Part shown: in pieces, positions 1 through 64,000 of the stretch | Layout of the letters: every line of letters begins with the position of its first letter | Numbering within the stretch: the first letter of the stretch is position 1 | Assembly (NCBI RefSeq): GCF_020252395.1 | Contig: NZ_JADCDB010000031.1 | Location: forward strand, 1-64,000 | Direction: 5' to 3' | From: Aestuariivirga sp. | Lineage (GTDB): Bacteria; Pseudomonadota; Alphaproteobacteria; Rhizobiales; Aestuariivirgaceae | Length of the DNA: 64,000 nt | The notes under the pieces: generated by a model | The model's input: only the letters and a program-made list of their open reading frames with translations | Told to the model about the DNA's origin: nothing | Database searches by the model: none | Translations under genes and position numbers: made by a program

Positions 1-140
1 GACGCTCAGAACACGTTCACGCAGATCTTGAGAATAGGCAACTCCCATCGCAGGTCTCCATGCCGAATCAACATGAACACTGAATCACCAAACAGGCCCT
101 AAGAAAATCCGCGATTCCGCTAAGCGTGAAAATGCTCTAG

Positions 141-431
141 CTGATCCGCTTTGCCCAGACCGGCAAAACTCCGGTCACCGAGTTCCTCCGCGCTCGCGCC
201 CTCAACGCCCTGAGGATCGTCGGCCGTCATTCCGCCGGCAAGCCATTCATCACCGGCAAGCGCATGACCATCGCCGACCTGTCGATGATGGGCTATCGCT
301 TCCACGGCGATGTACTCTCCGTGCCGCTCAATGCCTTTGCCAATATCGGATCATGGATGGAGCGGGTTGAGGCCCTGCCCGGCTGGAAACACCCTTACGA
401 GCTGATGCCCAGCGCGCCCAAAGCCGGGTAG
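141..431 (+). pseudogene. Glutathione S-transferase C-terminal remnant
   Basis: The frame ending at 431 reads like the last ~95 residues of a bacterial GST C-terminal helical domain, including FITGKRMTIADLSMMGY and the characteristic ending LPGWKHPYELMP. The reading frame is closed by an in-frame TAG at 138-140, and no ATG or GTG lies where a full GST would begin, so the N-terminal thioredoxin-fold half is missing. The upstream 140 bases are more AT-rich and show no GST coding, suggesting a rearrangement junction near 140. I infer a dead fragment. A frameshifted GST with its 5' half beyond the window edge is less likely, because the sequence before 138 does not resemble GST in any frame I read. 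Confidence 0.7.
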
Positions 432-531
432 AGCAACGGCCGTTCAGGTGAACTCAATCCGCCCACTTCTCTGCTTCAGCTGCCGCAGACAACGTGCACG
501 ATGTCATGCCAAGCTGGTGGACTGCAGCAAG

Positions 532-1245
532 TTAGCCGCGCGCCGGCTCCATGGCGTCGAGATATTCGTCGAGGTGCTCGAGGTTTTCGAAGCGCATCCA
601 GCCTTCGGCCGTTTCCGCCTCCACCGTGCCATCGGACAGGATGCGTGCCGGATGGCGGCGGATGATCCGCTCTTCCACCACATAGAGCTGGCCCTCTTCC
701 ATCACCTCATCCTCGGCGGCGGCTTCCTCCTCGCTGGCGGTCTCTTCCTCGGCAGGGGCCTGCTCTTTCACAACCGATTCCCCAACAACAGCCAAAGCAC
801 TCGAGTCCGGCTCCTGCGGCATGCGAATGAAGTTGGCCGGCGAGGACCGGTCGTCGAAGGACTGCTCGATCCTCTGGCGCGCCTGTTCGAGGGCCTGGAT
901 TGTGTCCCTCGTTGGGCGCGAAACCTCGTCCTCGACACTGACGGCAGCGGCGGCGGCAGAGGCCTCAGGCGATGCCGCGGTCTTGCTGCCGCGGGGGTCG
1001 AATTCGGGGATCGGCGTCTTGGCGGGGCTCACCGTTTCGGAACTGGGCGGCCGGTTGAGAGCCGCGGCCTGGCCGTCGATTACGCTGCCGAGGCCGAGCG
1101 CCAGCACGCCGCCGACCAGCAGGATAGCGGCGGTCTGGATGTCGATGCCGCCAGGGCGCACCCCCGAAGCGAAGAGGACGATGCCAAGGGCGAGGCTCGA
1201 CGCGCCCAGCAGGATGCCGCAGATCCACATCAGCTTTGCCATCAT
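532..1245 (-). CDS. Membrane-anchored protein of unknown function
   Basis: The 237-residue product begins MMAKLMWICGILLG and has two hydrophobic segments, about residues 5-27 and 37-57, followed by a long polar region. That region is rich in Ala, Glu, Ser and Pro (about 65-195), with an acidic Glu/Ala run, and then a short basic/aromatic C-terminal section containing GTVEAETAEGWMRF. The layout suggests an inner-membrane hairpin with a cytoplasmic or periplasmic tail that is probably disordered. I do not recognise a family. It is transcribed in the same direction as mrp, about 100 bases downstream of it, so it may be a distal gene of that transcript. The second Met could equally be the start. 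Confidence 0.7.
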   Translation of the reverse strand: MMAKLMWICGILLGASSLALGIVLFASGVRPGGIDIQTAAILLVGGVLALGLGSVIDGQAAALNRPPSSETVSPAKTPIPEFDPRGSKTAASPEASAAAAAVSVEDEVSRPTRDTIQALEQARQRIEQSFDDRSSPANFIRMPQEPDSSALAVVGESVVKEQAPAEEETASEEEAAAEDEVMEEGQLYVVEERIIRRHPARILSDGTVEAETAEGWMRFENLEHLDEYLDAMEPARG

Positions 1246-1341
1246 ACCCTCCCCGGGCTCAATCGATTCGCCCGCCGCGTAACCTTCTGCATAAACAGCG
1301 CCAGCACAGTTAATTTTTTCTCAAGCCGGGTCGTGACGCAA

Positions 1342-2451
1342 CTATTGGCCATCCACCACGATGCGCGGCGCCGGGCGGCCCAGCTGTCCACCCTCGAGGC
1401 TTGCCCAGACCTGACGCGCCACGTTGCGGTAAAGCGCCGTGTGCAGCGCTCCGGGCTGCGTCGCCACAATGGGCTCGCCTGAGTCGGAGCGCCGCCGCAC
1501 ATCGGTGTCGAGCGGGATCTCGCCGAGGAAGGGCGCGCCGATGCGGCTCGCCTCCTCCTTCGCGCCGCCATGGCCGAAGATCTCATGGCGCTCGCCGCAC
1601 TTGGTGCAGTTGAAATAGCTCATGTTCTCGACGATGCCGATCACCGGCACATTCACCTTGGCGAACATGTTGAGGCCCTTGCGGGCGTCTATCAGGGCCA
1701 GGTCCTGCGGGGTCGACACGATCACCGCGCCGGAGAGCGGCGTCTGCTGCGCGAGGGTAAGCTGCACGTCGCCAGTGCCGGGCGGCATGTCGATCACCAT
1801 CACGTCGGCCTCGCCCCACTCCGTTTCGCGCAGCAACTGCGTCAGCGCTGACATTACCATCGGCCCCCGCCAGATCATCGGGGTGTCCTCCGGCACCAGA
1901 AAGCCGATCGACATCACCTCCACACCATAGCGCGTCATCGGCTTCATCTTCTTGCCCGCGGCCTCCGACGGCTCCGGCTTGCCGGTGAGGCCGAAAAGCT
2001 TGGGGATCGAGGGGCCATAGACGTCGGCATCGAGCACCGCCACCTTGAGGTTGAGCGACGTCAGGGCGAGTGCAAGATTGACGGCCGTCGTGGACTTGCC
2101 CACGCCGCCCTTGCCGGAGGCCACCGCAATCAGATGCTTGATGCCGGGAATCCCACTGCCGCGCTGGCCCTGCGGCTGGGGCAGGCCACCCTGCTGCGGG
2201 CCGCGCTCCGCCGTCAGCGCCACCATCGCTTTGTCGACTCCCTTGATGCCCAGCACCGCCTTCTCCACGGCGCCCCGGAGGCTCTCCATGGTCTTCGCGT
2301 GTTGCGGGCTGGTGGTGAGCGCGAACATCACCGTGCCGCCCTGGATGGCGATGCCGGACACGAGGCCTGCGGAGACGACGTTGCCACGCCCATCGGGAGC
2401 GGCGATGCGCCTCAGAACCGAGAGGACGTCGTCCTGTGTGACAGTGGCCAT
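1342..2451 (-). CDS. mrp: Mrp/NBP35-family iron-sulfur cluster carrier ATPase
   Basis: The protein has 369 residues, the usual length for bacterial Mrp/ApbC. An N-terminal MIP18/DUF59-like domain (about 1-95) precedes a P-loop NTPase domain. The deviant Walker A GKGGVGKSTTAVNLALAL sits near residue 112, Walker B-like VMVIDMPPGTGD near 218, and a CxxC pair in FNCTKCGERHEIFG near 282. Those cysteines bridge a [4Fe-4S] cluster at the dimer interface in this family. The role is cytosolic delivery of Fe-S clusters to apoproteins. The Walker and CxxC motifs are seen directly; the carrier function is family knowledge. The start ATG fits the family N-terminus (MATVTQDDVLSVLRRI). Confidence 0.95.
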   Translation of the reverse strand: MATVTQDDVLSVLRRIAAPDGRGNVVSAGLVSGIAIQGGTVMFALTTSPQHAKTMESLRGAVEKAVLGIKGVDKAMVALTAERGPQQGGLPQPQGQRGSGIPGIKHLIAVASGKGGVGKSTTAVNLALALTSLNLKVAVLDADVYGPSIPKLFGLTGKPEPSEAAGKKMKPMTRYGVEVMSIGFLVPEDTPMIWRGPMVMSALTQLLRETEWGEADVMVIDMPPGTGDVQLTLAQQTPLSGAVIVSTPQDLALIDARKGLNMFAKVNVPVIGIVENMSYFNCTKCGERHEIFGHGGAKEEASRIGAPFLGEIPLDTDVRRRSDSGEPIVATQPGALHTALYRNVARQVWASLEGGQLGRPAPRIVVDGQ

Positions 2452-2519
2452 GTGCTTCCGAATCCCATCTGCTTCAAGATCTTCTCTCCCGGCTCATCTA
2501 GGCCGGGGCGGAGGGGGCT

Positions 2520-3128
2520 TCAAGCCGGTGGGCCAAGAAGCCGCGCAACGCGGGTGCGCAGTTCGGGCACGAGTTCCGCCGCGAACCACGGGTTCCGCTT
2601 CAGCCAGCCGCTGTTCCGCCACGAGGGGTGCGGCAGCGCAATGACGGGTGGCGTGAGTTTCAGTCCCGCGCGCCAGGTCTTCACGGCCGCATCCACCGAG
2701 CCGGGCCAGGCATCCCGCATGTGCCAGCGCATTGCATAAGCGCCGAGGCAGACCACCAGTTCGATCTCCGGCATCTCCGCCATCAGCGGCGCCCGCCAGG
2801 CCGGGGAGCATTCGGGCCGTGGCGGCAGATCGGATCCCTTGGCATCAAGGCCGGGAAAACAGAAGCCCATCGGCAGGATCGCCACTTGGCGCGGGTCATA
2901 GAATGTCGCCTCGGCGACCCCCAGCCACGCGCGGAGCCTCACGCCGGACGGGTCGGTGAAGGGCTTGCCCGAGGCATGCACCCTGACACCCGGGGCCTGC
3001 CCCGCAATCAGAATGCGGGCTTGCCGTCCCGGCTGCAGCACCGGCCGCGGCGCATGCGGCAGGGGCTTCGCGGCATCCGCGCAGATGCGGCAGGCATGGA
3101 CCCCGGCCAGAAGCTCATCAAGGTCCAT
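2520..3128 (-). CDS. Uracil-DNA glycosylase superfamily protein
   Basis: This 202-residue protein carries features of the uracil-DNA glycosylase fold. The N-terminal region has CRICADAAKPLPHAPRP, followed by ILIAGQAPGVRVHASGKPF, which matches the water-activating GQ/E-x-PG loop of UDG families 4 and 5. The C-terminal leucine-loop-like motif is PHPSWRNSGWLKRNPWF. Only the CRIC cysteine pair is obvious, and the four-Cys Fe-S pattern of family 4 enzymes is not clear. The molecule may be a DNA glycosylase or a related member of unknown substrate. It lies 7 bases before the start codon of cobT's opposite end (both genes on the minus strand, cobT upstream), so the two may be co-transcribed. Confidence 0.85.
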   Translation of the reverse strand: MDLDELLAGVHACRICADAAKPLPHAPRPVLQPGRQARILIAGQAPGVRVHASGKPFTDPSGVRLRAWLGVAEATFYDPRQVAILPMGFCFPGLDAKGSDLPPRPECSPAWRAPLMAEMPEIELVVCLGAYAMRWHMRDAWPGSVDAAVKTWRAGLKLTPPVIALPHPSWRNSGWLKRNPWFAAELVPELRTRVARLLGPPA

Positions 3129-3135
3129 GCCGCCC

Positions 3136-4164
3136 TCACTCCTCTTGCTTGTTGCTTACGCCGGCCGAGACGAAGGTGGCCATGCCGTTATGCAGGTTCG
3201 CAGCGGTCTTCAAGATTCCCGCCGCCATCGCGGCGCCCGAGCCCTCGCCCAGCCGCATGCCGAGTTCGAGGATCGGCTTCAGGCCAAGCTTGTCGAGCAG
3301 CCGGCGATGTGCGGGCTCCGCCGAGAGGTGCCCCGCCACGCAATGCTCCAGCGCATCGGGCCGCATGGCGAAGAGCACGGCCGCCGCGGCGGTTGCCACA
3401 TAACCGTCGAGGACAACGGGAATGCGCTGCAGCCTGGCCGCCAGCACCGCGCCAGCCATGGCGGCCAGCTCCCGCCCGCCCAACCGGCGCAGCACCTCGA
3501 GCGGGTCCTTCAGGTGCGCCCTGTGCAGCGCCACCGCGCGGCGGATTGCATCCGCCTTGCGTTCCACACCTTTCGAGTCGACACCCGTGCCGGGCCCCAC
3601 CCAGTCCCGCGGCTCAGCCCCGAACAGGCCATGGCAGATCGCCGCCGCGATCGTCGTGTTGCCGATTCCCATCTCGCCAATGCAAAGGATGTCGCAACCC
3701 TCGGTTGCTTCCATGCCATAGGCCATGGTGGCGGCGCATTCCGCCTCCTCTAGGGCGGCGTCCTCCGTGATGTCGCGGGTCGGCTTCTCGAGAGCAAGTT
3801 CGAACACCTTGAGCCCGAGGTCGAAGCTCTTGCAGATCTGGTTCACGGCGGCGCCGTTGTTCTGGAAATTGGCAACCATCTGGGTTGTCACTTCCTGCGG
3901 GTAGGCAGCAACATTTTGTGCAACAACACCATGGTTTCCTGCAAAGACAGCAACCACAACACGCTCAGCTTTCGGCGGATGCTGCGCCTGCCAGGCGCAG
4001 AGCCATTCTGTCAGGTTTTCGAGCCGCCCCAGAGCGCCGGGTGGCTTCGTCAGCTGGCCCTCGCGGGCGCGACAGGCCGCCACGGCGTCTTGGTCGGGGC
4101 CGGGCAACTCCGCCACCAGCTTGCGGATGTCATCAAACGGCAACCCCGAGGCGGCATTTGTCAT
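3136..4164 (-). CDS. cobT: Nicotinate-nucleotide--dimethylbenzimidazole phosphoribosyltransferase
   Basis: CobT activates the lower ligand of cobalamin: it transfers phosphoribose from nicotinate mononucleotide to 5,6-dimethylbenzimidazole to give alpha-ribazole phosphate. At 342 residues it is full length. The family signatures are RLENLTEWLCAWQ near 46, FAGNHGVVAQNVAAYPQEVT near 75 and the glycine-rich MGIGNTTIAAAICHGLFG near 170. The C-terminal ELGMRLGEGSGAAMA contains the catalytic glutamate. The gene is divergent from cobS across a 62-base spacer, so the two nucleotide-loop assembly genes are probably expressed from back-to-back promoters. No cobalamin riboswitch can fit in that space. 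Confidence 0.96.
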   Translation of the reverse strand: MTNAASGLPFDDIRKLVAELPGPDQDAVAACRAREGQLTKPPGALGRLENLTEWLCAWQAQHPPKAERVVVAVFAGNHGVVAQNVAAYPQEVTTQMVANFQNNGAAVNQICKSFDLGLKVFELALEKPTRDITEDAALEEAECAATMAYGMEATEGCDILCIGEMGIGNTTIAAAICHGLFGAEPRDWVGPGTGVDSKGVERKADAIRRAVALHRAHLKDPLEVLRRLGGRELAAMAGAVLAARLQRIPVVLDGYVATAAAAVLFAMRPDALEHCVAGHLSAEPAHRRLLDKLGLKPILELGMRLGEGSGAAMAAGILKTAANLHNGMATFVSAGVSNKQEE

Positions 4165-4226
4165 TTATAGAGAAGTCTCCTATTTTTTAGCGCATATCAC
4201 ACCAAGGTTTAGGACTGCCATAGAAC

Positions 4227-5045
4227 ATGAGCGACGGGTTCGAGCCTCGCAGCGCACACCGGGGGCGGATCCGGCCCTTCGGCTCGTTCCTGATGGCGTT
4301 GCGCTTCCTCACCCGCATGCCGGTGCCGTTTGTGAAAACGGTTGATCCACCACCGCTCAGGGATGCGATGTGGGCATTCCCCCTCGTGGGCGCGGTGGTG
4401 GGATCGATTACAGGCGTCGCCCTGGTGCTGGCCCATCTCGCCCGGCTGCCCGACCTGTTCTGCGCGCTCCTCGCGCTGGCCATCGCGGCGATGATCACCG
4501 GCGCCTTCCATGAGGATGGCCTCGCCGACGTGGCGGATGGTTTCGGCGGCGGCAATACCCGCGAGCAACGCCTTGAAATCATGAAGGATAGCCGCATCGG
4601 CACGTTCGGCACGCTGACTCTGATCATTGCCGTCATCGGGCGCGCCGCGCTGCTTGCAGCACTACTCGTGCTGAGCCCGGCCGCTATCATTCTGCTCTTG
4701 GCCGGGGCCGCCGCCTTCTCGCGCGCCCTAATGGTGGACCTCATCTGGGCCACCAGGCCTGCCCGTCACGCCGGACTTTCCGCAACGGCGGGGCAGCCTT
4801 CGCGCAATCTCACGCTGCTGGCGCTAGCGATCGGCGGCCTGGCAGCGGGGCTGACCGGCAGCTATGTGTTCTCGCTGGAGGCTGGAGTGCTGGCGCTGGT
4901 GGCGGCCGGCGTGGCGCAGGAAATGCTGCGCTCGCTGGCCATCCGCAAGATCGGCGGCCATACCGGAGACGTCTGCGGGGCGGGACAGGTGATGTCGGAA
5001 ACGGCCATGCTGGCGGTTTATGCCGCCGCCGTGGCATTTCGATAA
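4227..5045 (+). CDS. cobS: Adenosylcobinamide-GDP ribazoletransferase (cobalamin synthase)
   Basis: CobS (called CobV in some alphaproteobacteria) joins adenosylcobinamide-GDP with alpha-ribazole or its phosphate at the inner membrane. The 272-residue product has several hydrophobic helices. It shows the CDP-alcohol-transferase-like metal-binding motif DGLADVADGFGGG near residue 95, followed by LEIMKDSRIGTFG, both diagnostic of the family. The N-terminal FLMALRFLTRMPVP is also typical. It works directly after CobT in nucleotide-loop assembly and is divergent from cobT. The ATG at 4227 begins MSDGFEPRSAHRG; a later start is possible, since the conserved part begins around residue 18. Confidence 0.95.
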   Translation: MSDGFEPRSAHRGRIRPFGSFLMALRFLTRMPVPFVKTVDPPPLRDAMWAFPLVGAVVGSITGVALVLAHLARLPDLFCALLALAIAAMITGAFHEDGLADVADGFGGGNTREQRLEIMKDSRIGTFGTLTLIIAVIGRAALLAALLVLSPAAIILLLAGAAAFSRALMVDLIWATRPARHAGLSATAGQPSRNLTLLALAIGGLAAGLTGSYVFSLEAGVLALVAAGVAQEMLRSLAIRKIGGHTGDVCGAGQVMSETAMLAVYAAAVAFR

Positions 5046-5093
5046 ACTGCCGTTTTTGAACAAGCTTTCTCAATGGGCAGCATTATATCTAAG

Positions 5094-5333
5094 ATGATGA
5101 ACGCACCCTACCAGCCCGCCATTGAGACGCCTTGCGTCAAGATCTGCGTTGTCGATCCGGAGACGGGCCTCTGCATCGGCTGCGGCCGGACGCGGATGGA
5201 GATCGGCCGCTGGCTGGGCATGACGGCGGACGAACGGCGCCTCGTGATGGCGGAACTTCCCGAGCGGGTTCAAAGGCTTACGAAACGCAAGACGCGCCGC
5301 GGGGGGCGGGCAGGCCGGTTGCAGGCCGGTTGA
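5094..5333 (+). CDS. DUF1289 family small cysteine-motif protein
   Basis: This small protein of about 79 residues has the DUF1289 signature: [20 protein letters not shown], then [20 protein letters not shown]. Four cysteines in a C-x3-C-x8-C-x2-C layout suggest a metal or Fe-S site. The C-terminus is Arg/Gly-rich. The function is unknown. ATGs at 5073, 5094 and 5097 are in frame; 5094 or 5097 gives a length closer to the family. The last 56 bases overlap the end of dusA on the other strand, so the Arg-rich tail is encoded opposite the dusA C-terminus. Confidence 0.85.
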
Positions 5334-6306
5334 TCCGATCCGCAACTTCTTTCGCAGCCTTTTCAAGGACTTCGATGCCGGCGCCAGGCTTCGGCGCCTG
5401 TTCCGACAAAACGCGCCGCCACAGCCGGCCGCCGGGCATGCCGTGGAACAGCCCCAGCATATGGCGGGTGATGTTCTGCAGCCAGACGCCTTTCGCCAAC
5501 TCCCTGGAAATATAGTGTTTCATCCGCTCGACAACGTCCAGCGGATCGGCGATCTCACGCACCTCCCCGAAGATGCGGCTGTCGACCCCGGACAACAGCC
5601 ACGGCGTGTTGTAGGCCGCACGCCCCAGCATGACGCCGTCGACGTGTTTCAGATGCTCCAGAGCATCGTCAATGGTGTTGATTCCGCCGTTGATGACGAC
5701 GTTGATCTTGGCATGCTTTTGCTTGATGCCGTAGACACGCCGGTAGTTGAGCGGCGGCACTTCGCGGTTCTCCTTCGGCGATAGTCCCTTCAACCAGGCC
5801 TTGCGCGCATGGACGATGAAGGTCGTGACGCCGGACTGCATCACCGTCTCCACAAAGTTCGTGAAATCGTCTTCCTCGTCCTGGTCATCGATGCCGATGC
5901 GGCACTTGATGGTGACGGGAACCTTCACCGCCTGCCGCATGGCGCCCAGACAGTCGCGGACCAGCGCCGGTTCGGCCATCAGGCAGGCGCCGAAACGGCC
6001 GGTCTGGACCCGGCCGGAAGGGCAGCCGACATTCAGATTGATTTCACAATAGCCATAGTCCTCGCCCCACTTCGCGGCCTCGGCCAGAAGTGTCGGATCG
6101 CTACCCCCGATCTGCAGGGCGACGGGCTGTTCCAGCGAGTCGAAACCAAGCAGGCGCCCGCGGTCGCCGTGGCGGATCGCCTGAGCGGTAACCATTTCGG
6201 TGTAAAGCAGCGCGCGCTTCGTCATCTGACGGTGGAAGACGCGGCAGTGCCGGTCTGTCCAGTCCATCATCGGGGCCACGGAGAAGGTTCTTGCGGTGTC
6301 GTTCAA
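5278..6306 (-). CDS. dusA: tRNA-dihydrouridine synthase A
   Basis: DusA reduces specific uridines in the tRNA D-loop using FMN and NADPH. The start is inferred to be the TTG at 6306, giving 342 residues beginning [20 protein letters not shown], which matches the DusA N-terminus. The open frame extends upstream to an ATG at 6462, but those 52 extra residues look like translated intergenic DNA. Key motifs are [14 protein letters not shown] (FMN site), [15 protein letters not shown], and [20 protein letters not shown] with the catalytic Cys near residue 104. The C-terminal half has the helical tRNA-binding domain ([21 protein letters not shown] is partly visible). It overlaps the DUF1289 gene tail to tail. 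Confidence 0.93.
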
Positions 6307-6468
6307 GGTGGTACAACTCTGGCCGCGGGGAAGACCGCGATCGCAGGCGGCTTCTAGCGAAAACTTCGGGCCGCACCTATTGGATTCTGCCCTGGAGCAT
6401 CGTGCGGGCAAGTGGAATCGCTTGCGAAGCGAAAGATGCTCCAGAGTCAAAAGCTGGCGCAACTTTAC

Positions 6469-6496
6469 GCCCTCAAGTGCGGATGCACTTGAGGGC
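6469..6496. terminator. Perfect 12-bp hairpin after the first LacI gene
   Basis: Arms GCCCTCAAGTGC (6469-6480) and GCACTTGAGGGC (6485-6496) are exact reverse complements around a GGAT loop. It sits 25 bases past the LacI stop codon and upstream of dusA. There is no run of T on either side, so a classical Rho-independent terminator is not shown. It may be a REP-like element that ends or stabilises the transcript. A similar element occurs at 20427-20466. Confidence 0.55.
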
Positions 6497-6521
6497 CCGT
6501 TGCGCTGGGCTGCGCGGCGTT

Positions 6522-7538
6522 TCAGGACGGGCCGGGGGTGTGGCTGGAGGCGCGGACGAGGAGCTCGACGGGGGTGCGCAGTTCGGGAGGCGGCGCCTTG
6601 CCCTCTTGCATCCAGTCAAGCACGGTGGCGGCGATGCGCACGCCGAAGGCCGCGATATCGCAGCCGACCGAGGTAAGGGCGGGGTAGGACTGGGCCGATT
6701 CCTCGATGCCGTCGAACCCGACGATGCGAAAGGCGGCGCCGACGGCCTGGCCTGCTTCGGCAAATCCCGCGATCATGCCGAGCGCCACGAGATCGTTGAA
6801 GCAGATCGCGCCATCGACATCCGGGTGTTCGCGCAGCAGGAAGCGCGCCGTCTCGCGCCCGAAGGCGCGGGTGGCGCGGCCCGGCACCAGCAGCGGCGCG
6901 TGCCCCGCGCCGGCAAGTTCGGCAATGTAACCCGCCATGCGCTCCCTGGTGACGCCGCGCTCCGCTACGCCGCCGGCGAAGGCAATGCGGCGGCAGCCCT
7001 CAGCCAAGAGATGCCGGACGGCGAGCCGCCCGCCCGCCACATAATCCGGCGCGGCGAAGGGGAAGCGGCCGGTCCTGTCATCGACCTTGCGCAGCACCTG
7101 CATGGCGGGAACGCCAGCGCGCAACAGCGCCTCGAAACAAGCGCCATCGCCGCCATAGGCGGGCGAGATGATGAGCGCCGCGACGCCGTGCTCGATCATG
7201 GCGGCGATGACCTGGGCCTGCAGCTCCGGACTTTCCGCGGTGTTGGCGACGACGGTGGCAAAGCCGCGCGCAGAGAGCGCCATCTGCACCGAGGTTGCAA
7301 ATTCGGTGAAGAAGGGATTGCGCAGGTCGTTGATGACGAGGCCGATAAGCCCGGCGCTGGACGAGCGCATCATCGCGGCGGAGCGGTTATAGACATAGCC
7401 GAGCCGCGCCATGGCGGCGCGCACCCCGGCGCGTGTTTCGGCGCGCACGCTGGGGCTGTTCTGCAGAACGAGGCTCACCGTCGATTTGGAGACCCCTGCC
7501 TCGCGCGCCACGTCGATGATGGTGGGCCTGCGGTCCAT
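6522..7538 (-). CDS. LacI-family transcriptional regulator (probable repressor of the 6.5-20.3 kb operon)
   Basis: The 338-residue protein has a LacI helix-turn-helix at the N-terminus (TIIDVAREAGVSKSTVSLVL, residues 6-25) and the hinge/minor-groove segment RLGYVYNRSAAMMRS. A periplasmic-binding-protein-like effector domain follows (GLIGLVINDLRNPFF near 64, IVGFDGIEESAQSYPALTSV near 270). It is the last gene of a long minus-strand operon with only 10 bases between it and the DUF993 gene. Two GGAACGTTCC palindromes with the central CG usual for LacI operators lie in front of the first gene of that operon. I infer autoregulated, substrate-inducible repression; the effector is unknown. Confidence 0.93.
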   Translation of the reverse strand: MDRRPTIIDVAREAGVSKSTVSLVLQNSPSVRAETRAGVRAAMARLGYVYNRSAAMMRSSSAGLIGLVINDLRNPFFTEFATSVQMALSARGFATVVANTAESPELQAQVIAAMIEHGVAALIISPAYGGDGACFEALLRAGVPAMQVLRKVDDRTGRFPFAAPDYVAGGRLAVRHLLAEGCRRIAFAGGVAERGVTRERMAGYIAELAGAGHAPLLVPGRATRAFGRETARFLLREHPDVDGAICFNDLVALGMIAGFAEAGQAVGAAFRIVGFDGIEESAQSYPALTSVGCDIAAFGVRIAATVLDWMQEGKAPPPELRTPVELLVRASSHTPGPS

Positions 7539-7548
7539 GGCGGTGGGG

Positions 7549-8712
7549 TCAGCCGATGCCGTGAAGCGCGAGCAGGAGTTTCATCCGCTCGACCGCGAGA
7601 TCGGGCTTCGTCAGCAAGCCTGCGGCATCGGCGAGGCGGAACACCGCGGCATAATGCGTGATATCGCGGCTCGACTGGAATCCGGCGGGCATGATGAAGT
7701 GCCGCTGATACCCGTTGAGCCATGACAGGAAGGCGATGCCCGCCTTGTAGAAGCGGGTGGGCGCACGGAAGATCTCGCGCGACAGGGGCACGGTGGGCGC
7801 GAGCAGCGCATGGTAGGTGGCCATATCGTTGCGGGCCAGCGCCTCCAGTGCCTGCGCGGCGGCGGGCGCAATGGCAGCGAAGATGCCGAGCAGCGCGTGG
7901 GAGTGGTGGCGGCCGTCGCCGGCGATCAGCGCCGCATAGTTGAAGTCGTCCCCCGTATAGAGCCTGACGCCGGCCGGAAGCCGCGCGCGGAAGCCTTCCT
8001 CATGCGCCTGGTCGAGCAGCGAGATCTTGATGCCGTCGACCTTCGAAGGGTTCGCGGCGATGAGCTCCAGCACGAAGTCCGAAGCGGCTTCGACGCTGGC
8101 GGAACCCCAGTAGCCATTCAAAGCCGGATCGAACATGCCGCCCAGCCAGTGCAGGATGACGGGCTCGCGCGCGCCGTCGATGAGGCGGCGGTAGACAGAG
8201 GCATAGGTTTGAGGCGGCGCGGATATTGCGGGGAAGGCGCGGCTCGCCATGAGGATGAGCTGGCCACCCGCCTTCTCGATGGCGGCGGCCTGCGTCTCAT
8301 AGGCGGCGGAGATGGCCGCGGCATCGCGCAGTTCCGGCAGCGGAAGGTGATCGGTTCCGGCGCCGCAGGCGACGCGCGGCTTCATCGGGTGCGTCTTCGC
8401 TGACGCCATGGTGCGCTCGATCAGTTCCTTGGCGGTCAACCAGTCAAGGCCCATGCCGCGCTGGGCAGTATCCATCGCCTCGGCGAGGCCCAGGCCCTGG
8501 TCCCACAATCCGATACGGAAGGCGAGTGTCGCATCCCAGTCCACCGCGGGGCGCGTGTCCCACGGGTTGCGCTCGCGCAGTGGGTCAGACACGACATGGG
8601 CGGCGGCGAAGGCCGTGCGGGTGAGCGGGATCGCCGGTGCGCGCGGCGCCAAAGGCTTGCCACGCAGGCGGTAGGCTTCAAGCCTGTGGTCTTCGGTGGG
8701 AAGCGTGAGCAT
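7549..8712 (-). CDS. DUF993 / dihydrodipicolinate-synthase-like family protein
   Basis: The 387-residue protein resembles the DUF993 family, a distant TIM-barrel relative of dihydrodipicolinate synthase and other class I aldolases. Recognisable stretches are NPWDTRPAVDWDATLAFR, LGLAEAMDTAQRGMGLDW, CGAGTDHLP and EPVILHWLGGMFDPALNGYW. The lysine KVDGIKISLLD near residue 225 lies in a strand position where DHDPS-type enzymes carry the Schiff-base lysine. No reaction is established for the family to my knowledge. In this operon it stands next to oxidoreductases that would produce keto-sugars or keto-acids, so a retro-aldol step on an oxidised substrate is a reasonable inference. It is 3 bases downstream of the GMC gene. 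Confidence 0.82.
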   Translation of the reverse strand: MLTLPTEDHRLEAYRLRGKPLAPRAPAIPLTRTAFAAAHVVSDPLRERNPWDTRPAVDWDATLAFRIGLWDQGLGLAEAMDTAQRGMGLDWLTAKELIERTMASAKTHPMKPRVACGAGTDHLPLPELRDAAAISAAYETQAAAIEKAGGQLILMASRAFPAISAPPQTYASVYRRLIDGAREPVILHWLGGMFDPALNGYWGSASVEAASDFVLELIAANPSKVDGIKISLLDQAHEEGFRARLPAGVRLYTGDDFNYAALIAGDGRHHSHALLGIFAAIAPAAAQALEALARNDMATYHALLAPTVPLSREIFRAPTRFYKAGIAFLSWLNGYQRHFIMPAGFQSSRDITHYAAVFRLADAAGLLTKPDLAVERMKLLLALHGIG

Positions 8713-8715
8713 GGG

Positions 8716-10302
8716 TCAGACCCCCTGGCTGGCGCGGATCATGTCCGCGGCCTTTTCCGCAATCATGATGGTGGCGGCATTGGTGTTGGAGGACACGACT
8801 GTGGGCATGATCGAGGCATCCGCCACGCGCAGCGCCGCGATGCCGTTGAAGCGCAGCGTGGGATCGACCACCGCGGCGGGGTCAACCCCCATGCGGCAGG
8901 TGCCGGCGGGGTGATGGTCGGTCTTGGCGTGGCGGCAGGCATAGTCGAAATAATCCTGCCCGGTCTTCACCTCCGGCCCCGGCAGGCGCTCCGCCTTGAC
9001 GAAGGGCTTGAGCGCGTTCTGGCGCATGATCTCCTGCGCCAGCTTGAGGCCGCGGATCGACATCTCGCGGTCATGCGGGTCGGCCCAGTAGTTGGGATCG
9101 ATCAGGGGTGCGGCCAGCGGGTCGGCGGAGGCGAGCCGCACGCTGCCGCGCGAGCGCGGGCGCAGATAGGCGGAGTTGAGTGTAACGCCGCCATCCGGCA
9201 TGGCGGCTACACCAGCCTCGATGCCGGAGCCCAGCCCCAAGTGCAGCTGGATGTCGGGCGAGCGGGCGTTGGAATCGGCGTACCAGAAGCCGCCGGTTTC
9301 GAAGAGGCTCGAGGCCACCGGACCCTTGCGGGTGAGCAGATACCGCAGGCCCGCCAGCGCCGACCGCATGGGCTTCGCATAACGGTCATAGGTGTGGGGG
9401 CCGGTGCATTCGGCGATGACGAAGAGGTCGATGTGGTCCTGCAGATTGGCGCCAACCGCCGGCTGGTCGAACACCACTGGCAGGCCCAGCCCGCGCAGGT
9501 GATCGGCGGGGCCGATCCCTGACAGCATCAAGAGGCGCGGGCTGCCGATGGCGCCGGAGGAGAGGATCACCTCGCGCTCCGCCCGGATGAGGCCGTCCGC
9601 CGCCGTTTCGACTCCGGCGGCCCTGCCCTTTTCCACCACGATGCGCAGCACCTGCGCTCCGGTGCGGATGGTGAGGTTGGGCAGGCTGCGCGCCGGGTTG
9701 AGATAGGCAATCGCGGCGGAGGAGCGCCGCACATTGCGCTGGGTGAGCTGGTAATAGCCAACGCCGTCCTGGCGCTCACCCGTCATGTCCATGTTGCGGG
9801 GAATGCCGAGCTCGGCGGCAGCGGCGAAATAGGCCTCGCAGATGGGAAGGGGCGCCGCCGGGCGGCTGACCCCCAGGGGACCGCCCTTGCCGTGATAGCG
9901 GTTGTCCCAGCTGTCATTATCTTCCGCCTTGCGGAAATAGGGCAGCACGTCCTCGTAAGACCAGCCGGTGCAGCCGGCCTGGCGCCATTCGTCATAGTCC
10001 AGCGCATTGCCGCGCGTGTAGATCTGGGCATTGATGGTGGAGCCGCCGCCCAGCACGCGGGCCTGGGTGTAGCGGATGACCATGTTGTTCATGTGGCGCT
10101 GCGGCACGGTGTGCCAGCCCCAGCTGCCGATGCCCTTGGTCATTTTCGCGAAGCCCGCGGGGATGTGATAGAAGGGATGCCAGTCACGCGGGCCCGCCTC
10201 GAGCAGCAGCACGCGGATGCCCTGATCCTCCGACAGGCGCGCGGCGAGGACCGAGCCTGCCGAGCCGCCCCCCACGATTACGTAATCATAATTCCCGCTC
10301 AT
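8716..10302 (-). CDS. GMC-family FAD-dependent oxidoreductase (choline dehydrogenase-like)
   Basis: With the ATG at 10302 the product is 528 residues and begins MSGNYDYVIVGGGSAGSVLA, the FAD-binding dinucleotide fold expected at the very N-terminus of GMC enzymes. The in-frame ATG at 10368 would add 22 non-homologous residues. The GMC signature GGGSTINAQIYTRGN is near residue 85. The C-terminal catalytic region has HHPAGTCRMG followed by SNTNAATIMIAEKAAD, giving the His/Asn pair. There is no signal peptide, so it is cytoplasmic. GMC enzymes oxidise alcohol groups of sugars, polyols or choline. The operon points to a carbohydrate-like substrate, and specificity cannot be read from sequence. 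Confidence 0.93.
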   Translation of the reverse strand: MSGNYDYVIVGGGSAGSVLAARLSEDQGIRVLLLEAGPRDWHPFYHIPAGFAKMTKGIGSWGWHTVPQRHMNNMVIRYTQARVLGGGSTINAQIYTRGNALDYDEWRQAGCTGWSYEDVLPYFRKAEDNDSWDNRYHGKGGPLGVSRPAAPLPICEAYFAAAAELGIPRNMDMTGERQDGVGYYQLTQRNVRRSSAAIAYLNPARSLPNLTIRTGAQVLRIVVEKGRAAGVETAADGLIRAEREVILSSGAIGSPRLLMLSGIGPADHLRGLGLPVVFDQPAVGANLQDHIDLFVIAECTGPHTYDRYAKPMRSALAGLRYLLTRKGPVASSLFETGGFWYADSNARSPDIQLHLGLGSGIEAGVAAMPDGGVTLNSAYLRPRSRGSVRLASADPLAAPLIDPNYWADPHDREMSIRGLKLAQEIMRQNALKPFVKAERLPGPEVKTGQDYFDYACRHAKTDHHPAGTCRMGVDPAAVVDPTLRFNGIAALRVADASIMPTVVSSNTNAATIMIAEKAADMIRASQGV

Positions 10303-10312
10303 CGAAGCCCCG

Positions 10313-11071
10313 TCACAAGCGCGCAAGGGACAGGCCGCCATCCACCGGGACGGCGGCGCCGTTGGCAAAAGCCATCTGGCCGGTGGCCATGGGCACGACC
10401 ACCGCGCCGATGTCGGCGGGCTCGCCCCAGCGCCCCGCCGGAACGAGGCCGCCGGTGATGCGCTGGGTATAGGCCTCGCGCACGCCCGCCGTCATGTCCG
10501 TGGCGATGATTCCGGGGCGGATCTCGAAGACGCCGATGCCCTCGCCCGCCAGGCGCAGCGCGAAGAGCTGCGTCATCATCGCTGCACCCGCCTTGGAGAT
10601 GCAGTATTCGGCGCGCTCCACAGAGGCCATGGCGGCGCTGACGGAGGTGATGAAGATCAGCGCACGATAGGGCCCCGGCGGCGCCTGCAGCATGCGCCGC
10701 GCCACTTGCTGGGCGAGGAAGAAGCCGCCGCGCAGGTTGATGTTCATCACATGGTCGAAATTCTCCGGCGTCAGCGCCAGCATGTCGCCGCGCAGACGTG
10801 CCGGCACGCCGGCATTTGAGACGAGCGTGGTGACGGGGCCGAGCCGCGCCGTGACGCCATCAAGCAGGGCCGGCGCCGCATCGATGTTGCGAATGTCATG
10901 GGTGAAATAGGAAGCCTGGGACCCAAGCTCCGCCAAGGCCGCGGCCACTTCGGGCGCATCGGCCCCACGTTCGGCGGCGAGCGCCACGCGGAAGCCCGCG
11001 CCAACGAGCGCACGGGCAATGCCAAGCCCGATGCCCTGCTGGCCGCCGGTGATGAGGGCAACACCGCTCAT
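10313..11071 (-). CDS. Short-chain dehydrogenase/reductase (3-ketoacyl-ACP reductase type)
   Basis: This is a classical SDR of 252 residues. Its N-terminal cofactor motif is ALITGGQQGIGLGIARAL and it has the NAG motif SNAGVP. The catalytic Ser is in ITSVSAAMAS and the Tyr-x3-Lys in YCISKAGAAM. The C-terminus ends MAFANGAAVPVDGGLSLARL as in many sugar and polyol dehydrogenases. The stop codon of the upstream GMC gene overlaps its start (ATGA), so translation is coupled. A step oxidising or reducing a hydroxyl of the operon substrate is inferred. Confidence 0.93.
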   Translation of the reverse strand: MSGVALITGGQQGIGLGIARALVGAGFRVALAAERGADAPEVAAALAELGSQASYFTHDIRNIDAAPALLDGVTARLGPVTTLVSNAGVPARLRGDMLALTPENFDHVMNINLRGGFFLAQQVARRMLQAPPGPYRALIFITSVSAAMASVERAEYCISKAGAAMMTQLFALRLAGEGIGVFEIRPGIIATDMTAGVREAYTQRITGGLVPAGRWGEPADIGAVVVPMATGQMAFANGAAVPVDGGLSLARL

Positions 11072-12563
11072 GGGGCGAACTCCCGCTCCGCGATGTGGCG
11101 GCCGGCGCGCAGGGCCAGCGCCGCGACGGTGAGCGAAGGGTTGACGGCGGCTGAGGTGGGCAGCACCGACGCATCGGTGATGAACAGGTTCGGGTGATCA
11201 TGGGTGCGGCAGAAGGGATCGGCCACGCTGTGGCGCGGATCGTGCCCCATGCGCGCCGTGCCGCATTGGTGGCTGGGGGTCCGCCGGTCGAAGGCGCGGG
11301 ACAGCACGAGCGGATAGCCCGCCTTGCGCAGCACGTCTTTCAGCTTCGCCACCAGCAGCTCATGCGCCTGCCAGTTGGAGCGCTTCCAGTCGAGCACGAT
11401 GCGGCCATTGCGCAGGCTGACCCGGCTTTCGGGATTGGGCAGGTCTTCCGACATCGCATAGAGATCGATGGAGCGCCGCGCCAGCCAGCCCGCCAACAGG
11501 CGCGGCACGGGCGCGCCCGAGGCGAGGATCGTTCCGCTGATCTTGCCGAGGAGCTGGATATTGCCCAGGGGCTCACCGCCGGGGCCACCGGTGAAATAGA
11601 AGTCATTCACCTGCAGCGTCTTCTGGTAGACGCAATCATTACGGCGGAGGGGGTGCAGCGCCAGCACGGCGGAGCAATTATGGTTCATGAAGTTGCGGCC
11701 GAGCTGGCCAGAGCCATTGGCGAGGCCTGCAGGGTGAGACGCATCGGCCGAGGCGAGAAGCAGCACGGCTGACTGCACGGCGCCTGCCGCCAGAACGATG
11801 AACGGTGCCTCAAGGCTTTCCGCTTGGCCGTTGCGCATGATCTCCACCGCGGTGATCCGGTTGTCCTTGCCGCAGACGAGGCGTGTGGCGCGGGTGTTGG
11901 TGAAAAGCGTGACATTGGGGTGTTTCAGCGCGGTGGCCAGGGCTGCCGTTTCGGCATCGAGCTTGCCGCCGCAAGTGTCGGGGAAAGCGTCCCATGTGGT
12001 GCGGCCATGCTCGAGCCAGCGCGGCAGATCGACTGCCAGCGGCAACGACGCGGGGTGAAGCCCCGCCGCCTTGAGGCGCCGGCGCAAGCCTGCAATCGGT
12101 GGTTCGTCCGGCACTGGCGGAAAGGGATAGGAGCCGGAATGCGGCGGCTCGGTGGGGTCCTCGCCCAACTGGCCGCGCACCTGGAACAGCTCCTCCGCGC
12201 GCTGGTAGAAGGGTTCGAGATCATCGTAGGAGAGAGGCCATCCCTCCGTCATGCCGCCCATGTGGCGGATGGGGCGGAAGTCCTCCGCCCGGTAGCGGAT
12301 CAGCACCGCGCCATAGAACTTGGAATTGCCGCCCACGTTATAGTAATTGCCGGGGTTGAAGGGCCGGCCATCGCCATCGAGCCACTCGTCATCCGGCCGG
12401 AAGTGACCGCGGCCGAAGATCGCCTCGTCGTCGCGGTCAGCCGCAGTGGGGCGCAGGCGATCGCCGCGCTCGAGGATGAGGATGCGCCGGCCCGTGGGCG
12501 CCAGAGCAGCGGCGAGTGTCGCCCCGCCCATGCCGGAGCCGATGACGATGACGTCGGGCAATG

Positions 12564-12567
<4 letters not shown>
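11068..12567 (-). CDS. Second GMC-family FAD-dependent oxidoreductase
   Basis: The 499-residue protein begins MTLPDVIVIGSGMGGATLAA with an FAD-binding fold and ILILERGDRL. A GMC signature-like GGNSKFYGAVLIRYR is near residue 90. The C-terminal active-site block has SHQCGTARMGHDP and then FITDASVLPTSAAVNPSLT, giving the His/Asn catalytic pair. It belongs to a GMC branch distinct from the 8716-10302 gene, closer to gluconate or fructose dehydrogenase large subunits in motif style, but with no companion cytochrome or small subunit nearby. The gene overlaps the ABC ATPase stop (ATGA) at its start and the SDR start at its end, so the three are tightly coupled. Confidence 0.92.
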
Positions 12568-13676
<1,109 letters not shown>

Positions 13677-13679
13677 GAC

Positions 13680-14558
13680 TTATCCCTTCACTGAACCCGC
13701 CATGAGACCGCGCACGAAGTAGCGGCCGGCGACGATGTAGACCAAAAGCGTGGGAAGCGCCGCCAGGATGGCGCCGGCGAAATGCACGTTGTATTCCTTA
13801 ACGCCGGTGGAGGACTGGACGAGATTGTTGAGCGCCACCGTCATCGGCTGGCGCGTGCCGCCGAACGAGACGCCGAACAGAAAGTCGTTCCAGATATTGG
13901 TGAACTGCCAGATCACCGACACCACGGTGATGGGCCCCGAGACCGGCAGCAGGATGCGCCAGAAGATGCGGAAGAAGCCCGCCCCGTCGATCATCGCGGC
14001 GCGCACCAGCTCGGTGGGGAAGGCGGCGTAGTAGTTGCGGTAGTAGAGCGTGGTGAAGCCCAGCCCATAGACCACGTGGACGAGGACGAGGCCCGGCACC
14101 GAACCCGCGAGGCCGAGCTTGCCCAGCACCACCGCCATGGGGATGAGCACGATCTGGAACGGGATGAAGCAGGAGAACAGCAGGAGCCCGAAGACGATGC
14201 CATCATATTTGAAGCGCCACTTGGTCAGCACATAGCCGTTGAGCGCCCCCAGAATGGTGGAGATCGCCACCGCCGGCGCCACCATGAGGATCGAGTTGAT
14301 GAAATAGGGCTTGAGACCCGTTGGCTCCACCCCGATCTGGGCGGTGGACCAGGCGGAGAGCCACGGTTCGATGGTGAATGTCCGCGGCAGGGACATCATG
14401 TTGCCGCCGGTGATTTCGGGCAACGGCTTCACCGAGTTCACGGCCATGACATAGAGCGGCAGCAAATAGTAAAGCGCGAAGAGCAGCAGCACGAGATAGA
14501 TGAACGCGCGCGTGACGCGGCCGGCCGAAACAGCGGTCTCCTGCGAGGCGGCGGACAT
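13680..14558 (-). CDS. Carbohydrate ABC transporter permease (MalG type)
   Basis: This inner-membrane permease has about 292 residues and six predicted hydrophobic segments. It has the large periplasmic loop after the first helix typical of MalG/AraQ proteins (NSVKPLPEITGGN). The cytoplasmic EAA loop, which contacts the ATPase, is ELVRAAMIDGAGFFRIFWRI. The ATG at 14558 overlaps the stop of the MalF-type gene (TGATG); a GTG one codon earlier is also possible. It forms the membrane channel with the following partner. Confidence 0.93.
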   Translation of the reverse strand: MSAASQETAVSAGRVTRAFIYLVLLLFALYYLLPLYVMAVNSVKPLPEITGGNMMSLPRTFTIEPWLSAWSTAQIGVEPTGLKPYFINSILMVAPAVAISTILGALNGYVLTKWRFKYDGIVFGLLLFSCFIPFQIVLIPMAVVLGKLGLAGSVPGLVLVHVVYGLGFTTLYYRNYYAAFPTELVRAAMIDGAGFFRIFWRILLPVSGPITVVSVIWQFTNIWNDFLFGVSFGGTRQPMTVALNNLVQSSTGVKEYNVHFAGAILAALPTLLVYIVAGRYFVRGLMAGSVKG

Positions 14559-15451
14559 CACGCCTTCTCCTTCAGCTCGGAGTAGAGATAGGGGATCATG
14601 ATGGCGGCAATCGCCATGAGCATCATCACCGCCGAGGCGGCGCCGATGCCCATCTGGTTGCGGGTGAAGGTGTAGGAATACATGAAGGTGGCGGGAAGCT
14701 CGGTGGCGCGGCCGGGTCCGCCGCCGGTCAGGGCAATAACCAGGTCATAGGACTTGATGGCGAGGTGGCTGAGGATGACGAAGGCCGAGAGAAAGGCGGG
14801 CCTCAAGAGCGGGATGACGATGCGGCGGTAGAGCTGGAAGGAGGTGGCGCCGTCGATCTGCGCGGCCTTCAGGATCTCGTTATCGATGCCGCGGAGGCCC
14901 GCGAGGAACATGGCCATCACGAAGCCGCTGGTTTGCCATACGGCGGCGATAACGATGGTGTAGATTGCCATGTTGCTGTCCTTGATCCAGGTGAAGGAGA
15001 AACTCTCCCAGCCCCAGAGGCGCATGGTTTTCTCCAGCCCGATGCCGGGGTCGAGGAACCATTTCCACGCCGTGCCGGTGACGATGAAGGACAGCGCCAT
15101 GGGATAAAGGTAGATCGGGCGCAGCATGCCCTCACCCCTGATTTTCTGGTCGAGGAAGATGGCCAGCATCAGCCCCACCGCGGTGCAGATGACGATGTAG
15201 CAGGAGGCGAAGATAGCGATGTTGACGAGCGCCGTGTGCCAGTGCTCCAGAGCCCAGAGCTTTCGGTAGTTCTCGAGCCCAACGAAGGTGTAGAGCGGCA
15301 GCATCTTGGAGCCGGTGAAGGACAGGACCGCCGTGAAGACGATGAAGCCGTAGACGAAGAGCAGCGTTGCCGCGAAGGACGGCGCCAGCACGAGCTTCGG
15401 CAGCCAGTCCTGAAGGCGGGTGCGGAAATCGGCGTCGGTGGCTGGGCGCAT
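14558..15451 (-). CDS. Carbohydrate ABC transporter permease (MalF/UgpA type)
   Basis: The 297-residue product has an N-terminal hydrophobic segment (LVLAPSFAATLLFVYGFIVF) and five further segments. Its EAA motif is EILKAAQIDGATSFQLYRRI near residue 205. It pairs with the MalG-type permease as the heterodimeric channel of the sugar importer. The gene is 75 bases downstream of the binding-protein gene, separated by a strong hairpin (15491-15520). Confidence 0.93.
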   Translation of the reverse strand: MRPATDADFRTRLQDWLPKLVLAPSFAATLLFVYGFIVFTAVLSFTGSKMLPLYTFVGLENYRKLWALEHWHTALVNIAIFASCYIVICTAVGLMLAIFLDQKIRGEGMLRPIYLYPMALSFIVTGTAWKWFLDPGIGLEKTMRLWGWESFSFTWIKDSNMAIYTIVIAAVWQTSGFVMAMFLAGLRGIDNEILKAAQIDGATSFQLYRRIVIPLLRPAFLSAFVILSHLAIKSYDLVIALTGGGPGRATELPATFMYSYTFTRNQMGIGAASAVMMLMAIAAIMIPYLYSELKEKA

Positions 15452-15490
15452 GACTCTTGATCCTCGGGCGGGACGCGGGACGGAAAGAAG

Positions 15491-15520
15491 CGGCGGGGCG
15501 GCGCCGTTGCCGCCCCGCCG
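15491..15520. terminator. 12-bp perfect stem-loop between binding-protein and permease genes
   Basis: CGGCGGGGCGGC (15491-15502) and GCCGCCCCGCCG (15509-15520) pair perfectly around a 6-base loop (GCCGTT). It has no T tract, so it is more likely a transcript-stabilising or attenuating hairpin that lets the binding-protein mRNA exceed the permease mRNA, as in other ABC operons. That role is inference. Confidence 0.6.
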
Positions 15521-15526
15521 GCGTGC

Positions 15527-16780
15527 TTACTTGGCGGCGGCCACCGCGCTGGCCAGCGCCTGGGCGGCTTCCGTGCCGTCCTTGTACTTGCCGTTGAAGG
15601 CGCCGGTGACAACGTCATAGACGGCGTTCTTCACGGCGGCGGGAGCGGCATGGCCATGCGCCATGGAGCCGAACAGCGTGCCGTTGGTGTTGGCTTCCGC
15701 CAGGTCCTTGATGCCCTTCTTGCCGCAATCGTCGAAGTCGGTGTCCGGCACGTCGGTGCGGGCGGGAACCGAGCCCTTGACCACGTTGAAGGCCGACTGG
15801 AACTTCGGGCTCTCGATCGAGGAGGCCATCTGCGCCTGGGCCTTCTGCTTGTCGTCGCCCTGCACGTTGAACATGGCGAACTGGTCGGAGTTGAAGGTCA
15901 CCGAGCCTTGCGTGCCGGGAAAGCGGATACAGACGAAGTCCACGCCCGGCTTCTTGCCGGCTTTGAGGAACTCGCCCTTGGCCCAGTCGCCCATGATCTG
16001 CATGCCGGCCTGGCCATTGATGACCATGGCTGAAGCGAGGTTCCAGTCGCGGCCGGAGAAGTTGTCGTCGACATAGGTGCGCAGCTTCATCAGGCGGTCG
16101 AAGGCATCCGCCATCTGCTTGCCGCCCAGGGCCTCCGGATCGAGGTCGATAAAGGCCTTCTTGTAGAAGTCATTGCCTTCCGACAGCACGACGCCGTCGA
16201 AGATGGTGGCTTCCTGCCAGGGCTGGCCGCCATGCGCCAAGGGCGTGATGCCGTTGGCCTTCATCTTGTCGAGCACCACGACGAGATCGTCCCAGTTCTG
16301 CGGCGCCTTGCCGCCGGCCTTGTCGAGCGCGTCCTTGCTGATCCAGATCCAGTTGGTGGAGTGGACGTTGACGGGCGCCGCGATCCAGTGCCCGTCATAC
16401 TTGGAGAAGCGCTGCAACGCGGCGGGCACCACCTTGTCCCAGCCTTCGGCGGTGGCCACGGCGTCGAGATTGCCGAGCGCCCCCTGCTGGGCCCAGTCCT
16501 GGATGTCGAAGCCCAGCATCTGCACGGCCGTGGGCGGGTTGCCTGCCGTGACGCGGGCGCGCAGCGCTGTCATTGCGGCCTCGCCGCCGCCGCCAGCCAC
16601 CGGCATGTCAACCCAGCCAATACCCTTGCTCTTGAGGTCTTCCTTCAGGACGTTGAGGGCCGCGGCCTCGCCGCCCGACGTCCACCAGTGCAGAACTTCC
16701 ACGTCGGCAGCCTTGGCCATGCCCGCCGAAAGGGCGGTGATGGCCACGGCCGTAAGCGCCTTTGCAACAATACCACGCAT
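15527..16780 (-). CDS. Sugar ABC transporter substrate-binding protein
   Basis: With the ATG at 16780 the product is 417 residues. A GGGAGGA ribosome-binding site sits just upstream, and the frame's earlier ATG at 16990 is discarded. The N-terminus [20 protein letters not shown] ending at MAKA-ADVEV is a clear Sec signal peptide. The mature protein has the family-1/extracellular solute-binding style [17 protein letters not shown], and later [18 protein letters not shown] and [19 protein letters not shown]. This is the CUT1 type, which binds mono- or oligosaccharides and related compounds in the periplasm. Specificity is not readable. Confidence 0.94.
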
Positions 16781-16853
16781 TGGATCCTCCCATGTGTTTG
16801 CGCAGAAAGTGGTTCGCCGCCCCCACGTGCCCGGCGGGGCCGGCACGTCTTCA

Positions 16854-16896
16854 CCCGTGGTTCCCGCCTCCGCCTTGTAAGGCCTCGAACCACGGG
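16854..16896. repeat. Nested inverted repeat upstream of the binding-protein gene
   Basis: CCCGTGGTTC (16854-16863) and GAACCACGGG (16887-16896) are exact reverse complements. Inside the 23-base loop, GCCTT and AAGGC form a second small stem. It lies in the 160-base gap between the enoyl-CoA hydratase stop and the binding-protein start. This is the widest gap in the operon, so it could be a processing site or mark an internal promoter region. No convincing promoter hexamers were seen. Confidence 0.5.
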
Positions 16897-16940
16897 GAAT
16901 TCCAAAAGCGGTCGCCTGAATGCTTGCACAAGTTTGGCAT

Positions 16941-17708
16941 TCACGCTCCGGAAAAATTCGGCTTGCGCTTGGCGCGGAAGGCGGCAACACCCTCCTGCTT
17001 GTCGGCGCTGGCAGCGATCATGCCGCTGGCAAGGGCCTCCACCATGGCGGGCGCATCTTCGCCCGCGGCGGCATGGATCATGTACTTGGCGACCTCGGTG
17101 GCGCGCGGCGATGTGGCGAGCAGGCGCCCGGCAAGAGCCCGCGCGGCGCTGAGCGGATCATCCGCCACTTCGGCCACGAAACCCAGCGCCAGGGCGCGCC
17201 CCGCTGTGAGCCTGCGGCCGAAAAGCGCCATCTCCTTCACCACCGGCTCCGGCAGCAGGCGCATCAGGCGCTGCGTGCCGGACCAGCCGGGAACGATGCC
17301 CACTCCGGTTTCCGGCAGCGCCAGCGTGGCATTGGGCGCCATCACCCGGATGTCGCAGGCGGTGGCAAGCTCCAGGCCGCCGCCGAAGGCATGGCCATTG
17401 AGCACGGCGATGGTGGGCTTCGAGAGCCTGGCCAGCCGGTCAAGAATGCGGTGCCCGTCGCGCACCCAGCGGCGGGCGAAATTAGCCGGCGGCAGGCCGC
17501 CCCAGGCATTGATGTCCGCCCCCGTGCAGAAGGCGCGGTTACCCTCCGCTGTGAGCAGCACGCAACGCAGCGCATCGTCCTTGTCCAGCGCATTGCAATG
17601 GGCCTCGAGGCCTGAGAGCATCTCAGGCGTCAGCGAATTGAGCTTGGCCGGATTGTCCAGCCGGAGAATGGCCAAGGGGCCTTCATGATCGAGATGAACA
17701 GCGCTCAT
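16941..17708 (-). CDS. Enoyl-CoA hydratase/isomerase (crotonase) family protein
   Basis: The 255-residue crotonase-fold protein shows the oxyanion-hole segment [15 protein letters not shown] near 58 and [17 protein letters not shown] near 100. It also has [19 protein letters not shown] near 128, which keeps the two glutamates used by true hydratases. Crotonases hydrate enoyl-CoA thioesters, but the superfamily also contains beta-diketone hydrolases that open carbon rings. It overlaps the CoA-transferase stop (ATGA). Its presence in an operon with sugar uptake and alcohol oxidases suggests that the substrate is finally converted to an acyl-CoA. That is inference. Confidence 0.93.
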
Positions 17709-19288
17709 GCGCGGCTCCCCGGCGACCAGCCCATAGGCCCTTCGGCCAGCAGGGCGCGGGGCATTTCGCGCGCGTTGGCGGCGATTCCCACGCGGCCCAG
17801 GCTCGCCGCTGCAATGTCACGTGCGGGGTCGATACCGGGCATGATCTCGACAGCCACGAGCCCTTCGGGCCGGAGCGCTATAACGCAGCGCTCGGTGACA
17901 TAGAGCACCTCCTGCGCCTGCGAGCGGGCACGCGCGCCGGAGAAGGTGACGTGCTCCACCTTATCCACCATCTTGGTGAACTTGCCGGGCTTCAGCACCT
18001 TCACGCCGCCGGCACCCAGTTCGATCTCGGCGCCGGCCTCGAACCAGCCGGAGAACACGATCTTGCGGGCATGCGCCGTGATGTCAACGAAGCCGCCACA
18101 GCCGGCGGTGAGATAGGGCTTCTTGCCGAGCTTCGAGACATTGACGTTGCCCTCCACGTCGACCTCTAGGAAAGACAGGAAGGACATGTCGAAGCCGCCC
18201 CCCTGAAAGTAAGTGAACTGGTTGGGTGACGGCACATAGGCATCGGCGTTGGACGAGCAGCCGAAGGCGAAGCCGGTGAGCGGCATGCCGCCGACAGCCC
18301 CCTGCTCGATGGCCCAGGTGACGGACTGGGCGTGGCCTTCCTCAAGCAGCACGTAAGGCACCATGGCGGAGATGCCGAAGCCCAAATTCGCTGTCATGCC
18401 GTCGCGCAGCTCCATGGCGGCGCGGCGCGCGATCACCTTCTCGATGCCGTGGGGAGCGGGCGCGAAGCTCGCCCAGGGGCGCATCACCTCGCCCGAAATG
18501 GCAGGGTCATAGGGCGTTTCGGTGGTCTGCTTCTGCCCGGGGTCGAGCACCACAAGATCGACGAGGTGACCGGGGACCCGCACATTGTGCGGACGGAGCG
18601 AGCCATGGGCCGTCATGCGCTTGACCTGGGCGATGACGAGGCCGCCATGGTTACGCGTGGCGATGGCCTGTTCGAGGCCGCCCAGATAGGCGCCTTCATG
18701 CTCATAGGTGAGGTTGCCGCGCTCATCCGCCGTGGTGGCGCGCAGAATGCAGACGTCGGGCACGATATTGGGGAAGTGCAGCCAGGTCTCGCCGCCGAAC
18801 TCGGCGCGCCGCACGATGGGGGCGGCTGCGCCCTTGGCGTTCATGGCGCAGCCTTCACGCATAGGGTCGACGAAGGTTTCGAGCCCGACCTTGGTGAGCA
18901 CGCCGGGGCGCCGCGCGGCGGCGTCGCGGTGCATATCGAAGAGGATGCCGGAGGGTACGTTATAGGCGGGGATCGCGTCCTCGACGATCATCTTCCAGAT
19001 CGCCGGCATGGGCAGGTTGGACGGGCCCGAGGGATAGGACCCGGCGATGACGCGGGCGAGCAGGCCCTCCTGCGCGATGTGGTCCATGCCCTTGACGCCA
19101 TACATATCACCCGCCGCGATGGGATGGATGGTGGTGATGTTGCGCGGATGCCCGGTGTCGCGGAAGCGCTCGCCGATCGCTTGCAGCACCCGGTCCGGGC
19201 AGCCCAACGCGGAGGAGGACGAGACGGTGACCACCGCGCCATCCTTGATGCGGGCCGCGGCCTCAGGCGGCGAGACGAGCTTGCCCAT
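17705..19288 (-). CDS. Acetate/3-oxoacid CoA-transferase family, fused alpha-beta subunits
   Basis: The 527-residue protein combines both halves of a family I CoA-transferase. The N-terminal half starts MGKLVSPPEAAARIKDGAVV, and the C-terminal half has the active-site segment TWAIEQGAVGGMPLTG near residue 335, where the Glu forms the acyl-glutamyl/CoA intermediate. FSFLEVDVEGNVNVSKLG-type sequence (LSFLEVDVEGNVNVSKLGK) and TAGCGGFVDIT are also typical of propionate/acetoacetate CoA-transferases. It would load CoA onto a carboxylate made by the pathway. It overlaps the Gfo/Idh stop by one base at its start and the crotonase start at its end. Confidence 0.93.
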   Translation of the reverse strand: MGKLVSPPEAAARIKDGAVVTVSSSSALGCPDRVLQAIGERFRDTGHPRNITTIHPIAAGDMYGVKGMDHIAQEGLLARVIAGSYPSGPSNLPMPAIWKMIVEDAIPAYNVPSGILFDMHRDAAARRPGVLTKVGLETFVDPMREGCAMNAKGAAAPIVRRAEFGGETWLHFPNIVPDVCILRATTADERGNLTYEHEGAYLGGLEQAIATRNHGGLVIAQVKRMTAHGSLRPHNVRVPGHLVDLVVLDPGQKQTTETPYDPAISGEVMRPWASFAPAPHGIEKVIARRAAMELRDGMTANLGFGISAMVPYVLLEEGHAQSVTWAIEQGAVGGMPLTGFAFGCSSNADAYVPSPNQFTYFQGGGFDMSFLSFLEVDVEGNVNVSKLGKKPYLTAGCGGFVDITAHARKIVFSGWFEAGAEIELGAGGVKVLKPGKFTKMVDKVEHVTFSGARARSQAQEVLYVTERCVIALRPEGLVAVEIMPGIDPARDIAAASLGRVGIAANAREMPRALLAEGPMGWSPGSRA

Positions 19289-20292
19289 CAGAAGCCCCCG
19301 TAATCGATGCGCTGGCGGGCGCCGCTGCGGGCCGCCTCGCGCACCGCAAGGGCGATGGTCAGCGACTTGACGCCATCCGCGCCATCGGCCGCAGGGCGGC
19401 CCTTGCCGGCCACCGCCGCCTCAAAATCGGCAATGCCTTGCGTGTAGAGATCGTAAGCCGGATAGGACACGCGCTCACGGCCCTCTGCGGTGACGAGTTC
19501 CACCTCGCCAACGGGCTTCTGGGTCATGATGCCCCGGCCGAAGATCGAGCCTTCGGCGCCGTGGATCTCCAGCCCGCAGCCGGCATGGCGGTGGGTGAAG
19601 CTGTCATGCGCGAAGACCTGCACGCCTGACGGGGTCGACCAAACCGACATGCAGCTATCCTCCACCCCCTGGCCGAGGCCCGACTGCGTCATCTGTGCGA
19701 CGACATCAACCGGATCTTCGCCCAGATGAAAGCGCACCGTATCTGCATCATGCACGGTGATGTCCGGGATGACGCCACCGCCCGCGGCGGGATCGTTCAG
19801 CCGCCAGCCCTGAAGATGGGGCGGCAGGTAAACCGCGTGGTGCACGCGCATCGACAGCACCTTGCCCACGCGCCCATCGGCGACAAGCGCGCGGATGGCG
19901 CGGTGGCTGCCAGCGCAGCGCAGGTGATGGTTGGTGGCGAAAACCACGCCGCGGGCTTCCGCCGCGCGCACCATCCCGGATGCCTCGGCCAGGCTCATGC
20001 CCAGCGGCTTCTCGCACAGCACGTGTTTGCCGGCGGCGATGGCGCCCATGGCCTGCGGATGATGCTTCTCGTTGGTCGAGGAGATATAGACCGCGTCGAT
20101 CCCCGGCGCCGCCAGGGCCGCCTCAAGACTGGTGCCCCATGACGGGATCCGGTGGCGCGCCGCAAATTCCCCAGCCCGCTCCGCCGTTCCGCTCACCACA
20201 TGCGCCACGGAGCCACCGGGCTGGGCCCGCATGGCCGGGATCATGTATTCCGCCGCAATCGTACTGGCACCGACGAGCAACCAATTCACCAC
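19288..20292 (-). CDS. Gfo/Idh/MocA-family NAD(P)-dependent oxidoreductase
   Basis: The 334-residue protein starts with GTG (20292 or the next codon 20289), with AGGAGG just upstream. It has a Rossmann fold (NWLLVGASTIAAEYMIPAMR, residues 3-22), the conserved ENE-like region VYISSTNEKHHPQAM and the sugar-dehydrogenase motif CEKPLGMSLAEA near 93, whose EKP lysine is catalytic in this family. The C-terminal alpha/beta domain binds substrate. Members oxidise sugars, inositols or hexuronates. It is the first gene of the long minus-strand operon and lies directly behind the paired operators. Confidence 0.93.
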   Translation of the reverse strand: MVNWLLVGASTIAAEYMIPAMRAQPGGSVAHVVSGTAERAGEFAARHRIPSWGTSLEAALAAPGIDAVYISSTNEKHHPQAMGAIAAGKHVLCEKPLGMSLAEASGMVRAAEARGVVFATNHHLRCAGSHRAIRALVADGRVGKVLSMRVHHAVYLPPHLQGWRLNDPAAGGGVIPDITVHDADTVRFHLGEDPVDVVAQMTQSGLGQGVEDSCMSVWSTPSGVQVFAHDSFTHRHAGCGLEIHGAEGSIFGRGIMTQKPVGEVELVTAEGRERVSYPAYDLYTQGIADFEAAVAGKGRPAADGADGVKSLTIALAVREAARSGARQRIDYGGF

Positions 20293-20317
20293 GGCCTCCT
20301 CTGGCGAATGATGTATC

Positions 20318-20367
20318 GTTCCATTGGAACGTTCCGATCAATACTGGAACGTTCCGGAGGGAGTCAA
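20318..20367 (-). promoter_or_regulatory. Operon promoter with two GGAACGTTCC operators
   Basis: GGAACGTTCC occurs at 20326-20335 and again at 20346-20355, centre-to-centre exactly 20 bp, so both copies lie on the same face of the helix. On the minus strand a TTGACT hexamer (20367-20362) sits just upstream of the second copy, and an AT-rich TATTGA-like -10 lies between the copies. A bound repressor would therefore cover the promoter. The palindrome with central CG fits LacI-family operators, and the LacI gene closing this operon is the natural candidate. The palindromes are seen directly; promoter and partner are inferred. Confidence 0.75.
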
Positions 20368-20426
20368 TGGGCTTGTGATCTGACAGGGCTTCGTCCGTTA
20401 ATGTCCGATGGCAGGGCCGGTTGTGC

Positions 20427-20466
20427 TTGCGCAACGGACCCTCAAGCGCCTCTGCACGTGAGGGCG
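20427..20466. repeat. Palindromic repeat related to the one at 6469-6496
   Basis: This element contains GCGCAACGGACCCTCAAGCGC followed by an imperfect partner ending GTGAGGGC. On the opposite strand near 6487-6506 the same order is seen with two base differences. Both elements fold by pairing CCCTCA with TGAGGG. They flank the two ends of the long catabolic operon. Confidence 0.55.
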
Positions 20467-20575
20467 GAACGCCACGCCGGCCTTTGAACCCGTGACCCGG
20501 GCGCAACCTTCGCTTGGCAAGCGATTGGATATGTTCGCACAATGCGCACCGGCGACTGGCAATGGGCAAAGACCG

Positions 20576-21388
20576 TCAGGCCGTGGCAGCCGCCTTCGGG
20601 CGGAAACGGTTTGCGAGGACGACCAGCAGGATGCCCGGGATGAACACCACCGTGGCGATGGCCGGATAAAGGGGCGAGGAGCCGACCGCGATGCCGGAGA
20701 AGATGAAGGTGGGGATGGTCCGCGTCGAGCCCGCGAGGCTGTAGGTGATATAGAAATTGCCCCAGCTCAGCAGGAAGGCGAAGATCGCGGCGGAGAAGAT
20801 GCCGGGCCAGAGCAGCGGGATGGTCACGTGGCGGTAGACCTCCCAGGTGGAGGCGCCGCAGTCGCGCGCGGCATCCTCCAGCACGGGATCGAAATTATAG
20901 ACCTGCACCGCCACGATGACCATGGCGAAGGGTGCGATGTAGACGATGTGGCCGATGATGGCGGTGACCAGCCCCGTGTTGAAGCCGAACCAGCGGCCCA
21001 AGACCGAGAACCACAGCAGCAGCACGATGCCGAGGAGGAGCTGCGGGAAGGCCAGCGGCGCCCCCGCCAGCCCCTGGAAGGCGCGCTTGCCGGTGAAGCG
21101 GTAACGCACCGCGACGATGGCCGCCATGGCGCCGATGCTGGTGGCGATGACGGTGGCAAAGGCGGCGATGATGGTGGAATTCCACAGTGCCGTGAGCGCC
21201 GGGCCGGACTTGAACAGCGCGCCATACCATTTGAGCGACACGCCATCGAAGGGCAGCGTGAGGAAGCGCCCCTCCTGGAAGGAGAAGGCGATGAGCGTGA
21301 AGATGGGGATGTAGAAGAACACCAGCACCGCGGCCATCGCGCCATAGAGGATGACGTTGGCGAGTGCGCTTTCAAAGCGGTGGTTCAT
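20576..21388 (-). CDS. ABC transporter permease (spermidine/putrescine PotC type)
   Basis: The 270-residue inner-membrane protein has about six hydrophobic segments, starting ILYGAMAAVLVFFYIPIFTL. Its EAA loop DAARDCGASTWEVYRHVTIP is near residue 175. PotC/YdcV-type permeases have this length and the N-terminal segment LIAFSFQEGRFLTLPFDGVS. It forms the channel with the preceding PotB-type permease, whose stop codon overlaps its start (ATGA). It is the last gene of the importer operon. Confidence 0.92.
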   Translation of the reverse strand: MNHRFESALANVILYGAMAAVLVFFYIPIFTLIAFSFQEGRFLTLPFDGVSLKWYGALFKSGPALTALWNSTIIAAFATVIATSIGAMAAIVAVRYRFTGKRAFQGLAGAPLAFPQLLLGIVLLLWFSVLGRWFGFNTGLVTAIIGHIVYIAPFAMVIVAVQVYNFDPVLEDAARDCGASTWEVYRHVTIPLLWPGIFSAAIFAFLLSWGNFYITYSLAGSTRTIPTFIFSGIAVGSSPLYPAIATVVFIPGILLVVLANRFRPKAAATA

Positions 21389-22251
21389 TGGCCGGCCTTC
21401 CGCATGCCGGCGACACGGCTGAACAGCAGAACGACGAAGATGGCAACGGCCATCAGCACCAGCGTGAGCGCAGCCCCCAAGGGCCAGTTGACGCGCGTCT
21501 CGAAGGTCTGGCGGATCAGCTCCGCCGACATGGGCGATTTGCCGCCGCCCAGCACCTTGGGCTCGAGGAAGACGCCGACACCCAACAGGAAGATCAGCAC
21601 GCTGCCGGCCCAGATGCCGGGCCGCGACAGCGGCAGCGTCACCTCCCAGAAGGCGCGGAACTTGCCCGCGCCGGCATCATAAGCCGCGAGGATGAGCGAG
21701 CGGTCGATGTTGTCGATCGAGAGGTAGATGGTGAAGATGGCGAATGGCAGGAGGTTGTAGACCATCCCTAACAGCGTGGCCCAGTCGGTGAAAAGGAAGG
21801 CCACCGTTTCCGGCGGGAAGCCCATCTGCATCAGAAGGTAATTCGCCGCGCCCTTCTTGTCGAGGAACAGCACCCAGCCGAAGGTCTTCAGCGTGGCGTC
21901 CGTGATGAAGGCGAAGGTGATGAGCACCTTGATTTCGCTGTCGAGCCGCTTGAAGCGCGTGGCCAGCCCATAGGCGATGGGGAGGGCGATGACGATGCAG
22001 ACGGCGACGCAGGCCACCGCCATGACCAGCGTATGGCCGAGGATGGTCCAGTAATGCGGCTTGGAGAACACGTCCGTCCAGGTGGCGAGGTTCCAGGTCC
22101 AGTTGAGCTGGAAGTTCTGAGTCTTCTGAAAGGTGAGGACGAAGGTCATCACCAGCGGCGCCAGGAAGCAGGTTGTCTGCAGGATGACGCTCGGCAGCGC
22201 CTTCACCCAGAGCTCCGGGTCACGCCAGCTGCGGGAGACCTCCATGTCCAT
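21385..22251 (-). CDS. ABC transporter permease (PotB type)
   Basis: The 288-residue permease has a first hydrophobic segment VILQTTCFLAPLVMTFVLTF and a long periplasmic loop containing WTWNLATWTDVFSKPHYW. The central EAA motif is ILAAYDAGAGKFRAFWEVTL near residue 195. This is the PotB/YdcU-type partner of the PotC-like protein. It follows the ATPase gene after only 3 bases. The transported molecule may be a polyamine or another small cation or acid. Confidence 0.92.
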   Translation of the reverse strand: MDMEVSRSWRDPELWVKALPSVILQTTCFLAPLVMTFVLTFQKTQNFQLNWTWNLATWTDVFSKPHYWTILGHTLVMAVACVAVCIVIALPIAYGLATRFKRLDSEIKVLITFAFITDATLKTFGWVLFLDKKGAANYLLMQMGFPPETVAFLFTDWATLLGMVYNLLPFAIFTIYLSIDNIDRSLILAAYDAGAGKFRAFWEVTLPLSRPGIWAGSVLIFLLGVGVFLEPKVLGGGKSPMSAELIRQTFETRVNWPLGAALTLVLMAVAIFVVLLFSRVAGMRKAGQ

Positions 22252-22254
22252 GGC

Positions 22255-23358
22255 TCACGCCTCGCCCGGCTTCAGGACCCAGATCTCCTTCTTGGACCAG
22301 CCGAGCCACACGTCCTCGCCCAGCTGCATCGGCAGGTGAGAGGCGCCCTGGATTTCGATGGCGAGTTCATGGCCTTGGCGGCTGCGCGCGCGGTACTGCA
22401 CCGTTCCGCCCTTGGTGAAGACCTCGGTGACGGTGGCGGGAAGCTTGCAGTCGACGTCCGCGTCCTTGTCGCAGCGGCGGATGAGCTCGGGGCGCACATT
22501 CATCAGCGCTGCCCCCTGCCCCACATCGGCGGCAACGAGCGATGCTGGCAGGCTTGCCTGCGCATCGGCGATCTCGCTGCTGGTGTAGGTGACGCGATCG
22601 GCGTTGCGGCCGGTGACGGTGATGGGCATCAGGTTGGTTTCGCCGATGAAGCCGGCGACGAAGGGATCCGCCGGGCGGTAATAGATGTCGGCGGGCTCGC
22701 CCAGCTGCAGGATCTTTCCGGCGCGCATCACGCAGATGCGGTCGGCCAGCATCATGGCCTCTTCCAGATCATGCGTCACGTGCACGAAGGTGACGCCCAC
22801 CGAGCGGTGCAGCCGCTTCAGCTCCGCCTGCAGCACCTTCTTGAGCTTCACGTCGAGGGCCGAGAGCGGCTCGTCGAGGAGGAGCAGCTTGGGCGAGGAA
22901 ATCATCGAGCGGGCCAGCGCCACGCGCTGCTGCTCGCCGCCCGAGAGTGCGCGCGGATAGCGCGTCAGATATTCGGGCTTCAGCTCCATGAGGCGGATCA
23001 TCTCCTCCACCTGGGTGGCGATTGCCCTGGGTTCGACCTTGCGCAGCTTCAGAGGGAAGCCGATGTTCTGGGCCACCGTCATGTGCGGGAACAGCGCCAG
23101 CTTCTGAAACACCATGGAGGTGGGGCGCAGCGCTGCGGGAACGCCCGCCATGTCCTGCCCCTCGATGCGGATCGTGCCTGAGGTCGTGTCCTCGAAGCCG
23201 GCGATTTGCTTCAAGAGTGTGGTCTTGCCGCAGCCCGAAGGGCCGACGAGCGCGATGAACTCGCCGGGCCGCACATCGAGCGACACGCCCTTCAGCGCCG
23301 GATAGGCGCCGTAGGACTTGTGGACGCCGGTGATGGAAAGGATGGGGCCGTCGGTCAT
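22255..23358 (-). CDS. ABC transporter ATP-binding protein (PotA type)
   Basis: The ATG at 23358 gives 367 residues beginning MTDGPILSITGVHKSYGAYP; the longer frame to 23625 is the shadow of the binding-protein gene. Walker A is GPSGCGKTTLLKQIAGF near 38, the signature is LSGGEQQRVALARSMI near 138, Walker B is LLLLDEPLSALD, and the H-loop is HVTHDLEEAM. A C-terminal TOBE domain (from about 280) is present. It drives the PotB/PotC-type channel. Confidence 0.94.
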   Translation of the reverse strand: MTDGPILSITGVHKSYGAYPALKGVSLDVRPGEFIALVGPSGCGKTTLLKQIAGFEDTTSGTIRIEGQDMAGVPAALRPTSMVFQKLALFPHMTVAQNIGFPLKLRKVEPRAIATQVEEMIRLMELKPEYLTRYPRALSGGEQQRVALARSMISSPKLLLLDEPLSALDVKLKKVLQAELKRLHRSVGVTFVHVTHDLEEAMMLADRICVMRAGKILQLGEPADIYYRPADPFVAGFIGETNLMPITVTGRNADRVTYTSSEIADAQASLPASLVAADVGQGAALMNVRPELIRRCDKDADVDCKLPATVTEVFTKGGTVQYRARSRQGHELAIEIQGASHLPMQLGEDVWLGWSKKEIWVLKPGEA

Positions 23359-23377
23359 TGTCTTCCGGAAAAGAGAA

Positions 23378-23407
23378 GGGCCGGGCATGGGGCAGCATGT
23401 CCGGCCC
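23378..23407. terminator. Stem-loop between PotD-like and PotA-like genes
   Basis: GGGCCGGGCATG (23378-23389) pairs with CATGTCCGGCCC (23396-23407), with one mismatch in twelve and a GGGCAG loop. It fills most of the 58-base spacer downstream of the binding-protein gene. As with the other transporter operons here, it may protect the binding-protein mRNA or reduce read-through. Confidence 0.55.
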
Positions 23408-23416
23408 GTTAAGACG

Positions 23417-24601
23417 TCACTGCGCGGCGGCGAGTTCTTCCTGCCAGATCGCCAGCATCTCGTCGATGTTGGGCGCGATGCGATGCATCTGCGAATTATC
23501 GTAGGCGTGCCACATATAGTCCATCTGCAGGATGTCCTTCTCCTCCGGCGTGAAGACGGATTCGACGGCCTTGTTGGTGACGACGTTGCAGGTGGAATCA
23601 AGCAGCGCCAGGATATGCGCGGCATCCTTGGAGACGACGTGCTTCAGCAGATTCTGGGAGAGCTCCGGCTGGTCCGTCTCCTTCAGCACGGCGGTGGCCT
23701 CGACCCAGATGATGCCCTGCTTCAGGCCGTTCTTCGGCTCCGGCACGATGGCCATGATATTCTTGTGGCCCTGCTTGCGAACGGCCGAGGTGAGGTAGGA
23801 ACCGGCCCCGATGCAGCCCAGCAGCGACCCGTCGAGCAGGCCCTTCTGCGCCTGCGTCAGGTCGCCCACCAGCGTGCGGGTGTTCTTGAACATGGCGCGC
23901 AGCACCAGGCGCACTTCGTTGAGCTGCTTCTCGTCCAGCGGCTCGTAAGGATTGATGCCGGCATGCAGCGCCATGGGCAGGATGGGCCAGTCGCCCCAGT
24001 CCATGACGCAGATCTTGTCCTTGTTGGCGGGGTCGAAGACAGCGTCATAGGTCTTCCACACTTCGGGCTTGGTCACGTCGGTGTTGATACAGGGGCCGAC
24101 CCAGCCCCAGCGCGTTGCCACGCCTATGGTCTTGCCGTCGTTCATCAGGGGCTCGAAGGGCGGTTTGAACTGGTCGTAGAAGTCGGCGTAGACGTCCTTG
24201 TAGTCGTCGGGGTTGAGCTCCATGGCGAGGCCCGCGGGGCCCATGCGGGTGATCCACGGCATGTCGCTCGACACGATGTCGACTTCGCGCGAGGCGCCGG
24301 CCTGCAGCTTGGCGAAGCCGCCGGGGCTGTCGACGATCAGGTCAAAGCTGATCTCGGTGTCATTAGCCTTGTTGAAGGGATCGATGATGCGCGGGTCGTT
24401 GTAGCCTTCCCAGCACATGTAGGTCATCTGCGTGGCGGCCTGCGCCTGGCGCGCGCTCATGCGGGCGAGCACGGCGACGCCCGCGGCACCGGCCATGCCC
24501 TTCAGCAGGCGGCGGCGGTTGAGCCCTGCCTCGTCAAGGCCCATGGCCCTGATCTGGCGCTGATAGTATTGCGGCAGGTCGCTGTACCAGGTCTTCGACA
24601 T
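23417..24601 (-). CDS. Extracellular solute-binding protein (PotD type, probable Tat export)
   Basis: The 394-residue protein has a twin-arginine-like leader in an unusually late position. NRRRLLKGMAGAAGVAVLAR starts around residue 28, followed by MSARQAQA and a likely cleavage before ATQMTYMCWEG. The leader's n-region (MSKTWYSDLPQYYQRQIRAM) is long, as in several alphaproteobacterial PotD-like proteins. The mature part has the PotD/family 1 features WEGYNDPRIIDPFNKAND and SREVDIVSSDMPWITRMG. It captures the substrate for the following ATPase and permeases. The gene starts 14 bases after the LuxR-type regulator stop. Confidence 0.92.
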   Translation of the reverse strand: MSKTWYSDLPQYYQRQIRAMGLDEAGLNRRRLLKGMAGAAGVAVLARMSARQAQAATQMTYMCWEGYNDPRIIDPFNKANDTEISFDLIVDSPGGFAKLQAGASREVDIVSSDMPWITRMGPAGLAMELNPDDYKDVYADFYDQFKPPFEPLMNDGKTIGVATRWGWVGPCINTDVTKPEVWKTYDAVFDPANKDKICVMDWGDWPILPMALHAGINPYEPLDEKQLNEVRLVLRAMFKNTRTLVGDLTQAQKGLLDGSLLGCIGAGSYLTSAVRKQGHKNIMAIVPEPKNGLKQGIIWVEATAVLKETDQPELSQNLLKHVVSKDAAHILALLDSTCNVVTNKAVESVFTPEEKDILQMDYMWHAYDNSQMHRIAPNIDEMLAIWQEELAAAQ

Positions 24602-24615
24602 GAGTGTTCCTCCGG

Positions 24616-25461
24616 TTATCGTGATGTGCGCCGATGCTGTGGGATTTGCGCGGCTTCGGCCATATCCCTTGGGGAATAGGGCTCCGGCGACAGGCCCAGG
24701 AAGGCGGCGAAAAGCTCCGCCTGGGTGGAAACCTTCAGCTTGCGGTAGATGTTCTTGCGGTGGATCTTCACCGTGCCCGGGCTGATCGCCAGCTGCATGG
24801 CAATCGACTCGGTCGAATGCCCGCGCAGCACCATGGTGACGATCTCGCGTTCACGTAACGTCAGGCTTTCGAAGGCGGGATGCGCGGTGCGCGGCTGCGA
24901 CTGTTCCCGGCGCGCGTGCAGGTTGGACCAATGGCCCGCACAGAGGGCGCCAATGGCGGGCTCCAGCGCGCGCAGGATCTCGAGATCGGAGCGGGTGATG
25001 GGCGGGGAAGAGTCCCAGCGGCCGAAAGAGGTGACGCCGGTGAGGCCACCGCCGATATCGAAGAACACGCCGATTTCCTCGCCGATGCCGGTGCGGCCGT
25101 AATGGATGCGGAAGTATTCGCTGCGCCGGAAATGATCGGGCGCCACGTCGTGCAGCCGATAACAGCCGTCGCGGCGGCCCTCCTCGACGAGGCGGAAGAA
25201 GGGATCGAGCAGGAAGGGCCCGTCGGCATAATCCTCGGCGATGATGCGGTGGCGGGGCCCGTCCAGCGTGTCGGCCAGGGTCAGCGGGCGCGCCGTGCCG
25301 GCATAGGCGAAGACCATTACGAAGTCGAAGTCGACGAGGCGCCTCACGCTGGCCAGCAGCGCGGGAACGAAAGAGGGCGCCCGCTGGGCAGCGGCGATTT
25401 CGGCAATGGCGCGGCTCCACTGCTCGAGCAGGCGCAGCTTGGGGGCGGTGTGGGTCATCAT
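24616..25461 (-). CDS. LuxR-type transcriptional regulator
   Basis: The protein has about 281 residues. The C-terminal LuxR/NarL helix-turn-helix is clear: LTLREREIVTMVLRGHSTES then IAMQLAISPGTVKIHRKNIY, about residues 208-250. The N-terminal 180 residues look like a GAF/autoinducer-binding-like sensor without the Trp/Tyr/Asp set of acyl-homoserine-lactone receptors. The start is uncertain: tandem ATGs at 25461 and 25458, or an ATG at 25482 inside the palindromic upstream region. It is probably the first gene of the transporter operon and is divergent from the alcohol dehydrogenase, so it may control both. Confidence 0.88.
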   Translation of the reverse strand: MMTHTAPKLRLLEQWSRAIAEIAAAQRAPSFVPALLASVRRLVDFDFVMVFAYAGTARPLTLADTLDGPRHRIIAEDYADGPFLLDPFFRLVEEGRRDGCYRLHDVAPDHFRRSEYFRIHYGRTGIGEEIGVFFDIGGGLTGVTSFGRWDSSPPITRSDLEILRALEPAIGALCAGHWSNLHARREQSQPRTAHPAFESLTLREREIVTMVLRGHSTESIAMQLAISPGTVKIHRKNIYRKLKVSTQAELFAAFLGLSPEPYSPRDMAEAAQIPQHRRTSR

Positions 25462-25468
25462 CCTTTGG

Positions 25469-25491
25469 GGATATGGCCACATCCCGTGGCC
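25469..25491. promoter_or_regulatory. Overlapping inverted repeats in the LuxR/ADH divergent spacer
   Basis: GGATATGGCCACATCC (25469-25484) is palindromic except for one symmetric pair. It overlaps a second inverted repeat, GGCCAC (25475-25480) with GTGGCC (25486-25491). The site is between, or at the edge of, two divergent genes (a LuxR-type regulator and adh), a natural position for an autoregulatory operator. Binding by the LuxR protein is inference. Confidence 0.45.
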
Positions 25492-25532
25492 GAAATCTAT
25501 CCTCGCGCCCGAACCGCAATTGAGGGATGACC

Positions 25533-26567
25533 ATGACGCAGACGATGAAGGCCGCCGTTCTCCATGAACTGAGGACGCCCCTGAAGATCGAGCAGGTGCC
25601 GGTGCCGGTGCCGGGCCATGGTGACCTGCTTATCAAGGTGACGGCCTGCGGCGTGTGCCACAGCGACCTCCATGCGGTGGATGGCGACTGGACGCCGCCG
25701 CCGGCAATCCCACTGATCCCCGGCCATGAGGTGGCGGGCAAGGTGGCGAAACTTGGCCCCGGCGTCACCGGCTTCAAGGTGGGCGACGAGGTGGGCGTGC
25801 CGTGGATGTATTCCGCCTGCGGACAGTGCGAATTCTGCCTCTCCGGCATGGAGACCATCTGCAAGTCAGCCGAGGCCACGGGCTATACCAAACCCGGTGG
25901 CTATGCGGAATATCTCGTGGCGCCGGCCGCCTATGTGGGCCGGCTCCCCGAAGGCACTGACCCCTATGGCATGGCGCCCATCCTCTGCGCCGGTGTGACC
26001 ACCTATCGCGGCCTGAAGCGCACGGGGGCGCGGCCCGGCCAGTGGGTGGCCATTCTCGGCATCGGGGGCTTGGGCCATATCGCCATCCAGTATGCGCGCG
26101 CCATGGGGCTGCGCGTGGCGGCGGTGGACGTATCCAATGAGAAGCTGGAGCTGGCAAAGTCGCTCGGCGCCGAGATCGTGGTGAATGGCGCGGAGACCGA
26201 TCCCGTGGCCTTCATGCAGGACAAGATCGGCGGCACGCATGCGGCGGTCGTCACCGCAGTGGCCAGCAAGGCCTTCGAGCAGGCGGTGCTGATTCTCCGT
26301 CCCGGCGGCACGGTGGCCTATATTGGCCTTCCGGGCGGCAAGTCGGACGAGATCCGCGCCTCGATCTCCGCCATCACCAACTGGGAGCTCTCGGTCAGGG
26401 GATCGAACGTCGGCACGCGGCAGGACCTCAACGAGGCCATAGCCTTCGCCGTTAACGGCCTCGTCAAGGCAACGATCCGCACAGTTGAGCTGGAGCAGAT
26501 CAACGCCGTGCTCGACGAGATGCGCAAGGGCCGGATCGTCGGCCGCGTGGTGCTGAAACTCGCCTGA
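25533..26567 (+). CDS. adhP: Zinc-dependent alcohol dehydrogenase (AdhP type)
   Basis: The protein has about 344 residues. The catalytic-zinc region is CGVCHSDLHAVDGDW near residue 37, followed by GHEVAGKV. The structural-zinc cysteines are in SACGQCEFCLSGMETIC near 90. The Rossmann motif GIGGLGHIAIQYARAMG is near 170. These are the features of propanol-preferring AdhP enzymes, which oxidise short alcohols with NAD. ATGs at 25527 and 25533 are in frame; GAGGG is better spaced for 25533. It is transcribed alone, divergent from the LuxR gene. Confidence 0.93.
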   Translation: MTQTMKAAVLHELRTPLKIEQVPVPVPGHGDLLIKVTACGVCHSDLHAVDGDWTPPPAIPLIPGHEVAGKVAKLGPGVTGFKVGDEVGVPWMYSACGQCEFCLSGMETICKSAEATGYTKPGGYAEYLVAPAAYVGRLPEGTDPYGMAPILCAGVTTYRGLKRTGARPGQWVAILGIGGLGHIAIQYARAMGLRVAAVDVSNEKLELAKSLGAEIVVNGAETDPVAFMQDKIGGTHAAVVTAVASKAFEQAVLILRPGGTVAYIGLPGGKSDEIRASISAITNWELSVRGSNVGTRQDLNEAIAFAVNGLVKATIRTVELEQINAVLDEMRKGRIVGRVVLKLA

Positions 26568-26650
26568 GCGCCTGTTCACACGCGCCACGGCGCACTGGAA
26601 CCGCGCCCGCACTTGCGCCATACACGCGGGACCTTTCCGGGGTGCAGCGA

Positions 26651-27211
26651 ATGACGCATCTGTGGGACAGGGCCGAGCAGCTACCGAACAGGGAACGCGT
26701 GGGGCTGACACCCGAAGGTGCTGCGGCCCTCGCGAAGGCGGGGATCAAGGTCACCGTCGAGGACAGCTCGGTCAGGGCCATTCCGATCGACGGCTACAAA
26801 GCCGCGGGCTGCGCAATCGCGCCTGAGAACCTCTGGCCCCAGGCGCCGGAGGATGCCATCGTTTTCGGGCTCAAGGAACTGCCGGACGACGGCACACCCC
26901 TCACCCACCGCCACATCATGTTCGGCCATGCCTACAAGGGCCAGCCGGCGGGGCAGGTGCTGCTCAAGCGCTTCACGGCGGGCGGCGGCACGCTTTATGA
27001 CCTCGAATATCTGGTCGACGACACGGGGCGGCGCGTCGCCGCCTTCGGCTACTGGGCGGACTTTGCGGGCGCCGCCATTTCGCTCAAGGCTTGGGCGGCG
27101 CAGAAAAAGGGCTTCCTGTGCGGAGCGGCCGCGCGCGCCTGCGCAAGGGCGCAGGCGCGGAGGAATGGGAAGACACGGGAAGACGGCAACCCTATACTCG
27201 CCGCCGATTGA
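26651..27211 (+). pseudogene. Truncated saccharopine dehydrogenase (LYS1-type) N-terminal part
   Basis: The first ~158 residues (MTHLWDRAEQLPNRERVGLT, then GLKELPDDGTPLTHRHIMFG and TLYDLEYLVDDTGRRVAAFG) match the N-terminal half of the lysine-forming NAD saccharopine dehydrogenase. That enzyme is normally about 350 residues. The NAD-binding and C-terminal parts are absent. After residue 158 the frame reads through low-complexity Ala/Arg sequence and stops at 27211. The break coincides with a perfect inverted repeat (27134-27159), and the GH3 gene begins within the tail. It is very likely non-functional, although the truncated frame is still open. Confidence 0.75.
27134..27159. repeat. 11-bp perfect inverted repeat at the truncation point
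   Basis: CGCGCCTGCGC (27134-27144) and GCGCAGGCGCG (27149-27159) pair exactly around AAGG. The hairpin lies where saccharopine dehydrogenase similarity ends and just before the GH3 start. It may be part of the rearrangement scar or a transcript structure. No T tract follows. Confidence 0.6.
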
Positions 27212-29510
27212 CGACTTCGGGGCCGATGGCGTGCCGCACAGCAAGATGATCGATGATCTTCTCGCGCGCATGAGCCTGCGCGAGAAGGTGGGGCAATTGA
27301 ATTATCCCCATGCCGGAGGCTTGCCCACAACCGGGGCGGCCCAGGGGGCGGACACCAGGACGCTGATCCTGCGCGGCGAGCTATGCGGCACGTCGGCCGG
27401 CCATGATGCCGCGGCGCGGCGGGCGCTGCAGAAGCTCGCCGTGGAACAAGGGCCGCATGGCATTCCGCTGTTCTTCGCCAGGGACTGTTTGCAGCGCTAT
27501 GTGACGGGGGCGCCCATTCCGCTTGCGCAATCCTGCTCGTGGGAGCCGGAGCTGCTGCGGCGCATCGCGCAAATGACGGCGGCGGAGGCACGCGCCGATG
27601 GGGTGAACCTGAACTGGGCGCCGATGCTGGATATCAGCCATGACGCGCGCTGGGGCCGCGTGGCCGAAGGCCATGGCGAGCTGCCCTATCTCTGTTCAAG
27701 ATATGCCGAGGCCGTGGTGCAGGGCTATCAGGGGTCCGATGGCGATGTGGCCAAACCCTCCCGCATGATGGCGACGCTCAAGCACTTCGCGGGCTATGGC
27801 CTGGCGCTGGCGGGGCGTGACTATGCCGCGGTGGAGGCGAGCCCGGCGGCGCTGATGCGCATCATGGAACCCTTCCGCGCCGGCATCGCGGCGGGCGCGG
27901 GCGCGGTGATGGTGGCCTTCTCGGCCTTGAACGGCATGCCGGCGACGGCGCACCGCGTGCTGCTGCACCATGTTCTGCGCGAGCGCTTCGGCTTCGAGGG
28001 GCTCGTGGTGACGGACTTCACCGCGATCGACCCCGAACTCGTCAACCACGGGATTGCGGCCAATGCGCGCGAGGCGGCCTATCTCGCCTTCACGGCGGGG
28101 GTGACGGTGGACCTCGTGTCAGGGGCCTTCCTCAATCACCTCGAAGGGCTGGTGGCGGAGGGCCGCATCACGGAGGACGAGGTGACAGCGCGCTGCCGCC
28201 TGGTGCTGGAAGCCAAGGCGCGGCTGGGATTGTTCGAGGATCCCTATCTCGGCCTCGAAGAAGGCTCGCGCCGCGTGCGCAAGCCCGCCCATGTGGCGCT
28301 GGCGCGCGAGGCGGCGGTGAAGGGCCTGGTGCTGCTGAAAAACGATGGCGTGCTGCCGCTCGCCCGCGGCGGCAGACTCGCGGTGATCGGGCCGCTGGCG
28401 GACAACCGCATCGACATGCAGGGGACATGGGCCATCGACGTCGATCCGATGAGCAACGTGACGGTGCTGGACGGCCTGCGCCAAGGCGGCGGCAATACCC
28501 ACGTGCTGCACGCCAAGGGTTGCAACATCGTCGAGGATGGCAATGTGGCGGCGCGGCTCAACATCCACAACCGGCAGATGCCCTCCGCGGTCATCGACGG
28601 CCGGCCACTGGCGGAGATGATCGCCGAGGCACGCGCCGTCGCTTCAGAGGCGGACGCCATCGTGCTGTGCCTCGGCGAAGCGAAGGAACATGCGGGCGAG
28701 AGTTCGACGCGGCTCGACATTGCGCTGCCGGGCGCGCAGCAGGCGCTATTCGACGCCATGCGCGCCACGGGCAAGCCGCTGGTGGCGATCGCCATCGCAG
28801 GCCGGCCCCTGGCGTTGACGGGCATAATGGCGGCGGATGCGTTAATCTGGACCGGGCACCCCGGCGCGGAAGGCGGGCACGCCATTGCCGACGTGATCTA
28901 TGGCGGCAAGGCGCCCTCTGGGCGCCTCAGCATGGCCCTGCCGCGCCATGTGGGGCAATTGCCGCTGGCCACCGAGGAATTGCCAACAGGGCGGCCCAGG
29001 GATGCGATCGGCATCGATGTCGCGGGCGACCATGAGCTGGATGAAACGGGCCGCCACGCGTTCCGCAAGTTCACCACGGCCTGCATTCTCGAAGGGCCGG
29101 CAACGCCGCTGTTCCCCGCGGGCTTCGGCCTCACCTACACGCGCTTCGATTATGGCGCGGCCACCGCCAGCGCGCGCCTGCTGAAGGGCGGGCAGGCGGT
29201 GCTGGAGGTGAGCGTGCCGGTGACCAATGCGGGTGAGCGCGAAGGCACCGAGGTGGTGCAGCTTTGGCTGCGTGACCCCGTGGCCACGATCTCGCGGCCG
29301 GTGCGCGAGCTCCGGGGCTTCGTGCGCCTCACGCTCAAACCGGGTGACACAGCGGTTGCGCGCTTCCGCCTGACGGTGGCGGACCTCTGCTATGACCGCG
29401 GCGCCTCGCTCGAGAGCATGACGCGCAGCTGGGAGCCGGGCGAGTTCATCCTGATGCTCGGCCCCAATGCGCGCGACGTGCAGCCGCTGACGGTCACATG
29501 GGACGCCTGA
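27165..29510 (+). CDS. Glycoside hydrolase family 3 beta-glucosidase
   Basis: The protein has about 781 residues from the ATG at 27165 (GGAGGA adjacent) or 754 from 27246; the frame upstream of 27165 is a shadow. The N-terminal (beta/alpha)8 domain begins MIDDLLARMSLREKVGQLNY and has the conserved KHFAGYG near 206. The nucleophile motif GLVVTDFTAIDPE carries the catalytic Asp. The second alpha/beta domain starts about 390 (KGLVLLKNDGVLPLARGG), and a C-terminal fibronectin-III-like domain follows. There is no signal peptide, so it acts on oligosaccharides in the cytoplasm. It overlaps the GH144-like gene by 13 bases. Confidence 0.92.
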   Translation: MGRHGKTATLYSPPIDDFGADGVPHSKMIDDLLARMSLREKVGQLNYPHAGGLPTTGAAQGADTRTLILRGELCGTSAGHDAAARRALQKLAVEQGPHGIPLFFARDCLQRYVTGAPIPLAQSCSWEPELLRRIAQMTAAEARADGVNLNWAPMLDISHDARWGRVAEGHGELPYLCSRYAEAVVQGYQGSDGDVAKPSRMMATLKHFAGYGLALAGRDYAAVEASPAALMRIMEPFRAGIAAGAGAVMVAFSALNGMPATAHRVLLHHVLRERFGFEGLVVTDFTAIDPELVNHGIAANAREAAYLAFTAGVTVDLVSGAFLNHLEGLVAEGRITEDEVTARCRLVLEAKARLGLFEDPYLGLEEGSRRVRKPAHVALAREAAVKGLVLLKNDGVLPLARGGRLAVIGPLADNRIDMQGTWAIDVDPMSNVTVLDGLRQGGGNTHVLHAKGCNIVEDGNVAARLNIHNRQMPSAVIDGRPLAEMIAEARAVASEADAIVLCLGEAKEHAGESSTRLDIALPGAQQALFDAMRATGKPLVAIAIAGRPLALTGIMAADALIWTGHPGAEGGHAIADVIYGGKAPSGRLSMALPRHVGQLPLATEELPTGRPRDAIGIDVAGDHELDETGRHAFRKFTTACILEGPATPLFPAGFGLTYTRFDYGAATASARLLKGGQAVLEVSVPVTNAGEREGTEVVQLWLRDPVATISRPVRELRGFVRLTLKPGDTAVARFRLTVADLCYDRGASLESMTRSWEPGEFILMLGPNARDVQPLTVTWDA

Positions 29511-30718
29511 CCCTGCTCGATAAGGTGCAGATGGAGACGCTGCGCTATTTCACCGACTTCGCCCACCCGGAAAGCGGCATGGCGCGCGAACGCTTTGGCA
29601 CGCCCGGCATGCTGGACACGGTGACGACGGGCGGCACCGGCTTCGGCATCATGGCGATGATGGCGGGCGTCAGGCGACATTTTCTCGGAGCTGAACACGC
29701 CGCGGCGCAGATCACCCGCATCTGCGAGTTCCTGCTGAGCGCGCCGCGCTACCGCGGCGCCTTCGCGCATTGGATGAACGGCAATAGCGGCGCCACCGTC
29801 TCCTTTTCGCCCCAGGACGATGGCGGCGACATTGTGGAGACGGCATTCCTGGTGATGGGGCTCATCACGGCGCGGCAATATCTGGGCGGGTCCGCGCCGC
29901 GCCTGACGCGGCTGATCGACGAGCTGTGGCGCGGCGTCGACTGGGCGGGCTATTGCCCGTCGCCCGGCGCCATGATGTGGCACTGGAGCCCGCGGCACGG
30001 CTTCGGCATGGGGCTTGAACTGCGCGGCTGGCATGAGGCGCTTGTCGCCTTCGTGCTGGGCGCGGGCTCGCCCACCCACTCCATCGACCCGCGCGCCTAT
30101 TGGCTGGGCTGGAAGAACAGCCCCACTTACCGCAATGGGCAGAGCTATTACCGCATATACTTGCCGCTCGGACCGGCGATGGGGGGGCCGCTGTTCTTTT
30201 CCCACTATTCCTTCCTGGGCCTCGACCCGCGCGGGCTTGAGGATGACGGCCTTTCTTTCTTCGGCCAAAACCGGGCGCAGGTGCGTATCAACCGGGCGCA
30301 TTGCATGGCCAACCCGCATGGTTTCGCGGGCTATGGCAAGGATTGCTGGGGCCTCACCTCCTGCGATGGGCCGCATGGCTACGAGGCCTTCGCGCCAGCG
30401 CACGACAAGGGTGTGATTGCGCCCACGGCCGCGCTCGCCTCCATGCCCTATCTGCCGCACGCCGCGCTGGCGGCGCTCAGCCATTTCAATCGCTATCAGG
30501 ATGGCGCGCTGTGGGGCGATTATGGCTTCCGCGACGCCTTCTGCCCGCAGGAGGGCTGGGTCGCGGAGAGCCACCTCGCCATCAACCAGGGGCCGATCGT
30601 GGCGATGATCGAGAATCACCGCTCGGGATTGCTGTGGCAGCTGTTCATGTCCGCGCCCGAGGTGCGTGCGGGGCTAAGCCGGCTGGGCATCCGCTACCAC
30701 GGCTGGCGCGCGGCCTGA
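29498..30718 (+). CDS. Glucoamylase/GH144-like (PF10091) glucan hydrolase
   Basis: The 406-residue protein has the all-helical barrel features of the PF10091 family, which includes GH144 endo-beta-1,2-glucanases and sophorose-releasing exo enzymes. Recognisable stretches are LRYFTDFAHPESGMARER, VTTGGTGFGIMAMMAG, DDGGDIVETAFLVMGLI, GGPLFFSHYSFLGLDPRGL and INQGPIVAMIENHRSGLLW. No signal peptide is seen, so it is probably cytoplasmic or exported by another route. The start overlaps the GH3 stop, indicating a two-gene unit for glucan breakdown. Beta-1,2-glucan as substrate is inferred from the family and from the GH3 partner. Confidence 0.85.
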   Translation: MGRLTLLDKVQMETLRYFTDFAHPESGMARERFGTPGMLDTVTTGGTGFGIMAMMAGVRRHFLGAEHAAAQITRICEFLLSAPRYRGAFAHWMNGNSGATVSFSPQDDGGDIVETAFLVMGLITARQYLGGSAPRLTRLIDELWRGVDWAGYCPSPGAMMWHWSPRHGFGMGLELRGWHEALVAFVLGAGSPTHSIDPRAYWLGWKNSPTYRNGQSYYRIYLPLGPAMGGPLFFSHYSFLGLDPRGLEDDGLSFFGQNRAQVRINRAHCMANPHGFAGYGKDCWGLTSCDGPHGYEAFAPAHDKGVIAPTAALASMPYLPHAALAALSHFNRYQDGALWGDYGFRDAFCPQEGWVAESHLAINQGPIVAMIENHRSGLLWQLFMSAPEVRAGLSRLGIRYHGWRAA

Positions 30719-32452
30719 AAAAGGCGGCACGGGAACGCCCGGCTCCGAGACGATGGCGACGCTGCGCTGGTAGAGCCCGTCAGATTCGCTTCCCATGCCA
30801 TTGCCGATGCCAAGCAGGCCGGCATGGGCGAGCGGACCCCTCAGCAGGGCAACGATCTTGCCCTGGGCTTCCGGGTCGATCTGCGCCAGCGCATCGTCCA
30901 TCACCAGCCAGTCCGGCTTCTGCAGCATGGCGCGGGCGAAGGCGATGGATTGGCGCTCGCTGGCATTCAGCGACTGGTCCCAGCGCCCGGAGACGGAGAG
31001 TCCCGCCACCAGATGACCGAGGCCCACCGCATCGAGCGCGGCGGCCACCTCGCCCGGCGCATAATCGCCGGGCGGATGCGGATAGCAAACCGCATCGATG
31101 AGCGGACCCGGCGGCACATAGGCTTCGGTGGGCATGTAAAGCGCGCGGCCCTGGGCCGGCATAACGATGCGGCCTTCGCCAATCGCCCACAGTCCCGCGA
31201 TGGCGCGGAACAGCAGCGTCTTGCCGGAGCCCGAAAGGCCATGCAGCAGCAGGCGCTCGCCGGGGCCGGCCACCACCGGGTCTTCGGCGAGGCTGACGCA
31301 GAGATAGGGCGTCATCACGCGGAGGCCGGAGAAGGCTGCACTGTTGCCCTCCTCGCGCCGCGCGATGCGCGGGGCCCCGGTCACGGCGGCATTGTCAAGC
31401 GCGGCGAGCGCGTGGTGGAAGCTGGTGACGCGGCCGAGCGTTGCCCGCCAGTTGGCGATGGCGGGGACATTGTTGACATACCAGCGCAGCGCGCTCTGCA
31501 CCTGGTTGAAGGCGCCGACGATGAGCATCAACTCGCCGATGGTCATGCTTCCGGCGAAATAGAAGGGCGATGCCGCCACGATGGGCGCCACCAGCGCGAA
31601 CCAGCCGAAGCCCGCCGTCACCCAGGTGAGCCCCACCGTGGCGCGGATGGCGGCGCGGATGACATCCACCACATGGCCGAAGGTGGCGCCGATACGCTGC
31701 AACTCCGCGGCCTCGCCATGGTGGATGGCGATGTTGTCCCGCGATTCGTTCACCCGCACGAGTTCGAAGCGGAACGACGCCTCGCGCGCCGAGCGTTCGG
31801 CATTGAGACCGACCAGCCGGCGGCCCACCCGCCAGCTGAGCCACGAGGCGGCCCCCGCATAGAGCAGCGCGCACCACACCATGAAGCCATGGATCTCGTA
31901 GCTGTGACCGGCGACGGGAATGCTCACCGTGCCCGACTGCCCCCACAGGACGCCGATGAAGGAGACCAGCAGCAAGGTGGACTGGAACAGGCCGATGCCC
32001 AGTGCGGCGGTGAGGTCGGCCAGATTGTCTGCATCGATCTGCATGCGCTGGTCTGGGTTTTCGCCGATCGAACCGGAGCGGGCGATGGCGTCGGCACGGC
32101 CGGGCTTCATCCACTGGCCAAGCAGCGCGCCCAACAGGCCCCGGCGCAGCGTGAGCTTCAGCGTCTGGTCGAGCCAGAGCTGCCCGACATTGAGGGCGAG
32201 CAGCACCAGGGCCAGCCCGGCGAAGACGCGCAGCTGATGCAGAAAGCCCGCAAAGTCCTTGTGGGTGAGCGAGTCGTAGAACGGCTTGTTCCAGGCGTTG
32301 AGCAGGATCTGGTACCAGGCCGTGGCGGCAATCACCGCGACGAGCGCCGCCATCAGCAGCAGGATGCGCCCGCCGCAGCGGCTGGCGCGCAGCAGCGCAA
32401 CCATCCCGCCGAGCTGTCCGCCAAGGCCCTGTCCGGTTGCCGGCTCGTTCAT
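30674..32452 (-). CDS. SbmA/BacA- or YddA-like ABC transporter (fused permease-ATPase) with degenerate ATPase motifs
   Basis: The 592-residue protein fuses an ABC_membrane_2-type transmembrane domain (about 1-330) to an ATP-binding domain (about 370-570). The membrane part has the family signature NPDQRMQIDADNLADLTAAL, and the family's SFRFELVRVNESRDNIAIHH. Walker A GLSGSGKTLLFRAIAGLW is intact. However, the signature reads NASERQSIAFARAML instead of LSLGEQQR. Walker B is LVMDDALAQ with Asp in place of the catalytic Glu, and the H-loop region reads GIGNGMGSE without the usual His. ATP hydrolysis may be impaired. The C-terminus overlaps the end of the GH144-like gene by 45 bases, tail to tail. 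Confidence 0.88.
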   Translation of the reverse strand: MNEPATGQGLGGQLGGMVALLRASRCGGRILLLMAALVAVIAATAWYQILLNAWNKPFYDSLTHKDFAGFLHQLRVFAGLALVLLALNVGQLWLDQTLKLTLRRGLLGALLGQWMKPGRADAIARSGSIGENPDQRMQIDADNLADLTAALGIGLFQSTLLLVSFIGVLWGQSGTVSIPVAGHSYEIHGFMVWCALLYAGAASWLSWRVGRRLVGLNAERSAREASFRFELVRVNESRDNIAIHHGEAAELQRIGATFGHVVDVIRAAIRATVGLTWVTAGFGWFALVAPIVAASPFYFAGSMTIGELMLIVGAFNQVQSALRWYVNNVPAIANWRATLGRVTSFHHALAALDNAAVTGAPRIARREEGNSAAFSGLRVMTPYLCVSLAEDPVVAGPGERLLLHGLSGSGKTLLFRAIAGLWAIGEGRIVMPAQGRALYMPTEAYVPPGPLIDAVCYPHPPGDYAPGEVAAALDAVGLGHLVAGLSVSGRWDQSLNASERQSIAFARAMLQKPDWLVMDDALAQIDPEAQGKIVALLRGPLAHAGLLGIGNGMGSESDGLYQRSVAIVSEPGVPVPPFSGRAPAVVADAQPA

Positions 32453-32495
32453 CGGCTGAGCTTATCTCCGGGCGCCGGCGCGCGAAAGAACCCGC

Positions 32496-33278
32496 TCAAT
32501 ACATCGACTTGATGTCGGCGAGCTCGCGCGCGAGGCCCGCTTCGTCATTGGCCTCGATGAGGCGGGTAATGGCGGACAGGCGCGGGCCGATGAGCGCGCC
32601 GGTGACGGTGAAGAACTCGTCCTCGTCGATCGCCCCGGTGGGCTTGCCGTCCGCCGCGAACATCAGCGCCACGCAGGCGATGGAGAACACCGCAACATTG
32701 GTCTCGGCCTTCGCAAAGAAGCGGTTCTTCTCCGAAACCGCGCCGATGCGGGCGACCGGGCCCTGCCCGGCCAGCGCGATCAGAATACGCGCCATCATCT
32801 CGTTGTCGGAGACGGCCTCGTCGAGGCGCGGGGCGAGGCTGCGGCGGGCGGCATCCACCCGGTGCTCGAGGATGAGCCAGGGGGGCGAGGAATAGCGCCC
32901 GGCGACGTGGATGGCGGCGCGGTAAAAGTAGGCGTTGAAGGTGGGGTTGTGGGTGAGGCGGTCGCTGCGGATGTCTTTCGCCACCGCATGCATCAGCCCG
33001 GGCGTGAAGGGCGATGGCAGTTTGCGCCAGGACGGCAGGAACAGCGCGATCGAGACATTGGCGCTCCAGTTCATCAGCGCGTCCACCATGCGGGCCCCCC
33101 GCGCCACGAAGCGGGAGAGGAAGGGCACGCGGTTGGGCTCACCCTTGCCGAACCGGTCCGCATTGGCGAGGTCGCGGATGTAATACTGGGCGGCGCGCAA
33201 GCCATCGCGCACCCCTGCGGCAGCGCAGGTGGCATGGGCGGCGAGCGGAACGGTTTCGGCGCGCGAAGCGGTGGTCAT
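32496..33278 (-). CDS. Conserved-looking protein of unknown function
   Basis: The 260-residue soluble protein has no signal peptide and no motif I recognise. It is mostly helical in composition, with the stretches AQYYIRDLANADRFG, FTPGLMHAVAKDIRSDRLTH and FFAKAETNVAVFSIACVALM. It has one moderately hydrophobic segment near residues 190-205. It is transcribed upstream of the SbmA-like gene with a 43-base gap, so the two may form an operon. Codon usage looks like that of its neighbours. Confidence 0.7.
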   Translation of the reverse strand: MTTASRAETVPLAAHATCAAAGVRDGLRAAQYYIRDLANADRFGKGEPNRVPFLSRFVARGARMVDALMNWSANVSIALFLPSWRKLPSPFTPGLMHAVAKDIRSDRLTHNPTFNAYFYRAAIHVAGRYSSPPWLILEHRVDAARRSLAPRLDEAVSDNEMMARILIALAGQGPVARIGAVSEKNRFFAKAETNVAVFSIACVALMFAADGKPTGAIDEDEFFTVTGALIGPRLSAITRLIEANDEAGLARELADIKSMY

Positions 33279-33320
33279 GGCCCCATTTGAGCCTCAGGGA
33301 GGCCCGTCCGTCAAGTTTTC

Positions 33321-34988
33321 CTATTTCTTCAGGGATGCGTTGCGGATGTCGGAGAGACTGCGGGCCGGGGTGATGGCCTCCGGGTCCAGAAGGCAGTGGA
33401 TGATCGCCGGTGTCCCGCTGGTGCGGGCGCGGGCCAGCGCCGGGCCGAACTCGGCGGTGGTCCGCACGGTTTCGCCATGGCCGCCATAGGCGCGGGCCAG
33501 CGCCGCGAAGTCCGGGTTCTTCAGTTCGGTGGCCGAGATGCGGTTGGGGTATTCCCGCTCCTGGTGCATGCGGATGGTGCCGTACATGCCGTTGTCGACC
33601 ACCACCACGATGACGGGGAGGCCATACTGCATGAGGGTGGCGAATTCCTGGCCGTTCATCATGAAGCAGCCATCGCCGGCGAAGGCGATGACCTCGCGCC
33701 CGGGCTTCAAAGACTTGGCGGCAACCGAGGCCGGCACGCCATAGCCCATGGTGCCGGAGGTGGGTGCGAGCTGCGAGGCGAAGGCGCGGAAGGGCCAGAA
33801 GCGGTGCACCCAGGTGGCATAATTGCCTGCGCCATTGCAGTAGACGGTGTCGGCCGGCATCACCTGTTTCAGGTGTTCCATGACCTCCGCCATCTGCAGG
33901 CTGCCGGCGGTCCTGACCTTCGAGGTGTCACTCCACGCCAGGTAATCGGCATGGGCGGCCTTCGGCGCACCGGCCCAGTTCACCGCATTGGGCTTCGGCA
34001 GTTCGGCGGCGGCGGCCGTGAAGGCATGGGGTGTGGCCAGAATGCCGAGCCCTGCGCGGTAAACCTTGTTCAGTTCCTCCGCACCCGGATGAACATGGAC
34101 GAGCTTCAACCCATCGCCCGGAATGTCGAGCAGCGTGTAGCTCTGCGACGGCATCTCGGAGAGCCTGCCGCCGACGAGCAGCACAAGGTCGGCATCCTTC
34201 ACGCGCTGCAGCAGCTTCGGGTTGGGGCCGATGCCGAGATCGCCTGCGAAGTTCGGATGATCCGCCGGAAACAGCATCTGGCGGCGGAAGGTGACGGCGA
34301 CGGGGAGATCGAAAGCCTCGGCGAAGCGCACGAGATCCTTCACCCCCTGCTCGCTCCAGCCGGAGCCGCCGGCGAGCACAATGGGGCGCTCCGCTGCGAG
34401 CAGGCGGCGCCGCAGCGCCTCCATGTCGGCGGCGCCGGGCTTCATCACAACGGGCGCGCAGGGCGGCGCGTCGGCCACCTCCACCCGGTCGGCGAGCATG
34501 TCTTCCGGCAGTGCGATCACCACGGGGCCGGGGCGGCCTTGCGTTGCCACGTGGAAGGCGCGGCTGACGATTTCGGGAATGCGTTCGGCGCGGTCGATCT
34601 CCACCACCCATTTGGCCATGGAACCGAAGACCGCCTTGCAGTCGATCTCCTGGAAGGCCTCGCGCTCCTTCATGCCGCGCGCGACTTGCCCCACGAACAT
34701 GATGAGCGGGGTCGAATCCTGCGCGGCCACGTGAACGCCACAGGAGGCATTGGTGGCGCCGGGTCCGCGGGTGACCATGACGATGCCGGGCCGGCCCGTC
34801 ATCTTGCCCGCGGCTTCGGCCATGTAGGCGGCCCCGCCTTCCTGGCGGCAGACAATGGTCTTGATCGCGGCGTCATGCAACGCGTCGAGCACGGCCAAGT
34901 AGCTTTCTCCCGGCACGCAGAAGACATGGGACGTGCCGTGAAGTTTCAGCTGGTCGACGAGGATCTGGCCGCCGGTTCGCTTGATCAT
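33321..34988 (-). CDS. Thiamine-pyrophosphate-dependent enzyme (acetolactate-synthase-like)
   Basis: The 555-residue protein has the three-domain TPP layout. The N-terminal PYR domain includes IVCRQEGGAAYMAEAAGKMT with the cofactor-activating Glu near residue 51. The central domain begins about 190, and a C-terminal PP domain carries the ThDP/Mg motif GDGCFMMNGQEFATLMQYGL and then VVVDNGMYGTI. It resembles acetolactate synthase large subunits, glyoxylate carboligases and other 2-oxoacid decarboxylases, but no small subunit is nearby, so a catabolic role is more likely. Its start overlaps the HisD-like stop (ATGA). Confidence 0.9.
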   Translation of the reverse strand: MIKRTGGQILVDQLKLHGTSHVFCVPGESYLAVLDALHDAAIKTIVCRQEGGAAYMAEAAGKMTGRPGIVMVTRGPGATNASCGVHVAAQDSTPLIMFVGQVARGMKEREAFQEIDCKAVFGSMAKWVVEIDRAERIPEIVSRAFHVATQGRPGPVVIALPEDMLADRVEVADAPPCAPVVMKPGAADMEALRRRLLAAERPIVLAGGSGWSEQGVKDLVRFAEAFDLPVAVTFRRQMLFPADHPNFAGDLGIGPNPKLLQRVKDADLVLLVGGRLSEMPSQSYTLLDIPGDGLKLVHVHPGAEELNKVYRAGLGILATPHAFTAAAAELPKPNAVNWAGAPKAAHADYLAWSDTSKVRTAGSLQMAEVMEHLKQVMPADTVYCNGAGNYATWVHRFWPFRAFASQLAPTSGTMGYGVPASVAAKSLKPGREVIAFAGDGCFMMNGQEFATLMQYGLPVIVVVVDNGMYGTIRMHQEREYPNRISATELKNPDFAALARAYGGHGETVRTTAEFGPALARARTSGTPAIIHCLLDPEAITPARSLSDIRNASLKK

Positions 34989-36310
34989 CGATTGGTTCTC
35001 AGCAGGCGGGCGCGGGTTTCGGAAACGGCATTGGCGTGGCCGTCGAAGCCCTCGTAGCGGGCGATGACTTCGGCGTGCCTGGCGAGCTCGGGATAGCCCT
35101 TGCCGGTCACATAGGCGACGGAGGTGCGCTTCATGAAATCATGCACGGTCAAGGGCGAGCCGGTCCTGGCCCAGCCGCTGGTGGGAAGCACATGGTTGAC
35201 GCCGATCACGAAGTTGCCGAGGGTCGGCGGCGTGTGGCGGCCCAAGAGGATCTCGCCGGCATTCTCCAGGCGGCCCAGATACTGGAAGGGCTCGCCGGAA
35301 TGAACGCCCAGATGCTCCGGCGCATACTCGTTGCAGAAGGCGATGGCCTCCGCCTCGTCGCGGGCCAGCACGATGCCGCCCATCGGGCCGCCCAACACGG
35401 CCGAGGAATAGGACACGCGCTGTTCGCCCATCTGCTGCCAGAAGTCGGGGATGGCCTGCATCGCGTCTTCCGCCACCTTGGCGTCCCACGTCACGAGGAA
35501 GGCGGAGGAGTCGGGCCCATGCTCCGACTCGATAATGAGATCGAGCGCGGCGAGGCGGCCATCGGCGGTTTCGTCCGCCAGCACGATCAACTCGCTGGGG
35601 CCGGCCGGCGTGCCGGTGTCGATGACATGCGAGACGAGGCGCTTGGCAGCGCCCACCCAGGGGCTTCCCGGCCCCACCACCTTCGAGCACCTGGGGATCG
35701 TGGCCGTGCCATAGGCCACAGCCGCGATGCCCTGCGCGCCACCGGCCTTGAACACCTTGGAGACACCCGCCATGCGCGCGGCGACCAGCGTCGCGTCATC
35801 GATCGAACCGTCCCGTCCCGGCGGGGTGATGATGCAAATCTCCTTCACACCCGCGACAGCCGCCGGGATCGCCTCCATCAGCACCGAGGACGGAAACGCC
35901 CCCTTGCCGCGCGGCACGTAGCAGGCGACCGAGGGAATGGCGGTAGTGCGGTCGCCCGCGAAGACGCCGGGGCGGATTTCGTGGAACCACATTTCCTCTG
36001 GCTTCTGGTCCTCGTGGAATTTGCGGATGGAGCCCGCCATGAAGCCGAGGGCTTCCTTCACTTTGGGGTCCAGCGTCTTCTCTGCGCGTGCGAAATCGGC
36101 CTCCGTGGCGGCCAGCGAACCGGCCTCGACCGGCGCCTTGTCGAACTGGCGGGCAAAGCGCGCCACCGCCTTGTCGCCCTCATGGCGCACGGCGTGGATG
36201 ATGGGCTTCACCTTCTCCTCGAACTCGGAGAGATCGGCCTCGGCGCGCTTCAGCAGCTGGTCACGCGCGGTGCGCGTCATCTTCGACAGGTCGTGGAAGG
36301 AGATAGCCAT
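34985..36310 (-). CDS. hisD: Histidinol dehydrogenase family protein (probably catabolic paralogue)
   Basis: The 441-residue protein is a HisD homologue: YVPRGKGAFPSSVLMEAIPA, VFKAGGAQGIAAVAYGTATI, GPGSPWVGAAKRLVS and the catalytic Glu-His in CNEYAPEHLG are all conserved. The zinc-ligand segment reads IIESEHGPDS, with Glu at the position usually filled by Gln (SQAEHG). No other his genes are present, and it is flanked by sugar- and purine-catabolism-type genes. I infer an alcohol dehydrogenase paralogue, like those acting on dihydroxypropanesulfonate (HpsN), rather than a histidine-biosynthesis enzyme. The symbol records family only. Confidence 0.87.
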   Translation of the reverse strand: MAISFHDLSKMTRTARDQLLKRAEADLSEFEEKVKPIIHAVRHEGDKAVARFARQFDKAPVEAGSLAATEADFARAEKTLDPKVKEALGFMAGSIRKFHEDQKPEEMWFHEIRPGVFAGDRTTAIPSVACYVPRGKGAFPSSVLMEAIPAAVAGVKEICIITPPGRDGSIDDATLVAARMAGVSKVFKAGGAQGIAAVAYGTATIPRCSKVVGPGSPWVGAAKRLVSHVIDTGTPAGPSELIVLADETADGRLAALDLIIESEHGPDSSAFLVTWDAKVAEDAMQAIPDFWQQMGEQRVSYSSAVLGGPMGGIVLARDEAEAIAFCNEYAPEHLGVHSGEPFQYLGRLENAGEILLGRHTPPTLGNFVIGVNHVLPTSGWARTGSPLTVHDFMKRTSVAYVTGKGYPELARHAEVIARYEGFDGHANAVSETRARLLRTNR

Positions 36311-36314
36311 GCGA

Positions 36315-37223
36315 TTATCCGAATGTCTTCAGCCAGTGGCGGGCAATGTCGATGCGGCGCGGGATCCACACCTTGTCGTGGCTCAGCACGTAGTCGATGA
36401 ATTTGGCGAGGCCCAGGGCGCGGCCCGGCCTGCCGGCAAGCCGGCAATGCAGGCCCACCGACATCATTTTGGGCGAACCGCGGCGGCCTTCTTCATAAAG
36501 GCAGTCGAAGCTGTCCTTGAGATACTGGAAGAAATGCTCGCCGGTGTTGAAGCCCTGCGGGGTGGCGAAGCGCATGTCGTTGGCGTCGAGCGTGTAGGGA
36601 ATGATGAGGTGCCGGCCGCCATTCGCCTTGTTCAGGAAATACGGCAGGTCGTCCGCATAATCGTCGGAGGAATAGAGGAAGCCGCCCTCCTCCATCACGA
36701 GTTTCGTCGTGTTCATCGAGCAGCGGCCAGTGTACCAGCCGAGCGGGCGCTCGCCGGTCACGTCCCGGTGCAGGCGGATCGCCCCGGCGATCTGGCGGCG
36801 CTCCTCCTCCTCCGGCATATCCTTGTGCTCGACCCATTTGAGGCCGTGGCTGGCAATCTCCCAGCCCGCCTCCTTCATGGCCTGCACCTGATCCGGCGAG
36901 CGCGCCATGGCGGTGGCGACGCCATAAATGGTGAGCGGAAGCTTGCGTTCGGTGAACATGCGCCACAGCCGCCAGAAGCCGGCGCGGGCGCCATATTCAT
37001 AGATCGACTCCATGTTCCAGTGGCGCTGGCCCACCCAGGGCTGGGCGCCGACGATCTCCGACAGGAAGGCCTCGGAGGCGGCATCGCCGTGGAGAATGTT
37101 GTTCTCGCCGCCCTCTTCGTAGTTGAGCACGAACTGCACGGCGACATGGGCGGCGCCTGGCCACTTCGGGTCCGGGATGGCCCGGCCATAGCCCTTCATG
37201 TCACGCGGGTAGGAAGTGGTCAT
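36315..37223 (-). CDS. Polysaccharide deacetylase-fold protein (allantoinase PuuE type)
   Basis: The 302-residue protein matches the PuuE branch of the NodB/polysaccharide deacetylase fold. It starts YPRDMKGYGRAIPDPKWPG and has AVQFVLNYEEGGENNILHGD, YEYGARAGFWRLWRMF, EIASHGLKWVEHKDM and RPLGWYTGRCSMNTTKLVME. PuuE proteins hydrolyse allantoin without the usual metal-dependent amidohydrolase fold; relatives act on other cyclic amides or imides. No other ureide genes are in the window, so allantoin as substrate is doubtful. It lies 4 bases from the HisD-like gene and 10 bases from the SIS gene, in one operon. Confidence 0.88.
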   Translation of the reverse strand: MTTSYPRDMKGYGRAIPDPKWPGAAHVAVQFVLNYEEGGENNILHGDAASEAFLSEIVGAQPWVGQRHWNMESIYEYGARAGFWRLWRMFTERKLPLTIYGVATAMARSPDQVQAMKEAGWEIASHGLKWVEHKDMPEEEERRQIAGAIRLHRDVTGERPLGWYTGRCSMNTTKLVMEEGGFLYSSDDYADDLPYFLNKANGGRHLIIPYTLDANDMRFATPQGFNTGEHFFQYLKDSFDCLYEEGRRGSPKMMSVGLHCRLAGRPGRALGLAKFIDYVLSHDKVWIPRRIDIARHWLKTFG

Positions 37224-37233
37224 GCCCTGGCCC

Positions 37234-38247
37234 TCAATAGGAGACTTTCTTGTAATAGCGCCGGGTGGTCAGCGGATGGTTGCGCTTCACCTCGAGATGC
37301 GCCGACAGGCGCTCAAGGATAGTGGCAAGGATGATGGGCGAGATCAACGCACGCGTTTCCGGCGAGATGCCGGGCATCTCGTAGCGTGCGGAGTCGAGCA
37401 CCGTCACCTTGCCGGTGTACTGGCGGGCAAAGGCCTCCACCCGGCCGGCAAGCGGGCGATAGGCGTCCTCGCCCTTGAGGATGACAACGCTCACGTCCGT
37501 CCCGACCAGCTCCAGCGTGCCGTGGAAGAAGTCGGCGGCATGCACGGGCCTGGTCCTGATCCACTGCATCTCCTCGAGGATGCACATGCCGTAATACCAG
37601 GCTTCGGCCCAGCAGCCGCCGGCAGCCGTGATGATGTGCCAGGGCTCGCTGCGGAAGGCCTCCGCGATGCGGAGGGCTTCCGGCTCGAACGCCTGTTTTG
37701 CGGCGAGCAGGTGCTGCGGCAGCGCGGAGAGCTCCGCCACCGTGCGCTCATAATCCGCAAACTCGCCGCGGTGCGCCATCGCCGACAGCGCGATCAGCAG
37801 CGACTGGAGATAGAAGGACTCGGAGGACGTGCCGTCCTCCGCGAAGTTGACGAAGGCGTGATCGGCCTTCCGCCCGAGCGGGGTGTCTGCGTGGCCCACC
37901 AGCGTCAGTATGGTGGCGCCCCGGTCCTTGCAATAGTCGAGGGCGGCCACCGATTCCTTCGTTGTGCCCGACAGCGACGGGATGACGATAATCGAGTCCT
38001 TGCCCAGCGCCTGGTGGCCGCCGGCGACGAGCTCCGCCGCAATGTCCATAAAGGCTGGGAAACCGGAGCGGCGCTGCAGCAACAGGGCCGCAGGCTGCAT
38101 GAGGATGGCGGCGCCGCCAGTGCCGAGGAAAAAGATATTCTTGGCGCCCTTCGCCATGCACTGCCCGATGGCGGCATGGATGGGGCCAGCCAGCGCCACG
38201 GCGCTGGCCTCGATGTTCAGGAAGCGCTCGCGGTCGAAATTCAGCAT
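37234..38247 (-). CDS. SIS-domain sugar isomerase/deglycase-like protein
   Basis: The ATG at 38247 gives 337 residues; the longer frame into TerC is a shadow. Two SIS domains are indicated: FFLGTGGAAILMQPAALLLQ near residue 35 and IPSLSGTTKESVAALDYCKD near 84 in the first, and a less conserved second half. The Ser/Thr-rich SLSGTTKES loop binds sugar phosphates in this superfamily. It resembles the fructosamine deglycase/AgaS/FrlB group by length and loop pattern. A phosphosugar or amino-sugar isomerase role is inferred. The start overlaps the TerC stop (TGATG). Confidence 0.85.
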   Translation of the reverse strand: MLNFDRERFLNIEASAVALAGPIHAAIGQCMAKGAKNIFFLGTGGAAILMQPAALLLQRRSGFPAFMDIAAELVAGGHQALGKDSIIVIPSLSGTTKESVAALDYCKDRGATILTLVGHADTPLGRKADHAFVNFAEDGTSSESFYLQSLLIALSAMAHRGEFADYERTVAELSALPQHLLAAKQAFEPEALRIAEAFRSEPWHIITAAGGCWAEAWYYGMCILEEMQWIRTRPVHAADFFHGTLELVGTDVSVVILKGEDAYRPLAGRVEAFARQYTGKVTVLDSARYEMPGISPETRALISPIILATILERLSAHLEVKRNHPLTTRRYYKKVSY

Positions 38248-38906
38248 CAGGTCACCACGGGATAGACTTCGAGGAGGCCGCGCCAGATCATGTGCAGCGC
38301 GACATAAAGGATGATCGCGAGACCGGCATAGGCGATCCAGCGATAGCGGTTGAGCAGCTTCGCTATGAAGGAGGCGGCAAGCCCCATCAACGCGATGGAC
38401 AGAGCGAGGCCGATCACCAGCACGCCCGGGTGCTCGCGCGCGGCGCCGGCGACGGCCAGCACATTGTCGAGCGACATGGAGACATCCGCCACGATGATCT
38501 GCCAGGCGGCCTGGGCGAAACTCTTGCCGGTGGGCGCGCTGCCGATGGTCCGGTCGGCGTTCAGGTCTTCGCCGGTCACGTTCTCGACGCCCTCTTCCTC
38601 CGCCCTGCCGTTGCGCAATTCGCGCCACATCTTCCAGCACACCCAGAGGAGGAGGATGCCGCCGATCAGGATCAGCCCCAGAAGCTGCATCAGCTGCGTC
38701 GCAATGGCGGCGAACAGGATGCGCAGCGCAGTGGCCGCGAGGATGCCGACGAGGATGGCCTTGTTGCGCTGGTCCTTCGGTAGGCCCGCGGCCGCAAGGC
38801 CGATCACCACCGCGTTGTCGCCCGCCAGCACGAGGTCGATCACGATGACCTGGCCCAGCGTCCACAGCGCTTCGGGCGACAACAATGACTGCACGAATTC
38901 CGGCAT
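38247..38906 (-). CDS. TerC-family integral membrane protein (YjbE type)
   Basis: The 219-residue protein has about seven hydrophobic segments and two copies of the TerC acidic motif. One is in VIDLVLAGDNAVVIGLAAAG (near residue 25) and the other in VADVSMSLDNVLAVAGAARE (near 140). TerC proteins are linked to metal-ion export and tellurite resistance, and are manganese exporters in some bacteria. Sitting between the PGDH_C-like and SIS genes in one strand and overlapping the latter, it is probably co-expressed, but its relation to the pathway is unclear. Confidence 0.92.
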   Translation of the reverse strand: MPEFVQSLLSPEALWTLGQVIVIDLVLAGDNAVVIGLAAAGLPKDQRNKAILVGILAATALRILFAAIATQLMQLLGLILIGGILLLWVCWKMWRELRNGRAEEEGVENVTGEDLNADRTIGSAPTGKSFAQAAWQIIVADVSMSLDNVLAVAGAAREHPGVLVIGLALSIALMGLAASFIAKLLNRYRWIAYAGLAIILYVALHMIWRGLLEVYPVVT

Positions 38907-38980
38907 CGCGAACTCCTCGCGGCTATCAGCACCAACGGGCCGGACAGCGCAAGGGTTTCCTGCGATATAGGGCCATGCCC

Positions 38981-39808
38981 TCAGGTGATGCGCTGGATCG
39001 AGGCCGCAATCTCCTCAGGCTCGAAAACCCGTTTCCAGCCGTCCTTCATCAGCATCGGCTTGCCGAAGGCGATGGCCTTGTTGCAGGCATCCGAGAACAC
39101 GCCCGGCTGCTCCTTGAAGATCACCGCGGCCAGGATATTCATGTGACCCAGGAGGAAGTCGCGCGCCGCCTCCGCCGGAACGCCACGCGCCACCACCTCA
39201 TCCATCGCTTCGCGCATCACGTCGAGGAGCGAGGCGACGACGGTTTCGGACAGGCCCGGTTCCAGCAGCGCCATCTGCTCCACCGTGACGCGGTGCGAAC
39301 GCATGACGGGGGCCCAGATGGCGCGCGCCACCTCCTCGCCCAGCGCATAGTGCTCCTCCGGCCCCTGCATGAGGGCGGAGACGATGTGCTGCTTGGCCGC
39401 GACGCCACCGAAACGGTCGAGCTTCGCCTCCATCACCGTCTCGTCGTTGAAGATCGGCGGGTGGCAGGGGTGGGTGACGAAATAGGTGAGGTCCGGTCGC
39501 TCCGGCAAATGCCCGGCGAAGGGGGCCGCGGCATCCAGCACCACGACCATGGCGCCGGGCCTCAGCAGGTGATTGATGGCCTGCGCGACCTTGCCGATGT
39601 GGGTGTCCGGCACAGCGAGGATCGCCACCTGCGCATCGGCCAGAGCCACCTCTGGCGAGACGCACTGGACGCCGAAATCCTGCGCCAGCCGCGCCCTGCC
39701 CTGCTCGCTCACCTCGACATGGCGGACGGTAAAGGGCGAATCCTTGAGATTTCGCGAGAGACGGTGACCCATCTTGCCGCCAGCCCCGAAGAGTGCGATT
39801 GACGTCAT
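38981..39808 (-). CDS. NAD(P)-dependent dehydrogenase with PGDH C-terminal domain (D-apionate oxidoisomerase-like candidate)
   Basis: The 275-residue protein has a Rossmann N-terminus (SIALFGAGGKMGHRLSRNLK) with ILAVPDTHIGKVAQAINHLL. The C-terminal helical domain (about 150-275) is of the phosphogluconate-dehydrogenase C-terminal type, with LEPGLSETVVASLLDVMREA and HMNILAAVIFKEQPGVFSDA. Members include the D-apionate oxidoisomerase ApnO of apiose catabolism. With an ApnL-like lactonase 7 kb away in the divergent operon, that assignment is attractive but not proven. It is the first gene of the minus-strand operon that continues into TerC. Confidence 0.8.
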   Translation of the reverse strand: MTSIALFGAGGKMGHRLSRNLKDSPFTVRHVEVSEQGRARLAQDFGVQCVSPEVALADAQVAILAVPDTHIGKVAQAINHLLRPGAMVVVLDAAAPFAGHLPERPDLTYFVTHPCHPPIFNDETVMEAKLDRFGGVAAKQHIVSALMQGPEEHYALGEEVARAIWAPVMRSHRVTVEQMALLEPGLSETVVASLLDVMREAMDEVVARGVPAEAARDFLLGHMNILAAVIFKEQPGVFSDACNKAIAFGKPMLMKDGWKRVFEPEEIAASIQRIT

Positions 39809-39911
39809 GCGGAAACCTCGGATAGCGTTTATGTCTGCTTACATGCTACTGGTATGATAAGTCAATCAGTGTGACCCGGGGCCAACCGGGCCGTTTGGGA
39901 GGATGACCCCG
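39809..39911. promoter_or_regulatory. Divergent promoter region between the two pathway operons
   Basis: This AT-richer spacer separates the minus-strand PGDH_C-like gene from the plus-strand aldolase gene. On the plus strand an extended -10 (TGG-TATGAT, 39850-39858) is visible; on the minus strand a TTGACT hexamer (39865-39860) overlaps its downstream end. The two promoters would therefore overlap, favouring joint control. I did not find a LacI-type palindrome here. Confidence 0.4.
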
Positions 39912-40679
39912 ATGGGGCTCAAGGAACTCGCGCGCGCGCCGGGGCCGAAGATCGGCAATTTCATCGTCGAGTTCGCGACACCGGGCATCGGCCACATTCT
40001 CAAGGCCGCGGGGCTGGATTTCGCCTTCTTCGACATGGAGCATTCGGGCTTCTCCTTCGAGACGCTGAAGAGTGCTGTCCGCTATTTCGAGGCGGCCCGG
40101 GTGCCGCTCGTCGTGCGCGTGCCCGCCCAGGAAAATGACATGCTGGCCCGGGCCTGCGACATGGGGGCGGAGGGGCTGATCGCACCGATGATCTCCACCG
40201 CCGCGCAGGCGCAGGCGATGGTCGACTCGGTGAAGTATTTTCCTGACGGAAAGCGCGGCGTGGGCCTGCAGATGGCGCATGACAATTATCGCGCCGCCCC
40301 AGTGGCGGACGCGCTGAAGGCCGCCAATGACCGCACCGCCGTGATCTGCCTGATCGAGACGGCGGAAGGAGCGGAGAATGCCGATGCCATTGCCAGCGTG
40401 AACGGTGTCGACGGGCTGTGGGTCGGCCACTTCGACCTCTCGGTCTCGCTCGGCATTCCCGGCGAGTTCAATCACCCCAAATTCACCGCCGCCATTGACC
40501 GCACCATCAAGGCCGCGAAGAAGCACGGCAAGTTCCTCGGCCGGCTGGTGCCGAGTGCGGACGCCGGCATCGCCGTCTACAAGGACGGCTTCGACTTCAT
40601 CTGCTACTCGGGCGACATCTGGGTGCTGCGCGATGGGCTCGCGGCCGCCGCAAGGGCGATCCGCGAAGGAGCGAAGTGA
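39912..40679 (+). CDS. HpcH/HpaI-family aldolase
   Basis: The protein has 255 residues from the ATG at 39912, which is better spaced from GGGAGG than the ATG at 39903. The family core is IVEFATPGIGHILKAAGLDF, FFDMEHSGFSFETLK, ACDMGAEGLIAPMISTAAQA, CLIETAEGAENADAIA and GLWVGHFDLSVSLGIPG. The Glu and Asp in the last two would bind the divalent metal. Class II HpaI aldolases cleave 2-keto-3-deoxy acids or similar compounds to pyruvate or a related 2-oxoacid plus an aldehyde. It heads the plus-strand operon and overlaps the next gene (TGATG). Confidence 0.9.
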   Translation: MGLKELARAPGPKIGNFIVEFATPGIGHILKAAGLDFAFFDMEHSGFSFETLKSAVRYFEAARVPLVVRVPAQENDMLARACDMGAEGLIAPMISTAAQAQAMVDSVKYFPDGKRGVGLQMAHDNYRAAPVADALKAANDRTAVICLIETAEGAENADAIASVNGVDGLWVGHFDLSVSLGIPGEFNHPKFTAAIDRTIKAAKKHGKFLGRLVPSADAGIAVYKDGFDFICYSGDIWVLRDGLAAAARAIREGAK

Positions 40680-41722
40680 TGGGCCCGTTCCGCGTCGCAC
40701 TCTCCGGAGATTTCAGAAAGGCGGACGGATCGCCCACCTTCCCCGACTTCGACCTCGCCCCGCTGCGCGAGGCGAAGAACGTCGAGATGATATTCCTCGA
40801 CAATGCCTCGCCGATCGGCGGCGGGCAGCTTGAGGACTTCGACGCGCTGATCCTGCTCGCCCACCGCTTCGACGCGGCGAGCGTGCCCGAGTCCGGCCGC
40901 CTCGCGGTCGTGGCGCGCTTCGGGGTGGGTTATGACACGGTGGACGTGCCGGCCTGCACGGCGAACGACATCGCTCTCGTCATCACGCCTGACGGCGTCA
41001 GGCGCCCGGTGGCCGTCTCCATCATCACCTTCATCCTGGCGCTCACCGGCAAGCTGATGGTGAAGGACAGGCTTGCCCGCTCCGGGCCGCCGGGTTTCGC
41101 GGCGCGCGGCGCACACATGGGCGTCGGCCTCGTCGGCAAGGTGCTGGGCTCGCTGGGAGTGGGCAATATCGGCGCGGAAATGTTCCGGCTCGCCCGGCCC
41201 TTCGACATGAATTTCATCGCGCATGACCCCTTCGCGGACAAAAGGGTCGCCGCCGAACTCGGCATCGAGCTCGTGCCGCTCGAGGAGCTGTTCGCGCGCT
41301 CCGACATTCTCTGCGTCAACTGCCCGCTCACCCCCGAGACGCACCACATCGTCAATGCCGGGCGCCTCGCGCTGATGAAGCCCACGGCTTACCTCATCAA
41401 CACCGCGCGCGGGCCAATCGTCGACCAGAAGGCGCTGACCAAGGTGCTGCAGGAGAACAGGATCGCCGGCGCCGGGCTCGACGTGTTCGAGCAGGAGCCG
41501 ACGGATCCCGGCGACCCGCTGCTCAAACTCGACAACATCATCGCCGCGCCCCACGCCCTGTGCTGGACCGACCAGTGCTTCGCAGGGAACGGCGCAGCAG
41601 ACATCAAGGCCGTGCTCGACGTGATGAAAGGCCAGCAGCCGCGCGGCGTGGTCAACCGGGACGTTCTGGAACGGCAGGGATTCAAGGCCAAGCTTGAAGG
41701 CTTTGCGAAGCGCTTCGGCTGA
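40679..41722 (+). CDS. D-isomer-specific 2-hydroxyacid dehydrogenase
   Basis: The 347-residue protein has the NAD-binding segment GLVGKVLGSLGVGNIGAEMF near residue 155. It has the substrate/catalytic segments NCPLTPETHHIVNAGRLALM and LINTARGPIVDQKALTKVL, plus the Glu/His region LDVFEQEPTDPGDPLL and APHALCWTD. These match D-3-phosphoglycerate dehydrogenase/glyoxylate reductase-type enzymes. No ACT domain is present, so it is probably catabolic. It may reduce or oxidise the 2-oxo/2-hydroxyacid made by the aldolase step, which is inference. Confidence 0.91.
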   Translation: MGPFRVALSGDFRKADGSPTFPDFDLAPLREAKNVEMIFLDNASPIGGGQLEDFDALILLAHRFDAASVPESGRLAVVARFGVGYDTVDVPACTANDIALVITPDGVRRPVAVSIITFILALTGKLMVKDRLARSGPPGFAARGAHMGVGLVGKVLGSLGVGNIGAEMFRLARPFDMNFIAHDPFADKRVAAELGIELVPLEELFARSDILCVNCPLTPETHHIVNAGRLALMKPTAYLINTARGPIVDQKALTKVLQENRIAGAGLDVFEQEPTDPGDPLLKLDNIIAAPHALCWTDQCFAGNGAADIKAVLDVMKGQQPRGVVNRDVLERQGFKAKLEGFAKRFG

Positions 41723-41729
41723 ACAGGAA

Positions 41730-41748
41730 TTCCCCGGGAAGCGGGGAA
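41730..41748. terminator. Stem-loop before the binding-protein gene
   Basis: TTCCCCG (41730-41736) and CGGGGAA (41742-41748) pair perfectly around GGAAG, in the 72-base gap between the dehydrogenase stop and the binding-protein start. It is a possible mRNA 5'-stabilising or processing structure for the highly expressed binding-protein message. It is weak as a terminator because no T run follows. Confidence 0.45.
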
Positions 41749-41794
41749 ACGAATGGCTGCTCACCGCCGCCGTTCAACAATGGGAGGACGAATA

Positions 41795-43252
41795 ATGGTT
41801 ACAAGACGTGACGTGGGCAAGATCGGCTTGGCAGCCGGGCTTGCCGGCTCGACGAGCTTCGCAGCCCGTCAGGCCGCGGCAGCAGACGCGGCGCAGACCG
41901 CCGTGGACGCCGCCAAGCAATTCAGCGGCCAGACGATCTCCATCGTCTGGGAGGCGGGGCTCCAGGCCCTCGACCCGCTCAACTTCTCCGGCCCGAAGTG
42001 GAAGGAACTCACCGGCATCGACGTCAAGGTGGTCGAGGTCTCGACCGCCGAGATGTTCACCAAGATCATGCAGGATTACAAGTCGGGTGCCGGGGCCTAT
42101 GACGCGCTGAACGTCATCCCGTCCTGGATGCCCGACCTCGTCAACGCCGGCGCCCTCGAAGACCTCGACCCCTATGTCGATAAGTACGGCTATCGCGAGG
42201 AACTGCAGAAGATCGCCTCGACCTACCGTGACAACCAGATGATGGTGAACGGCAAGATCTATGGCTTCCCCGACGACGGCGACGTGTTCGTGATGTATTT
42301 CCGCAAGGACATCTTCGCCGATCCGGCGGTGCAGGCCGCCTTCAAGGAAAAAACCGGCAAGGACCTGGCCGTGCCCGCCACCTGGGCCGATTTCGATGTC
42401 ACCGGCGCGGCGCTCACCGAAATCCTGAAAGACAAGAACATGTATGGCGCCGGTTTCTTCCGCCAGCCGCCCTATACCATGTTCATGTTCCAGGAGCGCT
42501 TCCGCAACGAGGGCGGAAAATTCTTCGATGCCGACTCGATGAAGGCGACGATCAACTCCGACGTGGGCGTGAAGGTCTTGACCGACATGCGCGAGGAAAA
42601 CAAGTGGATGCCGCCCGGCGTCGAGCAATGGGGCTTCGTCGAGAACCTCGCCGCCTTCCTGCAGGGCCAGACCGCGATGACCATCTCGTGGCCGCCCTAT
42701 GGCCGCTGGGCCGCCGGATACGGCACCGACCAGGAAGTGCTGAGCTGGGTTCCGAAGTCGACGATCGCCGGCAAGGTGGGTTACGCCATGCCGCCGGGCG
42801 GACATCCGGAACTGGCCGCGGGCTTCTGTCTCTCCGTGGCGTCAACCTCGAAGAACAAGGAAGCGGCCTACCTGTTCATCCAGTGGCTGAACAGCGAAGC
42901 GACCTCGCTGCAGCGCGTGCAGCTGCCCTACGCCCTGCGTGACCCGTTCCGCGACTCGCACTTCACCTCGGCCGAATATCTTGCCAAGTGGCCGGACGCG
43001 AAGCACTACCTCGCGGCCCTCCAGGCTGGTGCAACGAACGGCTTGCTCGACCTCTCGGTGCTGCAGACCGACAAGTACGAGGAAGTGCTGCGCCAGATGA
43101 TCTCCAAGCTGTGGGCAGGCGAAGACCCGAAGGCGATTGCCGACGCGGCCGCCGCCGAGTGGGACGCCATCACCGACAAGATCGGCGTCGACAAGCAGAA
43201 GGAAGTCTACAGCAGCTGGGCGTCCAAGTCCGGCGCCTATCCGAAGATGTAA
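41795..43252 (+). CDS. Sugar ABC transporter substrate-binding protein
   Basis: The ATG at 41795, 6 bases after GGGAGGA, gives 485 residues; the ATG at 41753 is rejected. The leader MVTRRDVGKIGLAAGLAGST then SFAARQAAAADA has a twin-Arg pair (RR at 4-5) and may use Tat or Sec. The mature protein shows CUT1-type binding-protein features: WEAGLQALDPLNFSGPKWKE, GAGAYDALNVIPSWMPDLV and FLQGQTAMTISWPPYGRWAA. It binds the sugar-like substrate of the operon. It is longer than average for the family. Confidence 0.93.
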   Translation: MVTRRDVGKIGLAAGLAGSTSFAARQAAAADAAQTAVDAAKQFSGQTISIVWEAGLQALDPLNFSGPKWKELTGIDVKVVEVSTAEMFTKIMQDYKSGAGAYDALNVIPSWMPDLVNAGALEDLDPYVDKYGYREELQKIASTYRDNQMMVNGKIYGFPDDGDVFVMYFRKDIFADPAVQAAFKEKTGKDLAVPATWADFDVTGAALTEILKDKNMYGAGFFRQPPYTMFMFQERFRNEGGKFFDADSMKATINSDVGVKVLTDMREENKWMPPGVEQWGFVENLAAFLQGQTAMTISWPPYGRWAAGYGTDQEVLSWVPKSTIAGKVGYAMPPGGHPELAAGFCLSVASTSKNKEAAYLFIQWLNSEATSLQRVQLPYALRDPFRDSHFTSAEYLAKWPDAKHYLAALQAGATNGLLDLSVLQTDKYEEVLRQMISKLWAGEDPKAIADAAAAEWDAITDKIGVDKQKEVYSSWASKSGAYPKM

Positions 43253-43330
43253 CGTCGCTGAGGCCTGCAACCGCTTCTCCCGTGTTTGGCGCGGGAGAGG
43301 CTGGTTGCGGGCTGATGCGCGCGCGTGACC

Positions 43331-44212
43331 ATGTCCGCCACCGTCATCCGGCCCGACCGCAACTTCAAATACTGGATCATCGCGCCGGCGGTGTTCCTGC
43401 TGCTGGCGGTTGGGCTGTTTCCGCTGATCTATTCGCTCATCGTCTCCTTCATGCGCATTGACATGATGGACACCGACACCTCCTTCGCCGGCCTCTATAA
43501 CTACAAGCAGCTGTTCAGGGACGCGCGGCTCTGGCAGTCGCTGCTGCATACTCTCATCATCACAGCCATCGCGCTGCCGCTGGAATTGATCCTCGGTCTC
43601 GCCATGGCCTATCTGTTCCTCGAAAAGATGCCGGGCCGGCAGATCTTCGTGTCGCTGCTCGTGCTGCCCACGATCATCTCGCCGATTGTCGCCGGCGCCA
43701 CCTGGCGGCTCTTGCTGGACAACCAATACGGACCGATCAACCAGATCCTCGGCTGGTTCGCGGGCGAGCGCGTGAACCTGTTGTGGACCATCAGCCCCAC
43801 GCTGGTCTATCCGGCCATCATCTTCTGCGAGATCTGGCAGTGGACGCCGTTCATGTTCCTCATCCTGCTGGCCGCGCTCTCCAACGTCGACAAATCCCAG
43901 ACCGAGGCCGCCGAGATCGATGGCGCCTCCTTCTGGCGCAGCTTCCGCTATATCGTGCTGCCGGCCATATGGCCGGTGATGGCGATCGCCATCCTGATCC
44001 GCGGGCTCGATCTGTTCCGCATCTTCGACATCATCTGGGCGCTGACCATGGGAGGCCCCGGCACCATGACGGAGACGATCTCGGTCTACACCTACAACCA
44101 GGGCTTCAAGCAGTTCGAGACCAGCTACACCGCGGCCATCGCCTTCCTGATCATCGCCATGCTCACCATCATCGTCACCTGGGCCATCCGGCGCATGGGG
44201 CTTGCGAAATGA
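43331..44212 (+). CDS. Sugar ABC transporter permease (MalF type)
   Basis: The protein has 293 residues from the ATG at 43331 (a GTG at 43325 is the alternative). Six hydrophobic segments are present, the first being YWIIAPAVFLLLAVGLFPLI. The EAA loop is QTEAAEIDGASFWRSFRYIV near 200. The permease follows the binding-protein gene after 78 bases and overlaps the next permease by ATGA. Confidence 0.93.
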   Translation: MSATVIRPDRNFKYWIIAPAVFLLLAVGLFPLIYSLIVSFMRIDMMDTDTSFAGLYNYKQLFRDARLWQSLLHTLIITAIALPLELILGLAMAYLFLEKMPGRQIFVSLLVLPTIISPIVAGATWRLLLDNQYGPINQILGWFAGERVNLLWTISPTLVYPAIIFCEIWQWTPFMFLILLAALSNVDKSQTEAAEIDGASFWRSFRYIVLPAIWPVMAIAILIRGLDLFRIFDIIWALTMGGPGTMTETISVYTYNQGFKQFETSYTAAIAFLIIAMLTIIVTWAIRRMGLAK

Positions 44213-45042
44213 GCGCCACCCGCCGCAGCCCCGGCATGCGCCTGGCGTTCCGCTATCTCGCCGCGGCGCTGATCACCGTGGTGTTCGTGTTCCCGGTCTA
44301 TTGGCTGTTCATCATTTCCTTCAAGACGCCGGATGAGATCTTCGCCTTTCCGCCGGTGTGGTATCCGAAATCGCTCCAGCTCGCGAACTATCACGTGCTG
44401 TTCAAGGACGGCGACGCGGCGACCGTGGGCAACAGCCTGATCCTCGCCAGCGTCTCCACCTTCTTCGCCATGATCCTCGGCACCATCGCCGCCTATAGCC
44501 TGGTGCGCTTCAAGACCGGCGGCGAGAACCTCGCGGTATGGATCATCTCGCAGCGCATGATGCCGCCGGTGGCCATCGTGTTTCCGCTGTTCCTCGCCTA
44601 TGTTTTCATCGGCTGGGTCGACAGCTATGTGGGCCTCATCGTGCTCTATACGGCCTTCTCGCTGCCCTATGTCATCTGGATGATGCGCGGCTACATCGAG
44701 GACATCCCGCTGGAACTCGAGGAATCGGCGCTTGTCGATGGCTGTAGCCGCTGGGAGGTGCTGTGGAAGGTGGTGTTTCCCATGGCGCGGGCCGGGCTCT
44801 TCGCCACCGCCGTGTTCACCTTCGTGTTCGCCTGGAACGAGTTCCTGTTCGCCCTGGTGCTGACCCGCACCGAGGTGACGACCTACACCGTGCAGGTCAC
44901 GCATTATTTCGGCGGTCAATCGAATTTCTGGGCCAAGATCGCCGCCATGTCGGTGCTGGGCACCATCCCCGTCTTCTTCACCGTCGCCGTCATGCAGCGC
45001 TTCCTGGTGCGCGGCATCTCCATGGGCGCAGTCAAGGGCTAG
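44209..45042 (+). CDS. Sugar ABC transporter permease (MalG type)
   Basis: The 277-residue permease starts at the ATG overlapping the upstream stop; the frame extending back to 43783 is a shadow. The first helix is [20 protein letters not shown], followed by the MalG-type loop [16 protein letters not shown]. The EAA loop is [20 protein letters not shown]. It forms the channel with the MalF-type partner. Confidence 0.93.
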
Positions 45043-45044
45043 CC

Positions 45045-46118
45045 ATGTCGGATCTCAAGATCAGCAATCTCCATAAGCACTACGGCTCCTTCCACGCCGT
45101 GAAGGGCATCGACCTCGAGGTGCCGTCGGGCGAATTCACGGTGCTGGTGGGGCCCTCGGGCTGCGGCAAGTCCACCTTGCTGCGCACCATCGCCGGTCTC
45201 GAGGACTCCAGCTCCGGAACCGTCGAAATCGCCGGGCGCGACGTCACCTGGGCGAGGCCGCGGGACCGCGACATCGCCATGGTGTTCCAGAACTACGCGC
45301 TCTACCCCTATCTCAACGTCAAGGACAACATCGCCTTCGGGCTGCGCGCCCGCAAATTCGCCGAAGCCGAGGTTGAGAAGCGGGTGTCGCGCGCCGCCGG
45401 GATGCTGGGCATCGGCCACCTGCTGAAGCGCTTCCCGCGCGAGCTTTCAGGCGGTCAACGCCAGCGCGTGGCCATCGGGCGGGCCATCGTGCGCGACGCG
45501 GTGCTCTACCTCTTCGACGAGCCGCTCTCCAATCTGGACGCCCAGCTCCGGGACGACATGCGCGTCGAGATCAAACGCCTGCACCAGGAGCTGGGCCGCA
45601 CCATGGTCTATGTGACGCATGACCAGATCGAGGCCATGACGCTCGCTGACCGCATCGTGCTGCTGCGCGACGGGCTGATCGAGCAACAGGGCTCGCCGCT
45701 CGACCTGTTCGAGCGCCCGAAGACGCGCTTTGTGGCGGGCTTCCTCGGCAGCCCCAAGATGAACTTCATCCCCGCGACGGCAACCGAGACAGGTGTTGCG
45801 CTCAACGACGGCACGCGGCTGGACATGCCCGGCCGCAGCGGCATGAAGACCGGCCAAGCCGTGGTGCTGGGCCTGCGCCCGCAATATATCGCCATGGCGG
45901 GGCAGTCGCTGGCCAAGGGCCACGCCCGCGTGCCGGTCACCATCGAACTCGTGCAACCCACGGGATCGCGCGTGCAGGCCACCATGCCGCTGGGCGGCGC
46001 CTCCATCATCGCCGAACTTGCCGCCCATGACGTGTCGCGCCCCGGCGAACGAACGGAGATTGACATCGACATGACACGTGCGGTCATCATCGATCCCAAG
46101 AGCGAACAGGTGATTTGA
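45045..46118 (+). CDS. Sugar ABC transporter ATP-binding protein
   Basis: The 357-residue ATPase has Walker [19 protein letters not shown] near 38, the signature [17 protein letters not shown] near 133, Walker [15 protein letters not shown] and the H-loop [14 protein letters not shown]. The C-terminal TOBE-type domain (from about 240) is MalK-like. The gene starts 2 bases after the permease stop. It powers the importer and may share the pathway's inducer-dependent regulation. Confidence 0.95.
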
Positions 46119-46126
46119 GGAACCCC

Positions 46127-48094
46127 ATGGCAAAGAGCACCCTCACCCGCGCAGTGAAGCTGACCGGCACCGGCGTCGCCGAAGGCAAGCGCCGCACGCT
46201 GACGGCCGGGCCGATCACCGCCATGTTCGACAATGGCGCGCTGCGCTACATCCGCTATCGGGGCTCGGAAGTGCTGCGCGGCATCGCCTATCTGGTGCGC
46301 GACAAGGATTGGGGCACCTATGCGCCTGCCATCGAGAACCTGAAGATCAGGCAGGGCAAGGATGGCTTCTCCATCGGCTATTCCGCCACCACCAAGGACA
46401 GGACCCAAGGGCTGAGTTACGTGGCGAAGATCGAGGCGAGCGCCAGGGGCACGCTGAACTTCACCGTCACCGGCACGCCCGCGACCGATTTCCTCACCAA
46501 CCGCACCGGCTTCACCGTCCTGCACCCGCTGAACGGTGTCGCCGGCGAACCCGTGGAGATCGTGCACACCGACGGCAAGAAGAAGAAGGGCCGCTTCCCG
46601 AAACTGATCAGCCCCGGCCAGCCGGTCTTCGAGATCCGCTCGCTGAAACACCAGGTGGCGCCGGGCGTGACCGCGACCGTGCTGATGGAAGGCAACAAGT
46701 TCGAGATGGAGGACCACCGGAACTGGATGGACGCCTCCTACAAGACCTATGTCTGCTCGCTGCTGGACCCCTGGCCCTATACGCTGAAGAAGGGAGAGGC
46801 CTTCACCCAGTCGATCACCATGACGATTGAGGGCGAGCCCACCGCGAAGAAGGCTGCCAAGGCGGGCTCCGCCATCACCGTCGATGTGGGCGGCGTCAAG
46901 GGCATGATCCCGGCTATCGGCGTGGGCGTGCCCATGAAGGAGGCAAAGCACGCGCTGCAGAAAGTGGACTTGATCGCGGCGATGGAGCCCAATCACCTCG
47001 TCTGCCAGATCGACGGCCGCAACAGTGGCCAACGCGAGGCCGCCGCCGCCTTCCGCGAACTGCGCGAACGCACGGGTGCGCTCTCCTTCCTCGAGATCGT
47101 GCTGCCGGCGAAGAAGGCGGCGGCGGAAGAGGTTGCGGCCATCGCCAGTGAAATCCGCGCGGCGGACTACAAGCCCGACGCCATCGTCATCACCCAGATG
47201 CATGATCTCAAGTCCTTCCAGCCCAACACACCAAGGCCCTGGGGCCCGGCCTACGAGGAAATGGCCGCCGCGGTGCGCCATGAATTCCCCGGTGTCACGC
47301 TGGGCGGCGGCATGCTGTCCTTCTTCACGGAACTGAACCGCAAGCCGGTGCCCAAGGGCGTGTTCGACTTCATCACCCATACGGTGTGCCCCATCGTGCA
47401 TGCGGCGGACGACATCTCGGTGATGGAGACGCTGGAGGCTGTTCCCTCGATCATCGCGTCGACGCGCAACATGATCGGCAAGGACACGCCCTACCTGCTG
47501 GGCCCCTCCTCCATTCCCTGCCGCGACAATCCTTACGGCGCGGTGGTGTCGCCCAACCCCAACAATTCCCGCGTCTGCCTCGCTGCCATGGACCCGCGCC
47601 AGCGCGGGCTCTTCGCCGCCGCATGGAACGTCGGGCTGCTTGCAGCCTTCGCCAAGGGCGGGCTCGATGCGGTGGCGCTGGGCGCCGTCACCGGGCCGCA
47701 GGGCGCAATCTACCGCAAGGCGGAGCATGCCCAGCCGTGGTTCGATGATGCGGCGGCGGAGGTTTATCCGGTCTATCACGTTCTTGCGGGTCTTGGCCCC
47801 GCCAGCGGCAACCGCCGGCTCGACGCGGTGTCGAGTGCGCCCAGCAGCATTGCCGCGCTGGCGCATCGGTCTCGCGAGGGCACGGAGCTGTGGCTCGCCA
47901 ACCTCACTCCGGAGGCGCAGCCGGTGAAACTCGCAGGCCTGACAGGACCGGCCGAACTCCACCGCCTGTCGGACGGCAATTTCCGGACGCTCGCCACCAC
48001 GCCCGGCTTCCTGTGGCGGGCAGGCGAGCAGGCGCGGAAACTGTCGAAGCTGGAGCTCGGCCCATACGGAGTCGTGCGCATCCGCACGGCGTGA
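46127..48094 (+). CDS. D-apionate lactonase (ApnL)-like protein
   Basis: The protein has 655 residues from the ATG at 46127, preceded by TTGAGGAA. The N-terminal beta-rich region has LTAGPITAMFDNGALRYIRY, VLRGIAYLVRDKDWGTYAP, FLTNRTGFTVLHPLNG and FEMEDHRNWMDASYKTY. These resemble the ApnL family that opens D-apionolactone, although family recognition rests on memory and not on a search. The second half looks like a TIM-barrel plus small beta domain. The usual reaction is lactone hydrolysis before ApnO acts. Lys-rich GKKKKGRF near residue 155 is an odd local insertion. It is encoded directly downstream of the transporter ATPase. Confidence 0.7.
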   Translation: MAKSTLTRAVKLTGTGVAEGKRRTLTAGPITAMFDNGALRYIRYRGSEVLRGIAYLVRDKDWGTYAPAIENLKIRQGKDGFSIGYSATTKDRTQGLSYVAKIEASARGTLNFTVTGTPATDFLTNRTGFTVLHPLNGVAGEPVEIVHTDGKKKKGRFPKLISPGQPVFEIRSLKHQVAPGVTATVLMEGNKFEMEDHRNWMDASYKTYVCSLLDPWPYTLKKGEAFTQSITMTIEGEPTAKKAAKAGSAITVDVGGVKGMIPAIGVGVPMKEAKHALQKVDLIAAMEPNHLVCQIDGRNSGQREAAAAFRELRERTGALSFLEIVLPAKKAAAEEVAAIASEIRAADYKPDAIVITQMHDLKSFQPNTPRPWGPAYEEMAAAVRHEFPGVTLGGGMLSFFTELNRKPVPKGVFDFITHTVCPIVHAADDISVMETLEAVPSIIASTRNMIGKDTPYLLGPSSIPCRDNPYGAVVSPNPNNSRVCLAAMDPRQRGLFAAAWNVGLLAAFAKGGLDAVALGAVTGPQGAIYRKAEHAQPWFDDAAAEVYPVYHVLAGLGPASGNRRLDAVSSAPSSIAALAHRSREGTELWLANLTPEAQPVKLAGLTGPAELHRLSDGNFRTLATTPGFLWRAGEQARKLSKLELGPYGVVRIRTA

Positions 48095-48152
48095 CGTCTG
48101 CCCTGCGCAAAGATCAGCTTTCCCCAGGCTGAAGCTGGGCTAGACTGTCGTC

Positions 48153-49250
48153 ATGGACATTCTCAGCTATTTCGACTTCGAACCCGCGGGGCCCCGCCTT
48201 GAGGACCTCGAAACCCCCGTGCCCGTCATCGACATCGGCGTGGTGGAAAACAACCTGCGCCGCTGGCAGGCGCGCTGCGATGCCTTGGGGCTGGCCAACC
48301 GCCCGCATATCAAGACGCACAAGCTGGTGCCGCTTGCGAAGGCGCAGATCGGCCTCGGCGCCAAGGGCATCACGGTGCAGAAGCTGGGCGAGGCCGAGGT
48401 GATGGCCGATGCCGGCATCACCGACATGCTGCTCACCTTCAACGTGGTGGGCGAACACAAGCTCGGCCGCCTTGCCGGCCTCGCCAGGCGCACGGCCATC
48501 AAGGTGGTGGCGGACAATGCCGCGGTGCTGGACGGCCTGTCGCATGCAGCCTCGCTTGCAGGCCGCGACATCGAGGTTCTGGTCGAATGCGACACAGGGG
48601 CGGCGCGCAACGGCGTGCAGAGCCCGCAGGCCGCGATCGCCCTGGCCCAGGCCATCGACCGCACGCCGGGTCTCCGCTTCGGCGGACTGATGACGCTGCC
48701 GAAGAACGGGGCCCGCGGCCAGATGGCGGGCTTCCTCGAAACGGCGCGCGAAGGACTCACGAAATCGGGCCTCGAGGTTCCCGCCGTCTCAGCCGGGGGC
48801 TCGCCCGACATGTGGAAGGACGATGGGTTGGACCATGTGAGCGAATACCGCGCCGGCACCTATATCTACATGGACCGCATGCAGATGGCCGCCGGCTCAG
48901 CCACGCCCGGCGACTGCGCGCTCACCGTGCTCTCGACCGTGGTGAGCGTTCCGACCGGCGGCCGCGCCATGATCGATGCGGGCTCCAAGGCGCTGACCAG
49001 CGACCTCGCCGGCCTCGAAGGTTTCGGCGAGGTGCGCTCACTTTCCGGCGCGCGCGTGTACAACATGTCGGAGGAGCACGGTTTCCTCGACATTTCGATG
49101 GTCAACGACAAGCCGAAAGTGGGCGACCTCGTGCGCATCACGCCAAACCATGTGTGCCCGGTGACCAATCTGTTCGACAAGGTGGTCTTCGTGCGCGGAA
49201 CCGAGGTTCTGGGCGCCGTGAAGGTGGACGCGCGTGGAACGGTGCAGTAG
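48153..49250 (+). CDS. DSD1-type PLP-dependent amino-acid aldolase/dehydratase
   Basis: The 365-residue protein is a fold III (alanine racemase-like) PLP enzyme of the D-threonine aldolase/D-serine dehydratase group. The PLP lysine is in RPHIKTHKLVP near residue 53. The barrel has CDTGAARNGVQSP and VPAVSAGGSPDMWKD. The C-terminal metal ligands are in RITPNHVCPVTNLFD, His and Cys as in DSD1 enzymes. It would act on a beta-hydroxy D-amino acid. Its presence in a sugar-acid operon is unusual. It ends 15 bases from the convergent LacI gene. Confidence 0.9.
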   Translation: MDILSYFDFEPAGPRLEDLETPVPVIDIGVVENNLRRWQARCDALGLANRPHIKTHKLVPLAKAQIGLGAKGITVQKLGEAEVMADAGITDMLLTFNVVGEHKLGRLAGLARRTAIKVVADNAAVLDGLSHAASLAGRDIEVLVECDTGAARNGVQSPQAAIALAQAIDRTPGLRFGGLMTLPKNGARGQMAGFLETAREGLTKSGLEVPAVSAGGSPDMWKDDGLDHVSEYRAGTYIYMDRMQMAAGSATPGDCALTVLSTVVSVPTGGRAMIDAGSKALTSDLAGLEGFGEVRSLSGARVYNMSEEHGFLDISMVNDKPKVGDLVRITPNHVCPVTNLFDKVVFVRGTEVLGAVKVDARGTVQ

Positions 49251-49265
49251 GCCGGCGCTAAGCTC

Positions 49266-50291
49266 CTAAGGCAGATTATCCCTCAGGAAGATATCGATCC
49301 TGATCCGCTCCTGGCTCTCGATCAGCGGCACGTTGTCGGCCTTGGCGATCAGCACGCGGATGGCGCTGCGCACCTCGTGGCCGGGGTCCTGGTTGATCAC
49401 CGCGTCAATGGTGCCGCGGATCAGCGCCTTGCGGTTGGCGTCGCTCAGGTCGTGGCCCAGCAGCACCACGTCCCTGGCGCGGCCCGCGGCTTCGAGTGCG
49501 GAAACGACGCCGCGCGTGCCGCCGCCGACGTTGTAGATGCCGGCGAGATCGTGATGCTCGGCCAAGAGCTGCGCCGTCATCTCCTCCAGCTTGCGCCAGT
49601 CGTCGCGCGACTCGCGCACGGGGAGAACCTGCAGGTTAGGGTATTCATGGGTCAGCACCTGTTCGAAACCGAACTGGCGTTCGATGTGGTCGCGCAGCGC
49701 CAGTGAGCCGGCGATGAGGCCCACCTTGCCGGTCAGCCCCCGCAGGAAACGGCCCATCAGGCTCGCCGCGGTGCGGCCGGCCGAAGAATTGTCGATGCCG
49801 GCATAATGCATGCGCTTCGAACCCGGAACGTCGGAGACGAGCGTAACCACGGTGACACCGCGCGCGGCCAGCGCATTGATGGCCTCGCGCACCGCCGGAT
49901 GATCGAGGGCTGCCACGGCCACCCCGTCATGCACGCCGCCGATCGAATCGAGGGTGGAGGCCAGGAGTTCGCCATCGAACACATCGACGCGCTTGACGGT
50001 GATCGACACGCGCTCGCCCGCCATGCGATCCGCCATGGTGCGGACTTCCTCGTTGATGCGCTCCCAGAAATCGCCGGTGCGATCGGGCAGCACGAAGCAG
50101 AAGCGGTATTCGCGCGAGCGGGCAAGGCGCGCCGCGATGCGGTCCGGCTGGTAATTGAGGTCCCGGATGGCGGTTTCGACCTTGTTGACGGTGACGTCGC
50201 GCACGCCGGGGCGGCGGTTCAGCACCCGGTCAACGGTTGCAACGCTCACACCCGCCACACGGGCCACATCCTGGATGGTCACCTTGGCCAT
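49266..50291 (-). CDS. LacI-family transcriptional regulator (second)
   Basis: The protein has 341 residues from the ATG at 50291; the longer frame to 51284 is a shadow of hyuA. The N-terminal helix-turn-helix is VTIQDVARVAGVSVATVDRV, followed by DLNYQPDRIAARLARSREYR. The effector domain is periplasmic-binding-protein-like (FCFVLPDRTGDFWERI, YAGIDNSSAGRTAASLMG). It is convergent with the DSD1 gene and the likely regulator of the operon 39912-49250. I did not find an obvious LacI palindrome in front of either candidate target, so the target is inferred from position only. Confidence 0.92.
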   Translation of the reverse strand: MAKVTIQDVARVAGVSVATVDRVLNRRPGVRDVTVNKVETAIRDLNYQPDRIAARLARSREYRFCFVLPDRTGDFWERINEEVRTMADRMAGERVSITVKRVDVFDGELLASTLDSIGGVHDGVAVAALDHPAVREAINALAARGVTVVTLVSDVPGSKRMHYAGIDNSSAGRTAASLMGRFLRGLTGKVGLIAGSLALRDHIERQFGFEQVLTHEYPNLQVLPVRESRDDWRKLEEMTAQLLAEHHDLAGIYNVGGGTRGVVSALEAAGRARDVVLLGHDLSDANRKALIRGTIDAVINQDPGHEVRSAIRVLIAKADNVPLIESQERIRIDIFLRDNLP

Positions 50292-50381
50292 GAGGGAGTT
50301 GATAGAGGGATGCCGGGATTTCTGCAACACACCCATCAGATTCAGGATGCGAATGCCTCTTGAACGGGCTAACCAAGCGCC

Positions 50382-52460
50382 ATGGCAAGAACAGCGAAAC
50401 TCGCCGCCGACATTGGAGGCACCTTCACCGACATCGTGCTGGAGGACGGGGCGAAGCGCTGGTCCGGCAAGGTGCTGACCACCACTCACGCGCCGGAACT
50501 GGGCGTGATCGAGGGCCTCACACTGGTGCTGGAGGATTCGGGCCTGAAGCCGCAGGACATCGGCGTCTTCATCCACGGCACCACGCTCGCCACAAATGCG
50601 CTGATCGAGCGCAAGGGGGCCAAAACCGCCTTCATCACCACCGGGGGCTTCCGCGACATCATCGAGCAGGGCTACGAGAAGCGCTTCGACCATTATGACC
50701 TGATGATCGACCGCCCGGCGCCGCTGGCGCCGCGCGCGCTGCGCTTCGAAATCACTGAGCGGCTTGCGGCCGATGGCCGCGTTCTGCTGCCGCTGGACGA
50801 AGGCGCGGTGAAGGGCCTGGCCCAGCGCATGATTGCGGAAGACGTGAAATCGGTCGCCATCGGCTTCCTCCATGCCTATGCGCATGACCGTCACGAGACG
50901 CGGGTGCGCGAGCTGCTGGCGCGGCTGCTGCCGAAGGACGTGACCATCTGCATCTCCTCCGAAGTGGCGCCCGAGATTCGCGAATACGAGCGCTTCTCGA
51001 CCACGGTCGCCAATGCCTATGTGCGCCCCCTGATGGCGGGCTATCTCCATCGCCTGCGCGGCCGGCTGAAGGAGATGAGGCTCTCCGCCCCGCTGTTTCT
51101 GATGATGTCCGGTGGCGGGTTGACGACGCTGGAGACGGCGGCGCGCTTCCCCATCCGCCTCGTCGAATCTGGCCCCGCCGGCGGCGCCATCCTTGCGAGC
51201 CAGATCGCGGCGGAATGCGCGCTTCCCCATGTGCTGTCCTTCGACATGGGCGGCACCACGGCGAAGATCTGCCTGCTCACCCATGGCGAGCCGGAGCGCG
51301 CCAGGAAGTTCGAGATCGCGCGCGCCTATCGGGACATGAAGGGTTCCGGCATCCCCGTCCGCATTCCGGTGATCGAGATGGTGGAGATCGGTGCGGGGGG
51401 CGGCTCCATCGCACGCGTCGACAAGCTGTCGCGCATCACCGTGGGGCCGGACAGTGCAGGTTCGACGCCGGGCCCCGTCTGCTATGGCCGCGGCGGCACG
51501 GAACCTGCTGTAACGGACGCCAATCTGGCGCTCGGCAAGATCGACCCTGCCTATTTCGCCGGCGGCAAGATCGCGCTGGATGAAGCGGCGGCCAAGGCCG
51601 CCCTGCAGCAGAACATCGGTGCGAAGTTAGGCCTCAAGGAGTTCTGGCCCGCTGCCGGCGTCACCGAGATCGTGGAAGAGAACATGGCCAACGCGGCGCG
51701 CGTCCATGCAATCGAGCGCGGGCACGACATCGCCTCATGCACCATGATCGCCTTTGGCGGCGGCGCCCCGCTCCATGCCTGCCGCCTCGCCGAGAAAATT
51801 GGCGTCAACACGATTATTGTGCCGAGGGGTGCGGGCGTGGGCTCCGCCATCGGCTTCCTGCGCGCGCCGGTGGCCTATGAGATTACCAAGAGTGCCGTCG
51901 TCTCGCTCGAGGACTTCGAGGCCGGGCGCGTCAACCGGCTCATCGCCAGAATGACGGCGGATGCGCGTGCCGTGGTGGAACCCGCGCTGGGCAAGACCAA
52001 GCCGGCGATCCAGGCCATCGCCGACTGCCGCTATGTCGGTCAGGGCCACGAGATCCGCGTGCCGGTGCCAGTGAAGAAGCTGGCGCAGGCCGACGGCGCA
52101 AAGCTCAAGGCGGAATTCGAGCGCCTTTACGAGCAGGTCTATGGCCTGCGCATCCCCAACCAGGAGGCGGAAGCCATCACCTGGTCGGTCACGGTCTCGT
52201 CGAAGTCCGCAAAGCCGAAGCGCGCTGCGAAGGCGGCGAAGAAGGCCGCTCCCAAGCCGCGTTCGAAGCGCACGATCTATGATCCGGCACTGGGCCGCCA
52301 GGTGAGCGCCCCCGTCTACTGGCGTTTCGACATGAAGCCGGGTGCGGCCATCAAAGGCCCCGCCATAATCGCCGAGGACGAAACCTCGACGATCGTCGGC
52401 GCGAATTTCAGCGCCTCGGTCAACTCGCTTGGATACATCGTTCTGGAGCGCAGCCGATGA
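50382..52460 (+). CDS. hyuA: Hydantoinase/oxoprolinase A-type subunit (HyuA)
   Basis: The 692-residue protein has the Hydant_A N-terminal region LAADIGGTFTDIVLEDG, and IHGTTLATNALIERKGAKTA. The ASKHA-fold nucleotide-binding segments are FDMGGTTAKICLLTHG near 285 and ARVHAIERGHDIASCTMIAF and GAPLHACRLAEKIGV near 450. It activates a cyclic amide or ketone substrate with ATP together with the B subunit, as in N-methylhydantoinase, 5-oxoprolinase or acetone/acetophenone carboxylase types. An unusual Lys/Ala-rich linker (AKPKRAAKAAKKAAPKPRSK, about 608-628) interrupts the C-terminal domain. Its stop overlaps hyuB (ATGA). Confidence 0.92.
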   Translation: MARTAKLAADIGGTFTDIVLEDGAKRWSGKVLTTTHAPELGVIEGLTLVLEDSGLKPQDIGVFIHGTTLATNALIERKGAKTAFITTGGFRDIIEQGYEKRFDHYDLMIDRPAPLAPRALRFEITERLAADGRVLLPLDEGAVKGLAQRMIAEDVKSVAIGFLHAYAHDRHETRVRELLARLLPKDVTICISSEVAPEIREYERFSTTVANAYVRPLMAGYLHRLRGRLKEMRLSAPLFLMMSGGGLTTLETAARFPIRLVESGPAGGAILASQIAAECALPHVLSFDMGGTTAKICLLTHGEPERARKFEIARAYRDMKGSGIPVRIPVIEMVEIGAGGGSIARVDKLSRITVGPDSAGSTPGPVCYGRGGTEPAVTDANLALGKIDPAYFAGGKIALDEAAAKAALQQNIGAKLGLKEFWPAAGVTEIVEENMANAARVHAIERGHDIASCTMIAFGGGAPLHACRLAEKIGVNTIIVPRGAGVGSAIGFLRAPVAYEITKSAVVSLEDFEAGRVNRLIARMTADARAVVEPALGKTKPAIQAIADCRYVGQGHEIRVPVPVKKLAQADGAKLKAEFERLYEQVYGLRIPNQEAEAITWSVTVSSKSAKPKRAAKAAKKAAPKPRSKRTIYDPALGRQVSAPVYWRFDMKPGAAIKGPAIIAEDETSTIVGANFSASVNSLGYIVLERSR

Positions 52461-54127
52461 GCAAGGATGCACTCGCCGCCATCCGCACGCAGGTCATGTG
52501 GAACCGCTTGATCGCGGTGGTCGAGGAACAGGCGCAGTCGCTGCTGCGCACCGCCTTCGGCGCCATCACCCGCGAGGCGGGCGATCTTTCCGCCGGCGTT
52601 TATGACGTCCAGGGCAACATGATCGCGCAGGCGATGACGGGCACGCCCGGCCACGTCAACACCATGGCCACGGCGGTTGCCCACTTCTTCAAGCACTTCC
52701 CGCAATCGACGATGAAGCCCGGCGACGTCTTCATCACCAATGACCCGTGGCTCGGCACTGGGCACCTGTTCGATTACGTGATGATGACGCCGGTGTTCTT
52801 CGGGAAAACGCTCGTCGCCTTCTTCGCTTCCACCTGCCACGTCATCGACGTTGGCGGCGTCGGCATGTCGGCCAAGGCGAACTCGTCATTTGAAGAGGGA
52901 ACCTTGATCCCGCATTCGCGCATCCGCAAGGAAGGCAAGGTCAACGAGGAACTGCTCTCCATCATCCTCGCCAATTCGCGCAGCCCCGTCGAGGTGCGGG
53001 GCGACATCCTCTCGCTCATCAGCGCCAATGACACCGGCGCCCGCCGCCTCGCCGGCATGATGAAGGAGTTCAGGCTCACCTCGCTTGAAGGCCTGGCCAA
53101 ACACATCCTGAAGCAGTCCGAGAAGGGCGCGCGCGAGGCGATCAAGGCGCTGCCGGAAGGCGAATGGTCCTACGACATGCCGCTCGACGGCTATGAGCGC
53201 GAGCTGACGCTGAAGTCCAAGCTCATCATCAAGGGCGGCAAGATCACGGTGGACTTCTCGGGGACGTCTCCCGCCTCGCTCTTCGGCATCAATTCCCCGC
53301 GCACTTACACCCATGCCTATGCGGTGTTCGGGTTGAAGGCGGTGATTGCGCCCCATGTGCCGAACAACATCGGCTCGCTCTCCTGCTTCGACCTCGTCAC
53401 CGAGCCCGGCACCATCGTCGATCCCATCCGCCCCTCGCCCGTCACCGCACGTCACGTCATCGGCCAGATGCTGGCCGACAGCGTGTTCGGTTGTCTGGCG
53501 CAGGCGTTACCCGGAACGGTGCAGGCTGAGAGCGCGGGACCCATCTGGATCCTGTCGCTTTACTCCGCCCACGGACGGGTTCCGCCCGAACAGACGGCGA
53601 AGGCCAAGCGCTTTGCCGTCATCAACATGGGTCTCGGCGGCATCGGCGGCAGGCCGGGCAAGGACGGCCTCAACACCACCGCCTTCCCGTCGGGCGTCGG
53701 CACCATTCCGATCGAGGTGACCGAGACGCAATGCCCGCTCTACTTCAAGCGCAAGCATTACCTGGCGGACTCGGGCGGTGCGGGCCAATGGCGCGGCGGC
53801 GTTTCGCAGCGGATCGAGATTGCCAACACCGAGGATGCGCCGTTTGCCATTTCGGCGGCCACCTTCGACCGCGTGATCCACCCTGCACAGGGCCGCGAAG
53901 GCGGCCAGCCCGGCTGCGCCGGCCTCGCGGCACGCGGGTCGGGTTCGAAGCTTCCCGACAAGGGCATCCACATCATCGATGCGGGTGACTCGCTGGTCCT
54001 CGAACTCCCCGGCGGCGGCGGCTTCGGCAGGCCGGACCGGCGCGACCGCGCGGCGCTGGAGGCGGACATCGCCGCCGGGCTGGTGACGCCCGAGGCGGCG
54101 CGAAAGGATTATGGCTGGGAGGGGTGA
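52457..54127 (+). CDS. hyuB: Hydantoinase/oxoprolinase B-type subunit (HyuB)
   Basis: The 556-residue protein has the Hydant_B features WNRLIAVVEEQAQSLLRTAF, DVFITNDPWLGTGHLFDYV, FFASTCHVIDVGGVG, SFEEGTLIPHSRI and the Gly-rich C-terminus LVLELPGGGGFGRPDRRD. It forms the catalytic complex with the A subunit encoded immediately before it (ATGA overlap). The substrate is not readable from sequence. Nearby kynurenine-pathway genes on the opposite strand do not prove a link. Confidence 0.92.
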   Translation: MSKDALAAIRTQVMWNRLIAVVEEQAQSLLRTAFGAITREAGDLSAGVYDVQGNMIAQAMTGTPGHVNTMATAVAHFFKHFPQSTMKPGDVFITNDPWLGTGHLFDYVMMTPVFFGKTLVAFFASTCHVIDVGGVGMSAKANSSFEEGTLIPHSRIRKEGKVNEELLSIILANSRSPVEVRGDILSLISANDTGARRLAGMMKEFRLTSLEGLAKHILKQSEKGAREAIKALPEGEWSYDMPLDGYERELTLKSKLIIKGGKITVDFSGTSPASLFGINSPRTYTHAYAVFGLKAVIAPHVPNNIGSLSCFDLVTEPGTIVDPIRPSPVTARHVIGQMLADSVFGCLAQALPGTVQAESAGPIWILSLYSAHGRVPPEQTAKAKRFAVINMGLGGIGGRPGKDGLNTTAFPSGVGTIPIEVTETQCPLYFKRKHYLADSGGAGQWRGGVSQRIEIANTEDAPFAISAATFDRVIHPAQGREGGQPGCAGLAARGSGSKLPDKGIHIIDAGDSLVLELPGGGGFGRPDRRDRAALEADIAAGLVTPEAARKDYGWEG

Positions 54128-54141
54128 GGGCTACCGGATCC

Positions 54142-54161
54142 CCCTCCCCTTGTGGGGAGGG
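54142..54161. terminator. Bidirectional hairpin between hyuB and kynB
   Basis: CCCTCCCC (54142-54149) pairs with GGGGAGGG (54154-54161) around TTGT in the 48-base convergent gap. This GC-rich hairpin is a likely shared terminator or a common dispersed repeat. No T tract follows on either strand, so the mechanism is uncertain. Confidence 0.55.
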
Positions 54162-54175
54162 CAATGATATCAAAG

Positions 54176-54793
54176 TCACCGCCTCAGCACCGCCCGCACC
54201 GGGCTCGCATCCAAGTTCTCGAACTTCAGCGGCAGCGCGATCAGTTCGTAGTCCCCCGGCTCCACATGCGCGAGTGCGAGGTTTTCCAGTATCCGCATGT
54301 CGGCCTTCCGGCAGGCGTGGTGCGCCGCCAGCGTCTTGGATATCGCCGGATCGACCGACGGCGCATCGATACCCACCAGCCTCACGCCATTGGCGGCCAG
54401 CAACGCCACCGTCTCCGGCGCGAGCGCACGGAAACCGGTGGGCCAGACCTTCGGGTCAAGGCTGTCCATCAGCCGCAGCAGAATGCGCGGGGGTGCCCCC
54501 TCCAGCGCAGCCGCAATCCCGCCCGGCTCGCACAGCGGCCCAGCCCCGCGCGCGTCGATGACGCGGCAGGGGCCGATGTAAGGCTCCAGCGGCAACGCGG
54601 CGGCGGTGGCGCCATTGGCATCGTAATGCAGCGGCGCATCGGCATGGGTGCCGCAGTGGACGGAGAAGGACACGCGCGAGACATTCACCGGGCAATCCGG
54701 CCCCAGCCTGAAGGTCCAGCCTTCCTCGTAAGCCGCATCGCCGGGGAAGCCCGCCATGCCGGGCGAAAGGCCCTGCGTAATGTCGATGATCAC
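54176..54793 (-). CDS. kynB: Kynurenine formamidase (cyclase family)
   Basis: The start is taken as the GTG at 54793, giving 205 residues (MIIDITQGLSPGMAGFPGDA), in the GTGA overlap with the kynU stop. The metal-dependent hydrolase motif HCGTHADAPLHYD (near residue 47) is characteristic of KynB-type formamidases, and the C-terminal DYELIALPLKFENLDASPV also fits. It converts N-formylkynurenine to kynurenine in tryptophan breakdown. It is the third gene of the operon kinase-kynU-kynB. Confidence 0.92.
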   Translation of the reverse strand: MIIDITQGLSPGMAGFPGDAAYEEGWTFRLGPDCPVNVSRVSFSVHCGTHADAPLHYDANGATAAALPLEPYIGPCRVIDARGAGPLCEPGGIAAALEGAPPRILLRLMDSLDPKVWPTGFRALAPETVALLAANGVRLVGIDAPSVDPAISKTLAAHHACRKADMRILENLALAHVEPGDYELIALPLKFENLDASPVRAVLRR

Positions 54794-56022
54794 GTCACCG
54801 CCTTCTTGGCCAGGAACTGCGGCTGGTTCCACTCAGCCTTGTCGAGGATGCGGGCCAGGATGTCGACGGCGTCCCACACCTCCGCGAAGCTCGTATAGAG
54901 CGGCGTGAAGCCGAAGCGCATCATGTCCGGCGCGCGGAAGTCGCCCACCACATTGGCCGCGATCAGCGCCTGCATCACGGCGTAGCCCTCAGGGTGATGG
55001 ATGGAGACGTGGCTCCCGCGCGCGTTCATGTCACGCGGGCCTGCCACCTTCACGCCATGCGCGGAGAGGCGCTGCGCGGCCAAGTCGATGAAGGTCTTGC
55101 ACAGCGCCAGCGACTTTTGCCGGAGCACGTTCATATCCACGCCGTCCCACACGTCCAATGCCGCATCGAGGGCGGCGAGCGACAGGATGGGCTGCGTGCC
55201 GCACTGGTTGCGGATGATGCCCGGCGCGGGGCGGTAGTCGGGGTCGAAGGCGAAGGGTGCCGCGTGCCCCCACCAGCCGGCCAGCGGCGGCTGCACGCGG
55301 TCCTGAAGCTCTGGCTTCACATAGAGGAAGGCGGGCGCACCCGGGCCGCCGTTCAGATACTTGTAGGTGCAGCCCAGCGCGAAATCGGCATCACATGCTG
55401 CAAGCTGCACTGGCGTCGCGCCCGCCGAATGGGCGAGATCCCAGATGGTCAGCGCGCCCTTGGCATGGGCTGTTGCAGTTACCGCCTTCATGTCGTGCAG
55501 GCGCGCGGTGCGGTAGTCGACCTCGGTGATCATGGTGAAAGCGACACTCCCGTCGATCGCGTCCATCACCTGTTCGGGGTCCACCACCTTCAGCACGTAG
55601 CCATCGTCCATCAGGTCCCGGAAGCCCTGCGCCACATAGAGGTCGGAGGGGAAATTGCCGCTGTCGGAGAGGATCACCCGGCGCGACGGGTTGAGCTTGG
55701 CGGCGGCGCCGAGCAGCTTGAACAGGTTCACCGAGATGGTGTCGCCGGCGATCACGCTGCCCGGGGCCGCGCCGATCAGCCGCGCGAGGCGGTCGCCGAT
55801 CTTCTGCGGCAGGTGGAACCAGCCATGCTCGTTCCAGGACTTGATGAGGGTTTCGCCCCACTGCTTCTCCGCCACTTCCGCCACGCGGGCCGGCACGTTC
55901 TTCGGGAGGACGCCCAGCGAATTGCCGTCCAGGTAGATCATGCCCTTCGGAATGGAGAAGGCGGCGCGCTTATGCTTCAGCGGGTCTTGCGCGTCGAGGG
56001 CTTCGCAGTCGCTGCGGTTCAT
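54790..56022 (-). CDS. kynU: Kynureninase
   Basis: The 410-residue PLP fold I enzyme has MIYLDGNSLGVLPKNVPARV and AQFASASTG-like N-terminal features. The PLP-binding lysine is in FALGCTYKYLNGGPGAPAFL near residue 222, and further conserved segments are GWWGHAAPFAFD and GTQPILSLAALDAALDV. It cleaves kynurenine to anthranilate and alanine. The tryptophan dioxygenase gene kynA is not in the window. The start is 5 bases after the kinase-like gene. Confidence 0.94.
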   Translation of the reverse strand: MNRSDCEALDAQDPLKHKRAAFSIPKGMIYLDGNSLGVLPKNVPARVAEVAEKQWGETLIKSWNEHGWFHLPQKIGDRLARLIGAAPGSVIAGDTISVNLFKLLGAAAKLNPSRRVILSDSGNFPSDLYVAQGFRDLMDDGYVLKVVDPEQVMDAIDGSVAFTMITEVDYRTARLHDMKAVTATAHAKGALTIWDLAHSAGATPVQLAACDADFALGCTYKYLNGGPGAPAFLYVKPELQDRVQPPLAGWWGHAAPFAFDPDYRPAPGIIRNQCGTQPILSLAALDAALDVWDGVDMNVLRQKSLALCKTFIDLAAQRLSAHGVKVAGPRDMNARGSHVSIHHPEGYAVMQALIAANVVGDFRAPDMMRFGFTPLYTSFAEVWDAVDILARILDKAEWNQPQFLAKKAVT

Positions 56023-56027
56023 TTGGG

Positions 56028-56933
56028 TCAGGCTCCGTATCGCTTGAGATAGTCTGCGTGGACCCTATCGAAGCGGCCCAGATATTCCTTTGCATAGGCG
56101 GCATAGTCGACGCCGGGCGCGGCGAGGAAGAGCTCCGAAATCATGCCCCACACGGCTTCGCGCAGCGCACTCGCCGCCTTCATGGCATGGAAGGCGCGCC
56201 ACAGGGCCTCGCTGGGCTCCGTCTCGAAATAACGCTCGAGGATCAGCGTCTCGCCCGCGGCATCGAAGGAATTGTTGGCGGCCAGGGAGGCGAGGTCGAA
56301 CATGGCCGTTCCGAACGCGCCATATTCCCAGTCGATGAGCCACAGGCGCTGGCCGTCATCCATGAAATTGGTGGGCAATATGTCATGGTGGCCGAAGACG
56401 ATGGGGAGCGGCGCCTGCGCCGTCTCGAGCTGGTCCACGATCTTCAGCCAGCGCGGCACCTCGCCAGCCAGGCGGTGGCCATGCTGCTGCAGCGTCGCGC
56501 CATAGTCGCGCAGGATCTGGAACACCCAGAAGACCGCCCCCTGCCCCGTGATGCGCCGCCCCATCCCGGCGTGGCAGCGCTTGAGGATATCGACGCAGGC
56601 GGCCGCATTGGCGCGCACGTCGGCTTCGGTATAGGTCCGGGCTTCGATATAGCGCAGCACCATCAGCCCTTCCCCGGAGTGGACCAGTTCCGGCGACAGC
56701 CCGGCCTCGCAGGCCGCGCGCGACGCGACGGCTTCACGTTCGCGTGACACCTGGTGGAAGGGATAGTCGCCGCCGATCCGCGCCACATAGCTGCCGGTCG
56801 AATCGGTGACCTTGAAGCTGGCGTTGCTCACGCCCCCCTTCAGCGGTGTGACGGTGACGGGACCTTTCCACAGGGAAAGCGCCCTCACCCGGGCCTCCTC
56901 CGCGCCGCCTTTCGTGCCGTTTGCCGCGTCCAT
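56028..56933 (-). CDS. Choline/ethanolamine kinase-like (aminoglycoside phosphotransferase fold) protein
   Basis: The protein has 301 residues from the ATG at 56933; upstream frame is discarded. The kinase-fold features are GGVSNASFKVTDSTGSYVAR near 25, the Brenner motif FGHHDILPTNFMDDG near 190 (catalytic Asp and Asn), and LIDWEYGAFGTAMFDLASLA near 210 with the metal-binding Asp. Members phosphorylate small alcohols such as choline or ethanolamine. It is the first gene of the operon leading into kynU and kynB. A link to tryptophan catabolism is not obvious. Confidence 0.88.
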   Translation of the reverse strand: MDAANGTKGGAEEARVRALSLWKGPVTVTPLKGGVSNASFKVTDSTGSYVARIGGDYPFHQVSREREAVASRAACEAGLSPELVHSGEGLMVLRYIEARTYTEADVRANAAACVDILKRCHAGMGRRITGQGAVFWVFQILRDYGATLQQHGHRLAGEVPRWLKIVDQLETAQAPLPIVFGHHDILPTNFMDDGQRLWLIDWEYGAFGTAMFDLASLAANNSFDAAGETLILERYFETEPSEALWRAFHAMKAASALREAVWGMISELFLAAPGVDYAAYAKEYLGRFDRVHADYLKRYGA

Positions 56934-57121
56934 GGCCGGTTTGCGCCCCTTTCCTTCGCCGCCAGCGACATTCCACCGCGCCCCGCGCCGCGTCAACGGC
57001 GCAGCGCACCATCGCCAACGGCGTCCGTGCGTCGCACACATGCCGGAGTCGCGCCGCGGTGGTTGACCTTTGGGGTCCGGCTGGCCCAAAATGCGCGTTG
57101 AAATTCCAAACGGGTGACACA

Positions 57122-57982
57122 ATGCAATATGAAGCACCAGAAACCACCAAGGCGGCAGTCGGCCTGCTCGCCAAAGCCAAAGGGAGCGCATACGTGCTCG
57201 CGGGAGGTTCCGACCTCCTCGTGCGCATGAAGGGCGGGTTCGTCGAACCCGATCTCGTGGTCGACATCAAGCGCATCAAGCCGATGCGCGAAATCAAGAA
57301 GACCGCGTCCGGCTTTGTGATCGGCGCGGCGGTCTCCTGCGCGGAGATGAACGAGAACAAGGCCCTCGTCAAAGCCTGGCCGGGCGTGGTCGAGGCCGCG
57401 GGGCTTATCGGCTCCAAGCAGGTGCAGAGCCGCTGCACAGTCGCCGGAAATCTTTGCAACGCCTCTCCGGCGGCTGACAGCGTTCCGGCCCTCGTGGCGG
57501 CCGGCGCCAAGGCGCTGATCCAGGGTCCCAAGGGCAAGCGCAAGCTGCCGGTGGAGCAGGTTGCGGTCGGCCCCGGCAAGAACGCGCTGAAGAAGGGCGA
57601 GCTCATCGAGGCGATAGAGCTGCCGGCCCGCAAGGACCGTTCGGGCGACGCCTATCTCCGCTTCATTCCGCGCACTGAGATGGACATCGCGGTGGTGAGC
57701 GCCGGCGTCAATCTGCGGCTCGACAAGAAGGGCGTCATCACCGAGGCGCGCGTGGCGCTGGGCGCGGTCGCCCCGACCGTCGTGCTCGTTGCCGCCGCCG
57801 CCAAGGCGGTCATCGGCACCAAGCTCGACGAAGCTGCCCTCGCGAAGCTGGGCGAGGCCGCATCCGCCGCCTGCAAGCCCATCGACGACAAGCGCGGCAC
57901 CATCGAGTTCCGCACCAAGGTTGCCGCCGTGCTGGCGAAGCGCGCCGCTGAGATCGCGTATAAGCGCGCAGGAGGTAAGTGA
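57122..57982 (+). CDS. Molybdenum hydroxylase FAD-binding subunit (CoxM-like)
   Basis: The ATG at 57122 gives 286 residues beginning MQYEAPETTKAAVGLLA; the frame back to 56921 belongs to the kinase-like gene's other strand. FAD-contact motifs are AGGSDLLVRMKGG near residue 29 and VQSRCTVAGNLCNASPAAD near 102. The C-terminal CO_deh_flav_C domain follows. The subunit passes electrons from the Fe-S subunit to its acceptor. The next gene starts 1 base after the stop. Confidence 0.93.
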   Translation: MQYEAPETTKAAVGLLAKAKGSAYVLAGGSDLLVRMKGGFVEPDLVVDIKRIKPMREIKKTASGFVIGAAVSCAEMNENKALVKAWPGVVEAAGLIGSKQVQSRCTVAGNLCNASPAADSVPALVAAGAKALIQGPKGKRKLPVEQVAVGPGKNALKKGELIEAIELPARKDRSGDAYLRFIPRTEMDIAVVSAGVNLRLDKKGVITEARVALGAVAPTVVLVAAAAKAVIGTKLDEAALAKLGEAASAACKPIDDKRGTIEFRTKVAAVLAKRAAEIAYKRAGGK

Positions 57983-57983
57983 T

Positions 57984-58454
57984 ATGGCCGTTCTCGTTTC
58001 CACCGCCATCAACGGCGACACTGTCGAATTCGCCTGCGACCCGCATGAATCGCTGCTCGACGTGCTCAGGAACCGCCTTGGCCTTTCGGGCGCCAAGGAA
58101 GGCTGCGGCACGGGCGACTGCGGCGCCTGCTCTGTGCAGGTCGACGGCCGCGTCGTCTGCGCCTGCCTCATGCTCGGCGTCGAGGCCGAGGGCCGCGACA
58201 TCGAGACGGTCGAGGGCATGTCCCACGGCACGGAGCTGCACCCGCTGCAGAGCAAGTTCCTCGAGCATGCCGCACTTCAGTGCGGCGTGTGCACCCCGGG
58301 TTTCCTGATGGCCGCCAAGGCCCTGCTGGAACACAACCCGGACCCCACCGAGGAAGAAATCCGCTTCGGTCTGGCCGGCAATCTCTGCCGCTGCACCGGT
58401 TATGACAAGATCGTGCGCGCCGTCCAGGACGCCGCCAAAGTTATGAGGGGTTAA
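57984..58454 (+). CDS. Molybdenum hydroxylase [2Fe-2S] subunit (CoxS-like)
   Basis: The 156-residue protein has two Fe-S cluster sites. The N-terminal plant-ferredoxin-like one is in GCGTGDCGACSVQVDGRVVC, near residues 40-60. The helical-domain one is in CGVCTPGFLMAAKALL and LCRCTGYDKIV. It carries electrons between the molybdenum site and FAD. GGAGG precedes the ATG. It is adjacent to the large subunit gene with 4 bases in between. Confidence 0.95.
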   Translation: MAVLVSTAINGDTVEFACDPHESLLDVLRNRLGLSGAKEGCGTGDCGACSVQVDGRVVCACLMLGVEAEGRDIETVEGMSHGTELHPLQSKFLEHAALQCGVCTPGFLMAAKALLEHNPDPTEEEIRFGLAGNLCRCTGYDKIVRAVQDAAKVMRG

Positions 58455-58458
58455 GACA

Positions 58459-60786
58459 ATGGCTTCTGAAAGCACCATGGCCCATCCCTTCGAGGATGCG
58501 CCGAACCACGTGACGCCCACCGTCATTCATGATCCGATTCTCTCCAAGACGGATTTCAGGAGCGTCGGCACCCGTCCTCTGCGCCCCGACGGCCTCGACA
58601 AGGTGACGGGCCGCGCGCGTTATGGCGCGGACTTCAACATGCCGGGCCAGCTCGTCGGCCTCGTGCTGCGTTCGCCGCACGCGCACGCCAAGATCAAGAA
58701 GATCGACACGTCCAAGGCCGAAAAGCTCCCCGGCGTGAAGGCCGTCGTCACCGCAGCCGATCTGCCGGATCACACCGGCGGCGACCAGTCGATGTATGAC
58801 ATCCTGGAAAACTGCATGGCGCGCGGTGTTGCGAAGTATGACGGCCACGCCGTGGCTGCCGTTGCCGCCGTCGATGCGCCCACCGCCCGCAAGGCGCTGA
58901 AGCTCATCAAGGTGGATTACGAGGTGCTGCCGCACGTCACCGACGTGGACGAGGCGGTGAAGCCCAATGCACCGCTGGTGAACCCCAGGATGCTCACTGA
59001 AGGCGTGGAGCCGAAGCCCAAGAAGGCCTCGAACATCGCCAAGCGCACCGAGTTCGGCCATGGCGACGTGGACGCGGGCTTCAAGGAGGCCGACGTGATC
59101 GTCACCCGCTCCTTCCGCACCGAGCAGACGCACCAGGGTTACATCGAGCCGCATGCCTGCGTGGCCTCCGTGTCGCCCGACGGCACGGGCGAACTCTGGG
59201 TCTGCACACAGGGGCACTTCGTCTACCGCAACCACTGCGCCATGCTCTTGGGGATGGACGTCTCCAAGCTGCGCGTCACCTCGTCGGAGATTGGCGGCGG
59301 CTTCGGGGGCAAAACGCACGTCTGGGCTGAGCCGGTGGCGCTTGCCCTGTCGCGCAAGGCCAACCGTCCGGTGAAGGTCACCATGACGCGTGAAGAGGTG
59401 TTCCGCGCCTCCGGCCCGACCTCCGCCTCGTCCATCGACGTGAAGATCGGCGCCAGGAAGGACGGCGCCATCGTGGCGGCGGATGCGACACTGCGCTTCA
59501 CCTGCGGCCCCTATTACGGCATGTGGGCCGAGCTCGGCTCCATGACGGCCTTTGCCTGCTACGACCTGAAGAACGTCCGCACCGTGGGCTATGAAGTGCT
59601 GGTGAACCGCCCGAAGACGGCGGCCTATCGCGCACCGTCCGCCCCCATGGCCGCCTTCGCGGTCGAGAGCGTCATGGACGAGCTCGCCCACAAGATCGGC
59701 ATGAACGCGGTGGACTTCCGCATCAAGAACGCGGCCAAACAGGGCACCCGCGCCTCCTACGGCCCGGTCTATGGTCCGATCGGCATCGGCGCCACGCTGG
59801 AAGCCGCCAAGAAGCACCCGCACATGAAGGCGCCGCTGGGCAAGAACCAGGGCCGCGGCATGGCTTGCGGCTTCTGGTTCAACTTCGGCGGCCAGACCTG
59901 CACCGACATCAACGTCGGGCCTGATGGCTCGGTGACGCTGACGGTCGGCACGGTGGACGTCGGCGGCTCGCGCGCCTCGATCGCGCTGTGCGTGGCCGAA
60001 GAGCTGGGCGTTCCTTACGAGCAGGTGAAGTGCATCGTCGCCGACACCGGCACGCTCGGCCACAACGACATGACCGACGGCAGCCGCGGCACCTTCTCTT
60101 CCTCGATGGCCGGCATCTTCGCCGCCCGCAACGCCATCACGGTGCTGCGCGAGCGCGCCGCCAGGATGTGGGAAATCCCGGTCGAGCACGTGACGTGGGA
60201 AGACGGCCACGCCAAGGCCGTGGGCGAGAAGTACGGCAACCTCGCTCCGCTCTCCCTCAAGGAGATTGCGGCGGCGGCCGGCAACACCGGCGGGCCGATT
60301 GCGGGCCACTCCGAGATCGTCGCCGACGGTGCTGGCGTCTCCTTCGCCACGCACATCGCCGATGTCGAGGTCGATCCCGAAACCGGCCGCTCGAAGATCG
60401 TGCGCTACACGGTCATCCAGGATGCCGGCAAGGCGGTGCACCCGGCCTATGTCGAAGGCCAGTACCAGGGCGGCGCGGCGCAGGGCATCGGCTGGGCGCT
60501 GAACGAGGAGTATATCTACGGCAAGGACGGGCGCCTGCAGAACCCGGGCTTCCTCGACTACCGCATTCCGGTGTGCTCTGACTTGCCGATGATCGATACG
60601 CAGATCCTCGAGATCCCCAACCCCAACCACCCCTATGGCGTGCGCGGCGTTGGCGAAACCTCGATCGTCCCGCCGCTCGCCGCCATCGCCAATGCCATGT
60701 CGAACGCCTTCGGCGTCCGCATGACGCATGTTCCCATGTCGCCCCCGCGCGTCCTCAAGGCGCTCGAGGCGGCCAAGAAGGCCTGA
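58459..60786 (+). CDS. Molybdenum hydroxylase large subunit (xanthine dehydrogenase/CoxL superfamily)
   Basis: The 775-residue protein binds the molybdopterin cofactor. It has RPDGLDKVTGRARYGADF near 40, the cofactor-contact SSEIGGGFGGKTHVWAEP near 276, and the active-site loop TAAYRAPSAPMAAFAVESVM near 395. The catalytic Glu region GVRGVGETSIVPPLAAIANA is near the C-terminus. The loop AYRAPSAP lacks the Cys found in CO dehydrogenase (VAYRCSFR), so CO is not the substrate; a hydroxylase for an N-heterocycle or aldehyde is likelier. A MoaD-like gene follows immediately. Confidence 0.93.
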   Translation: MASESTMAHPFEDAPNHVTPTVIHDPILSKTDFRSVGTRPLRPDGLDKVTGRARYGADFNMPGQLVGLVLRSPHAHAKIKKIDTSKAEKLPGVKAVVTAADLPDHTGGDQSMYDILENCMARGVAKYDGHAVAAVAAVDAPTARKALKLIKVDYEVLPHVTDVDEAVKPNAPLVNPRMLTEGVEPKPKKASNIAKRTEFGHGDVDAGFKEADVIVTRSFRTEQTHQGYIEPHACVASVSPDGTGELWVCTQGHFVYRNHCAMLLGMDVSKLRVTSSEIGGGFGGKTHVWAEPVALALSRKANRPVKVTMTREEVFRASGPTSASSIDVKIGARKDGAIVAADATLRFTCGPYYGMWAELGSMTAFACYDLKNVRTVGYEVLVNRPKTAAYRAPSAPMAAFAVESVMDELAHKIGMNAVDFRIKNAAKQGTRASYGPVYGPIGIGATLEAAKKHPHMKAPLGKNQGRGMACGFWFNFGGQTCTDINVGPDGSVTLTVGTVDVGGSRASIALCVAEELGVPYEQVKCIVADTGTLGHNDMTDGSRGTFSSSMAGIFAARNAITVLRERAARMWEIPVEHVTWEDGHAKAVGEKYGNLAPLSLKEIAAAAGNTGGPIAGHSEIVADGAGVSFATHIADVEVDPETGRSKIVRYTVIQDAGKAVHPAYVEGQYQGGAAQGIGWALNEEYIYGKDGRLQNPGFLDYRIPVCSDLPMIDTQILEIPNPNHPYGVRGVGETSIVPPLAAIANAMSNAFGVRMTHVPMSPPRVLKALEAAKKA

Positions 60787-60787
60787 T

Positions 60788-61033
60788 TTGGCCGAAATAC
60801 ACCTCTGGGGGGCGCTCCGTCCGGCAGCGGGCGGAGCGTCCACCGTTTCTGTGGATGCCAAGACCATCCGCGAGCTGTTCCGCAAGCTCGAGGAAACCTA
60901 TCCCGGCATGGCCCCCCACATCGCCCGCGGCGTGGCCGTCTCCATCGACGGCCGCATCTATCGTGACGATTGGGGGCGGGACTTGCCGGAGGGGTCGGAG
61001 ATCTATCTGTTGCCGCGGATACAGGGCGGGTGA
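60788..61033 (+). CDS. MoaD/ThiS-family sulfur-carrier protein linked to the hydroxylase
   Basis: This small ubiquitin-like protein (about 81 residues) starts at TTG, 1 base after the large-subunit stop, reading LAEIHLWGALRPAAGG. It has LFRKLEETYPGMAPHIARGV and ends LPEGSEIYLLPRIQGG. The C-terminal Gly-Gly is where such proteins are thiocarboxylated before donating sulfur, as in molybdopterin synthesis. Direct fusion to a hydroxylase operon suggests dedicated cofactor sulfur supply. There is no ATG in the region, so TTG is required. Confidence 0.8.
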   Translation: MAEIHLWGALRPAAGGASTVSVDAKTIRELFRKLEETYPGMAPHIARGVAVSIDGRIYRDDWGRDLPEGSEIYLLPRIQGG

Positions 61034-61394
61034 TCGCGATATCTAAATTCTGAACTCAATACATAGAACGATTGGGATCGGTAGATATGTGGCTTACCCG
61101 CTCAGAATGAGCTGAGCGGTGTTCGCCCCCTCAATCTACGTCACCACAGCGAAAGCTGGTGCCCAGCTGCACGTGGGTGCGGCACAGCGCCTCCCCCTTG
61201 CCGTCATCCCGGCGAAGGCCGGGATCCAGCTTTCCACAGGTTCCAGCGCCCGAAGCTGGACCCCGGCCTTCGCCGGGGTGACGGACAATGGAGGTGAGTT
61301 CCGCTTCGCCTGGCCAGCGAATTTGTCCGGAAATGGCAACCCCCACGGTTTGAATCCCGCTAGCGTCCTCGCGCTGTACCCCCTGGAGATCCAC
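61034..61394. repeat. Non-coding stretch with dispersed CCCGGCGAAGGCCGGG-type repeats
   Basis: The 361-base interval holds a hairpin at 61098-61119 (CCGCTCAG/CTGAGCGG). It also holds three partial copies of a common alphaproteobacterial repeat: 61138-61168 (direct, degenerate), 61203-61231 (direct) and 61250-61283 (inverted, CTGGACCCCGGCCTTCGCC). No promoter was identified with confidence. Repeats of this type are typical of chromosomal intergenic spaces in this group. Confidence 0.75.
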
Positions 61395-62330
61395 ATGCGA
61401 AAGCTCGCCCTTGCCGCCCTCACCCTGGGCGGCCTCGCCACGTCTGCCATTGCCGAAACCGCCCTCGAACGCCTCGACCACGGCGTCCACGTGGTCAAGG
61501 AATGCGCTGGCGACATCCGGCAGTTCTGCAAGGACGTGAAGCCCGGGGCTGGACGCATCAAGGCCTGCGTGGCGGGCCACCTGGCGGAGCTCTCCGCCCC
61601 CTGCATCAGCGCCATCGCCAATCCGCCGCCCGCGGTGCAGACGGATGGCGCCAATACCGTCTCGAAGCGCATCGACATGCGCCAGATGCGCTACATCGAG
61701 ATGTTCCTCGCCTCGCTTGATCCGAAGACCGGCAACATCCTGGCCGAGTGCTATGGCACCTACGCCGACCCCGAGATTCCCGCCAACATGGACTCGGCCC
61801 CCCAGGCCAAGGTGGAGGCGCTGAACATGAAGGAGATCGCCAAGGAATACGGCGTTCTCGCCGCCTCGCTCAACGGCCCCAAGCTGTCGATCGCCGACTG
61901 GTGGGAGATCGACGTCGGCCAAGCGCGGCAGTTCGGCGAGCTCACCATTCCCTGGACCGCCCAGCTCAATCTCGGCAAGCAGGTCGACGTCAACAAGGTG
62001 ACGCCCTATGAGCCGCAGACCATCGCCCGCAAGAGTGCGGTGAACTGGAACAAGGGCAGCAAGGTCATGGTGCTCGACGACCCTGAGGGCAATGTCTGGA
62101 TCATGAAGGGCTACCAGCTCGGCCTCACCCCGCGGCAGAGCTATGCCGACTTCATGGCCGAGGGTCCCTCCGTCTTCAAGAAGCTCCCGCCCGGTTGGAA
62201 GGCCCGCATCGCGACGCTGGCGCAGGACAATCTCGAAATCCCGCAGAACGGTGTCGCCACCATCCTCTCGGACGAGTTCTTCAACGTCTATGACAAGACC
62301 GGCCCGGGGATGAGCAACTCCAAGCCGTGA
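61395..62330 (+). CDS. Secreted cysteine-rich GLG1-repeat-like protein of unknown function
   Basis: The ATG at 61395 gives 311 residues with a clear Sec signal peptide (MRKLALAALTLGGLATSAIA, cleavage before ETALER). One Cys-rich repeat resembles the Cys_rich_FGFR/GLG1 type: CAGDIRQFCKDVKPGAGRIK and ACVAGHLAELSAPC, four cysteines. The remaining part (from about 85) is unfamiliar, with NVWIMKGYQLGLTPRQSYAD and LEIPQNGVATILSDEFFNVY near the end. It is presumably periplasmic. The open frame continues upstream to 61119 through repeat DNA, but that part is not coding. No function can be assigned. Confidence 0.85.
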   Translation: MRKLALAALTLGGLATSAIAETALERLDHGVHVVKECAGDIRQFCKDVKPGAGRIKACVAGHLAELSAPCISAIANPPPAVQTDGANTVSKRIDMRQMRYIEMFLASLDPKTGNILAECYGTYADPEIPANMDSAPQAKVEALNMKEIAKEYGVLAASLNGPKLSIADWWEIDVGQARQFGELTIPWTAQLNLGKQVDVNKVTPYEPQTIARKSAVNWNKGSKVMVLDDPEGNVWIMKGYQLGLTPRQSYADFMAEGPSVFKKLPPGWKARIATLAQDNLEIPQNGVATILSDEFFNVYDKTGPGMSNSKP

Positions 62331-62536
62331 GGCGACTTGCACGCGGGTTCTGAGCAGCGCTCGCCCACACCCGTCGCGCCGTCATCCCTCCCTTAAGCTC
62401 CGTCACCCCAGCGAAAGCTGGGGCCCAGCTTTTCTTGCATGTGTCACAGCGCCACGCCTCTTGCCATCATGCCGGCGAAGGCCGGGGGCCCGCTTTCGTA
62501 CCGATTGGAAGAGCCCCACTCGGTTGACGTATCAGA
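62331..62536. repeat. Intergenic region with two more dispersed repeats
   Basis: Copies at 62402-62431 (GTCACCCCAGCGAAAGCTGG) and 62466-62494 (ATGCCGGCGAAGGCCGGGGG) are direct-orientation members of the same repeat family. The interval separates the secreted protein gene from the convergent unknown gene. No terminator with T tract is visible. Confidence 0.7.
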
Positions 62537-63235
62537 CTACTGCACGAGTCCCCTGCGCGCCGCCTCTGCGTAACGGCGCAAGCGCGGGTCAAGCCCCGGC
62601 CGCTGCCGCTGCGCATCGTCAATGATCTTCTGAACTTCTGCCGGATGATAAGGGGCCATGTGCCCCAGCCCATGCAGCGCGCTCTCCACGCAGGCGATGT
62701 GGTCCGAGCGGCACGCTTCGCTCAGCACCGCCAGCACGGCATCGCGGGTGGCTGCGGCCTCCTCCTCCGCCATGCCGCGGACATAGCTCAACGGTGTCGC
62801 GTCCCACAGCATGTAGCAGACCTCGTTCAGCGCGTTCCCGCCCCGCTCACTGAGGTGCAGCAGCACGGCCGCACAGTGAGGCGCGAAAAGATCGGCGTAG
62901 AGTCCGCCCATGGCGCGCAGGGCCGCGCAGCGCGCCTCCAACGGCGCCGCGTCGTGGCGCAGGGCAAACACCGTGTCGCCCTCCTCCGGATAAAACAGCC
63001 GCCGCAGTCCGCGCGCGATGTGCGGAACCGGCAGTCCCGCGACATCCTGCCGGAGATGGGTAAAAACAAATTGGTAAAGTGCCACGACGTCGGCGGGTCT
63101 TTCCGACGTCATTCCGGCGAACGGATCTGGCTCGTCCAGAACATCCCAAGGCAGCTCTTCCCGCGCGAACACATAGGCCAGGAACTCCCGGTAGCGCGGG
63201 GGCTCAGGCAAAGCTTTTGGTCGCCGACGGGCCAT
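62537..63235 (-). CDS. Protein of unknown function, helical repeat-like
   Basis: The product has 232 residues from the ATG at 63235 (MARRRPKALPEPPRYREFLA). Another ATG at 63298 gives 253 residues. The frame back to 63460 translates a dispersed repeat (CRHPGESWGPAFAGITG) and is not trusted. The C-terminal half is rich in Ala/Leu helices with CVESALHGLGHMAPYHPAEV, resembling HEAT-like repeats. No family is recognised. It is convergent with the secreted protein gene. Confidence 0.65.
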   Translation of the reverse strand: MARRRPKALPEPPRYREFLAYVFAREELPWDVLDEPDPFAGMTSERPADVVALYQFVFTHLRQDVAGLPVPHIARGLRRLFYPEEGDTVFALRHDAAPLEARCAALRAMGGLYADLFAPHCAAVLLHLSERGGNALNEVCYMLWDATPLSYVRGMAEEEAAATRDAVLAVLSEACRSDHIACVESALHGLGHMAPYHPAEVQKIIDDAQRQRPGLDPRLRRYAEAARRGLVQ

Positions 63236-63350
63236 TCCTGCGGCATAGAATGCAGCACACCGGAACGCAATCCCAGACTGGTGCTGAGCGTCGTCCATAT
63301 CGATTACAGGGACACCGACCTCCTCTCCGATTGGCATCCCCACTCTGCCC

Positions 63351-63394
63351 GTTATCCCAGCGAAAGCTGGGCCCCAGCTTTCGCCGGGGTGACG
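63351..63394. repeat. Head-to-head copies of the dispersed repeat
   Basis: GTTATCCCAGCGAAAGCTGG runs into the inverted copy CCAGCTTTCGCCGGGGTGAC, forming one nearly complete palindrome. It lies upstream of the unknown gene at 62537-63235, and between that gene and gltS. Confidence 0.7.
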
Positions 63395-63484
63395 GCACCA
63401 GAAGAGGATGCCTCCACGCCCCTCCCCTACAGTTGCACCACCCACGCGCGATGCTAGCATTCCCCCACACGGGGGGGCCTACAC

Positions 63485-64000
63485 ATGGACGTGATGCAGC
63501 GCATCGAACTGGGCGAGCTGGCGACCGTGCTCATCGGCCTCGTCGCCCTCTTCGCCGGGCGCTTTGTGCGCCAGTCGGTGCCGCTGCTCTCGCGCCTCGA
63601 CATGCCCAACGCCGTGGTCGGCGCCCTGATCGTGGCGGTGATCATCCTCGTCCTGCAGATCACCGTCCATGTCGACATCGCCTTCGGCCAGCGCACGCGC
63701 GATGCGCTGCTGCTCGTCTTCTTCACCTCCATCGGGCTCTCCGCCAAGCTCTCGACGCTGAGGAGCGGCGGCAAGCCGCTCATCATCCTCTGCGCCGTCA
63801 CCGTGCTGGCGCTGGTGGCGCAGAACGCCTCGGGCGCGCTGCTCGCCGCCCTCTGGGGCGCGCATCCGGCCTACGGCATCCTGGCGGGATCGCTGTCCTT
63901 TGTCGGCGGCCCCGGCACTGCCATGGCCTGGGCGCGCGAGCTCGATGCACAGGGCCTTCCCAATGCCCATGTGGTGGCGATCGGCGCGGCGACTCTCGCC
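63485..64000 (+). CDS. gltS: Sodium/glutamate symporter (GltS/ESS family), partial
   Basis: The gene runs off the right edge of the window after 172 residues. Hydrophobic segments follow the GltS pattern: ATVLIGLVALFAGRFVRQSV, MPNAVVGALIVAVIILVLQI, LLVFFTSIGLSAKLSTLRSG and GILAGSLSFVGGPGTAMAWA. The last contains the conserved GGPG(T/H)A core motif of the ESS family. The protein takes up glutamate with sodium at the inner membrane. The ATG at 63485 gives a plausible N-terminus. Confidence 0.9.
   Translation, partial: MDVMQRIELGELATVLIGLVALFAGRFVRQSVPLLSRLDMPNAVVGALIVAVIILVLQITVHVDIAFGQRTRDALLLVFFTSIGLSAKLSTLRSGGKPLIILCAVTVLALVAQNASGALLAALWGAHPAYGILAGSLSFVGGPGTAMAWARELDAQGLPNAHVVAIGAATLA

What the first reader, a model, noticed from the sequence alone, without database searches (positions are those of the whole stretch)
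6522..20292. A 14-kb operon mixing a sugar importer with alcohol oxidases and CoA-thioester enzymes
Twelve minus-strand genes, several with overlapping start/stop codons, combine a CUT1 sugar importer, two GMC oxidoreductases, an SDR, a Gfo/Idh dehydrogenase, a DUF993 aldolase-like protein, a fused CoA-transferase and a crotonase, closed by a LacI regulator. Sugar pathways rarely end in CoA-transferase plus crotonase. I infer that a cyclic polyol or sugar-like substrate is oxidised, cleaved and released as an acyl-CoA. I know of no described pathway with this gene set.
Basis: partly seen in the sequence, partly recalled or inferred. Interest (0 to 1): 0.72.

Follow-up and report, generated by a model that had tools for sequence, protein, structure and literature searches.

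The report
Anhydrosugar operon built on CoA chemistry
A conserved 12-gene bacterial operon, which contains a homologue of the known 1,5-anhydrofructose reductase, probably imports a glucose-like sugar that lacks its reactive carbon and breaks it down with an unusual CoA-assisted step, a route I could not find described.

Summary
In detail: twelve co-directional minus-strand genes at 6522-20292, preceded by two exact TGGAACGTTCC palindromes (putative operators) found nowhere else in the 3.49-Mb genome. Relatives of the operon occur widely in Rhodobacterales and Rhizobiales. In Sinorhizobium meliloti its Gfo/Idh gene is the crystallised 1,5-anhydro-D-fructose reductase (99.7% identity to 4koa). 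The importer's binding protein belongs to a glucose-binding family. Relatives add an aldehyde dehydrogenase and a glycerate-kinase-like gene; in some, SDR+DUF993 is replaced by a flavoprotein plus a kinase that most resembles 2-keto-3-deoxygluconate kinase. I propose aerobic catabolism of 1,5-anhydrohexitols: C2 oxidation and re-reduction, C6 oxidation to an acid, a CoA-transferase/crotonase dehydration cycle that works like carnitine CaiB/CaiD, then cleavage to pyruvate and glycerate. Every catalytic step except anhydrofructose reduction is inferred. The published C1-hydroxylation route to mannose is not excluded, and the flavoprotein variant is unexplained. A 2025 review says that no oxidative 1,5-anhydroglucitol pathway is described; this operon makes that gap directly testable.

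The parts
20325..20355 (.). two TGGAACGTTCC palindromes, 20 bp apart: putative LacI-family operators
   Evidence: the only two exact copies in the own genome; a TTGGAACGNTCCAA-like site (at most 2 mismatches) lies within 300 bp upstream of the first gene in 60 of 60 AFR-first loci (76 of 80 loci had enough upstream sequence)
19288..20292 (-). Gfo/Idh oxidoreductase, 1,5-anhydro-D-fructose reductase homologue (AFR)
   Evidence: phmmer E about 1e-99 to 2glx and 4koa; 52% identity to S. meliloti AFR in the related operon
17705..19288 (-). single-chain CoA-transferase, YdiF/FadX type (PF01144)
   Evidence: Glu328 in 93 of 93
16941..17708 (-). crotonase / enoyl-CoA hydratase
   Evidence: Glu113 and Glu133 in 92 of 92
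15527..16780 (-). solute-binding protein related to glucose-binding proteins (CUT1 type); start corrected to 16780
   Evidence: Leu159 in 71 of 71 where 5dvf has Lys
14558..15451 (-). ABC permease A
13680..14561 (-). ABC permease B
12564..13676 (-). ABC ATPase with MalK-type OB domain
11068..12567 (-). GMC1, flavoprotein related to glucose and fructose dehydrogenases: proposed ring C2-OH dehydrogenase
   Evidence: His433/Asn476 in 76 of 76
10313..11071 (-). SDR dehydrogenase (FabG-like): proposed C3 (allylic) or KDG 4-dehydrogenase
   Evidence: Tyr156 in 67 of 67, Lys160 in 65 of 65
8716..10302 (-). GMC2, choline-dehydrogenase/alcohol-oxidase branch: proposed C6 primary-alcohol oxidase; start corrected to 10302
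   Evidence: His464/Asn508 in 26 of 26
7549..8712 (-). DUF993, DHDPS-fold protein with invariant Lys229: proposed aldolase or 2,4-diketo-acid hydrolase
6522..7538 (-). LacI-family repressor
6469..6496 (-). 12-bp-stem hairpin after the last gene, without a T run (possible operon end; read by eye, no scan run)
   Evidence: sequence printed

Best explanation
The operon is an inducible aerobic pathway for glucose-like 1,5-anhydrohexitols (1,5-anhydroglucitol AG, 1,5-anhydrofructose AF, 1,5-anhydromannitol AM). A glucose-type ABC importer takes up the polyol. GMC1 oxidises C2 of AG to AF, and the Gfo/Idh enzyme reduces AF to AM (this activity is published for its homologue), so C2 is inverted. GMC2, with an aldehyde dehydrogenase in most relatives, oxidises the C6 primary alcohol to the 2,6-anhydrohexonate. 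The CoA-transferase loads this acid with CoA, probably from the previous product. The thioester makes C5-H acidic and the crotonase eliminates the C4 hydroxyl, giving a 4,5-ene enol ether; CoA passes to the next acid, as in carnitine CaiB/CaiD. The SDR then oxidises C3; the resulting vinylogous ester opens to a 2,4-diketo-3-deoxyhexonate, which DUF993 (DHDPS fold, candidate Schiff-base lysine) cleaves to pyruvate and D-glycerate, and glycerate 2-kinase takes the glycerate. Alternatively the enol ether is hydrated to 2-keto-3-deoxygluconate (KDG), which goes to KDG kinase in relatives without DUF993. Shown: gene content, synteny, palindromes, the AFR gene inside the operon. Inferred: every other catalytic step and the exact substrate.
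For: S. meliloti operon LacI-AFR-CoAT-ECH-ALDH-SBP-permeases-ATPase-GMC1-SDR-GMC2-glycerate kinase with divergent DUF993 (DUF993 by Pfam); its AFR is 99.7% identical to 4koa. A 2025 review says Rhizobiaceae use AF through this reductase and that the next enzyme is unidentified (PMC12441222, passages). Binding protein in a glucose-binding family, with one position Lys to Leu in 71 of 71. GMC2 is nearest to primary-alcohol oxidases, GMC1 to sugar dehydrogenases. Glycerate-kinase-like MOFRL gene in 7 of 20 extended loci and annotated in S. meliloti and Microvirga. KDG-kinase-like gene in 10 of 80 loci (two of the ten scanned). A kinase with at least 60% identity to one of them in 5 of 6 genomes without DUF993 against 1 of 23 with it (hypergeometric 2.9e-4; 0.0012 without the query's own genome; no phylogenetic correction). 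SDR in 21 of 22 operons of genomes with DUF993, 2 of 6 without. One distant relative carries a hydrolase nearest to 2,4-didehydro-3-deoxy-L-rhamnonate hydrolase. DUF993 model matches DHDPS-family structures, YagE and a KDG aldolase among them; Lys229 aligns with the DHDPS lysine. Own derivation, from no call: 2,6-anhydrohexonate and KDG are isomers, and only the manno C2 configuration, which AFR sets, leads to D-KDG or D-glycerate.
Against: No activity was tested. The published follow-up of AF reduction in the AFR source strain is hydroxylation to mannose, not acid formation. The window lacks the operon aldehyde dehydrogenase (best in its genome 39% identity), so GMC2 would have to do both oxidations. 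AFR is missing in 16 of 67 relatives with room for it, and several of these carry an unexplained FAD_binding_2 flavoprotein; if the CoA step already gave KDG, that flavoprotein would not be needed, so the order of steps is uncertain. Kinase test: weaker homologues exist in 26 of 29 genomes, the 60% line was drawn after seeing the list, some genomes are incomplete MAGs, and one DUF993-less genome (G010) has only a 49% homologue. The kinase (247 of 400 bits), the hydrolase (366 of 500) and the glycerate kinase (199 of 550) are below NCBIfam cut-offs. The DUF993-DHDPS profile match is weak (probability 25%, P 8e-4) and the model poor (pLDDT 64.8). SMc04396, by number and position the S. meliloti binding protein, is reported as induced by dextrin, not by an anhydrosugar (PMC4960864, passage). 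A second S. meliloti cluster uses an acyl-CoA dehydrogenase and ETF, which fits beta-oxidation better.
Confidence: 0.4

Rival explanations
1. Mannose route: 1,5-anhydromannitol is hydroxylated at C1 by an oxygenase outside the operon to give mannose (the published route); the operon's GMC and aldehyde dehydrogenases make mannonate, and CoA-transferase plus crotonase dehydrate mannonate to KDG.
For: Kuhn et al. 2006, as reported in PMC12441222, describe hydroxylation at C1 to mannose in Sinorhizobium morelense. P450 genes exist in 29 of 29 operon genomes searched, the own genome included. Mannonate dehydration also gives D-KDG (own derivation).
Against: No oxygenase was recognised in the window operon (11 of 12 proteins scanned) or named in the annotated S. 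meliloti and Microvirga operons; the 2025 review calls the hydroxylase unidentified; bacteria commonly use single-enzyme aldonate dehydratases (general knowledge), so a CoA detour for mannonate would be odd.
Confidence: 0.2
2. True CoA end product: the sugar is oxidised and cleaved by DUF993, and a short acid is activated by the CoA-transferase and hydrated by the crotonase to enter beta-oxidation.
For: YdiF/FadX-type transferase; hydratase-type crotonase; an S. meliloti variant with acyl-CoA dehydrogenase and ETF; SDR over the cut-off of a model named 3-ketoacyl-ACP reductase.
Against: No thiolase or acyl-CoA dehydrogenase among the 11 of 12 window operon proteins scanned; DUF993 is absent from 6 of 28 genomes while CoA-transferase and crotonase remain, so they probably act upstream of it; glycerate-kinase-like and KDG-kinase-like genes point to sugar-acid products.
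Confidence: 0.2
3. Same chemistry, other substrate: the operon serves another glucose-like compound (an osone, a glucoside or oligosaccharide), and AFR acts on its 2-keto-aldehyde form.
For: SMc04396 is reported as dextrin-induced; AFR also reduces osones (recalled from the Kuhn abstract); binding protein near glucose-binding proteins; AFR is optional.
Against: The AFR source strain was isolated on 1,5-anhydrofructose; no glycosidase was recognised in the operon; an aldose would not need anhydro chemistry.
Confidence: 0.2

Closest known systems
1,5-anhydro-D-fructose catabolism in Sinorhizobium morelense / S. meliloti (AFR; locus SMc04400 recalled)
   Same: Same reductase family (52% identity to the S. 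meliloti protein) inside a related operon.
   Different: Published route continues by C1 hydroxylation to mannose with an unidentified enzyme; here the rest of the operon suggests acid formation and CoA chemistry.
Carnitine CaiB/CaiD CoA-transferase plus crotonase cycle (recalled)
   Same: Paired CoA-transferase and crotonase that dehydrate an acid through a recycled CoA thioester.
   Different: CaiB is a family III transferase (recalled), here PF01144; proposed substrate is a sugar acid.
Anaerobic 1,5-anhydroglucitol pathway of gut bacteria (glycyl-radical YbiW/PflD)
   Same: Same substrate class.
   Different: Phosphorylated and oxygen-sensitive; none of those steps is proposed here.
Non-phosphorylative Entner-Doudoroff and 2,4-diketo-3-deoxy-acid (L-rhamnonate/L-fuconate) pathways (recalled)
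   Same: KDG-type or 2,4-diketo intermediate, DHDPS-fold lyase or FAH-type hydrolase, glycerate 2-kinase.
   Different: No aldonate dehydratase in the window operon; dehydration is assigned to CoA-transferase and crotonase.

Membership tests
1,5-anhydro-D-fructose reductase (Gfo/Idh) | sequence similarity to characterised AFR and conserved catalytic Lys/Asp/His (residue roles recalled) | tested here: met
   E about 1e-99 to 2glx and 4koa, next PDB hit 2e-24; Lys95, Asp177, His181 in 68 of 68 relatives of at least 40% identity
1,5-anhydro-D-fructose reductase (Gfo/Idh) | NADPH-dependent reduction of AF to AM | not testable with these tools
   needs an assay
CUT1 glucose-type importer | binding protein related to glucose-binding proteins, with two permeases and an ATPase | tested here: met
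   5dvf E 8e-122 (listed as binding protein of an ABC sugar transporter; P. putida glucose-binding protein by recall) and 2b3b, glucose-binding protein, E 2e-35; permeases and ATPase adjacent
CaiB/CaiD carnitine system | family III CoA-transferase | tested here: not met
   PF01144, YdiF-like; so it may work like it but is not a member
CaiB/CaiD carnitine system | CoA-transferase and crotonase paired | tested here: met
   4-bp overlap; crotonase in 79 of 80 loci; in the other, L040, the contig ends 272 bp after the CoA-transferase match
DHDPS superfamily class I lyase (for DUF993) | TIM-barrel fold with Schiff-base lysine | tested here: met
DHDPS superfamily class I lyase (for DUF993) | GTTGE-type carboxylate-binding motif (recalled) | tested here: inconclusive
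   the profile alignment does not pair it with a conserved DUF993 motif
myo-inositol catabolism (iol) | inositol 2-dehydrogenase IolG over its cut-off | tested here: not met
   117.5 bits against 355
fatty-acid beta-oxidation cluster | thiolase and acyl-CoA dehydrogenase in the operon | tested here: not met
   none among the 11 of 12 operon proteins scanned; one S. meliloti variant has an acyl-CoA dehydrogenase
KDG-forming pathway | KDG-specific downstream enzyme | tested here: inconclusive
   KDG-kinase-like gene in 10 of 80 relatives; in the two scanned, best NCBIfam model KdgK but below cut-off; none in the window operon

The most novel reading that the evidence does not exclude
An undescribed aerobic route for 1,5-anhydrosugars in which a CoA-transferase and a crotonase form a CoA-recycling sugar-acid dehydratase that unlocks an ether ring without an anomeric carbon, and DUF993 is a Schiff-base acylpyruvate hydrolase or aldolase releasing pyruvate and glycerate.
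Probability: 0.36. Interest if true: 0.8.

Novelty: new variant of a known kind. Interest (0 to 1): 0.66.

Why it matters
[quoted passage not shown] a 2025 review states that an oxidative route has not been described and that a probiotic approach would need an enzyme that works aerobically (PMC12441222, passages). If this operon is that route it supplies candidate enzymes for every step, gives DUF993 a function, and shows CoA-thioester chemistry used to dehydrate a sugar acid, which sugar catabolism normally does with dedicated dehydratases (general knowledge). Related operons occur in many Rhodobacterales and Rhizobiales (record titles), S. meliloti included, so it can be tested at once.

Tried and rejected
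Inositol or levoglucosan dehydrogenase for the Gfo/Idh gene: both models far below cut-off. Fatty-acid cluster: relatives show sugar transport, not beta-oxidation genes, one S. meliloti variant excepted. P450 absence as evidence against the mannose route: failed, P450 genes occur in all 29 genomes searched. ALDH elsewhere in the window genome: no orthologue, best 39%; glycerate kinase elsewhere: one 49% homologue on the same contig. A one-mismatch scan of GGAACGTTCC in the window is not significant by itself (3 matches, 1.71 expected, 25 of 100 shuffles reach it); the exact genome-wide scan and the cross-locus scan carry the claim, and the motif was read off the same loci. The gene caller is crude: L116 was miscalled, some SDR, crotonase and DUF993 genes were missed and recovered by tblastn or by reading frames. 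GMC2 (40 of 65) is undercounted because flanks end there. The 20 extended loci were chosen because DUF993 lies near, so DUF993 is present there by selection. Residue counts use hits of at least 40% identity, those at least 50%. The stereochemical and isomer arguments are pencil derivations with no call behind them. Papers: Kuhn et al. 2006 is not held, known here from the citing review's passages and my recall of its abstract; the glucose-binding-protein paper is not held, so contact-residue roles are recalled. No paper holds DUF993, and none holds the terms; two searches found two papers naming S. meliloti genes of the region, of which I saw passages only; of the lists I saw titles and abstract starts and opened passages of PMC12441222 only. 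On rechecking I lowered my main reading from 0.45 to 0.40 (novel case 0.40 to 0.36) and raised the mannose route from 0.15 to 0.20, because the review reports that route as established, not as a mere proposal.

Full report
WHAT IS THERE. The window lies in a genome of 3.49 Mb in 46 contigs; the closest named record found for the locus is Aestuariivirga litoralis, an alphaproteobacterium, with 94% identity in the CoA-transferase and the same gene order. Twelve minus-strand genes run from 20292 to 6522 in the order AFR, CoA-transferase (CoAT), crotonase (ECH), solute-binding protein, two permeases, ATPase, GMC1, SDR, GMC2, DUF993, LacI. Nine of 11 junctions overlap or are gaps of at most 10 bp; the two larger gaps, 160 and 75 bp, flank the binding protein. 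Upstream of AFR sit two exact TGGAACGTTCC palindromes, 20 bp apart, the only two exact copies in the whole genome. A TTGGAACGNTCCAA-like site with at most two mismatches lies within 300 bp upstream of the first gene in 60 of 60 AFR-first relatives, 7 of 8 CoAT-first and 2 of 8 flavoprotein-first loci, against about 2% of control stretches (76 of 80 loci had enough upstream sequence; the motif was read off the same loci). So the operon seems to have its own LacI-type regulation.

IT IS A CONSERVED OPERON. Of 65 with at least 9.5 kb after CoAT, ECH is in 65, an aldehyde dehydrogenase (absent from the window) in 61, the transporter in 61, GMC1 in 62, SDR in 53; AFR is in 51 of 67 with room upstream. 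DUF993 is in 22 of 28 genomes searched whole, these being the hosts of 28 of the 80 loci. In an even sample of 240 genomes of the class, DUF993 occurs in 21 and CoAT orthologues of 58% identity or more in 5, the own genome included in both. Of the other four CoAT genomes two have DUF993 close by. I fetched 16 of the 21 other DUF993 places; besides those two, in none of the remaining 14 is CoAT called, and in 10 of 14 a distant Gfo/Idh protein is. One of these, L132, has enolase-like and xylose-isomerase-like neighbours by Pfam; similar neighbours elsewhere were seen by eye. So DUF993 is not tied to CoA chemistry in general.

THE KEY LINK. In S. meliloti Ak57 the related operon reads LacI, AFR (annotated 1,5-anhydro-D-fructose reductase), CoAT, ECH, aldehyde dehydrogenase, binding protein, permeases, ATPase, GMC1, SDR, GMC2, glycerate kinase, with DUF993 divergent. 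Its AFR is 99.7% identical to 4koa, deposited as 1,5-anhydro-D-fructose reductase. Identities to the window proteins are 80% (binding protein), 67% (GMC2), 63% (CoAT), 62% (GMC1), 56% (DUF993), 52% (AFR), 49% (SDR), 47% (ECH), 43% (LacI). A 2025 review (PMC12441222, passages) states that Rhizobiaceae metabolise 1,5-anhydrofructose by this kind of reductase to anhydromannitol, that a P450-like enzyme, still unidentified, then hydroxylates C1 to give mannose, and that an analogous oxidative pathway for 1,5-anhydroglucitol has not been described. I could not read the original paper.

TRANSPORT AND OXIDATION. The binding protein is closest to 4r2b, then to 5dvf (E 8e-122; the P. putida glucose-binding protein by recall), and matches 2b3b, named glucose-binding protein. 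Of the positions that I recall as glucose contacts, two Trp, Glu and Lys are kept in 71 of 71 operon proteins and His in 69, while another Lys of 5dvf is Leu in 71 of 71; this would suit a ligand lacking one hydroxyl but proves nothing. GMC1 is nearest to glucose and fructose dehydrogenases, GMC2 to a chloramphenicol-inactivating oxidoreductase, choline dehydrogenase and alcohol oxidases, so I assign ring C2 to GMC1 and C6 to GMC2. Residues that I recall as catalytic in AFR, GMC, SDR, CoAT and ECH are invariant in the relatives examined.

WHAT THE CoA PAIR MAKES. Three lines point to a 2-keto-3-deoxy sugar acid or its 2,4-diketo form. First, ten of 80 relatives carry a sugar kinase just upstream of CoAT; in the two scanned, the best NCBIfam model is KDG kinase, below the curated cut-off, and for one the two best solved structures are KDG kinases. 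Second, a glycerate-kinase-like MOFRL gene is in 7 of 20 extended loci (NCBIfam glycerate 2-kinase 199 bits, cut-off 550) and is annotated in the S. meliloti and Microvirga operons. Third, a distant relative carries CoAT, ECH, SDR, DUF993, GMC2, a glycerate-kinase-like gene and a hydrolase nearest to 2,4-didehydro-3-deoxy-L-rhamnonate hydrolase. I then made a test: if DUF993 and the kinase consume the same pool, they should replace each other. Of 29 genomes, a kinase with at least 60% identity is in 5 of 6 that lack DUF993 and 1 of 23 that have it (hypergeometric 2.9e-4, or 0.0012 without the query's own genome). Limits: weaker homologues are in 26 of 29 genomes, the 60% line was drawn after seeing the list, the exception G010 has 49%, and kinship and MAG gaps are not corrected for. 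In two of the five (G020, G021) the kinase lies within about 5 kb after the operon's LacI gene, together with the flavoprotein; in G003 and G004 both lie just upstream of CoAT; in G007 they are on a separate contig. SDR follows DUF993: 21 of 22 against 2 of 6.

MECHANISM. Inferred, from no call: anhydromannitol oxidised at C6 is 2,6-anhydrohexonate, an isomer of KDG. A CoA thioester makes C5-H acidic, ECH can expel the C4 hydroxyl, and the resulting enol ether can be opened by water to D-KDG; or SDR oxidises C3, the vinylogous ester opens to a 2,4-diketo acid, and DUF993 splits it to pyruvate and D-glycerate. Only the manno configuration at C2, which AFR sets, gives D-KDG or D-glycerate; the gluco epimer would give the other configuration. 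That would explain why a dehydrogenase and a reductase for the same carbon share an operon. CoA would pass from product to next substrate, as in carnitine CaiB/CaiD (recalled), so neither ATP nor a thiolase is needed. DUF993 has a DHDPS fold by model and profile (the model is poor and the profile score weak, but the solved DUF993 structure 4dnh is its first hit and the DHDPS family follows), with Lys229 invariant in 33 of 33.

WHAT DOES NOT FIT. The window lacks the aldehyde dehydrogenase. Some relatives lack AFR and carry a FAD_binding_2 flavoprotein with the kinase; one (G021) has AFR and the flavoprotein. If ECH already yielded KDG, that flavoprotein would be superfluous, so the step order is open. 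A second S. meliloti cluster has CoAT, ECH, glycerate kinase, acyl-CoA dehydrogenase, SDR, DUF993 and ETF, closer to beta-oxidation. SMc04396, which I take for the S. meliloti binding protein from its number and neighbours, is reported as dextrin-induced (PMC4960864, passage). P450 genes are in all 29 genomes searched, so the published mannose route stands as a rival.

VERDICT. It is a new variant of known kinds: a known reductase and a known CoA trick in a sugar pathway that I could not find described in ten searches of the open-licence library.

Noticed in passing
L197 (E. coli SK1144, record 4622708-4629695): A cluster LacI / CoA-transferase-crotonase-Nramp-like transporter-FAD_binding_2 flavoprotein (about 61% CoAT identity to the window) sits between dnaB and qorA; 825 of 5426 complete E. 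coli genomes match it. Function unknown.
   Followed up: partly
L192 14001-24650: Second S. meliloti cluster: CoA-transferase, crotonase, glycerate kinase, acyl-CoA dehydrogenase, SDR, DUF993, ETF beta and alpha, without annotated GMC genes.
   Followed up: partly
L131-L144: In 10 of 14 other DUF993 stretches a different, distant Gfo/Idh protein is called nearby, and in none a CoA-transferase; L132 adds enolase-like and xylose-isomerase-like genes: an apparently separate sugar pathway.
   Followed up: partly
L129 5409-16440: CoA-transferase and crotonase with a distant AFR-like gene, a TRAP transporter and a galactonate-dehydratase-like gene; a divergent gene matches GH88 weakly, below cut-off.
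   Followed up: no
window 20576-23625: A separate set of ABC importer genes (two permeases and an ATPase, same strand) lies just upstream of the AFR operon (one of the two permeases was not scanned).
   Followed up: no
own genome C25:114690-115928: The only glycerate-kinase homologue found in the genome (49% identity to the operon type of relatives) lies on the same contig, about 94 kb from the operon.
   Followed up: partly
L202, L203, L205 (same genus as the window): CoA-transferase relatives were found in 7 of 13 genomes of the genus, the own included; the others are only 58-64% identical. L202 has a full AFR operon, L203 and L205 a GMC-CoAT-crotonase unit opposite an SDR-DUF993-isomerase unit, so the locus looks patchy within the genus.
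   Followed up: partly
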